Shown here in pieces: positions 1-36,018 of a DNA stretch of 36,018 nucleotides. The notes under the pieces are model-generated. The model searched no databases. It was not told where the DNA came from and was given only the letters and a program-made list of their open reading frames with translations. This stretch comes from Syntrophomonadaceae bacterium (GTDB taxonomy: Bacteria; Bacillota; Syntrophomonadia; Syntrophomonadales; Syntrophomonadaceae): assembly GCA_012522955.1 (NCBI GenBank), contig JAAYJK010000033.1:1-36018 (forward strand). The letters run 5' to 3'. The stretch's first letter is position 1. Each line of letters begins with the position of its first letter. A program made the translations under genes and the position numbers.

Positions 1-3000
1 ATCAAAGTCGTCATTGATCTCTTCCAGAAGGATCGTTGTAACATAATATGAACCAGTAGGGGCTGAGCTGCCAGACAGAGCAAGGGTTTCATCAATGATA
101 CCGTTGGATGGCAAGTTGCTTTGGCAGAGGAGGTAGTCGGTCCCTCCCTTTTCTGTACCCAAATAGGTGCGCAGGATATAATCCGTTTCATTGTTTGCGT
201 TTTCTGCAGTGCCGGTCAGGGTGGTGCCGCTCAGGCTCATGCCGCTAAGGGAGGCATAGGGGCGTGCGTAATAGCAGGAAATGTCGAAGGTTGCGGCTGT
301 GGAGGAAAGTTCCCAAGTGCCCTTGCTCGGAAGCATCAGGGTAAGACAATCTTCACCAACAATAAGGTTTGCTGCATCATTGTTGCTGATCTGGTTGTCG
401 CTATTGAAGGCGGCAGCTACAAACTCAAGGGCTGAGGATTCCCCGCTCTTTTGTACGGTCAGGTTGCTCATAAAGGACTCTGGAGTTCCATCCCAGTTCT
501 CATCGGGTGTCAGAGAAAAGGCGAGATAACTGGTATTTGGAGCGGTGTCACCGATGACCACCTGATAGCTTTGCTGGCTTTGGTCGGTCTGGGTGATGCT
601 TACGCCATTGTCGGCAGCAAAGTTGCTTCCCACGGAAAGAGGGGAAATCTCATTTCTGCTTGAACCAAGTAGGGTAAGATTGTCGTTCATAACCATAATG
701 CCAACCTGTTCGCCCGTATCCTCATCCAGGAGAGACAGCTTGTTTAGGCTGAACGGGATTGGATTGAATGGTTCCAACTCTCCGAACCATTCGCCGACTT
801 CCATACCCACATTCTTATTTTGGAAAATGTAATAAATCCGGAAAGGAAATCCAATAAGATTGCCGGTATATGCTACGCCGCCGTAGCCCGAGATATTGCC
901 AAATGCTTCTTTCACTGCGTTTTCAAAGGTGGTATGGTTCACGCCTACCGTTGTCTGCCCCCCCAGTGCAAAAGCCACCTCCGCTGCTGCCAGCTTTAGG
1001 TCTCTATTGATGAACCATGCACTGGCGGGGATCTGTACCAACCCGTAAATTTTGCCGTCGGCGCCTAGCAACAGATAAGCCCTGGTGGGATTAGTGTAAT
1101 TGTCAAGCCCGGCAAAAGCCGAGGCGTTAAATTCGCCGCCCGCATTGACGAATGGCATGGTCGAATCTGGAATTACTAAATCTATTTTCATGCCGCCGCC
1201 TAACTTAAGGCCTTGGTAGGAGGTCCCTCCATAGCTGCGCATATCGCCGCAAAGCTCCGTATACCAGCTGTATTCATCAATGATGTCCATTTCCAGGAGC
1301 GTTCCGTCCGTGAGCGAGGCCTGGTAATAGCCCGCGCCTACTAATATGGTATACCAGCCTTCGATTATCTCCAGGACGCTTCCCTTGGCACTGACGGTGA
1401 GGCGCAACGGCGGGATGGCGAAGAAATCGCCGTTGATGGTTGTGGCAAGATTCTCAAAGCCGCCCCCAAGTCCGTTGAATTCAGCGACTACCACTGGTGG
1501 CACCAAGGGAACGCCCACCTCAGATGCTCCCCTTAGCTTAAGGGTGTTGGGAATCAGGGCACCGTTAAATATGCGGGTAAGCTCCAACTCGCCCTTAGCC
1601 TCGAACATTTCAAATACATTGAGCTCCAGTTCGAAAGCGTAACGCTCTTCACCGGGAAAGCTGTTGATTTCTGCCGAGGCCTTTGCCACATCCAGTCCGA
1701 GCAACTGCTTCATATCCACCGCCCCTGAAGCCTCCAGGCCAGTAAGGGAAAACACCTTGTTACTCCAGCCCATGCCGAGCCGGGTCATGGTAACATTCAT
1801 CGCTTCGATGGCTGGAGTGGAGATACTAATTTCGCCGCTGAAAATCAAGCCGCCGGAAAGATCCGCCGTAACGCTTTCAACCCTGCAGGTGGCCCCGGGA
1901 ATGTCTATGTGCAATATTGCCGCATTGTTTCCTGGTGTGATATTAACTGCTAATTTACCGTCGCCGAAACCGAAGTTCAGGCTGGTATCACTGCTATTTC
2001 TAGGCTGATAAAATTTGAAGGTGGGAGCGGACAGGTGCACTCCTTTTGCCGTTATTTGGCCGTTTGCAGCCACGGAAAGCTGGCCACTGCCCACCGTCCA
2101 CGTAGCGGTCACAGCGGGTGAGAGCTGGGCTGCGCCATCGGTAAAAATAAAGTTGCCGGATTCCTGCTTGAAAGCGCCGCGAAAGACCGCAACTAGCTTG
2201 CTGCCGTAAATGGTCTTCAGCTCCGCCTCATTCTTGGCAGCTTGCGCCAACATGGTCCCATTATTATTGATTATGCCTATACAGTTGGCATCCCGTGCAA
2301 TACTGACTGGATCAGCTGGAATATTTTCGCTTTCCCCACTAGCATAGAGATCGCGAAATCCCCAGAGGGCTTGGGCTATATTGTCCCCTGAGAACTGGTG
2401 CTCCATGTTTAACTGGGAGGTCGAAGGCAAATAGCTAACCGCACTGCCGTAATTATCTTCGTGCCCTCGTATACCAGAGATCAGTGTTCCCACCCAGGTT
2501 GATTCAGTCTCGTCCCAGGAATAGCCCATAGCCCTCATGTAGCCGTTTATGGCCACGAACTGATTGGCATAGGTGAAGGAGTCGGTAAAAGCCTCGCTGA
2601 TATTCTCGGCTTCCTCCCTGGCCAGTCCTGAGGAAATCGGACCTGAGTAATGAGTTGTGGTCGGTTCATGATTATTGTCGTAAGTGGTGTTATATCTATC
2701 CAGACGTATATTGCCTTGGAGGCTGTGACCCACATGGCCGAAACTGTTGTGTCTGCTCATCCAGAGCAGACGCGTATCCGGATTTGTGCTATTGTCAAGA
2801 GACGCGGTGGCCATTACGCCCCAGGTCCTGCCGTTGTCGGCTGAATCTTTTTCGACTATACGACCGGTGGTGCCAGTGCTTGCTCCCTGGTGGAGCTGTA
2901 CCAGTTGGTAGGTAATGGTCATGCTCATTTGGTAACCGGAAAAGGAAAAGGCTAAAGTCTGCTTTAGCTTGGGATTTGCTGGATCCGTGGAATCGGTGGT

Positions 3001-3339
3001 GACGGAGCGACTGCTGGGGCTAATTGCTGTAGAGCTATCTGTATGCCATATTTCCACGCCCGTCTGTTTATAAAAGACATGGGTTTCCGTAGCCCCCATG
3101 TTTTTAACGTCGCTCAGTGTCTTCTGGGACGGCACTGTGCTTAGATTGCCATCTGGCCGAATGTAAAAGCCGATGTAATTATTGGTTATATAGTAGTAGC
3201 CGTCCTGCTGGCCGCAGGTTACGCCACCGATGTCTTTTGTCATTGCACCAACGTAGGCATTCGCGGTAGCGGGAAACAGGGAAATGACAATGATCAGAGT
3301 CAAGAGTGCCGCCAGTGCTTTTCTCAGCATATTTTTCAC
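1..3339 (-). CDS. Very large secreted protein, 5' part only (runs off the window)
   Basis: Read on the minus strand, the frame starting at 3339 is open for 1113 codons to base 1 with no stop, so the gene continues outside the window. I chose the GTG at 3339-3337, giving VKNMLRKALAALLTLIIVIS; an ATG at 3330 is the alternative. An AAAGGAATGAG-like ribosome site lies upstream, somewhat far from the GTG. Residues 1 to about 28 form a classic signal peptide (Lys/Arg, a hydrophobic run, then ATANA before Tyr), so export is well supported. The mature part is rich in Thr, Ser, Gly, Asn and aromatic residues with alternating hydrophobics, as in beta-rich surface proteins. I recognise no catalytic motif or named domain and see no clear internal repeats. 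S-layer anchoring domains, if any, would be in the missing C-terminus. The gene stands alone, divergent from the downstream region. Real gene: very likely. Function: unknown. Confidence 0.85.
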   Translation of the reverse strand, partial: MKNMLRKALAALLTLIIVISLFPATANAYVGAMTKDIGGVTCGQQDGYYYITNNYIGFYIRPDGNLSTVPSQKTLSDVKNMGATETHVFYKQTGVEIWHTDSSTAISPSSRSVTTDSTDPANPKLKQTLAFSFSGYQMSMTITYQLVQLHQGASTGTTGRIVEKDSADNGRTWGVMATASLDNSTNPDTRLLWMSRHNSFGHVGHSLQGNIRLDRYNTTYDNNHEPTTTHYSGPISSGLAREEAENISEAFTDSFTYANQFVAINGYMRAMGYSWDETESTWVGTLISGIRGHEDNYGSAVSYLPSTSQLNMEHQFSGDNIAQALWGFRDLYASGESENIPADPVSIARDANCIGIINNNGTMLAQAAKNEAELKTIYGSKLVAVFRGAFKQESGNFIFTDGAAQLSPAVTATWTVGSGQLSVAANGQITAKGVHLSAPTFKFYQPRNSSDTSLNFGFGDGKLAVNITPGNNAAILHIDIPGATCRVESVTADLSGGLIFSGEISISTPAIEAMNVTMTRLGMGWSNKVFSLTGLEASGAVDMKQLLGLDVAKASAEINSFPGEERYAFELELNVFEMFEAKGELELTRIFNGALIPNTLKLRGASEVGVPLVPPVVVAEFNGLGGGFENLATTINGDFFAIPPLRLTVSAKGSVLEIIEGWYTILVGAGYYQASLTDGTLLEMDIIDEYSWYTELCGDMRSYGGTSYQGLKLGGGMKIDLVIPDSTMPFVNAGGEFNASAFAGLDNYTNPTRAYLLLGADGKIYGLVQIPASAWFINRDLKLAAAEVAFALGGQTTVGVNHTTFENAVKEAFGNISGYGGVAYTGNLIGFPFRIYYIFQNKNVGMEVGEWFGELEPFNPIPFSLNKLSLLDEDTGEQVGIMVMNDNLTLLGSSRNEISPLSVGSNFAADNGVSITQTDQSQQSYQVVIGDTAPNTSYLAFSLTPDENWDGTPESFMSNLTVQKSGESSALEFVAAAFNSDNQISNNDAANLIVGEDCLTLMLPSKGTWELSSTAATFDISCYYARPYASLSGMSLSGTTLTGTAENANNETDYILRTYLGTEKGGTDYLLCQSNLPSNGIIDETLALSGSSAPTGSYYVTTILLEEINDDFD

Positions 3340-3896
3340 TGTATTCTTCTCATTCCTTTCTAATTGATTTTTGTGCATCTTTATAGCTAACCGGGAACGC
3401 CTAAATTTCCCTTATCAAAGCCACAAATCACCTCCATCAGCTTGTGACGTTTCTACCTTTTTCCATCAGAGCGCCGAATTTCTTCCCTCCTTTGATATAA
3501 ATTCCTGATTGGACCTACTAAAAAACAAGTGACATTTAATACAAATTGTACCACTTAATCCCTTTGCGCACATCAATCAAATAGACTGTTTTTATCTAGT
3601 ATTTTCCGAAATCTTGCCCATACAATGTTATATCATAAAACTGGAATATATAACCATATATCCTTCTTAAGGTTTGTTTAGTGAAAAATTGATATGCTTC
3701 TTAGTAAAAGTTTTTGGGACAAAATGATTAAGAAATTGGATTTTCTAGTGACCTTAAATAAGTGATGGAGTATAGTCCTCACAGGCCTGGGTAAGAATTC
3801 ATTTAAGCAGAATAAAAGGCACAGCCCGGAATACAATAAGATATGGAAAGGGTTTTGCCTGAGTTGCAGGTATGGGACCCGGTAAGGAGGAACAAG
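3340..3896. other. AT-rich intergenic region between divergent genes
   Basis: This gap of about 550 bases separates the minus-strand secreted protein from the small plus-strand gene. It should hold the 5' leader of the secreted-protein gene. On the minus strand there are two AAGGAGG/GGAGGTGA-like stretches (near 3494-3486 and 3434-3426), but the frames after them close quickly. A near-palindrome of GGAATATATAACCATATATCC lies at 3642-3662. I see no convincing -35/-10 pair on either strand, no tRNA and no riboswitch that I recognise. Confidence 0.5.
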
Positions 3897-4073
3897 GTGG
3901 AAGAACTAATAAAGATGATGGCGGCCCGGGTGGTGAGCAGGCTGGAAAGCTTGGAGCAAGAGACTGATTTCGATTATCTAGTGCAGCTATCAGATCCAAA
4001 ATTGCGTAATGAAGCCATAGAACTTTATCATAGCATCTGCCAACTCAAAGAAGATTTACAGGGTTTAACGTAA
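3897..4073 (+). CDS. Small hypothetical helical protein, 58 aa
   Basis: The frame is open from 3843, but the ATG there has no ribosome site and follows an in-frame stop by one codon. The GTG at 3897 lies six bases after a perfect AAGGAGG (3884-3890), so I place the start there. The product is 58 residues, charged and probably all-helical, with two segments (roughly residues 3-22 and 29-53) rich in Glu, Leu and Lys. It has no signal peptide, membrane segment or cysteine pair. I do not recognise the family. It lies between the secreted-protein gene and the purine leader and is followed immediately by a 14-bp hairpin. It is more likely an independent small gene than part of the purine operon, whose promoter lies downstream. 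The strong ribosome site is the main support. Confidence 0.5.
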   Translation: MEELIKMMAARVVSRLESLEQETDFDYLVQLSDPKLRNEAIELYHSICQLKEDLQGLT

Positions 4074-4076
4074 CAA

Positions 4077-4117
4077 GTGACATGAAACAGTCTGACGTTC
4101 TTTCTGTTTCATGTCAC
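4077..4117 (+). terminator. 14-bp perfect hairpin after the small gene
   Basis: GTGACATGAAACAG (4077-4090) pairs perfectly with CTGTTTCATGTCAC (4104-4117) around a 13-base loop. It begins four bases after the stop codon of the small gene and ends four bases before the -35 box of the purine promoter. No T-tract follows on the plus strand, so it is not a textbook Rho-independent terminator. It could be a 3'-end stabilising hairpin or a DNA operator beside the promoter. Confidence 0.5.
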
Positions 4118-4120
4118 GGG

Positions 4121-4149
4121 TTGACACCCGGTAAGTGCTTTGTTAATAT
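4121..4149 (+). promoter_or_regulatory. Sigma-A promoter of the purine operon
   Basis: TTGACA at 4121-4126 and TAATAT at 4144-4149 are separated by 17 bases, which is close to the consensus. Transcription would start near 4156, just upstream of the riboswitch aptamer at 4184. This placement strongly supports the promoter as the source of the purE leader. Confidence 0.85.
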
Positions 4150-4183
4150 CAAGATGTAATTAAATAACATATATAAAGCGAAA

Positions 4184-4277
4184 GTGTGTCTAGGGTTCCG
4201 CATGATAATAGTGGACTGGTCCGAGTGACACAGGCGCTTAATGGCGCTACACCGTATAGGGATAAAAGCCCAGGCGG
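4184..4277 (+). ncRNA. ykkC-family riboswitch, probably PRPP-sensing, controlling the pur operon
   Basis: The leader shows the conserved ykkC signature in order: TCTAGGGTTCCG (4189-4200), CTGGTCCGAG (4216-4225), then ACACCGTA (4250-4257) leading into GGGATAAAAGCCC (4259-4271). The P1 strands TGTGTC (4185-4190) and GACACA (4227-4232) pair. The ykkC class includes guanidine-, ppGpp- and PRPP-binding subtypes. The PRPP subtype is known from Firmicutes purine operons, where ligand binding turns expression on. The position directly before purE makes PRPP the best assignment, but I infer the ligand from context and have not aligned the subtype-specific positions. No guanine aptamer fits between the promoter and this aptamer, so the tandem guanine-PRPP arrangement is absent here. 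The end of the aptamer overlaps the terminator stem, giving a plausible switch. Confidence 0.85.
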
Positions 4278-4320
4278 ACAGGTTTCGGTTACGAAACTGC
4301 CCGCCTGGGCATTCTATTTG
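4268..4320 (+). terminator. Riboswitch-controlled intrinsic terminator
   Basis: GCCCAGGCGG (4268-4277) pairs with CCGCCTGGGC (4301-4310), and GTTTCG pairs with CGAAAC near the loop. The tail, ATTCTATTTG, is a modest T-rich run. The left arm is shared with the conserved AAAAGCCC end of the aptamer. Folding of the ligand-bound aptamer should therefore block the hairpin, which is antitermination. Confidence 0.8.
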
Positions 4321-4409
4321 CATAGACAATGATGGCTTGTTCAAATAGAAAAGAAGCCTTGAAACCGCAAAAGTAGAGGTTTTGCTAAAAAATAGGAGGA
4401 ATGTTATCG

Positions 4410-4928
4410 ATGCCGGATATAGGAATAATAATGGGCAGTGATTCTGACCTGCAGGTCATGAAAGAAGCCGGGGAGATGCTGGAAGGATTCGGACTCAGCT
4501 ACGAATATACCATTTGTTCTGCTCACCGTTTGCCCCAGGCCACAGCTGACTATGCTCAAAATGCAGCCAGCAGAGGAATGAAGGTGATCATTGCCGGGGC
4601 CGGGGGAGCAGCCCACCTGCCTGGGGTAATAGCAGCCTATACTCTTCTGCCGGTAGTGGGAGTACCTATAAAGAGCAGTACATTATCAGGGATTGATTCA
4701 CTGTATTCCATAGTGCAGATGCCTAAAGGCATTCCCGTGGCTACGGTAGCCATTAATGGAAGTGCCAACGCTGCTCTATTGGCGGTGCAGATTCTGGCCC
4801 TGGGTGATGAAAAACTCCAATCTGCTCTGCTTGAGTATCGGCAGGAAATGGCTCAGGGCGTGCTGCAAAAAGACCAAAAACTAAAAGATATTGGAGTACA
4901 AAGCTACCTGGAAGAAAAAAAATCATAA
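4410..4928 (+). CDS. purE: N5-carboxyaminoimidazole ribonucleotide mutase PurE
   Basis: A cytoplasmic 172-residue enzyme of de novo IMP synthesis that forms 4-carboxy-AIR. The family motifs are plain: GSDSDLQVM near residue 9, SAHRLP around 37-42, then [15 protein letters not shown] and [19 protein letters not shown]. The GSDSDLxVM and AHR motifs match the bacterial class I (mutase) form rather than class II. I start at the ATG at 4410, nine bases after AGGAGGA (4394-4400). The upstream ATG at 4401 abuts that site with no spacing. It is the first gene of the operon, behind the riboswitch. The expected partner purK, which supplies N5-CAIR, is not next to it or anywhere in the window. Confidence 0.97.
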
Positions 4929-5005
4929 CATTGGGGAGTTGAACCCTTACCGGGAAGTGAATCGCTGCCTGGAAGACAGAATCAAAAGCATCAGGAGGAT
5001 GGCAA

Positions 5006-6301
5006 ATGATAGCAAGATATACGCTGCCTCGTATGGGAGCTATATGGTCGGAAGAAAACAAACTTCAGAACTGGTTAAAGATCGAAATCGCCGCCTGTGA
5101 AGGACAGGCTTTAATCGGACGCATTCCCCCGGCAGCGGTGGAGGTAATAAGAGAAAAGGCTGATTTTGATATAGAAAGGGTTAAGGCAATTGAAGCCAAG
5201 GTTCATCATGATGTGATCGCTTTTTTGACCAATGTTGCTGAATATGTTGGGGATGAATCCAAATACATACACTTAGGGATGACTTCATCAGATATTTTAG
5301 ATAGCGGATTGGCCCTGCAAATGAGACAAGCGTCCAATTTAATAATGGAAAAATTACAGGTCTTGAAAGAATTGGTGAGGGATAAGGCCAAAACTTATAA
5401 ATATACCCTGAATATTGGCAGGACTCATGGCATTCATGGCGAACCCACCACCTTCGGATTAAAAATGGCTCTCTGGCACAGCGAAATAGAACGCAATATA
5501 CAGCGCCTGGAGCAAGCCCGGGAAATGATAGCTTACGGCGCTATCTCTGGAGCGGTAGGCAACTTTGCCCATATAGATCCCCGGGTGGAAGAATACGTGT
5601 GTGAAAAACTAGAATTGAAGCCCTGCCCGGTTTCCACCCAGATCATTCAGAGAGATCGCCACGCCCAGTTTATGACTACTTTAGCCATTATCGCCAGTTC
5701 CCTGGAGAAAATGGCCACTGAGATCAGGAACTTACAGCGCACAGAAATTCTGGAAGTGGAAGAACCCTTTCAGAAGGGTCAGAAAGGCTCCTCCGCTATG
5801 CCCCACAAGAGGAACCCCATGATGAGTGAAAGGGTAGCCGGATTGTCCCGGGTTATAAGAGGGCATGCGGTAGCTGCTTTGGAGAATGTGGCCCTATGGC
5901 ATGAACGGGACTTAACTCATTCCTCGGTGGAGAGGGTTATCATTCCCGACAGCTGTATTTTGCTGGATTATGTACTGGAAAAATTCTGCGCTATTGTGGC
6001 TGATTTGGTCATATATGAAGACAACATGATGGAAAATATTCAACGCACCCGGGGACTCATTTTCTCCCAGGAGCTGATGCTTAGTCTGGTTGATAAAGGC
6101 ATGCTTCGGGAAGATGCCTATCGGTTGGTGCAAGGTCATGCCATGCAGAGCTGGCAGGAAAAATTGGATTATAAAGATCTGGCTTTGCAGGATACGGAAA
6201 TTATGAACTATATAAGCCCTGGTGAAATCGAGATTATATTCGATCTGCAAATATACCTGAATGGCGTGGACTATATTTTTAGGCGCTGTGGATTGGAATA
6301 G
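5006..6301 (+). CDS. purB: Adenylosuccinate lyase PurB
   Basis: A 431-residue fumarase/aspartase-superfamily lyase that removes fumarate from SAICAR to give AICAR, and from adenylosuccinate to give AMP. Visible motifs are TSSDILDS (93-100), the RTHG segment with the catalytic-type His at 141, and the family signature SSAMPHKRNP at 262-271 on the flexible catalytic loop. Length is normal for the short bacterial form. The ATG at 5006 follows AGGAGG (4993-4998) by seven bases. It lies 77 bases downstream of purE and 17 upstream of purC, so it is clearly cotranscribed. It also serves the AMP branch, so operon control by PRPP would affect that too. Confidence 0.97.
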   Translation: MIARYTLPRMGAIWSEENKLQNWLKIEIAACEGQALIGRIPPAAVEVIREKADFDIERVKAIEAKVHHDVIAFLTNVAEYVGDESKYIHLGMTSSDILDSGLALQMRQASNLIMEKLQVLKELVRDKAKTYKYTLNIGRTHGIHGEPTTFGLKMALWHSEIERNIQRLEQAREMIAYGAISGAVGNFAHIDPRVEEYVCEKLELKPCPVSTQIIQRDRHAQFMTTLAIIASSLEKMATEIRNLQRTEILEVEEPFQKGQKGSSAMPHKRNPMMSERVAGLSRVIRGHAVAALENVALWHERDLTHSSVERVIIPDSCILLDYVLEKFCAIVADLVIYEDNMMENIQRTRGLIFSQELMLSLVDKGMLREDAYRLVQGHAMQSWQEKLDYKDLALQDTEIMNYISPGEIEIIFDLQIYLNGVDYIFRRCGLE

Positions 6302-6318
6302 TATGGGAGGAAAAGGTA

Positions 6319-7032
6319 ATGGAAAAAAGGGAGAAGCTTTACGAGGGCAAAGCCAAGCAGATATTTGCGGTAGATGATGAACGCTATTATATTATGACTT
6401 ACAAAGATGAGGCCACTGCATTTGACGGGACCAAAAAAGGCATTATTGAAAATAAGGGGATAGTCAACAATCGGATATCCTGCCTCTTATTTAAAATGTT
6501 GGAAGAAAAGGGGATCGAGACCCATCTGCTGGAGCAGCTGGATGAGCGCAATGTATTGGTGAAACGCTTGCAGATGCTGCCGGTAGAGGTGGTGCTGAGA
6601 AATGTGGCAGCCGGCAGTCTTGCCCAGCGCTTAGGGATGGAAGAGGGAAGGGAACTGCAGATCCCAATTATAGAGCTTTATTACAAAAATGATGATCTGC
6701 ACGATCCCATGATAAATGAATACCATGCTCAGGCCATGGGATGGGCTACCTGGGAACAGCTGAAAGAAGTGCAAAGCCTGAGTTTAAGGATTAATCAGAT
6801 ATTAAGGAAATTATTTGATAGCATCGGCCTGATATTGGTGGATTTTAAGCTGGAGTTTGGTATTTATGATAACAAGATAGTACTGGGAGATGAGATTTCT
6901 CCAGATAGCTGCCGCTTGTGGGACCAAGTCAGCCGGGAGAAGATGGACAAAGACCGTTTCCGCCGGGATTTGGGCGGAGAAGCTGAAGCTTATCAGGAAG
7001 TAGTAAGAAGAATTGAAGAGGTACTGGGATAA
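6319..7032 (+). CDS. purC: SAICAR synthetase PurC
   Basis: Phosphoribosylaminoimidazole-succinocarboxamide synthase, 237 residues, the usual length of the stand-alone bacterial enzyme. It joins aspartate to CAIR using ATP. The N-terminus carries the family's YEGKAKQIF segment (about residues 9-17). The middle has VEVVLRNVAAGSLAQRLG, and the C-terminal half has LVDFKLEFG followed by GDEISPDSCRLWD, both typical nucleotide/substrate-binding blocks. The ATG start follows GGGAGGAAAAG at good spacing. It sits between purB and purS in the standard Firmicutes order. Confidence 0.97.
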   Translation: MEKREKLYEGKAKQIFAVDDERYYIMTYKDEATAFDGTKKGIIENKGIVNNRISCLLFKMLEEKGIETHLLEQLDERNVLVKRLQMLPVEVVLRNVAAGSLAQRLGMEEGRELQIPIIELYYKNDDLHDPMINEYHAQAMGWATWEQLKEVQSLSLRINQILRKLFDSIGLILVDFKLEFGIYDNKIVLGDEISPDSCRLWDQVSREKMDKDRFRRDLGGEAEAYQEVVRRIEEVLG

Positions 7033-7097
7033 GGTTTCTCCTAAAGCTCCTGCTGTTACTGCCAAGGCTAAGTTAATAAGATAGAGGAGGCAAAAAG

Positions 7098-7349
7098 GTG
7101 CTAAAAGCTAATATTTATGTAACCCTTAAAGATGGAGTGCTGGATCCTCAGGGAGAGGCAGTTAAAAAGTCCCTCAAGGTTCTGGACTATGGACAGGTTA
7201 ATCAGGTACGCATCGGCAAATTCATAGAAGTGTGGCTGGAGGGAAAGGATCAGGCAGCAGCCTTAAAGGAATTGGAAGAAATGAGCGATAAACTGCTGGC
7301 CAACCCAGTTATAGAAGACTATCGGGTGGAAATAGTGGAGGTATACTAG
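7098..7349 (+). CDS. purS: FGAM synthase subunit PurS
   Basis: An 83-residue small subunit that links the glutaminase PurQ to the synthetase PurL in the three-part formylglycinamidine ribonucleotide synthase. The sequence shows the expected pattern: an opening beta strand ([17 protein letters not shown]), a [19 protein letters not shown] block and a C-terminal [15 protein letters not shown]-like end. The start is a GTG, supported by AGAGGAGG seven bases upstream. It ends two bases before purQ, whose ribosome site lies inside the end of this gene, so the two are probably translationally coupled. Confidence 0.95.
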
Positions 7350-7351
7350 TC

Positions 7352-8053
7352 ATGAAATTTGGGGTAGTAATATTTCCCGGTTCCAACTGTGATAGGGATT
7401 GTTATCATGTGATAAAGGAAGTTATGAAAAAGCCGGTAGAGTATATATGGCATAAGGAAAACTCGGTAGCCGCTTTCGATGCCCTGATTCTGCCGGGAGG
7501 GTTTTCTTATGGGGATTACTTGCGTACCGGGGCCATTGCCCGCTTTTCCCCCCTTATGTCGGCAGTAATGGATTTTGCCCAAGCAGGAGGCCTGGTGATA
7601 GGCATCTGCAATGGTTTTCAGATATTGCTGGAAGCCGGTTTGCTGCCGGGAGCCATGCTGAGAAACAGCAGCCTAAAGTTTATCTGTCAACCGGTATTTC
7701 TAAAAACACAGCGCAATGATACTCCGTTTACCAACAAATTTAAGAGCGGGCAGGTACTGAAGATTCCGGTAGCTCATGGGGAAGGCAATTATTATTGTGA
7801 TCCCCGGACTTTGCAGAAAATGAAAGATAAAGGCCAGATCCTCTTTTCCTATTGCAGTGCTGAGGGGGAGGACACTATGGAGTATAATCCCAATGGTTCT
7901 CTGGCCAACATAGCCGGAATTATGAATGAGAAGGGTAATGTGCTGGGAATGATGCCCCATCCGGAAAGGTGCTCGGAGGAGATTCTGGGTGGCCGTGATG
8001 GGTTCAATATATTTGCTTCTATGATCAATTGGCTTGAGGGGGTGGGCGAATAA
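7352..8053 (+). CDS. purQ: FGAM synthase glutaminase subunit PurQ
   Basis: A 233-residue class I glutamine amidotransferase that delivers ammonia to PurL. The nucleophile Cys is at residue 86 in [11 protein letters not shown], and the matching His-Glu pair is in MMPHPERC near residue 208. The N-terminal [14 protein letters not shown] block is typical of PurQ. The length fits the stand-alone Firmicutes subunit. Its stop overlaps the purL start as TAATG (8051-8055), a classic translational coupling. The start ATG uses the GGAGG at the end of purS. Confidence 0.97.
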
Positions 8054-10254
8054 TGAAGGAAATGACTTATCAAGAGATGGGCTTGCTGGAAGAAGAATAT
8101 GAGCAAATCGTAGGAATATTGGGCCGCCAGCCTAATTATTTGGAATTGGGTATGTTTTCAGTAATGTGGTCAGAGCATTGCGGATACAAAAACTCTCGTC
8201 CTTTGCTAAAGAAATTTCCCACCGAAGGCCCTCAGGTCATACAAGGTCCGGGTGAAAATGCCGGGGTAGTTGATATCGGCCATGGCCAGGCCTTAGTGTT
8301 TAAAATCGAAAGTCATAATCATCCTTCTGCCATCGAGCCATACCAAGGTGCAGCCACCGGGGTAGGGGGGATTGTACGGGATATTTTCACTATGGGGGCC
8401 AGACCCATAGCTTCTCTTAACTCCCTGCGCTTTGGCAGTTTGGATGATGAAAGGGTAAAACAGCTTCTGGCCGGAGTAGTGGCTGGTATCGGTGATTATG
8501 GCAACTGTTTAGGCATACCTACGGTAGGAGGCGAAGTCTATTTTAACCAGGCTTACCAAGGTAATCCTTTGGTCAATGCCATGTGTGTCGGGCTGGTCAA
8601 TACCAACGAAATAGCCTATGCTACCGCCAGTGAGATAGGCAGCCCCCTTATGCTGGTAGGAGCCAAAACCGGTCGAGATGGTATTCATGGGGCTACATTT
8701 GCCTCGGAGGAATTGAGTGAAGCCTCAGCTCAGAAGAGGCCTTCAGTGCAGGTAGGGGATCCCTTTATGGAGAAACTGCTAATAGAAGCCTGTCTGGAAT
8801 TAATAAAAGAGGACCTGGTAGCGGGTATGCAGGACCTGGGAGCCGCAGGATTGACCAGTTCCATTGCCGAAGCCGCCAGCAAAAAGGAACGAGGAGTAAA
8901 AGTTGACGTATCCCGGGTGCCCAGAAGGGAACAGGGAATGATCCCCTATGAGGTAATGCTGTCCGAATCCCAGGAGAGGATGCTGATTGTACCTCGAGAA
9001 GGAAAGGAAGGACGCATTGCGGAAATCTTTGAGAAGTGGGGACTGGATGCCACAGTTATCGGTGAGGTTACCGGAGATGGCTGGTTTAAGGTCTATGAAG
9101 GAGAAGTGCTGGCAGGAGAGGTGCCGGTAGCAGCCTTGACCGAAGGCTGTCCGGTATACGCAAGAGAGGGTCTTGAGCCTTCATATTATAAGGAATGCCG
9201 CGATTTTGATCTGGATGAACTGCCTGAATATGATGCCGGCGAAGCTCTGGCTAGCCTGCTTGCTTCGCCCAATATTGCCAGCAAACGCTGGGTATATTCC
9301 CAGTATGATCACCAGGTAATGATTAATTCAGTATTGGTGCCCGGGGAGGCTGATGCTGCAGTATTAAGAATAAAGGGGCAGCAAAAGGGAGTGGCCGTGA
9401 CTACTGATTGCAACGGGCGCATGGTCTACCTGGACCCCTATCAGGGTGGGATGATGGCGGTGTGCGAAGCAGCCCGCAATTTGGCCTGTGTAGGAGCCAA
9501 ACCTTTAGCCCTTACCAACTGCCTTAATTTCGGTAGTCCCGAGAATCCTCATATATATTGGCAGATGCAAGAGGCTATTCGGGGGATGGCAAAAGCGGCC
9601 CAAAAACTAGGCGCCCCGGTAGTAAGCGGGAATGTCAGCCTTTATAATGAAACGGCGGCCGGAGCCATATTCCCCACTCCAGTGGTGGGTATGGTAGGAT
9701 TATTAAAGGATATAGAGCATCGTTGCGGCATGGCTTTACATGATGAAGGAGATATGCTGGTTTTGTTAGGCCCAATCCGGGAGGAACTGGGTGGATCTGA
9801 ATATCTTCAAGTATGTTACGGTCTAGAAAAGGGGAAGGTGCCGGAGGTGGACCTGGAACAGGAAAGCCGTCTCATTGAGATGCTGATAAGCCTTATCGAA
9901 GCCCGCCTGTTAAAATCCTGTCATGATATTTCCGAGGGGGGACTGGCTATAGCCCTGGCCGAATCCGCTATTAAAGGGATGATAGGATTTAGAGTGCAAT
10001 GGGATTGGGGTGTACGGAGGAAGGATAGAATACTCTTTTCTGAAGCTTCAGGGCGGGTGGTAGTGAGCCTGGATGAAAAAGATTTAGCATCTTTGAGCAG
10101 TTTAGCTACTCAATATGAAATCGAATTCCTTGAACTGGGCCGGGTTGGCTCAGATCGAATGATTTGGGAAGAAGATGGCATTGAATTTGTAAACCTGGCG
10201 GTACAGGATGCGGCCAGGATTTGGGGGGAGGCCATAGAATGCCACATGAAGTAA
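8053..10254 (+). CDS. purL: FGAM synthase large subunit PurL (small-PurL type)
   Basis: A 733-residue ATP-dependent synthetase converting FGAR to FGAM. It is the small PurL form, which needs PurS and PurQ, matching the preceding genes. The two internally homologous halves are visible. The first carries [30 protein letters not shown] and [20 protein letters not shown], and the second carries [23 protein letters not shown] and [10 protein letters not shown]. The GAATG overlap with purQ and the 16-base overlap with purF mark it as an internal operon gene. No truncation is seen. Confidence 0.97.
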
Positions 10255-11630
10255 AAGATAAATTTAAAGATGAGTGCGGGGTATTTGGAGTATTTCTGAA
10301 AGAGCCAGAACAAGAAAACGATGCCGCCCGAGCTGCTTTTTATGGTCTATATGCCTTGCAGCATAGGGGCCAGGAGAGTGCCGGAATTGCAGTTTCCGAT
10401 GGTCATAAAATTAGCCTGCACAAGGGTATGGGCTTGGTTACGGAGGTTATCAAACCTGAAACCATTAAAAATCTGAAGGGTAATATTGCTATAGCCCATG
10501 TTCGCTACTCCACTACAGGAGAAAGCGGCATTGTGAACGCCCAGCCCATGGTATTTCATTACCTGCAGGGAATGCTGGGTTTGGCTCATAATGGTAATCT
10601 TACTAACACAGCGGACTTGAGAAAACAGCTGGCTACTTATGGTTCCGTATTCCAGACTACTACCGATACCGAATTGGTGGCCAATCTGTTAGCCCGGTAT
10701 TCCCAGGATACCCTGGAGGATGGGCTTAACAAGTGCTTGATTGATCTTAAAGGGGCTTTTGCCCTCATTATTATTACTGAAGACAAAATGATAGGTATTA
10801 GGGATCAAATGGGGATTCGCCCTCTGTGTTTGGGGGATTATGAGGGTAACTATGTACTGGCTTCGGAAACAGCAGCCTTGGATACTATCGGGGCCAAGTT
10901 TATCCGCGATATTAAGCCGGGAGAGATTGTCATCATCGACCAGGAGGGTTTGAGATCCAGCCAGGTAGTTAAATCTCCCCGCTGTGCTCACTGTGTTTTT
11001 GAATACATTTATTTTGCCCGGCCCGATAGTACCCTGGATGGGATAAATGTTTATCAGGCTCGGCGGGAACTGGGTAAACAGTTGGCTCGGGAGAGTGATA
11101 TCGATGTGGATTTGGTTATACCGGTTCCGGATTCAGGTACTGCAGCGGCCTTGGGTTATGCTGAGGAAGCTGGATTGCCCTTTCAGGATGGCTTGATGAA
11201 AAACCGCTATGTGGGCAGAACCTTTATCCAGCCTACCCAGAAAATGAGGGAATTGAGTGTTCGGCTGAAACTAAATGCGGTAAATAAAATCGTGGCCGGC
11301 AAGCGGCTGGTAATGGTAGATGATTCTATAGTAAGAGGGACTACCAGCAAACAGATAGTACAGATGCTCAGGGAGGCGGGAGCTAAAGAGGTGCACATGG
11401 CAGTCTCCTCACCTCCTACCAGTTACCCCTGTTATTACGGCATCGATACCTCACGTCGGGAAGAATTGATAGCAAGCAAGATGGAGGTAGAGGAAATAAG
11501 GCAGTTTATTGGGGCCGACAGCCTGTATTACCTGAGCCGGGAAGGCATGTTCCAGGCTCTGGGAGGCAACTCGGAAAAATACTGTGACGCCTGCTTCAGT
11601 GGCCTTTACCCGGTGGGAACGGAAAGCTAG
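10239..11630 (+). CDS. purF: Amidophosphoribosyltransferase PurF
   Basis: The committed step of purine synthesis: PRPP plus glutamine to phosphoribosylamine. I start at the ATG at 10239, seven to eight bases after GGGGGGAGG, giving 463 residues. An upstream in-frame TTG is inside that ribosome site. The N-terminal nucleophile Cys is residue 13 (DECGVFGVF), so a 12-residue propeptide is expected to be removed. The PRPP-binding motif is in [12 protein letters not shown]. Cysteines at RCAHCVFEY and the C-terminal CDACFSG, with PCYYG, fit the Bacillus-type enzyme with a 4Fe-4S cluster. That cluster is oxygen-sensitive, which suits an anaerobe. It consumes the ligand proposed for the operon's riboswitch. 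Confidence 0.97.
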
Positions 11631-11704
11631 AGGCCAAGGGGATAACCTATTGTACAAACAGCAAGTCTGAGACAGGCAGGTATAATAAGGTCGGGAGGTT
11701 TAAT

Positions 11705-12739
11705 ATGAATAAAACGGGACTTAGTTACAAGGAGGCCGGAGTTGATATAGATGCTGCCAGTGAGTCAGTAGATATGATCAAAAAATGGGTAGGCATGACT
11801 CGCAGGCCCGAAGTCATGACCGAAATTGGTTCTTTTGGAGGGCTTTTCGCCCTGGATACGAGCAAGTATAAGGAGCCTGTTTTGGTTTCCGGCACTGATG
11901 GAGTAGGAACCAAGTTGAAAATAGCCCAGATGACAGGGGTTAGCGATACGGTAGGAATCGATCTGGTGGCCATGTGTGTGAATGATATCTTGGTGCATGG
12001 AGCTGAACCCTTGTTCTTTTTGGATTATATTGCAGTAGGTAAATTGAAACCGGAGCGTATAGAATCTATGGTTAAAGGAGTCAGCCAGGGATGCATGCAG
12101 GCTGGATGTGCCTTGATTGGCGGGGAGACAGCGGAGATGCCGGGTCTGTATGCCGAGGATGAGTACGACCTGGCTGGTTTTGCGGTTGGAGTAGTGGAAC
12201 GTTCCCAGATAATAGATGGCAGCAAGATTGAGGATCATGATATTCTCATTGCTCTGCCCTCGTCAGGACTTCACTCCAATGGCTATTCTCTGGTGCGCAA
12301 GGTAATGGAAAAAGCCGGCCTGGGTCTGGATGATGAGCTTCCAGGTTTAGGTAAAACCCTGGGTCAGGAGCTTTTAACTCCTACTCGCATTTATGTTAAG
12401 ACTATACTGAGCTTGCTGCAGCAGGTGGAGGTAAAAGGGATGGCTCATATTACCGGGGGGGGGATAGTAGAAAATTTGCAGCGTGTGCTTCCCTCTGGGC
12501 TAGGGGCCTTGATAGATGGGGATAAAATTCCGGTTCCACCGGTTTTTCATCTCTTGCAAGACCTGGGTGGGATACCCTCGGCCGAAATGTATCGGACTTT
12601 TAATATGGGTATTGGTTTCGTGCTGGTGGTAGCTCCGGAAAAATGCTCGGGGGCTTTAAATCACTTGCAGGATAAAGGTGAAAAGCCGATAATTATAGGG
12701 AGTATTAGTGCCCGGGAAACAGGGGTGGTAATTAAATGA
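11705..12739 (+). CDS. purM: AIR synthetase PurM
   Basis: Phosphoribosylformylglycinamidine cyclo-ligase, 344 residues, which closes the imidazole ring of AIR using ATP. It shares the fold of PurL. Family blocks include [11 protein letters not shown] at the N-terminus, [29 protein letters not shown] and the C-terminal [10 protein letters not shown]. The ATG follows GGGAGG at normal spacing. Seventy-four bases separate it from purF, and its stop overlaps the purN start (ATGA). Confidence 0.97.
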
Positions 12740-13368
12740 AGCAGCTTATGACTGCCCGGCAGCTTAAGCTAGCGGTATTGGCATCGGGGCGGGGTAGTAA
12801 TTTTGATGCTATTGGCCAGGCTATTGAGAGAAAAGATCTCAATGCCCGGATAGTAGTATTGATCAGTGATCAGTCTCAGGCTCCGGCCCTAGCCAAAGCA
12901 GCCGGTAGAGGTATTGAAACCTTGCCCATTAGTCCCCGGGATTATTCTGGCCGCGATGCCTATGAAGAGTGTTTGGTGCGGGAATTAGAGGCCAGGCAGG
13001 TAGATCTGGTAGTTTTGGCCGGATATATGCGCCTGGTGGGAAAGGTTTTTCTGCAGGCTTATGAACATCGGGTATTAAATATCCATCCAGCCCTCCTGCC
13101 CTCCTTTCCAGGTTTGCATGCCCAGCAACAAGCTTTGGATTATGGAGTTAAGATCAGTGGCTGTACCGTTCATTTGGTAGATGAAGGAATGGACAGCGGA
13201 CCAATTATACTGCAAAAGGCGGTAGCGGTTTTGGATAGTGATGACGAGGAAGCTCTTTCCCAACGCATATTAAAGGAAGAACATCAGATATATTGGCAGG
13301 CTCTGCAGTTAATAGCTGAAGGGCGAGTGTGGATTGATGGCAGAAGGGTAGTAATAAAGGACAATTGA
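12736..13368 (+). CDS. purN: GAR transformylase PurN
   Basis: Phosphoribosylglycinamide formyltransferase using 10-formyl-tetrahydrofolate, 210 residues. The catalytic Asn and His are in [12 protein letters not shown], the Asp is in [10 protein letters not shown], and the phosphate-binding [12 protein letters not shown] loop is near the N-terminus. The start at 12736 overlaps the purM stop (ATGA). An in-frame ATG four codons later (12748) is the alternative. No purT-type formate-dependent enzyme is seen in the window. Confidence 0.96.
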
Positions 13369-13445
13369 AGCAAAGGGTGCCGTATTATTTATAAAACGGT
13401 GTTTCAGGACTATAGACCAGATAATTATTAAGGGGGAAAAGAAAA

Positions 13446-14966
13446 ATGAAGCGAGCTCTGCTTAGTGTTTCCAATAAAGAAGGAATTGTAGATTTTGCCC
13501 GGGCCCTGGAGCAATTGGGCTTCGAGATAGTCTCCACTGGGGGTACCTACCAGACTCTGTTGGAGGCGGGAGTAAAAGTTCTTAAAGTATCTGACCTGAC
13601 TGGCTTTCCGGAGATTTTGGATGGCCGGGTCAAGACTCTTCATCCCAAAGTACATGGTGGAATATTAGCCCGCCGCACTGATAATCATCTGCAGCAGCTG
13701 CAGGATAATGATATAGACACAATAGATCTAGTCTGTGTAAATTTGTATCCCTTCCGGGAAACGGTAAGAAAGGAAGGGGTTAGTCTGGAAGAAGCCATTG
13801 AGAATATCGATATTGGCGGTCCTACCATGATCAGGTCGGCGGCCAAGAATTATCAGGACGTTGTTGTAGTGGTTAAACCTGAACTTTATGGGTCAGTATT
13901 AACTGCCTTACAGGAACAGGGAGAGTTAGCTCAGGATCAGCGTTTAAAGCTGGCTTTAGAGGCTTTCAGTCATACCGCCGCTTACGATGCTATGATAACA
14001 GCTTATCTGTCTCAAGTTACCGGCAGCATTTTCAATGATAATTATGTGCTGGCGGGAGAGAAGGTTTACGAGCTGCGCTATGGAGAAAACCCCCACCAGA
14101 AAGCCTGCTTTTATCGCAATATGACTCCGGGCCTAGGCTTGCCGGATGCCCAGCAGCTGAATGGAAAAGAATTATCCTATAACAACATTATTGATGTACA
14201 GGCGGCATGGGCTCTGGTCAAGGAGTTTTCCGATCCAGCCTGTGTAATTATTAAACATACCAATCCCTGTGGCACGGCCGTAGCTCCAGAACTGGACCAG
14301 GCTTATGATCTGGCTTTTGCTGCCGATCCCAAATCAGCCTATGGAGGAATTATAGCTTTCAATCGACCAGTAGACCCAAAAACGGCGGAAAAAGCGGCTG
14401 GACCATTTATGGAAGCCATTATTGCCCCGGGCTATGATGATACTGCCTTAGCAGTTTTTCAGGCCAAGAAAAACCTGCGGGTTTTGCAGCTGCCTATTAA
14501 GGATCAGCAGGATATGCAGTTAAAAACCGTAGAGGGCGGATTTGTGTTGCAGGATCCGGATCTGGACAGCATCGGGGCGGAAGATCTTAAGGTAGCAACT
14601 GATACAGCTCCCAGTCCAGAGCAGATCAAGGACTTGCTCTTTGCCTGGAAAGTAGTTAAACATGTTAAGTCCAATGCTATCGTGGTGGCGAAAGACCAAA
14701 TAACACTGGGAGTTGGAGCAGGTCAGATGAATCGGGTAGGTTCAGCTGCCATAGCCATGGAGCAGGGCAAAGAAAAATGTCAGGGAGCGGTTATGGCCTC
14801 AGATGCCTTTTTCCCTTTTAAAGATACAGTAGAATTGGCCGCACGCTATGGTATTAAGGCCATAATTCAACCCGGAGGTTCCATTCGGGACCAGGAGAGC
14901 ATAGATGAATGTAACCGGCATGGAATTGCCATGGTATTTACCGGTTTAAGGCATTTTAAACACTAG
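13446..14966 (+). CDS. purH: Bifunctional AICAR transformylase / IMP cyclohydrolase PurH
   Basis: The last two steps to IMP, 506 residues. The N-terminal MGS-like cyclohydrolase domain (about 1-150) shows [23 protein letters not shown] and [15 protein letters not shown]. The transformylase domain shows [14 protein letters not shown] and the IKHTNPCG motif with its catalytic Lys-His. The length is typical. The ATG follows AAGGGGGAAAAG. It also takes up the AICAR released by HisH/HisF, encoded 7 to 9 kb downstream, which links the two pathways of this window. A 77-base gap separates it from purN, with no obvious terminator. Confidence 0.97.
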
Positions 14967-15003
14967 AATAAAGCGGCGGAGTGAAGGACAGGGAGGTTTT
15001 AAA

Positions 15004-16281
15004 TTGGGTAAGAGAGTACTGCTTATTGGCCAAGGAGGTCGGGAACATGCCCTGGCCTGGAAAATTGCTCAAAGCCCGGTGCTGGAAAAGCTCTATGCGG
15101 CCCCAGGCAACCCAGGCATGGAGGAATTATGTGAGTGTATCCCTATCGATGCTGTTGACATGGAAGGACTGTTAAGTTTTGCCTTACAGGAAAAGATTGA
15201 TCTTACCGTGGTGGGACCGGAGGCTCCTCTGATGGAAGGAATTGTAGACCTTTTTGGGGAACATGGACTTACTATCTTTGGACCTACTGCAGCTGCGGCT
15301 AGGTTGGAAGGCAGCAAAGTGTTTACCAAAAACCTCTTAAAAAAATATAGCATTCCCACGGCTGAATACGAGGTTTTTCATGATATAGAGCCGGCCCGGG
15401 AGCACATTAAGACCTATACTGATTCTGGTAAGTCCATTGTGGTTAAAGCTGACGGCCTTGCCGCTGGCAAAGGGGTAGTGGTGGCAGCTGACTATCAAGA
15501 GGCCAGCCAGGCTTTGGATGCCATTATGAAAGACAAGGAATTTGGTATGGCCGGAGACCAGGTGGTAATTGAAGAATGCCTTTTCGGACAGGAAGTGAGT
15601 TTTTTTGCCATTAGCGATGGCAGCAATTATGTATCCTTGTTATCGGCTCAGGATCACAAACAGGTATTTGATAGTGATAAAGGCCCTAATACTGGCGGGA
15701 TGGGGGCCTACTGTCGCCCTCCCATTTATACTAGGGAGTTGCATCAACAGGTGGTGGACCAGGTAATAGCACCGGTAATAAAGGCTATGGCTACTGAAGG
15801 AATCCCCTACCAGGGAGTGCTTTATGCAGGTCTTATGATTACCGAAACAGGCCCTAAGGTACTGGAGTTTAATGCCCGATTCGGTGATCCGGAAACTCAG
15901 GTCTTGATGCCTATGATAAAAAGCGATATTTTACCATTGCTGGAAGCAGCCGCTAAAGGCAAGCTGGATGAGCAAGAGGTGGAACTGGAAACCGGTACCT
16001 GTATCTGCGTGGTCTTGGCATCAGGAGGCTATCCAGGAGCTTATCAGAAGGGTAAAGAAATAAAGGGCCTGGACAGCCTGGATCCGGATACCTTGATCTT
16101 CCATGCCGGTACCAGCAAAAAAAACCAAAGCTTCTATACCAATGGAGGAAGGGTGCTGGCCGTGGTCCGTCGGGGAGAAGATATGAAAAGTCTAATAGAT
16201 AGAGTATACCAGGAAGTACAGAAGATAAGTTTTGATGATATGCATTACCGGCGTGATATTGGCAAGAAGGCACTGGTTTAG
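15004..16281 (+). CDS. purD: GAR synthetase PurD
   Basis: Phosphoribosylamine-glycine ligase, 425 residues, an ATP-grasp enzyme. The N-terminus has VLLIGQGGREHALAW. The ATP-grasp core has VVKADGLAAGKGVVVA, and the metal/substrate region has LEFNARFGDPETQVLMP. The start is a TTG, supported by GGGAGG seven bases before it. Other starts in frame would cut into the conserved N-terminal strand. It is the last gene of the purine order, followed 11 bases later by a membrane-protein gene in the same direction. Confidence 0.96.
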   Translation: MGKRVLLIGQGGREHALAWKIAQSPVLEKLYAAPGNPGMEELCECIPIDAVDMEGLLSFALQEKIDLTVVGPEAPLMEGIVDLFGEHGLTIFGPTAAAARLEGSKVFTKNLLKKYSIPTAEYEVFHDIEPAREHIKTYTDSGKSIVVKADGLAAGKGVVVAADYQEASQALDAIMKDKEFGMAGDQVVIEECLFGQEVSFFAISDGSNYVSLLSAQDHKQVFDSDKGPNTGGMGAYCRPPIYTRELHQQVVDQVIAPVIKAMATEGIPYQGVLYAGLMITETGPKVLEFNARFGDPETQVLMPMIKSDILPLLEAAAKGKLDEQEVELETGTCICVVLASGGYPGAYQKGKEIKGLDSLDPDTLIFHAGTSKKNQSFYTNGGRVLAVVRRGEDMKSLIDRVYQEVQKISFDDMHYRRDIGKKALV

Positions 16282-16292
16282 GGAGGCAAGAA

Positions 16293-16826
16293 ATGAATCC
16301 CAGATTAGCTCCGTTTATAAGGGTAGGAGGATTAATAGTACTGGTATTAATGCTTTTTCACCTTCCCACCCGGGAGTTTTTGAAAGTTACATTTATGCTT
16401 GGAATACCCTTTGTCTTTGCACTAGCTTTTATGAAAAAAAGCAGCAAGTACTCTCTGGGCTGGTTTGCCACCCTGTTCTTGGTGCTTATGGTGGTGGGGT
16501 TTTACCTGTATATGTTGACCGGTTTGCCCCAGCGCATTACTCTTCATGAGATTGAAATTGATGCCACAGTTCTTTTGACCGAGGGTAAATTTGATGAAGC
16601 CCAGGAAAAGTTCAGCGAAATGGAACCATATGTTAGCCCTGAAACGCTAAATAAAAAATATACCCTGGTAGAAAAGGAAAAAGATGCAGCCCTGAAGGTG
16701 GAAGAAGCCGGGGAATTGATGGAGGCTGGAGAAAAGGAGAAAGCCCGGCAGCTCTTGGAATCGGTTCCATCTGACAGTATGGCTCAGCGGGAGGCCGCCC
16801 GTCTGCTTAAAACTTTAAGAGAGTAG
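16293..16826 (+). CDS. Membrane protein with cytoplasmic or external helical tail, unknown
   Basis: A 177-residue protein with three predicted membrane helices (about residues 10-24, 29-46 and 54-75). A hydrophilic tail of about 100 residues follows, rich in Glu, Lys and Ala. The tail reads like two TPR-type helical hairpins (LLTEGKFDEAQEKFSEM and LMEAGEKEKARQLLESVP, both with the Leu-Gly-Ala spacing of TPRs). I do not recognise a named family. The ATG follows GGGAGGCAAG. The gene begins 11 bases after purD and ends nine bases before the HD gene, so it is probably cotranscribed with both. Nothing in the sequence suggests a purine or histidine enzyme. A scaffold or sensor role would be speculation. 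Confidence 0.85.
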   Translation: MNPRLAPFIRVGGLIVLVLMLFHLPTREFLKVTFMLGIPFVFALAFMKKSSKYSLGWFATLFLVLMVVGFYLYMLTGLPQRITLHEIEIDATVLLTEGKFDEAQEKFSEMEPYVSPETLNKKYTLVEKEKDAALKVEEAGELMEAGEKEKARQLLESVPSDSMAQREAARLLKTLRE

Positions 16827-16835
16827 GAGAATTTT

Positions 16836-17498
16836 ATGCTTACACTGGAACAAGTCAAGACCAATGAAATGGTGCAGGCCTATATGAGATTGGGCAATGA
16901 GTATATAGGTACAATAGGGGCTATTGAACATAATCTTAGTCATGCCGAATATGTTTCTAACTTGTGTTATCAGATACTGCAGCAACTGGGATATTCTTTG
17001 CGGGAAGCGGAGCTGGGAGCTATAGCCGGATATCTGCATGATATAGGCAATCTGGTTAATCGCTATGGGCACGGTATGTCGGGAGCTTTGCTAGCCTTCG
17101 ATACTCTTATGGAGATGGGAATGGAGCCGGAAGAAGTGGCAGCCGTTATGGGGGCTATTGGCAATCATGAGGAGCACGCTGGAGGAAACAGTATCAACGT
17201 TATTGGAGCTGCCTTGATATTAGCGGATAAATCGGATGTACACCGATCCAGGGTTAGAAAACAGGAGATCTCTTCCTTTACCCCTAGAGATCGAGTAAAC
17301 TATGCAGTAAGCGATACCAGCCTTAGTATAGATGTGGAAAATAAGTTGATATCCCTGGAAATTGAAATAGATACCGAAGTATGTTCGGTAATGGAATATT
17401 TCGAAATATTCCTGACCAAGATGCTGATGTGCAGGCGGGCGGCTCAGTACCTGGGTTGTGAATTTGCACTATTGGTAAACAATAATCGCTTATTATAA
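16836..17498 (+). CDS. HD-domain phosphohydrolase
   Basis: A 220-residue soluble protein with the HD metal-binding pattern: His36 (HNLSHAEYV), His68-Asp69 (YLHDIGN), His79, His111 (GNHEEH) and Asp131 (LADKSD). This is the layout of the HD phosphohydrolase superfamily, which cleaves phosphomonoester or phosphodiester bonds in nucleotides. The domain covers residues 30 to about 140. The C-terminal 80 residues form a beta-rich segment of unclear role. The substrate cannot be read from the sequence. It lies between the pur and his genes, nine bases after the membrane protein. Histidinol-phosphatases are PHP-, HAD- or inositol phosphatase-like rather than HD, so I do not propose it as the missing his enzyme. 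Confidence 0.85.
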   Translation: MLTLEQVKTNEMVQAYMRLGNEYIGTIGAIEHNLSHAEYVSNLCYQILQQLGYSLREAELGAIAGYLHDIGNLVNRYGHGMSGALLAFDTLMEMGMEPEEVAAVMGAIGNHEEHAGGNSINVIGAALILADKSDVHRSRVRKQEISSFTPRDRVNYAVSDTSLSIDVENKLISLEIEIDTEVCSVMEYFEIFLTKMLMCRRAAQYLGCEFALLVNNNRLL

Positions 17499-17696
17499 GA
17501 AGGGAAGCCGCCAGCTGCGTAATGGATAGTGGTCAAGAGGGTGGAAGTCTTAAGATAAAGGAACTGAGCCCCACCTTCAGCGTGGGAATCTGATTATAGG
17601 CGCCCGTCGGTCTGGGATGCTATGAAGTCCCGGCATGAGCCCATGCCAGCTAGCGGTAATGTCCTCATAATATACTACTACAAGGAGCCGATAATA
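17499..17696 (+). other. Structured, unassigned leader upstream of hisZ
   Basis: This region of about 200 bases has no ORF but dense base pairing. CCGCCAGCTG (17508-17517) pairs with CAGCTAGCGG (17647-17656) with one mismatch, enclosing the rest. Inside are GGCATG-AGCC-CATGCC (17632-17647), GGGA/TCCC (17614-17631) and CCCAC/GTGGG (17570-17586). The segment AGGGTGG (17538-17544) can instead pair with CCACCTT (17571-17577), which would exclude the last hairpin. The AGAGGGTGG stretch slightly resembles a T-box core, but the full T-box motif and a T-run terminator are absent. It could be a his leader or an independent RNA. I cannot name it. Confidence 0.45.
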
Positions 17697-18848
17697 ATGA
17701 GAAATAGGCAAATTCCAAAGGGATTGCGGGATTTACTACCAGATGAAGTGAAGGTACTTAGAAGTATGGAGAAAAAGGCGGCCCGGCTTTTTTCCAGTTA
17801 TGCATATGAAGAGGTAATGACTCCTACTTTTGAATTCTTGGAAGTGATTGAAGCCGGGCGCGGGAGTAGGCGGGAGGATCTTTTTCTCTTTATGGATCGG
17901 GAAGGAGGCATCCTGTCATTGCGGCCGGAAGTTACCGGATCCATTGCCCGCATGGCGTCCATCCATCTGCATGACTCTGATTTTCCCCGACGCCTGTTTT
18001 ATACCGCTAATGTTTTTCGCCATGTACAACCTCAGCTGGCCCAGTATCGAGAATTCAGGCAGACTGGAGTGGAACTGTTGGGAGCAGCAGGAATATGGGC
18101 TGATGCTGAAGTAATAAATATAGCGGTAAAGCTGCTGGAAACCATGGGTCTGGAAAACTTTAAAATCAGTATCAATCAACTGCCTATATTCAATAGTCTT
18201 TTGGATGACAGCGGCCTAAACATGGAAGACCGGAGGCTGGTACGCCAATTGGTGGAGGAAAAGGATTTGGTGGAACTATATCGCTTGCTGGAAGGCTTGG
18301 ATATTGATGATGAGCTAAAAGACACCATAGCTGCCTTGCCGGTCTTGCATGGTGGTTTGGATGTTATCCAGCGTATACCCTATGTAGAAAAAAATCGCAA
18401 GGCCTCGGCAGCGGTAGGAGAATTGATCAAGATTTATGATGCCCTTAAGCTATATGGAACCACTGAACATATTGTGGTGGATATGGGGGTATTGAGGAAC
18501 CTGGACTATTATACCGGATTGGTCTTCGAGGGCTATTCCCCCGATTTGGGCTATGGCTTGTTAGGAGGCGGAAGATACGATAATTTACTGGGACAATTCG
18601 GACTTAGCTGTCCTGCTACCGGTTTTGCCCTGCATATGGACAGGCTGGCCCTGGTCTTGAAATGTCGGGATGAGGAAAGAAATCATTACCTGGTGGGCGG
18701 TGGTAGTTATCCAGCCATGATTGGCCAGGCTCAAAAGCTGCGGGAACAGGGATATGCTGTGGAAATGGACCTGGAAGAACATAGCCGGGCTGAGCTGGAG
18801 AAGAAGATAGAGGGGAAAGATAACTGGACCCTGGTTTATTTGGATTAA
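17697..18848 (+). CDS. hisZ: ATP phosphoribosyltransferase regulatory subunit HisZ
   Basis: A 383-residue paralogue of histidyl-tRNA synthetase lacking the anticodon domain. It forms the octameric HisG-HisZ complex and makes the short HisG active and histidine-sensitive. Class II synthetase-like blocks are visible: MTPTFEFLEVIEAG, SLRPEVTGSIARMAS, and LLGGGRYDNLLGQFG with GFALHMDRLAL. I start at the ATG at 17697, nine bases after AAGGAG. An upstream in-frame ATG at 17622 lies in the structured leader and would add 25 unlikely residues. The neighbouring short hisG confirms the assignment over HisS. Confidence 0.95.
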   Translation: MRNRQIPKGLRDLLPDEVKVLRSMEKKAARLFSSYAYEEVMTPTFEFLEVIEAGRGSRREDLFLFMDREGGILSLRPEVTGSIARMASIHLHDSDFPRRLFYTANVFRHVQPQLAQYREFRQTGVELLGAAGIWADAEVINIAVKLLETMGLENFKISINQLPIFNSLLDDSGLNMEDRRLVRQLVEEKDLVELYRLLEGLDIDDELKDTIAALPVLHGGLDVIQRIPYVEKNRKASAAVGELIKIYDALKLYGTTEHIVVDMGVLRNLDYYTGLVFEGYSPDLGYGLLGGGRYDNLLGQFGLSCPATGFALHMDRLALVLKCRDEERNHYLVGGGSYPAMIGQAQKLREQGYAVEMDLEEHSRAELEKKIEGKDNWTLVYLD

Positions 18849-18861
18849 AGGGGATGATAAT

Positions 18862-19518
18862 ATGAAGCAGGATTTTTTAACTATTGCCCTGTCAAAAGGT
18901 ACGCTGCTTAAGCCAACCGTAGAAATGCTGAAGCAGGCGGGACTACCAGTCGGCGGCTTGACTGAGGACAGCCGCAATATGGTCTTCAGCTATGAAGAAG
19001 AGGGCATTAAATACCTGATGTGTCGTCCCACGGATGTTCCCACCTATGTAGAGCAAGGAGCGGCCGACCTGGGGATAGTAGGCAAAGATGTTATTGTAGA
19101 ACAGGCTAAAGATGTTTTTGAAATGGTTGATCTTAAATATGGCTACTGCCGCTTTGTGGTGGCGGTACCGGATAGTATGAAAGACCGGGATTTAAGGGAA
19201 CTCAATTACCGGCGAGTGGCCAGCAAATTTCCTCTGATAGCGGAAAAGTTTTTCCGGGAGCAGGGCTTGCAGGTAGATGTGATTAAACTGCATGGAAATG
19301 TGGAATTGGCGCCTTTGATGGGTTTGGCCGATATGATCGTGGATTTGGTTTCTACTGGGCGTACCCTTAAAGAAAACAATTTGGTGGAGCTAGTAAAGAT
19401 AATGGATTCTACCACTAGGCTTATTTGTAACCGGGTTAGTTATAGAATCAAGCATGAGAGCATTCAGCCCTTGATAGAAAACATACAAATAATAGTGAAG
19501 GGTGGGGACAGGATATGA
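18862..19518 (+). CDS. hisG: ATP phosphoribosyltransferase catalytic subunit HisG (short form)
   Basis: The first committed step of histidine synthesis: ATP plus PRPP to phosphoribosyl-ATP. At 218 residues it is the short form, lacking the C-terminal regulatory domain, and therefore needs HisZ from the preceding gene. Motifs are ALSKGTLLKP at the N-terminus, ADLGIVGKDVI, and the PRPP-binding LADMIVDLVSTGRTLKEN. It starts 13 bases after hisZ and overlaps hisD by ATGA. Feedback by histidine would act through the complex. Confidence 0.96.
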   Translation: MKQDFLTIALSKGTLLKPTVEMLKQAGLPVGGLTEDSRNMVFSYEEEGIKYLMCRPTDVPTYVEQGAADLGIVGKDVIVEQAKDVFEMVDLKYGYCRFVVAVPDSMKDRDLRELNYRRVASKFPLIAEKFFREQGLQVDVIKLHGNVELAPLMGLADMIVDLVSTGRTLKENNLVELVKIMDSTTRLICNRVSYRIKHESIQPLIENIQIIVKGGDRI

Positions 19519-20804
19519 AATTGCCCAGGATTAAGGCATCCAGCCCAGATTTGATGACTTTTTTACAGGCCAACTATGACGATATGAAACAGTATGAAGG
19601 CCGAGTGCAGGAGATTGCTCGAGCAGTGCGGGAGCGGGGCAATCAGGCCATATTTGAATTCAACCGGAAATTTGATGGGGCCTTGATTGATGAAGATAAT
19701 TTTAGAGTAAGTGAGGAAGAATTCGAAGCCGCCTATAATGCAGTTGACGATGAATATATATTTGCCTTGCGGGCTGCTATTGACAACATTGAGCTTTTTC
19801 ATGCCCGGCAGTTGAGAAATTCCTGGATGGAACCTGATGAGCGAGGCTGTATATTGGGCCAGGTATTCCGTCCCTTGGAAAGAGTGGGCATATATGTGCC
19901 CGGAGGCACTGCCGCTTATCCATCTTCAGTGCTTATGAATGCCATCCCGGCTCAGGTAGCCGGAGTTCAGGAAATAGCAATGGTAAGCCCACCGGGGCAG
20001 GATGGAAAGATGAACCCCTATACTCTGGTGGCAGCCAACGAGCTGGGCCTGCAGGAAGTATATAAGATGGGTGGAGCTCAGGCCATATTTGCCCTAGCCT
20101 GGGGAACTGAGACCATCAAAAAAGTGGATTTAATTAGTGGCCCCGGCAATATATACGTAACCCTGGCCAAGAAAATGGTTTATGGAGATGTTAATATAGA
20201 TATGCTGGCCGGGCCCAGTGAAATACTGATAGTAGCCGATGATAAGGCCAGCCCCACATATGCAGCGGCGGACATGATGTCCCAGGCCGAACATGATGTA
20301 TTGGCCCGCAGCATACTGATCAGCACCAATTCATACTTTTTGGATCGGGTGGAAGAAGAATTAAGCCGACAGGTTCAGACCCTTTCCCGCCAGGATATTA
20401 TAAGTCAATCTCTGCAGCGATACGGAGCCTTGATATTGGCTGAGAACATGAAAGAGGCTTGCGAAGTGGCTAACCTGATTGCAGCAGAACATTTAGAACT
20501 TATGGTAGAAAATCCTTTTGAACTGCTGAGCCTGATTAAGAACGCCGGTGCTATTTTCATGGGTAACTATAGCCCGGAACCAGTAGGGGATTATTTTGCC
20601 GGACCCAATCATATACTGCCCACCGGCGGCACAGCCAGGTTCTACTCCCCGGTTAGTGTTGATACCTTTACCAAGGCTTCCAGCCTGATTTATTACTCGA
20701 GGCAGGGTATGAAGGAGGACGCCGACCAGATTATCAAACTTGCTACAGTGGAGGGACTGGGGGCCCATGCTAATTCCCTTCGACTGAGAAAGGAGGATGA
20801 ATGA
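19515..20804 (+). CDS. hisD: Histidinol dehydrogenase HisD
   Basis: A zinc- and NAD-dependent enzyme of 429 residues that oxidises histidinol to histidine, the final two oxidations. It shows ERVGIYVPGGTAAYPSSVLM, DLISGPGNIYVTLAK, AGPSEILIVAD, and the catalytic/zinc region AEHDVLARSILIS. The C-terminal block is YFAGPNHILPTGGTARFYSP. Length is normal. The start overlaps the hisG stop and the end overlaps hisB, so the three are tightly coupled. Confidence 0.97.
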   Translation: MKLPRIKASSPDLMTFLQANYDDMKQYEGRVQEIARAVRERGNQAIFEFNRKFDGALIDEDNFRVSEEEFEAAYNAVDDEYIFALRAAIDNIELFHARQLRNSWMEPDERGCILGQVFRPLERVGIYVPGGTAAYPSSVLMNAIPAQVAGVQEIAMVSPPGQDGKMNPYTLVAANELGLQEVYKMGGAQAIFALAWGTETIKKVDLISGPGNIYVTLAKKMVYGDVNIDMLAGPSEILIVADDKASPTYAAADMMSQAEHDVLARSILISTNSYFLDRVEEELSRQVQTLSRQDIISQSLQRYGALILAENMKEACEVANLIAAEHLELMVENPFELLSLIKNAGAIFMGNYSPEPVGDYFAGPNHILPTGGTARFYSPVSVDTFTKASSLIYYSRQGMKEDADQIIKLATVEGLGAHANSLRLRKEDE

Positions 20805-21397
20805 TGGAGAAGCTTAGAAAGACTGAAGTACAGAGGAAAACCAGTGAAACTGAGGTTTTGCTGCAGTTGAATTTGGATGGAACTGGCAGTCATCAGATTG
20901 ATACTGAAATACCTTTTTTAAGTCATATGCTTACCCTGCTCTCCTTGCACAGTCTTTGCGATCTTAAGGTTACCGCCCGGGGAGATATTGAAGTGGATGA
21001 TCATCATACAGTGGAGGATATAGGGATATGTTTGGGCCAGGCTCTGGACCAAGCCCTGGGTGAAAAAAGGGGTATTCGCAGATACGGGGCCGCAACCATA
21101 CCTATGGATGAGGCCCTGAGCCGGGTAGTAATTGATCTCTCAGGTCGCTCGATATTGGTATATAATGTGGAATTGGACCGAGAGTCTATCGGTAATTTTG
21201 CCACCGAAAACGCTCGGGAATTTTTTAAGGCAGTAGCCAACGGTGCCCGGATGGGAATACACATTGATGTGATTAGAGGCAACAATGCCCATCATATACT
21301 GGAATCCATTTTTAAAGGATTTGCCCGGGCATTGAAAGAAGCGGTGGAAATCGAACCCCGTATGGAAGGCATTTGGTCTTCCAAAGGCAAGCTGTGA
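20801..21397 (+). CDS. hisB: Imidazoleglycerol-phosphate dehydratase HisB
   Basis: A monofunctional dehydratase of 198 residues that makes imidazole acetol phosphate. The metal-binding histidine clusters are present: FLSHMLTLLSLHS, DDHHTVEDIG and the C-terminal NNAHHILESIFKGFARAL. There is no fused phosphatase domain as in enterobacterial HisB, so histidinol-phosphate phosphatase must be encoded elsewhere. The start is ATG at 20801 (overlapping the hisD stop) or the next codon at 20804, following AGGAGG at 20791. Confidence 0.96.
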   Translation: MMEKLRKTEVQRKTSETEVLLQLNLDGTGSHQIDTEIPFLSHMLTLLSLHSLCDLKVTARGDIEVDDHHTVEDIGICLGQALDQALGEKRGIRRYGAATIPMDEALSRVVIDLSGRSILVYNVELDRESIGNFATENAREFFKAVANGARMGIHIDVIRGNNAHHILESIFKGFARALKEAVEIEPRMEGIWSSKGKL

Positions 21398-21439
21398 TAA
21401 AACAGGCTATAGAAGGATGAAGGCCGGGAGGATTACATT

Positions 21440-22045
21440 TTGATAGCTATAATAGATTATGGAGTAGGCAACCTGGCCAGTGTCCGGAATGCCTTTATTA
21501 AACTGGGCCATGAAGCAGTCATTAGCAGCAGCCCGGAGCAAATTTTACAAGCCGATCGAGTGGTGCTCCCAGGAGTAGGAGCATTTGCTGACGCTATGAA
21601 CAACCTGAGCCGATTTGCTCTGGATAATACGGTTAAACAAGTAATAGCCGCAGGCACTCCATTTTTGGGGATATGCTTAGGTTTACAGCTGCTTTTCACT
21701 GAAGGGGAGGAACACGGTATTCATCCGGGTCTGGGTATAATTAAAGGCAAGGTCATAAAGTTTGATCTGCCCCGTCCATATAAAGTTCCTCATATGGGTT
21801 GGAACCAAGTTTTTCCCCGAGAGGATAGCAAGCTATTTAAAGGTTTGCCTTCCGGCAGTCACTTTTACTTTGTGCATTCTTATTATGTTTTGCCCCAGGA
21901 TGATTCAGTAATTGCTGCCCACAGCGACTATGGGGTTGATTTTGTCTGTGCGGTGGAAGAGAAGAATCTTATGGCTACTCAATTTCATCCTGAAAAATCA
22001 GGTCGGCTAGGGTTGCAGATCCTGCAGAATTTTGGCGGCTGTTAA
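21440..22045 (+). CDS. hisH: Imidazole glycerol phosphate synthase glutaminase subunit HisH
   Basis: A class I glutamine amidotransferase of 201 residues that supplies ammonia to HisF. The nucleophile Cys is in LGICLGLQLLF near residue 80, and the His-Glu pair is in QFHPEKSG near residue 180. The N-terminus IDYGVGNLASV is typical. The start is a TTG at 21440, seven bases after GGGAGGA. It is separated from its partner hisF by hisA and by a long non-coding gap. In related operons hisH, hisA and hisF are usually close together. Confidence 0.96.
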   Translation: MIAIIDYGVGNLASVRNAFIKLGHEAVISSSPEQILQADRVVLPGVGAFADAMNNLSRFALDNTVKQVIAAGTPFLGICLGLQLLFTEGEEHGIHPGLGIIKGKVIKFDLPRPYKVPHMGWNQVFPREDSKLFKGLPSGSHFYFVHSYYVLPQDDSVIAAHSDYGVDFVCAVEEKNLMATQFHPEKSGRLGLQILQNFGGC

Positions 22046-22392
22046 TAGCATTAGAGCCTAGACTTAGATTATCAAAGCTGTTATGTATACAGGGAAGATA
22101 CCGGGGGAAAAAACAGGATGCTTTCAAGATCCCAGTTCTCTTTTATGGTTCTGGTTAATGCCTGAGCTTCGAGGCAGGCCATTGATAATGCCTCAATGGT
22201 TAAGGCAGTGCTTGAAGTGGGATTCGTTAGACCCGGTTAGTATTGATATATAATTACGTAATTAGCCTGCGAAAACCTGCGAAATATACTATTGGCAGGC
22301 TAATCACTACTTAGATTAAGGACATGTTTCCGGCAGCGGAGAGAAACGGCCTCCTGATGCCGAATAAAGATAATGACGAGGTGTAATTACAG
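22046..22392 (+). other. 347-base structured gap between hisH and hisA
   Basis: An unusual non-coding interval inside an otherwise tight operon. It holds a perfect 10-bp inverted repeat, ATTAGCCTGC (22261-22270) with GCAGGCTAAT (22295-22304). Its left arm overlaps a tandem CCTGCGAAA repeat. CCATTG/CAATGG pairs nearby (about 22178-22198), and ACTTAGATTA occurs at 22062-22071 and again at 22309-22318. A weak GTTAGA-17-TATAAT pair (about 22226-22254) might be an internal promoter. The only ORF (22083-22253, 56 codons) lacks a ribosome site. Confidence 0.5.
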
Positions 22393-23121
22393 ATGATTAT
22401 TTTCCCGGCAATTGACCTTCAAGATGGACATTGTGTTAGATTGGTTCAGGGTCAGGCTGAGGCCAAGACCGTGTACTCGGATAGTCCAAGGCAGATAGCT
22501 GCCTCCTTTGAAAAACAGGGGGCCAGATATCTGCATGTGGTGGATCTGGATGGAGCTTTTACCGGCAGTCCCCAAAATGCAGCGGCCATTGAAGCCATTG
22601 CTGAGAGTATAAACATTCCCTTTCAGGTAGGCGGAGGCCTGCGCAGTGTTGAAGATGTGAAGCGGGTGTTGCAGCGGGGTGCGGCCAGGGCTATTGTAGG
22701 AACCAGAGCGGTTAAAAGCCCTGGTTTTGTAAAAGAACTCTTGGATTGTTTTGGAACCCAGCGTATCGTACTGGGCATAGATGCCCGGGAAGGGATGGTA
22801 GCAGTAGAAGGTTGGGTCGAGACCTCCAACCTAAGTGCCCTGGAGTTTGGGCACAGCATGAAAAGCCTGGGGGTCAGCACATGTGTATTTACTGATATCA
22901 ATCGGGATGGCTTGCTGACCGGGCCCAACCTGGAATCCACCCGGCAGATAGCTAAAGAAACCGGTCTTAATACCATTGCTTCCGGTGGAGTGTCCACTGT
23001 GCAAAACATTAGAGATCTTAAGGCTATAGAATCCTGCGGTGTAGTAGGAGCTATTATCGGCAAAGCTTTATATGACGGCAAAATAGATCTACTTCAGGCC
23101 TTAAAGGCAGCAGAAGAGTAA
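22393..23121 (+). CDS. hisA: ProFAR isomerase HisA
   Basis: A beta/alpha-barrel isomerase of 242 residues converting ProFAR to PRFAR. The N-terminal [18 protein letters not shown] carries the catalytic Asp. The half-barrel repeat VDLDGAFTG / [13 protein letters not shown] and the two phosphate-binding ends, QVGGGLRS and ASGGVST, are clear. The ATG follows GAGGTG by nine bases, after the long gap from hisH. HisF 31 bases downstream is homologous, as expected. Confidence 0.96.
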
Positions 23122-23152
23122 ATGTGGAAGAGAGACTGGAGGAGGAAAACAT

Positions 23153-23908
23153 ATGCTGGCCAAGAGAATTATTCCCTGCCTGGATGTGCACGAAGGCAGA
23201 GTGGTTAAAGGGGTAAATTTCGTTAACCTTAAAGATGCTGGAGACCCGGTGGAGTTAGCAGCCTACTATGATCAGGAGGGAGCTGATGAGCTGGTTTTTC
23301 TGGATATCAGTGCTTCCCATGAAGGCCGAAAAACCTTGGTTGATGTGGTGCGAGAAACTGCCCGGCAGGTATTCATTCCCTTCGCCGTAGGTGGTGGAAT
23401 TGGCAATGTGGATGACATACGCAGCATTTTGGTAGCCGGGGCGGACAAGGTATCGTTAAACTCGGCTGCAGTGAGGGATCCGGGTTTGATTGAGGAAGGT
23501 GCTTTAAAGTTTGGCAGCCAGTGTATAGTAGTAGCCATTGATGCCCGCAGAAAAGAGCAGGAGGCCTGGGAAGTATATATCAATGGAGGGAGAGTCCCAA
23601 CCGGACTGGATGCGGTAAAATGGGCGCAAAAAGCAGAAAAGCTAGGAGCCGGAGAAATCTTACTGACCAGTATGGACCGGGACGGCACCAAAGACGGTTA
23701 TGACCTGGAATTGACTCGGGCCATTAGCGATGCGGTAGGCGTACCGGTTATAGCCTCAGGGGGTGCCGGGAACCTGGAACATCTCTATCAGGGTATAGAG
23801 TACGGAGGGGCTGCTGCAGTTTTGTGTGCCTCCATTTTTCATTACCGGGAATATACCATTGCCGAAGCTAAAAAATATTTAAAGGAAAGAGGAGTTCCAA
23901 TTAGATAA
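23153..23908 (+). CDS. hisF: Imidazole glycerol phosphate synthase cyclase subunit HisF
   Basis: A beta/alpha barrel of 251 residues that uses ammonia from HisH to turn PRFAR into imidazole glycerol phosphate and AICAR. Key blocks are [18 protein letters not shown] (catalytic Asp), [25 protein letters not shown] (second catalytic Asp) and IASGGAGN. The ATG follows GGAGGAGGAAAA. The stop overlaps the hisIE start (TAATG). The AICAR it releases is a substrate of PurH, encoded in the same gene run. Confidence 0.97.
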
Positions 23909-24561
23909 TGATGAATAAAATGAATTTTGATAAACAAGGCGGGCTTATACCTGCTATTATTCAGGACGCAATTAGCGGTCAGGTACTAATGCTGGCTTAT
24001 ATGAATAAAGAGGCCCTGGCTAAAACCATAGAGACTGGAAATACCTGGTTTTATTCTCGCAGTCGCCAGGAATTGTGGCTGAAAGGGGAAAGCTCCGGCC
24101 ATGTACAGACGGTTAAAGAGATACTGTATGACTGTGACGAAGACGCCCTATTAATCAAAGTGGAACAGACCGGGGTAGCCTGTCATACTGGTCATTATTC
24201 CTGCTTCTACAGGAATTGGGAAGGACAGGAAGTGGAAAAACAGATCTTTGATTTGGATAAGGTCTATGCCTTTCCAGCTAGTAGTCCAGCTATACTATAT
24301 GAACTGTATGATGTGATTAAAGACCGGCAGGCTAAGCTTCCGGAAGGAGCTTACACCACTTATCTGTTTCAAAAAGGATTGGATAAAATCCTCAAAAAAG
24401 TTGGAGAAGAGAATGCAGAAGTTATCATAGCAGCCAAGAACCGAGAAAAGTCAGAAGTGATTTATGAAACTTCCGACTTGCTTTATCATCTAATGGTCCT
24501 ATTGGTAGAACAAGATGTAAGCCTGGATGAAATCTTCAGTGAATTAAAATCCCGCCGTTAG
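23908..24561 (+). CDS. hisI: Bifunctional PR-AMP cyclohydrolase / PR-ATP pyrophosphatase HisIE
   Basis: A fusion of 217 residues catalysing steps two and three of histidine synthesis. The HisI domain (about 1-115) shows [19 protein letters not shown] and the metal-binding Asp/Cys cluster DCDEDALL...[12 protein letters not shown]. The HisE domain (about 120-217) shows [28 protein letters not shown] and the [13 protein letters not shown] helix. It starts at 23908 (or the adjacent ATG at 23911), overlapping hisF. It is the last his gene before the terminator. Confidence 0.97.
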
Positions 24562-24584
24562 TAACAGGGGGACGATGTAACAAT

Positions 24585-24636
24585 TAGCCCGCTATAAGTA
24601 TACTCAGGTATACTCTAGCGGGCTATTTTAAGCTTT
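24585..24636 (+). terminator. Strong terminator of the his genes
   Basis: TAGCCCGCTA (24585-24594) pairs perfectly with TAGCGGGCTA (24616-24625). An inner perfect stem AGTATAC/GTATACT (24597-24603, 24608-24614) around TCAG completes a long hairpin. TTTTAAGCTTTTT follows. This closes the purE-hisIE gene run and separates it from the convergent pseudogene. Confidence 0.9.
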
Positions 24637-24954
24637 TTACAGACTTGCTGCTGCGTTTTTAGCTGCGACTCGACCAGAGTTGCAGTTATTGCCGTTACAA
24701 GAAGCTGGGACATTCATGGTATAAGTTTCCCGATACAATTCACAGCCATCGGTTCCTACTGCATATAATTCCGGAACCGGTACGCCAGATTCGTTAATGA
24801 CTTCCATATTACGGTTGGTATGAACACCACCAATAGAGGTCCAGAAGGAAAGATCCTGGTTTACCCATAAGAAAGGGCCGCCTCGATGAATGGCTTGAGT
24901 CATGGTACCGAAGAAAAATATGCCATAGGAATTTTCGCTAGGTTTTATGTTGCT
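24637..24954 (-). pseudogene. C-terminal remnant of an FAD-dependent oxidoreductase (fumarate reductase-like)
   Basis: On the minus strand an open segment of 105 codons ends at TAA (24639-24637). It reads SIGGVHTNRNMEVINESG, then PELYAVGTDGCELYRETY and CNGNNCNSGRVAAKNAAAS. This is the C-terminal end of FAD-binding proteins of the fumarate reductase/urocanate reductase flavoprotein family: the capping end plus the last FAD-contact motif. The Rossmann GxGxxG domain and catalytic middle are missing. The frame upstream is interrupted by TAA at 24957 and another at 24963, with plausible homology (SNIKPSENSYGIFF) right after them. An ATG at 24903 could start an 88-residue ORF, but with no ribosome site. 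I read this as a decayed gene. Confidence 0.75.
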
Positions 24955-25257
24955 TTAGAATTACGGATCATTTATTTTATATAGAGAATCATTCAAAGTA
25001 CAAATAGGAATAAAATGCTTAGACGGCATCTAGAGGGTAACTTTGTCCTATAACGAAGGAGTACTCACGTATTCCGCATACTATTGTTTTAGGATGCACA
25101 AGAAATGATACAAATTCTCACAAGCTTGGGTTGAATATATGTAATAATAATATAAGATTCCCTTGCGAAAACCCCAGCCAAACCCGGAAAAAATAACGTT
25201 TCGTGGGGAATCATATAATATTAATAAAAACTAAGTATTATGGTAGGAGGTATGGTT
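24955..25257. other. Intergenic region with a large imperfect inverted repeat
   Basis: About 300 bases between the flavoprotein remnant and the aldo/keto reductase gene. The lower part probably contains more decayed flavoprotein sequence on the minus strand. At 25156-25170 GATTCCCTTGCGAAA faces TTTCGTGGGGAATC near 25198-25212, an imperfect 14-15 bp stem enclosing about 27 bases. It could be an attenuator-like hairpin or an operator. A TATAAT-like box at 25214-25219 has no good -35 partner. Confidence 0.4.
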
Positions 25258-26097
25258 ATGAATGATATAAGCGCCAATGTATTTACGGAGGGACCAGTGT
25301 TAAACAATGGAGTAAGGATGCCCTGGTTAGGCCTGGGAGTATATAAAACTCCTGAAGGAGAAGAAGTAATAAATGCAGTGAGAGATGCTGTGGCTGTTGG
25401 TTACCGCAGTATTGATACCGCTGCCTTTTACCAGAATGAGAGGGGAGTAGGCCAGGCTGTTCGTGAATCTGAAATACCGCGGCAGGAATTGTTTATTACG
25501 ACCAAGGTCTGGAACAGCGATCAAGGGTACCAAGCAACTCTGCAGGCCTTTGAAAAAAGCCGCAGAAACCTAGGTCTGGACTACATTGATTTATATTTAG
25601 CGCATTGGGCGGTTCCTGGTAAGTATCGTGAAACATGGAAAGCAATGGTTCACCTCTACCAGGAAGGAGTAGTTAGAGCCATTGGTGTGAGCAATCATCA
25701 GATAGCCCACATTAAGCAAATAATAGAAGATACAGGAGTTATTCCGGCGGTAAATCAGGTAGAATGTCATCCCCTGCTGACCCAAAAAGAGCTTTTGCAG
25801 TTCTGTCGGCAACAGGGTATTCAATTGGAAGCATGGAGTCCGCTGATGAGAGGTGATCTGAATAGAAAGACTCTCCTTAACCTGGCTGCCAAATACGCTA
25901 AGACCCCAGCCCAGATTGTTTTGCGTTGGGATATCCAAAACGCTGTTGTTACCATACCTAAATCAGTACGCAAAGAGCGCATTATTGAAAACTCGCAGAT
26001 ATTTGATTTCGAGCTAAGCTCGGAGGATATGCTGGAAATAGATGATATGAATCAGCACCAACGCCTAGGCCCCGACCCGGACCAGGTAAACTTCTAG
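25258..26097 (+). CDS. Aldo/keto reductase
   Basis: An NADPH-dependent carbonyl reductase of 279 residues, close to the usual AKR barrel length. It resembles the bacterial 2,5-diketogluconate reductase/YvgN group. The catalytic tetrad is visible: Asp and Tyr in YRSIDTAAFYQNE, Lys in TTKVWN, and His in YLAHWAVPG (usually IHWP). Cofactor-binding blocks include AIGVSNHQ, EAWSPLMRG and TIPKSVRKERI. I choose the ATG at 25258, seven bases after TAGGAGG. ATGs at 25240 and 25252 overlap or crowd that site. It is a single-gene unit. The physiological substrate is unknown. Confidence 0.92.
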   Translation: MNDISANVFTEGPVLNNGVRMPWLGLGVYKTPEGEEVINAVRDAVAVGYRSIDTAAFYQNERGVGQAVRESEIPRQELFITTKVWNSDQGYQATLQAFEKSRRNLGLDYIDLYLAHWAVPGKYRETWKAMVHLYQEGVVRAIGVSNHQIAHIKQIIEDTGVIPAVNQVECHPLLTQKELLQFCRQQGIQLEAWSPLMRGDLNRKTLLNLAAKYAKTPAQIVLRWDIQNAVVTIPKSVRKERIIENSQIFDFELSSEDMLEIDDMNQHQRLGPDPDQVNF

Positions 26098-26166
26098 TTA
26101 TTTCCTGGCCCAGTATGCAAATAGAATCAATATACACTGGATTTTTTGCAGTGTAGTCATTATCCG

Positions 26167-26198
26167 AAAAAAGAAAAACCCCTGAATTTCAAGGGTTA
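26167..26198 (-). terminator. Terminator of tRNA-Leu (minus strand)
   Basis: On the minus strand AACCCTTGAAATTCAGGGGTT (26198-26178) forms a short stem with about seven paired bases. It is followed by TTTTTCTTTTTT. The T-rich tail exists only in the minus direction, so it terminates the tRNA-Leu transcript. Confidence 0.75.
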
Positions 26199-26207
26199 GT
26201 AATCTTA

Positions 26208-26292
26208 TGGTGCGGATGAAGGGACTCGAACCCCCACGGTGTTACCCGCCAGATCCTAAGTCTGGTGCGTCTGCCAATTCCGCCACATCCGC
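26208..26292 (-). tRNA. tRNA-Leu (anticodon TAG)
   Basis: Minus-strand cloverleaf of 85 bases with encoded CCA (26210-26208). The acceptor stem GCGGATG pairs with CATCCGC. The anticodon arm CCAGA-CTTAGGA-TCTGG gives TAG, reading CUA. A long variable arm (CGGGTAACACCG) marks a class II tRNA, as expected for leucine. The T arm has GTTCGAGTCCC. It is a single tRNA gene with its own promoter and terminator. Confidence 0.97.
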
Positions 26293-26669
26293 ATGAATGT
26301 CGTTGTTGATTGTTAGCTAGTTGATGGTTGTGATGTAACATGAGTCTAGCGTACTTATCTATTATAGGGGGATTTAATTTGGCTGTCAATCAACTGTCCG
26401 CATTAAAAACCATGTAACTTACTGGTTGGTGGCAGCCATTATTTGAATAATGAAGTTTGGAAGTTGCTATGATAGAATAATGGGGAAGTTGAACAAGCTG
26501 TAGTATAAATATCAATCTATATGAAACACAATTCTCTGCAGCTAAAGGACCATACACATAAGCTTTCAGTCTACTATTTGAGGCCGACCATCGGTGGACT
26601 TATTGGAGCTGGAGGTGTATGCTTAATCTGTACAGGTATCCGAGAGCGAGAGAACCAGGAGGTGAAAGT
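26293..26669. other. Intergenic region between tRNA-Leu and tatA
   Basis: About 375 bases. The lower end carries the tRNA-Leu leader and promoter on the minus strand. The rest (26400-26669) leads to tatA. It has a short CCGACCATCGG palindrome-like element near 26584 but no clear promoter pair, RNA gene or ORF that I can support. Confidence 0.5.
26361..26389 (-). promoter_or_regulatory. Consensus promoter of tRNA-Leu (minus strand)
   Basis: On the minus strand TTGACA (26389-26384), a 17-base spacer and TATAAT (26366-26361) match the sigma-A consensus exactly. Initiation near 26354 would give about 60 bases of 5' leader before the tRNA. Confidence 0.95.
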
Positions 26670-26843
26670 ATGTTTGGCTTGATAGGTAACTTTGGACCCT
26701 GGGAATTAGGATTTATTTTGGTAATAGTATTAATAATATTTGGACCCGGCAAACTGCCTCAGTTAGGTGATTCGGTGGGAAAGGCCTTGAATAATTTCCG
26801 CAAAGCCAGGGAAGAGGACGACGAGAAGTCTATTGAGGATTAG
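26670..26843 (+). CDS. tatA: Sec-independent protein translocase subunit TatA
   Basis: A 57-residue protein with the TatA/E layout: a single short membrane helix (about residues 9-24) with FGP preceding the amphipathic helix, the [17 protein letters not shown] signature, and an acidic tail ([10 protein letters not shown]). It forms the pore component of the twin-arginine pathway for folded proteins. I start at the ATG at 26670, which follows AGGAGGTG at seven bases. Upstream in-frame codons add a non-conserved N-terminus. No tatC is seen nearby. The gene is followed directly by a terminator, so it is monocistronic. Confidence 0.93.
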
Positions 26844-26871
26844 ATTTAATATATAGTTGTTATATAAGTAT

Positions 26872-26906
26872 AAGCCACGGGTGTGATACTCGTGGCTTTA
26901 GGTTTT
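26872..26906 (+). terminator. Terminator after tatA
   Basis: AAGCCACG (26872-26879) pairs with CGTGGCTT (26891-26898) around an 11-base loop, followed by TAGGTTTT. It lies between the convergent tatA and trmO genes and may serve both, although the T-rich tail favours tatA. Confidence 0.75.
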
Positions 26907-26939
26907 AAATGGGAGATGGGAAGACACTAAGATTGAGCT

Positions 26940-27356
26940 CTAGGGGGCTGGGTTCAAACCCGAGTCATAGGGTTTTATGTCCAGTACCGGTGTACCGTCC
27001 AGCATATCCACTCCTCTTATTCTTAGCCGGGCTCCTTCAATTTTCACCAATTCTACAATGGATAAGCCAATACCATTAGGTCGATTAGGCGAACGAGTGG
27101 AGAATACTCCTCGAGGTCCGGGTCGGTCTCCTCGAGGCCTTTCTACTACCAGATCATAGCCTGGGGAAAGATGAAAATGAAAGAGAACTATAATATGAGA
27201 ATAAAGTTCCAGATTTAAGAGGCCGGCACTAAATTCTGGCTTAATATCTATTATAGCTTCAACCTCCGGTGTGTGGATGCTCTGTCTGGGACTGCCTTCT
27301 TTAGTTTTAAAGGGAGAATGAATATAGCCAATGGGTCTAAAGTTTATTGCTTCCAT
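26940..27356 (-). CDS. trmO: tRNA methyltransferase TrmO (TsaA/UPF0066 family)
   Basis: A 138-residue member of the TsaA-like beta-barrel family. TrmO N6-methylates t6A at position 37 of tRNAs, using S-adenosylmethionine. The N-terminal FRPIGYIHSPFKTKEGSPRQ and the core RGDRPGPRGVFSTRSPNRPNGIGLSIVEL are diagnostic, with DMLDGTPVLDIKPYD at the end. I use the ATG at 27356, seven bases after AGGAGG (27369-27364). A TTG two codons upstream is closer to that site. The protein is a little shorter than E. coli TrmO, lacking its extra C-terminal domain, as is common in this group. It is downstream of dinB on the same strand. Confidence 0.88.
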   Translation of the reverse strand: MEAINFRPIGYIHSPFKTKEGSPRQSIHTPEVEAIIDIKPEFSAGLLNLELYSHIIVLFHFHLSPGYDLVVERPRGDRPGPRGVFSTRSPNRPNGIGLSIVELVKIEGARLRIRGVDMLDGTPVLDIKPYDSGLNPAP

Positions 27357-27554
27357 GGGCAAACCTCCTGTGGTTAATAAACCGAACGCCTATTAACTCG
27401 GTCCTGGGTAATTGTGATTGAATTAATTTCTAATCTATACTTTACCATAGTTGAGATCATGATAATATAGTACTGGCTCATAGTTACTGTTTAGTTTATG
27501 AGTTTAGTACCTTTCCAGAAGTGATTTATAATGCCATTCGGTAGTTTCAGGGCC

Positions 27555-28727
27555 TTATTCTTTATCCGGTCTATAATCCTGCTTTGAGTCTATAAGACTA
27601 CCGCGCTTAATGGTTTCCTGGCCAAATTTGTTCTTCATATTATCCATAATAGCGTCCAGGGTCTTGCTTTTATCAACAAATAGAGAGTTTGGTTCCATAT
27701 TGCTATCAATTAATTTGCTGGCGCTGACTCCCAGGAGACGAAGATAGCTTCCGGGCAGGCCGGAGTTTTGATATAGACCAAGAACAATATCATATATGCC
27801 CAGATCGGAATCCACCCCTTGGAGAAGAGTCTGACTGCGGGTAAAGGTTCTAAATTCCGGGGTACGCATTTTGATAGTGATGGTATGAGCCATAAGTGAG
27901 CACTGTCTCATTCGGTAGCCTACCTGGCAGCTTAGCTCCAGCAATACTTGCTGAATTTTTTCCGGGTCAGCCAGGTCCTGGGGGAAGGTGATTTCATTGC
28001 CCAGGGACTGGCGCTGTGATTTTGTCTCTACTGGCCGGGTATCCTGGCCCTTACAGAGCTGGATGTATAAATCGGTATTGGATCCCAGAATTCCTACCAA
28101 GCTGGAGCGGGGACTGGCTAAAAGGTCACTAACAGAAGTTATTCCTGCCCGCTCCAGCCGGGCTGCTGTTTTACTGCCTATACCCCATATCTCAGTCACC
28201 GGCAGAGCGGGTAAAACATCCCGAACCTGCTGCTCTCCCATTTCCAGTAAACCATCAGGCTTGGAGAGATTGGTGGCTAATTTGGCCAGGAATTTATTGG
28301 CAGCAATACCTACAGATATGCTCAGGCCAAGTTCTTTGCTTACATCTTGTTTGATCATGGATGCTATTTGAGTTGAGCCTCCAAAAAGCAGATGGCAAGC
28401 AGAAACATCCAGAAAGGCTTCGTCTATGGAAAGAGGTTCTATTATGGGTGAATAGCGTTGGAGAATGGCGAAGACCTGCTGTGAAACCCCCTGATATTTG
28501 TGAAGGTCGGGCAATATAAAAACCCCCTGGGGGCAAAGACGATAGGCCTGGTTGATGGGCATGGCAGACCGAACTCCATAGAACCGGGCTTCATAGGAAC
28601 AGGTGGAAACCACTCCCCGGCTTCCCGGCAGAGCGCCAATAATGACTGGTTTTCCTTTTAGTTCCGGGTGATCCCGCTGTTCGACTGAAGCAAAAAAAGC
28701 ATCCAGATCACAGTGAAGGATGTTCAT
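27555..28727 (-). CDS. dinB: DNA polymerase IV (Y family)
   Basis: A translesion polymerase of 390 residues. The palm motifs carry the metal-binding acids: DLDAFFASVEQ near the N-terminus, and SIDEAFLDVS near residue 104. The thumb helix-hairpin-helix is IWGIGSKTAARLERAGI. GIAANKFLAKLATNLSKPDG is a Y-family signature. The C-terminal little-finger domain is present, but the extreme C-terminus (DSKQDYRPDKE) does not end in an obvious QLxLF-type clamp-binding peptide. The ATG at 28727 follows GAGGTGG. It is transcribed divergently from the NERD-domain gene. No SOS box was recognised in the 240-base gap. Confidence 0.95.
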   Translation of the reverse strand: MNILHCDLDAFFASVEQRDHPELKGKPVIIGALPGSRGVVSTCSYEARFYGVRSAMPINQAYRLCPQGVFILPDLHKYQGVSQQVFAILQRYSPIIEPLSIDEAFLDVSACHLLFGGSTQIASMIKQDVSKELGLSISVGIAANKFLAKLATNLSKPDGLLEMGEQQVRDVLPALPVTEIWGIGSKTAARLERAGITSVSDLLASPRSSLVGILGSNTDLYIQLCKGQDTRPVETKSQRQSLGNEITFPQDLADPEKIQQVLLELSCQVGYRMRQCSLMAHTITIKMRTPEFRTFTRSQTLLQGVDSDLGIYDIVLGLYQNSGLPGSYLRLLGVSASKLIDSNMEPNSLFVDKSKTLDAIMDNMKNKFGQETIKRGSLIDSKQDYRPDKE

Positions 28728-28968
28728 AAACCCACCTCGAACAAGCGTTTGACATCATTATACTACTCCCCTAGGCTATTAGCCAGGCGAAAAACCTATT
28801 AAATAGCCGAAGAAATGCAGGCAGAATATTTTATAATTTGGTATATAATAGGGACTGTGGTCGGAGAAGAACAATAAATAAGGCAAATTTAATTTATACC
28901 AACGGCTAATATTTGTTATAATAAAATTGATATGTCCACCAGCAAATTTAAATGGAAAGGAGCGAAAT

Positions 28969-29637
28969 GTGAGTACGTTATTAATACTGTCTCCCATTGT
29001 ACTGGTTGCGATAGCTGCGGTGGCCATTATCCTGGCTATAAAATCCCGGGACAAAAAAAATGAAACCCAGAAAAAAATCATGCAGAGTGGAGACAGAGGA
29101 GAGCTGAAAGTTCAGCAAGTTTTATCCAATCTGGAGAATCCGAAATCTCGTTATAGAGTATATCATAATGTTAAATTGGGGCCTGATGAGGAACATACTA
29201 ATGAATATGATACTCTGGTTATAGGGCCAAATGGCATATTCCACATAGAAACCAAAAACTATGGTGGAGAACGAGGTGGAATAATAGATATAGATAGCAA
29301 CGGAAACTGGATCTTGCATAAGAAAAGCGGATACTCCAAAATAATTACCAATCCTGCCGGACAACTTGATTCACATGAATATCGTCTGCAGGGATTTTTA
29401 AGAAAGGTAGTGGGGATTAGAAACCTTCCTACCCAGGGGATTGTAGTATTATCCTGTGACCATATTACCCTTCGTGATAATCAAAAGGACAAAAGCGAAT
29501 TGCCGGTAATAGGCCGACACGAGCTGGTGGGATATATCAGAAGTTATCAGAATGGGAAAAAGCTACTCTATCCTAGAACTATCAACAAGATATGTAAAAA
29601 TATCGAATCTATGAATCACATGGCTAAGGCAAATTAG
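28969..29637 (+). CDS. Membrane-anchored NERD-domain protein
   Basis: A 222-residue protein with one N-terminal membrane helix (about residues 3-24), a Lys-rich linker and a NERD (nuclease-related) domain from about 45 to 160. The core motif is visible: GDRGELKVQQVL, then NEYDTLVIGPNGIFHIETKNYGG, which carries the Asp and Glu-x-Lys residues of restriction-like endonuclease folds. Activity is not proven for most family members. I start at the GTG at 28969, six bases after AAAGGAG. Upstream frame extends to 28927 without a ribosome site. It sits divergently beside dinB. A DNA-related role is only suggested by domain and neighbour. Confidence 0.85.
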   Translation: MSTLLILSPIVLVAIAAVAIILAIKSRDKKNETQKKIMQSGDRGELKVQQVLSNLENPKSRYRVYHNVKLGPDEEHTNEYDTLVIGPNGIFHIETKNYGGERGGIIDIDSNGNWILHKKSGYSKIITNPAGQLDSHEYRLQGFLRKVVGIRNLPTQGIVVLSCDHITLRDNQKDKSELPVIGRHELVGYIRSYQNGKKLLYPRTINKICKNIESMNHMAKAN

Positions 29638-29896
29638 TACCGTGTTTTTAATCAAGTTAATTATTAGTATTTAAGGTGATTTAATAAGGATGGCAATGGC
29701 AGTCTAAAAGCAAGGTCATGGCCAGCAAAGAAAAGTGTTTTTATACCAGGGTGGTACTGTTCACTTATTAACAGTGAGTTTATTAAAAGTCTTTTTAAAA
29801 AGCTATTAAACTTAGCCAGTATATAACCCAAAACATATTGCTTATTGAAAACTGCCCGGTTTTGGGGCTCATATGAGTTAACTTGATTGTACCAAT

Positions 29897-29936
29897 ATCA
29901 GGAAGATGATTGAAAATCATCTTCCTGATTTTTTTA
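29897..29936 (+). terminator. Strong terminator 1
   Basis: ATCAGGAAGATGATT pairs almost perfectly with the ATCATCTTCCTGAT arm (29916-29929) across a GAAA-type loop. Seven T bases follow. It lies 260 bases past the NERD gene, so it ends either a long 3' untranslated region or an unknown RNA. Confidence 0.93.
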
Positions 29937-29963
29937 AGAACTTAGTTATTTAGTGATTTTTGA

Positions 29964-29998
29964 GAAAGGCCGCACGTAAACTCGGCCTTTCTTTTTTT
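29964..29998 (+). terminator. Strong terminator 2
   Basis: GAAAGGCCG (29964-29972) pairs perfectly with CGGCCTTTC (29983-29991), followed by seven T bases. It lies only about 30 bases beyond terminator 1, acting as a back-up or ending a second short transcript. Confidence 0.93.
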
Positions 29999-30199
29999 CC
30001 CAGAGAAGCTCACGTCCAGGCCAGGAGCTAATTGTTTAGATACGGGTAATCTCAAGACTTGATTTTGAGACGTTTATTTTCTAATAAACGAGCAAGAATA
30101 AGAATTATTAGTTATGCTTCAGGAAAACCTAAACAAAGCGTGACAGCATGAGAATATCTTATTCGAGTATGCTGCTAATCTACGAACCGGAGTGATGGT

Positions 30200-31048
30200 A
30201 TGAGAGGGACTAGACTTAAATCATTGGTAATAACCTTAATCATAGTGATTATAGGGGGACTGCTGGCAGGCTGTTCCAAAGAAGCTGAGAAGAAACCTGC
30301 TTCAGATACTCAGAAAAAGGAATTGCCTTCAGAGCTGAAATCCATGCGCAAAGAAATTGATAAATTGATTTCCCAATTGGAGCAAACGGCAGGGATTATG
30401 AGCCAGTGTCCGGAATCGGAACAGTCGGGCGGGAGTAAAGAGGAGAAAAGCCAGCAAGGAAGCTCTAAGGAGCAAGACGGTCAAGGATCCCAGTCAGTTG
30501 GGCAGGAATCATCAAACACTCAGGGTCAGTGGAGCCAAATACGTGAAGGGGTAAATAAACTACACCAGAATTGGAACCAAACAGAAACAATAGTGGTAAA
30601 GGAAGGTTTGGCCAGTGAAATCCGAGATGGATTTGAGAACTCCCTGGAGGAGCTTACTATTAATGTAGACCAAAACAGTCTTGAAGGGAGCCTGCTATCG
30701 GCCTTAAAGGCCTATGGCTATTATCCTGAAATGGTGCAGTTGTTCAATAGTAGGATTCCGGCTGAATATTTTGGATTGAAGCATAGGATTATGTTGATAC
30801 GATATCAATCTGCACAAGCAAAATGGGTAGAAGCCAAGGCAGAATTGCCTAAGCTGAAAACCCAGTGGGAAATCCTAAAAAAGAGTGAAGCCCTTCAGGA
30901 TCAGGAAATAAGCCAGAGAACTGAGAATTCTCTGAAAGACTTGGAGAGTGCCGTGAGTCGGCAGGAAAGCTGTTTGGTTCAGGTTAAGAGCGATATAGCC
31001 TTTAAAAACCTGGATGAAATAGAAAAGAAATTAAACAGCAGCATTTAA
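30200..31048 (+). CDS. Lipoprotein of unknown function
   Basis: A 282-residue exported lipoprotein. The signal peptide ends in a clear lipobox, LLAGC, with the lipidated Cys at residue 25. Residues 26 to about 55 are charged, and residues 70-115 form a low-complexity linker rich in Ser, Gln, Glu and Gly. The rest is helical and Leu/Glu-rich, with coiled-coil-like heptads near the C-terminus (residues 200-280). No enzymatic motif is seen and I do not recognise the family. The ATG follows GGAGTGA. It stands alone upstream of the GntR/ABC genes, separated by a promoter region, so shared function is only possible. Confidence 0.85.
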   Translation: MRGTRLKSLVITLIIVIIGGLLAGCSKEAEKKPASDTQKKELPSELKSMRKEIDKLISQLEQTAGIMSQCPESEQSGGSKEEKSQQGSSKEQDGQGSQSVGQESSNTQGQWSQIREGVNKLHQNWNQTETIVVKEGLASEIRDGFENSLEELTINVDQNSLEGSLLSALKAYGYYPEMVQLFNSRIPAEYFGLKHRIMLIRYQSAQAKWVEAKAELPKLKTQWEILKKSEALQDQEISQRTENSLKDLESAVSRQESCLVQVKSDIAFKNLDEIEKKLNSSI

Positions 31049-31261
31049 GGGTAGTTAAGCCTTTAAACCTTTCCGGGTCTTGCTGATTAAGCTAAAATAA
31101 GGCTGGCCACTATGGCTTTAGTGGTATTGAGGAAGTAGTTATATTAACCGGTACAGGTGTCAGGCTGCTTTGGCGTGCTTTTTGGTCCATTCAATCTTTC
31201 CCGCATTTAACCCTAAAAATGAAATTAATATTGAGAGCTAATTAATTAATTAATAAATTGC

Positions 31262-31290
31262 TTGCTTATCTATTTATAAGGCATTATACT
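31262..31290 (+). promoter_or_regulatory. Promoter of the gntR-ABC operon
   Basis: TTGCTT (31262-31267), a 17-base spacer and TATACT (31285-31290). The first operator palindrome begins at the last base of the -10 box, so a bound repressor would block initiation. Confidence 0.75.
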
Positions 31291-31320
31291 ATTAGTGCAC
31301 TAATAAATTAGTGCACTAAT
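31290..31320 (+). promoter_or_regulatory. Twin palindromic operator for the GntR regulator
   Basis: ATTAGTGCACTAAT occurs twice, at 31291-31304 and 31307-31320, and each copy is a perfect 14-bp palindrome. Centre-to-centre distance is 16 bp. The pair lies between the -10 box and the gntR ribosome site. By position and symmetry it is the autoregulatory site of the adjacent YtrA-type repressor. Confidence 0.85.
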
Positions 31321-31336
31321 AGATGGAGGTACAGCC

Positions 31337-31720
31337 ATGAAGTTTGACAATTCCTGGCCCATATATATGCAGATCATTGATGAATTCAAAAAAAGCATTA
31401 TTCGGACCGAATTAAAACCTGGCGATAAAATACCCTCCCAACGGGAATATGCCCAGAAGGTTAGAGTAAATCCCAATACGGTTCAAAGGGCCTATAGGGA
31501 AATGGAAAACCTGGGGATGGTGGAAACCCTGAGAGGACAGGGGACCTTTGTTGTGGCGGGAGAGGATAAGCGACAAGAGATGGCCATGGAAATGGCCAAT
31601 ACCATTATGCAACATTTTATTTTGCAGATGCGTTCCCTGGGTTATCAGGATAAGGCCATGTTAGCGATGCTGACCCAACACTTAGAGCTGGAGGAGGATG
31701 AGCAAGTTGATCGAGTTTAA
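31337..31720 (+). CDS. GntR-family regulator, YtrA type
   Basis: A 127-residue regulator with an N-terminal winged helix-turn-helix: PIYMQIIDEFKKSIIRTELKPGDKIPSQREYAQKVRVNPNTVQRAYREMENLG. It ends with only a short helical tail for dimerisation. Lacking an effector domain, it matches the YtrA subfamily, which typically represses adjacent ABC-transporter genes. The ATG follows GGAGGT. Two palindromes upstream are the likely operator. It overlaps the ABC ATPase gene by 23 bases, so the two are translationally coupled. Confidence 0.93.
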   Translation: MKFDNSWPIYMQIIDEFKKSIIRTELKPGDKIPSQREYAQKVRVNPNTVQRAYREMENLGMVETLRGQGTFVVAGEDKRQEMAMEMANTIMQHFILQMRSLGYQDKAMLAMLTQHLELEEDEQVDRV

Positions 31721-32411
31721 ACAGGTAAGCAAACGCTTTGGTTCCGTAGTGGCCCTGGATGGGGTTAATATTCACTTTCCTAAAGGAAGTATCTGCGGAT
31801 TGTTTGGTCCCAATGGGGCTGGTAAGTCAACTATTATGAAGCTGATTACGGGTATCAATTATCCGGACCAGGGGGAGGTAAAAGTCAGAGGGGCTTCTCC
31901 TAAGGCGCAAAGGCAGTTAGTGGCCTATTTGCCTGAAGTGGATCACCTATATCCCTGGTGGAATCTGGCCCAGGCGGCAAGATTCATGAGTGTTTTTTAT
32001 CCCGATTGGGATGAAGGCAGGTGTAAGGAGCTATTATCCTTTTTAAGACTGGATGAGGGGATGATACTGGGTAAAATATCCAAAGGGCAGAGGGCTAAAG
32101 CCAAGCTGCTGATGGTTCTGTCTCGCAGGGCTCCCTATTTGCTCCTGGATGAGCCTTTTTCCGGCATTGACCTATTAACCCGGGAGGAGATCGCCCATGC
32201 TCTAATCAAGGGTTATCGGGAAGGCGAACAGACTCTGATAATTTCGACCCATGAAATAGATGAGATAGAGAGTCTGGTAGACCAGGTAGTTTTTATTGAC
32301 CAGGGTAGAATTCAACTGCAGAGTGATGCTGAACAGCTAAGAATGGAAAGGAATAAATCCCTGGTGGAAATAATGAAGGAGGTGTTCAGGAATGGCAGCC
32401 AGCAAGTTTAA
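31698..32411 (+). CDS. ABC transporter ATP-binding protein
   Basis: A 237-residue ATPase with Walker A GPNGAGKST (37-45), Walker B LLLDEP (148-153), and a signature ISKGQR (127-132) instead of the usual LSGGQ. A switch His (ISTHEIDE, about 185) is present. It resembles the ATPases that pair with YtrA-type regulators and ABC-2-like permeases. The ATG follows GAGGAGG inside the end of gntR. The permease gene overlaps its 3' end by 20 bases. Confidence 0.94.
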   Translation: MSKLIEFKQVSKRFGSVVALDGVNIHFPKGSICGLFGPNGAGKSTIMKLITGINYPDQGEVKVRGASPKAQRQLVAYLPEVDHLYPWWNLAQAARFMSVFYPDWDEGRCKELLSFLRLDEGMILGKISKGQRAKAKLLMVLSRRAPYLLLDEPFSGIDLLTREEIAHALIKGYREGEQTLIISTHEIDEIESLVDQVVFIDQGRIQLQSDAEQLRMERNKSLVEIMKEVFRNGSQQV

Positions 32412-33132
32412 GATGTTTAAAAGCTTATATTATAAAGATTTGAGAGAAACTAGAGCAGAAGTATTAATTGTTGCTATTACTGCAATTGTATCCATTCTGT
32501 GGGTCTGGGCCAAGACAGAAGGCGACAGCAGAATGATAATTATGGTTCCAGCTGTAGCTTTGATGGGGCTGGCAGGTTTATTGCCAATAATAACCTCCTT
32601 CCGCTTACTGGGCCGGGAATGGGGGCACAACACTATTTATTTGATGATGTCTCTGCCTATATCTGGGGCCATGATGCTGGGTTCCAAGTTACTGGTTTTA
32701 TTGACCGAATACCTGGCCGGTACTCTGCTAGTAGGTATAATTTCCTCCATAGCTATTTTTATTTCCTTTCCAGACTTGGTACCTGAATTAAGCAGACAGG
32801 CAGACCTCATCTTAATGATAAAAATACTGATTAGCTTGTATGCAGCCAGCATTGCTGCCATAGTATATTTATTCTCGTGCAGCTTCCTAAGCCAGCTGTG
32901 CGGCAAACTCTTTCCTCGGGCATCTGGCTTGATTACCTTGGTGGTTTTCTTGTTGCTTCTGATTGCGCCTGGCAAGTTAAGCCCGGAATGGAGCTGGAAT
33001 CTCAGTTACCCGGCTACCGATATTGCATCTCAAATAGGTTTTATATGGATCTATACGGGAATAACCCTGGTTTTTGCCTTGCTTTTGCTGGCAGCTTCCA
33101 TATGGATCTGGGAGCGGAGAATCGAGCTGTAG
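32392..33132 (+). CDS. ABC transporter permease
   Basis: A 246-residue integral membrane protein with about six hydrophobic helices (near residues 22-38, 50-70, 95-120, 145-165, 178-195 and 215-240). This matches an ABC-2-type permease. It overlaps the ATPase gene, so the two form the transporter, probably as a dimer. The ATG follows AAGGAGGTG at about eight bases. The transported compound is unknown. YtrA-linked systems are often involved in envelope stress or antibiotic response, which is a family-level inference. Confidence 0.9.
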   Translation: MAASKFKMFKSLYYKDLRETRAEVLIVAITAIVSILWVWAKTEGDSRMIIMVPAVALMGLAGLLPIITSFRLLGREWGHNTIYLMMSLPISGAMMLGSKLLVLLTEYLAGTLLVGIISSIAIFISFPDLVPELSRQADLILMIKILISLYAASIAAIVYLFSCSFLSQLCGKLFPRASGLITLVVFLLLLIAPGKLSPEWSWNLSYPATDIASQIGFIWIYTGITLVFALLLLAASIWIWERRIEL

Positions 33133-33551
33133 TAAAATTGCCAAAAGCAGATCAAAACCAACGGAGCATGGGTCTGCTTGACCAAAATTCAATTAATCTG
33201 TAAGAATTGTAGGCCAAGCTCGTAAATATGAATATAATGAAGTGTTAAAAGATAGGCTTAAGCCTTCAGATCCTTTGATAATACAGCCAATTAATTGCTG
33301 TTAAGTATTTGACCTCATAGGTATTAGCGGTTTGGACTATTTGAGCAGCTGCTGCTATTATGAACAAGTATTCAAGTTGCTTCATATAAACCGAAATATT
33401 TAGCTCATTGCGGCTTGAATTTTATGATATTTCAATGTAGTTTAGAGTGAAGAGATAATCAAGGTAAAAAATGACGATTATCAGAGTAATAAAGTTTTAA
33501 GTTGTTTTTATAGGCAATGCAAAATGAAGCCAGAAAGCAGGAGGAGATTAG
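33133..33551. other. Intergenic region between the permease and the surface-protein gene
   Basis: About 420 bases, AT-rich. Just after the permease, AGCAGATC (33146-33153) pairs with GGTCTGCT (33171-33178), an eight-bp hairpin without a T-run. No recognisable RNA gene or supported ORF follows. The promoter of the next gene should lie here but I could not fix it. Confidence 0.5.
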
Positions 33552-35255
33552 GTGAAGTTGTCAGCCCAAGTCCAACAGCTTTTGGTAATATTATTGGTTA
33601 TGCTTCAAATTGGGCTGATAGCTCCGGTACTACAGGCCGAAGGATCAGACATCTCAATAATTAATTATTCGGTATCTTCCGATGCCATTGGAGAGGGAGA
33701 GCAGTTTACTCTGAAGGTGAGCATTAAAAACGAATCGAAACAAAGCCTAAGTCAAGTGTGGGCTGAGCTGGAGGATGCTTCCGGCTTTACCCTGGCTGGC
33801 TCTCAACCTGGGATTGATCTGGCTCAATTAATAACCCCGGGCCAATCTGAATCCTTTTCCATAAATATGGTCTATCAAGGCGGAGGCGATGGTCAGATAC
33901 CCCTTCGCTTCACCTATAATAAAAGTAGCTATCCCCACCCCATCAGCGAAGAAAAATACCTGTCAGTTCCGCTGGACAGGGAAGGCAGCAGTGAAGGCGA
34001 TAGGATAATAGCCATTGAAGACAAAGAAACCATATATACATCGGCAGGAAGTCAGGTAAAAGCCAGTATTAAGCTGCAAAACATAAGCGGTCATATACTG
34101 GAAGAGGTATTAATAAAAGCTTCCTTCGATTCTGATACTCCCTTCTCTTTTCCAGCTGAACATATGTTTTATTTTCGTTCCTGGGCTAGTTCAGAGACTA
34201 AAATAGTCAATCTAAACCTATCCAGCCAGGCTGAAGCAGCCAACGGCACTTATATTCTCCAACTGAAGGGACAATTTATGAATCCTGATGGAGAGAAGGG
34301 AACAAGTCAGGAGAGTTTGTATATCAAGTTGCAGAATACTCAGATCCCCCCAAAGCTCTTAATAGATGCCCAGCCCAATCAGATGGGAGACCTGATTCCA
34401 GGGCAGGTGTTTGAGCTGCCGGTAAGGATAAAGAATCAAGGGCAAATAGCAGCCCTGGATATTACCATAAGCTTAGAAGGAACTAGTCCAAGCGCTATAT
34501 TGTTGAGCTCCGGCAGTAATAAAAAATATATGGATATTATTCGGGGAGGAAGCGAAGAGCGAATACTTTATCTTTTGGAGACAGACCCAGCCCTGCCCAG
34601 TGACATATATCCTTTGCTGATTAAGGCTACTTATACGGATCAAAGTGGCAAATTCTACAGCACCGAATTGGAAATTGAACTGGAAGTGAGACCTGAAACC
34701 GTCATAGAAGAAGAGCCGATTCAGAGTTCAGCAGGCGGAGTCGGCCGGGTTGATCCGGTGAAAGTGAGCGAGCCCGGACCAGGTCGTCTGAAGGTGGGAA
34801 ACATAAGGTTTGCCGGAGATATGAAGGTGGGTAAATTGATTGAGCTTTATTGCACCTATTACAGTACAGGTCGGAGCGATTTAAACAATCTGATAATAAA
34901 AATAGAGGGGAACTTTAAAGCTGCAGATAAAACTGTTTTTATGGGTAATATGGAGCACAACAGCAGTGGTTATTATCAGACTGCTTTTGAGCCCCAAGGA
35001 CCAGGAGAAATCCAGGGCCAATTGGTTTTTTCCTATCAAGATGGGTCCGGAGAACCCCTGGTGTTGGTGGAGCCATTCAGTCTAAGTGTGGCGGCAGATG
35101 ATACTCAGGCCAGGGATATTGATGATTTAAAGGGATATAAGGCAATTAGCTCCTGGTATTTATTCATTCCTATTCTTTTAATCGTTGCTGTGCTCGCAGG
35201 CTGGCAAATACAGCGCAGACGGCAGCAATTCCCGGAGGCCTCTTCAGAAGAGTAA
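33552..35255 (+). CDS. Membrane-anchored extracellular protein with CARDB/NEW3-like domains
   Basis: A 567-residue protein starting at a GTG six bases after AGGAGGAG. It has a signal peptide (about residues 1-29, ending near LQAEG), a long beta-rich ectodomain, and one C-terminal membrane helix (about 536-552). A short tail (IQRRRQQFPEASSEE) follows. The ectodomain repeats an Ig-like pattern: GEGEQFTLKVSIKNESKQSL, then SAGSQVKASIKLQNISGH, LIPGQVFELPVRIKNQGQIA, and a final block near 425. This resembles the CARDB/NEW3 or COG1361-type domains of cell-surface proteins, which often lie near ABC-2 transporters. Domain assignment is by pattern only. It may work with the preceding ABC system, but is separated from it by 420 bases. 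Confidence 0.85.
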   Translation: MKLSAQVQQLLVILLVMLQIGLIAPVLQAEGSDISIINYSVSSDAIGEGEQFTLKVSIKNESKQSLSQVWAELEDASGFTLAGSQPGIDLAQLITPGQSESFSINMVYQGGGDGQIPLRFTYNKSSYPHPISEEKYLSVPLDREGSSEGDRIIAIEDKETIYTSAGSQVKASIKLQNISGHILEEVLIKASFDSDTPFSFPAEHMFYFRSWASSETKIVNLNLSSQAEAANGTYILQLKGQFMNPDGEKGTSQESLYIKLQNTQIPPKLLIDAQPNQMGDLIPGQVFELPVRIKNQGQIAALDITISLEGTSPSAILLSSGSNKKYMDIIRGGSEERILYLLETDPALPSDIYPLLIKATYTDQSGKFYSTELEIELEVRPETVIEEEPIQSSAGGVGRVDPVKVSEPGPGRLKVGNIRFAGDMKVGKLIELYCTYYSTGRSDLNNLIIKIEGNFKAADKTVFMGNMEHNSSGYYQTAFEPQGPGEIQGQLVFSYQDGSGEPLVLVEPFSLSVAADDTQARDIDDLKGYKAISSWYLFIPILLIVAVLAGWQIQRRRQQFPEASSEE

Positions 35256-35385
35256 TAAATAGGCATTAAAAGGGAAATGATCCTGCTTAGAAGCTTCTTT
35301 TTACTTGCATTGGTTGCTGTTTTATAATAAAATAAGCAAGTGCGCACAGGGAATGGTCACTGGAGGCCCAAAATGAAAAACCTTC

Positions 35386-35414
35386 TTGAAATGACCATTA
35401 AAAAAATGTATAAT
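35386..35414 (+). promoter_or_regulatory. Promoter of tRNA-Gly
   Basis: TTGAAA (35386-35391), 17 bases, TATAAT (35409-35414), placing initiation just before the tRNA at 35426. AATGGTCA (35352-35359) and TGACCATT (35392-35399) form an eight-bp inverted repeat around the -35 box. Confidence 0.9.
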
Positions 35415-35425
35415 ACACTTTGCGG

Positions 35426-35499
35426 GCGGGTGTAGCTCAGTGGTAGAGCCCCAGCCTTCCAAGCTGGTTGCGAGGGTTCGATTCCCTCTACCCGCTCCA
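35426..35499 (+). tRNA. tRNA-Gly (anticodon TCC)
   Basis: Acceptor GCGGGTG pairs with TACCCGC. The anticodon arm CCAGC-CTTCCAA-GCTGG gives TCC. The T arm is GAGGG-TTCGATT-CCCTC, with CCA encoded at 35497-35499. It is the first gene of the tRNA cluster. Confidence 0.97.
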
Positions 35500-35564
35500 C
35501 TATTAAACTAGTTAGGCAGCGAAACAAATTAGGTGCCCAAAGGTAATAAGCTTTGAGCACAGCC

Positions 35565-35613
35565 AGCCTGAATTCCGTATCCTGGGTCTAACTCAGGGGA
35601 AGAGGCTTTTTTT
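35565..35613 (+). terminator. Terminator after tRNA-Gly
   Basis: A three-step stem: AGCCT/AGGCT (35565-35569, 35603-35607), TTCC/GGAA (35573-35576, 35598-35601) and CCTGGGT/ACTCAGG (35581-35587, 35591-35597), followed by seven T bases. It separates tRNA-Gly from the next four tRNA genes. Confidence 0.85.
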
Positions 35614-35626
35614 ATGGATATTTGCT

Positions 35627-35703
<77 letters not shown>

Positions 35704-35725
35704 TTTGATTCGAACAGAACAGCAT

Positions 35726-35803
35726 GGTGGGTGTAGCTCAGTAGGCTAGAGCACCAGATTGTGGCTCTGGGGGCCGTGGGTTCGAGTCCCATCATCCACC
35801 CCA
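35726..35803 (+). tRNA. tRNA-His (anticodon GTG)
   Basis: Acceptor GTGGGTG pairs with CATCCAC, with the extra G-1 opposite C73 that marks tRNA-His. The anticodon arm CCAGA-TTGTGGC-TCTGG gives GTG. CCA is encoded at 35801-35803. Confidence 0.97.
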
Positions 35804-35811
35804 TATAACTG

Positions 35812-35841
35812 TTGACACTCGGCAGCCGCAGCTAGTATACT
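35812..35841 (+). promoter_or_regulatory. Internal promoter before tRNA-Gln
   Basis: TTGACA (35812-35817), 18 bases, TATACT (35836-35841), in the gap between tRNA-His and tRNA-Gln. Initiation would fall only a few bases before the Gln gene at 35851. Confidence 0.8.
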
Positions 35842-35850
35842 CTTATACGT

Positions 35851-35925
35851 TGGGGTGTAGCCAAGCGGTAAGGCAACGGACTTTGACTCCGTCATTCGTT
35901 GGTTCGAATCCAGCCACCCCAGCCA
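35851..35925 (+). tRNA. tRNA-Gln (anticodon TTG)
   Basis: Acceptor TGGGGTG pairs with CACCCCA. The anticodon arm ACGGA-CTTTGAC-TCCGT gives TTG, reading CAA. CCA is encoded at 35923-35925. A U1-A72 pair, as seen here, is typical of tRNA-Gln. Confidence 0.97.
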
Positions 35926-35941
35926 TTTTGACAATCTTCAT

Positions 35942-36017
35942 GGGCCATTAGCTCAGTAGGTAGAGCACCTGACTTTTAATCAGGGTGTCGGAGGTTCGAA
36001 TCCTCCATGGCTCACCA
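35942..36017 (+). tRNA. tRNA-Lys (anticodon TTT)
   Basis: Acceptor GGGCCAT pairs with ATGGCTC (one G-T). The anticodon arm CCTGA-CTTTTAA-TCAGG gives TTT. CCA is encoded at 36015-36017, one base before the window ends, so the cluster may continue. Confidence 0.97.
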
Positions 36018-36018
36018 T

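Follow-up and report, generated by a model that had tools for sequence, protein, structure and literature searches.

A predicted singlet PRPP riboswitch with an enlarged P3 loop ahead of purine and histidine genes in a Syntrophomonadaceae bacterium

The leader and the purine operon

On the forward strand of the window (the whole stretch of DNA analysed, 36,018 nt), a promoter, a ykkC-class aptamer and an overlapping terminator precede a purine operon, which is followed by two joining ORFs and a set of histidine genes. Aptamer positions are numbered as in the T. mathranii PRPP aptamer and were aligned via the nucleotides named in the available text of that report (PMC6031431). The features are:

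4121-4149, + strand: sigma-70 type promoter TTGACA-17-TAATAT with extended -10 (TG); -35 at 4121-4126, -10 at 4144-4149
about 4178-4287, + strand: predicted PRPP (ykkC subtype 2b) aptamer including P0; match to PRPP model R1 at 4171-4295 (109.3 bits), to RF00442 with 59.8 bits
4180-4183, + strand: 5′ strand of helix P0, GAAA, pairing with UUUC at 4283-4286 in the R1 consensus structure
4183-4184, + strand: A4183 and G4184, equivalent to the ligand-contacting A5 and G6 (numbering from PMC6031431)
4225-4226, + strand: G48 and U49, subtype marker (sequence and PMC6031431)
4255-4258, + strand: UAUA, a Syntrophomonadaceae-specific sequence that enlarges the P3 internal loop facing G96
4272-4282, + strand: A95 G96 ... 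A101 C A103 G104 G105, S-turn and ligand-contacting 3′ strand (PMC6031431)
4268-4310, + strand: intrinsic terminator hairpin, its 5′ arm made of the P3 3′ strand and a P0 segment
4311-4319, + strand: U-rich tract of the terminator, AUUCUAUUU; modest, short and interrupted
4401-4928, + strand: purE (TIGR01162), first gene under the predicted control
5006-16281, + strand: purB, C, S, Q, L, F, M, N, H and D, mostly closely packed
16293-17498, + strand: two ORFs (orf177, 177 aa; orf220, 220 aa) joining pur to his, with gaps of 11 and 9 nt
17697-24561, + strand: hisZ, G, D, B, H, A, F and IE, behind orf220

The promoter agrees with the consensus at 10 of 12 positions. Its motif score alone is at the chance level (3 promoter-like sites found, 3.5 expected), and the proposal of a promoter in an earlier note on this DNA is supported by its recurrence, since sequence and position are kept in 34 of the 36 family members; for the remaining two, the 75 nt of upstream sequence inspected may be too short to reach it. 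The -10 hexamer lies about 28 nt from the aptamer, and transcription would start near 4157. Directly upstream of the promoter, past a small ORF ending near 4073, a strong inverted repeat (GTGACATGAAACAG...CTGTTTCATGTCAC, 4078-4117) is possibly the terminator of that ORF. A search for a phage origin of the leader found no match.

The terminator hairpin folds with -33.9 kcal/mol (z -8.3 against dinucleotide shuffles, 0 of 200 being as good) and shares GCCCAGGCGG with the aptamer helix P3, re-using the GCCC of AAAAGCCC and the adjoining AGGCGG. The same overlapping hairpin is present in all 36 family members, with 4 to 9 U within the next 10 nt, and the overlap makes P3/P0 and the terminator mutually exclusive in each of them; the sharing of an aptamer segment, already pointed out by the earlier note, is thereby confirmed. 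A 9-bp inverted repeat, TTCTATTTG...CAAATAGAA, spans 4313-4350 and starts inside the U-rich tract; it is found in the closest relative and is absent from the other members of the genus.

PRPP riboswitches are RNA switches that turn purine synthesis on when PRPP is plentiful. Because the terminator shares GCCCAGGCGG with P3, binding of PRPP should permit read-through. The leader RNA would fold as P0-P1-P2-P3, in which P3, its docked loop and P0 together make up the PRPP pocket. With PRPP bound, P3 and P0 would retain GCCCAGGCGGACAGGUUUC, the terminator would be blocked and the polymerase would enter purEBCSQLFMNHD. In the absence of the ligand, the 3′ arm GAAACUGCCCGCCUGGGC would take up GCCCAGGCGGACAGGUUUC, leading to formation of the hairpin at 4268-4310 and a stop in the U-rich tract. 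We infer both PRPP binding and antitermination at this leader from those class members that have been tested, Facklamia purC and Heliobacterium purB (PMC5912903). The 11-gene purine operon announced by the earlier note indeed consists of purE B C S Q L F M N H D, and the true start of purE is probably the ATG at 4410, which follows GGAGGA.

Subtype and distribution of the aptamer

The ykkC sequence blocks CUAGGGUUCCG, GGUCCGAGUG and ACACCG..GGGAUAAAAGCCC were found at 4190-4271 of the + strand and, together with the match to RF00442 (Guanidine-I; 59.8 bits, E 3.5e-10), they bear out the class proposed from the letters alone. This is the sole relevant Rfam match. As it falls short of the gathering score of 63, a gathering-level Rfam scan missed the element, which was revealed in E-value mode. 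The search of Rfam 15 returned no PRPP family for direct comparison, and a sub-gathering score might be what a non-guanidine subtype gives. The end coordinate of 4320 given previously is correct, the aptamer proper occupying about 4178-4287.

The earlier note had called for a contest between covariance models of the three subtypes. Models R1 (31 PRPP loci) and R2 (11 ppGpp loci) were built entirely from outside the Syntrophomonadaceae, and R3 from 8 guanidine-I sequences, some of them from family genomes but belonging to a different element. With classes set by marker nucleotides rather than by experiment, the window aptamer scores 109.3 bits on R1, 89.9 on R2 and 44.9 on R3; the PRPP model thus wins by 19 bits over ppGpp. 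Across 95 loci, the PRPP-minus-ppGpp margin runs from about +16 to +29 bits in Syntrophomonadaceae and is at most -17 in the ppGpp training set, hence separating the latter from the PRPP set. The PRPP-type assignment is further supported by U49, G96, A101, A103, G104, G105 and P0. G96 (4273, + strand) is present in 36 of 36 Syntrophomonadaceae and 37 of 37 other PRPP aptamers, an A standing there in 14 of 14 ppGpp-type sequences; position 96 was reported to be G in >97% of the PRPP class and never G in ppGpp aptamers, and a pyrimidine at position 49, here U49 (4226, + strand), to indicate a subtype other than guanidine-I (PMC6031431). In the R1 alignment the window aptamer carries the P0 tails (GAAAG ... 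AGGUUUC), and the P0 pairing GAAA/UUUC also emerges from the consensus fold of the PRPP aptamers of other families.

These data weigh on two other readings of the element. A guanidine-I riboswitch, which the sole Rfam family match would imply at face value, is hardly conceivable: that match lies below the gathering score, the guanidine-I model trails the PRPP model with 44.9 against 109.3 bits, position 49 is U instead of A, the GGGAGA 3′ block is missing, and the genes downstream serve purine synthesis, neither a guanidine exporter nor a carboxylase being among them. A ppGpp riboswitch (subtype 2a) has the same fold and would be activated in the stringent response. Its model gives the window the highest score among all PRPP-type loci scored, A101 is common to many ppGpp aptamers, and UAUA adjoins the nucleotide that sets PRPP/ppGpp specificity. 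It is nevertheless very unlikely, given the 19-bit deficit, the purine gene context, U49 instead of the C49 of the ppGpp set, a GGUUUC rather than a GUUCC tail and the presence of G96, as the single change G96A converts a Thermoanaerobacter aptamer to ppGpp (PMC6031431). Against the PRPP switch itself, it can be held that the U-rich tract is short and interrupted, and that the internal loop of P3 exceeds that of nearly all other PRPP aptamers by 2 nt, so that identity of its pocket with the crystallised one cannot be assumed. We nonetheless regard 4178-4287 with high confidence as a singlet PRPP riboswitch that works as an ON switch at the level of transcription. As such it belongs to a known class and is ordinary within it; PRPP binding and antitermination are predicted for it, and its identification is sound but in itself ordinary.

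The window's genome holds one such element; two further RF00442 matches in it (17.1 and 13.8 bits) were rejected as chance. An RF00442-type match was obtained in 50 of 61 relatives. An exact search for ACACCGTATAGGGATARAAGCCC in 84,980 species genomes returned 43 stretches, nearly all from Syntrophomonas, Thermosyntropha or Syntrophomonadaceae, which places the window in this family. Where family members have enough flanking sequence, the element almost always lies upstream of purine genes, most often purE. In some family members the pur operon is split, and every part has retained a UAUA-type PRPP riboswitch of its own (L019/L050 of G013, L034, L009/L035). At four loci of other families (L011, L028, L056 and L060), the gene behind a PRPP-type aptamer is an ORF of about 430-463 aa without a match among the pur or his genes of the window.

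The earlier note also held that the site has no guanine aptamer. With roughly 28 nt separating the aptamer from the -10 hexamer, there is no room for one, and no guanine/purine aptamer (RF00167) was detected in the whole genome or in the 25 family genomes searched, which extends the claim well beyond the site. Purine aptamers do occur in several other families of the phylum, some abutting a ykkC match and thus representing tandem forms. No PurR was found above the curated cut-off. Without a guanine aptamer, the operon would read precursor supply only, at this site.

A family-specific loop in helix P3

In P3, CCG pairs with CGG and GGG with CCC, and the internal loop between them faces the S-turn that holds G96. 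On its 5′ side the loop is 2 nt long in 35 of 37 PRPP aptamers of other families, GA being common in the sister families, and the window departs from this pattern with UAUA; the 2-nt length is a regularity of the present sample, outside the published class definition as far as the latter is legible. UAUA is present in 36 of 36 Syntrophomonadaceae aptamers (35 of the aligned sequences are distinct, with a pairwise identity of 0.86 on average and 0.73 at the lowest) and in none of the 37 from other families. Of 299 genomes drawn evenly from the phylum, 46 matched a pattern that ignores the loop, and UAUA was present in 9, all of them Syntrophomonadaceae. Position 101 follows the same division, being A in 34 of 36 Syntrophomonadaceae and G in 36 of 37 elsewhere. 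The accessible main text of PMC5912903 makes no mention of a UAUA loop.

A single gain with shared descent could be enough on its own to explain the distribution of UAUA. That UAUA stays the same where P1b and P2 vary suggests, at the level of sequence comparison, that the loop is under constraint. UAUA is a natural, lineage-fixed change adjoining the nucleotide on which the distinction between PRPP and ppGpp depends, and offers a ready test of whether the ykkC pocket tolerates insertions or uses them. The loop and the arrangement of pur, his and hisR described below are two details that go beyond the earlier note.

Histidine genes behind the purine operon and known systems

The order pur-(orf177)-orf220-his recurs in those relatives whose 20-kb regions reach that far, orf177 being undetected in two. 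The product of orf220, which has weak, sub-threshold similarity to HD domains, is 63-91% identical in relatives. Between orf220 and hisZ, the gap is 198 nt in the window (17499-17696), 145-191 nt in two genomes of the same genus, and 26 and 16 nt in two same-genus relatives (G001 and G002, respectively). Most relatives outside the genus carry between these genes a small gene of the yecD_yerC family (the HisR of PMC9413887). None of the five genomes of the window's genus has this hisR, which 15 of 20 other family genomes carry. The gap of about 320 nt before hisZ in relatives was considered as a T-box leader and rejected: it holds no Rfam RNA and contains a 99-codon ORF, which belongs to the TrpR-like yecD_yerC/HisR family. 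In the window, no hisR remnant was found in the gap by tblastn, and no HisR operator (CACTTTAN6TAAAGTG, 3 mismatches) was found in the stretch as a whole. Further along, the hisH-hisA gap measures 347 nt (22046-22392) and includes an inverted repeat, ATTAGCCTGC...GCAGGCTAAT; it is about 230-255 nt in three same-genus genomes and often about 10 nt elsewhere. In one relative (L068 3178-5741, genome G031), a PRPP riboswitch stands before purF, with hisF as the very next gene and the other pur genes elsewhere.

The earlier note had suggested that the riboswitch would also control the his genes if they were on the same transcript. The plausibility of this idea is strengthened by the adjacency of pur and his, which is conserved across the family, the gaps of 16-26 nt in two same-genus genomes and the loss of hisR; co-transcription itself is still inferred. 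The his genes probably lie on the riboswitch transcript or on a read-through transcript and, as hisR is missing from all five genomes of the genus, the predicted PRPP-dependent read-through is the only his regulator found here. A riboswitch confined to pur, with a his promoter in the 17499-17696 gap or inside orf177 or orf220, is a less likely but serious competitor. The 198-nt gap and its counterparts of 145-191 nt would provide space for such a promoter, a weak match (9/12) lies at 17643-17671, and the position of hisR directly before hisZ in most other family members implies that separate his regulation existed. However, matches of this quality are at chance level (25 found, 32 expected), the spacing shrinks to 26 and 16 nt in the two relatives above, no terminator-like site was found on the + strand in the purD-hisZ gaps, no T-box or other Rfam RNA was found in the window gap before hisZ, and all five genomes of the genus lack hisR. 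On balance, control of his via read-through past orf177 and orf220 is moderately favoured, with less certainty than control of pur.

PRPP feeds both purine and histidine synthesis. A PRPP sensor before a joint pur-his block would be a simple, all-RNA means of matching two biosynthetic drains to precursor supply. More tentatively, the element may be a distinct structural variant in which the fixed 2-nt UAUA expansion and A101 tune affinity or selectivity and in which, HisR having been lost in the window's genus, the same RNA governs purine and histidine synthesis, the two large pathways that consume PRPP, as one transcript.

Compared with known systems, the window aptamer has its overall fold and P0 in common with the ppGpp riboswitch (ykkC 2a), and differs from 14 examples of the latter, in which G96 is lacking, position 49 is C, the P3 loop has 1 nt and the tail reads GUUCC. 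The tandem guanine-PRPP riboswitches (PMC5912903) share the PRPP half and the expression platform and have, unlike the window, an upstream guanine aptamer (RF00167). The crystallised T. mathranii PRPP aptamer (PMC6031431) is identical to the window at the contacts A5, G6, G48, C77, C78, G96, A101, A103, G104 and G105. It has C49 where the window has U49; the window has UAUA in the P3 loop, for which the available text of PMC6031431 gives no legible T. mathranii sequence. The closest likeness is with the singlet PRPP riboswitches of Heliobacterium modesticaldum purB and Facklamia ignava purC (PMC5912903), which share the aptamer blocks, G96, a pyrimidine at 49, P0, a P3 antiterminator, an overlapping terminator, purine genes and the ON logic, the latter being assigned to the window by analogy. 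The window differs in its 4-nt UAUA where the P3 internal loop nearly always has 2 nt, in A rather than the G at 101 of the other families sampled, in purE as the first gene and in a his block behind the pur block.
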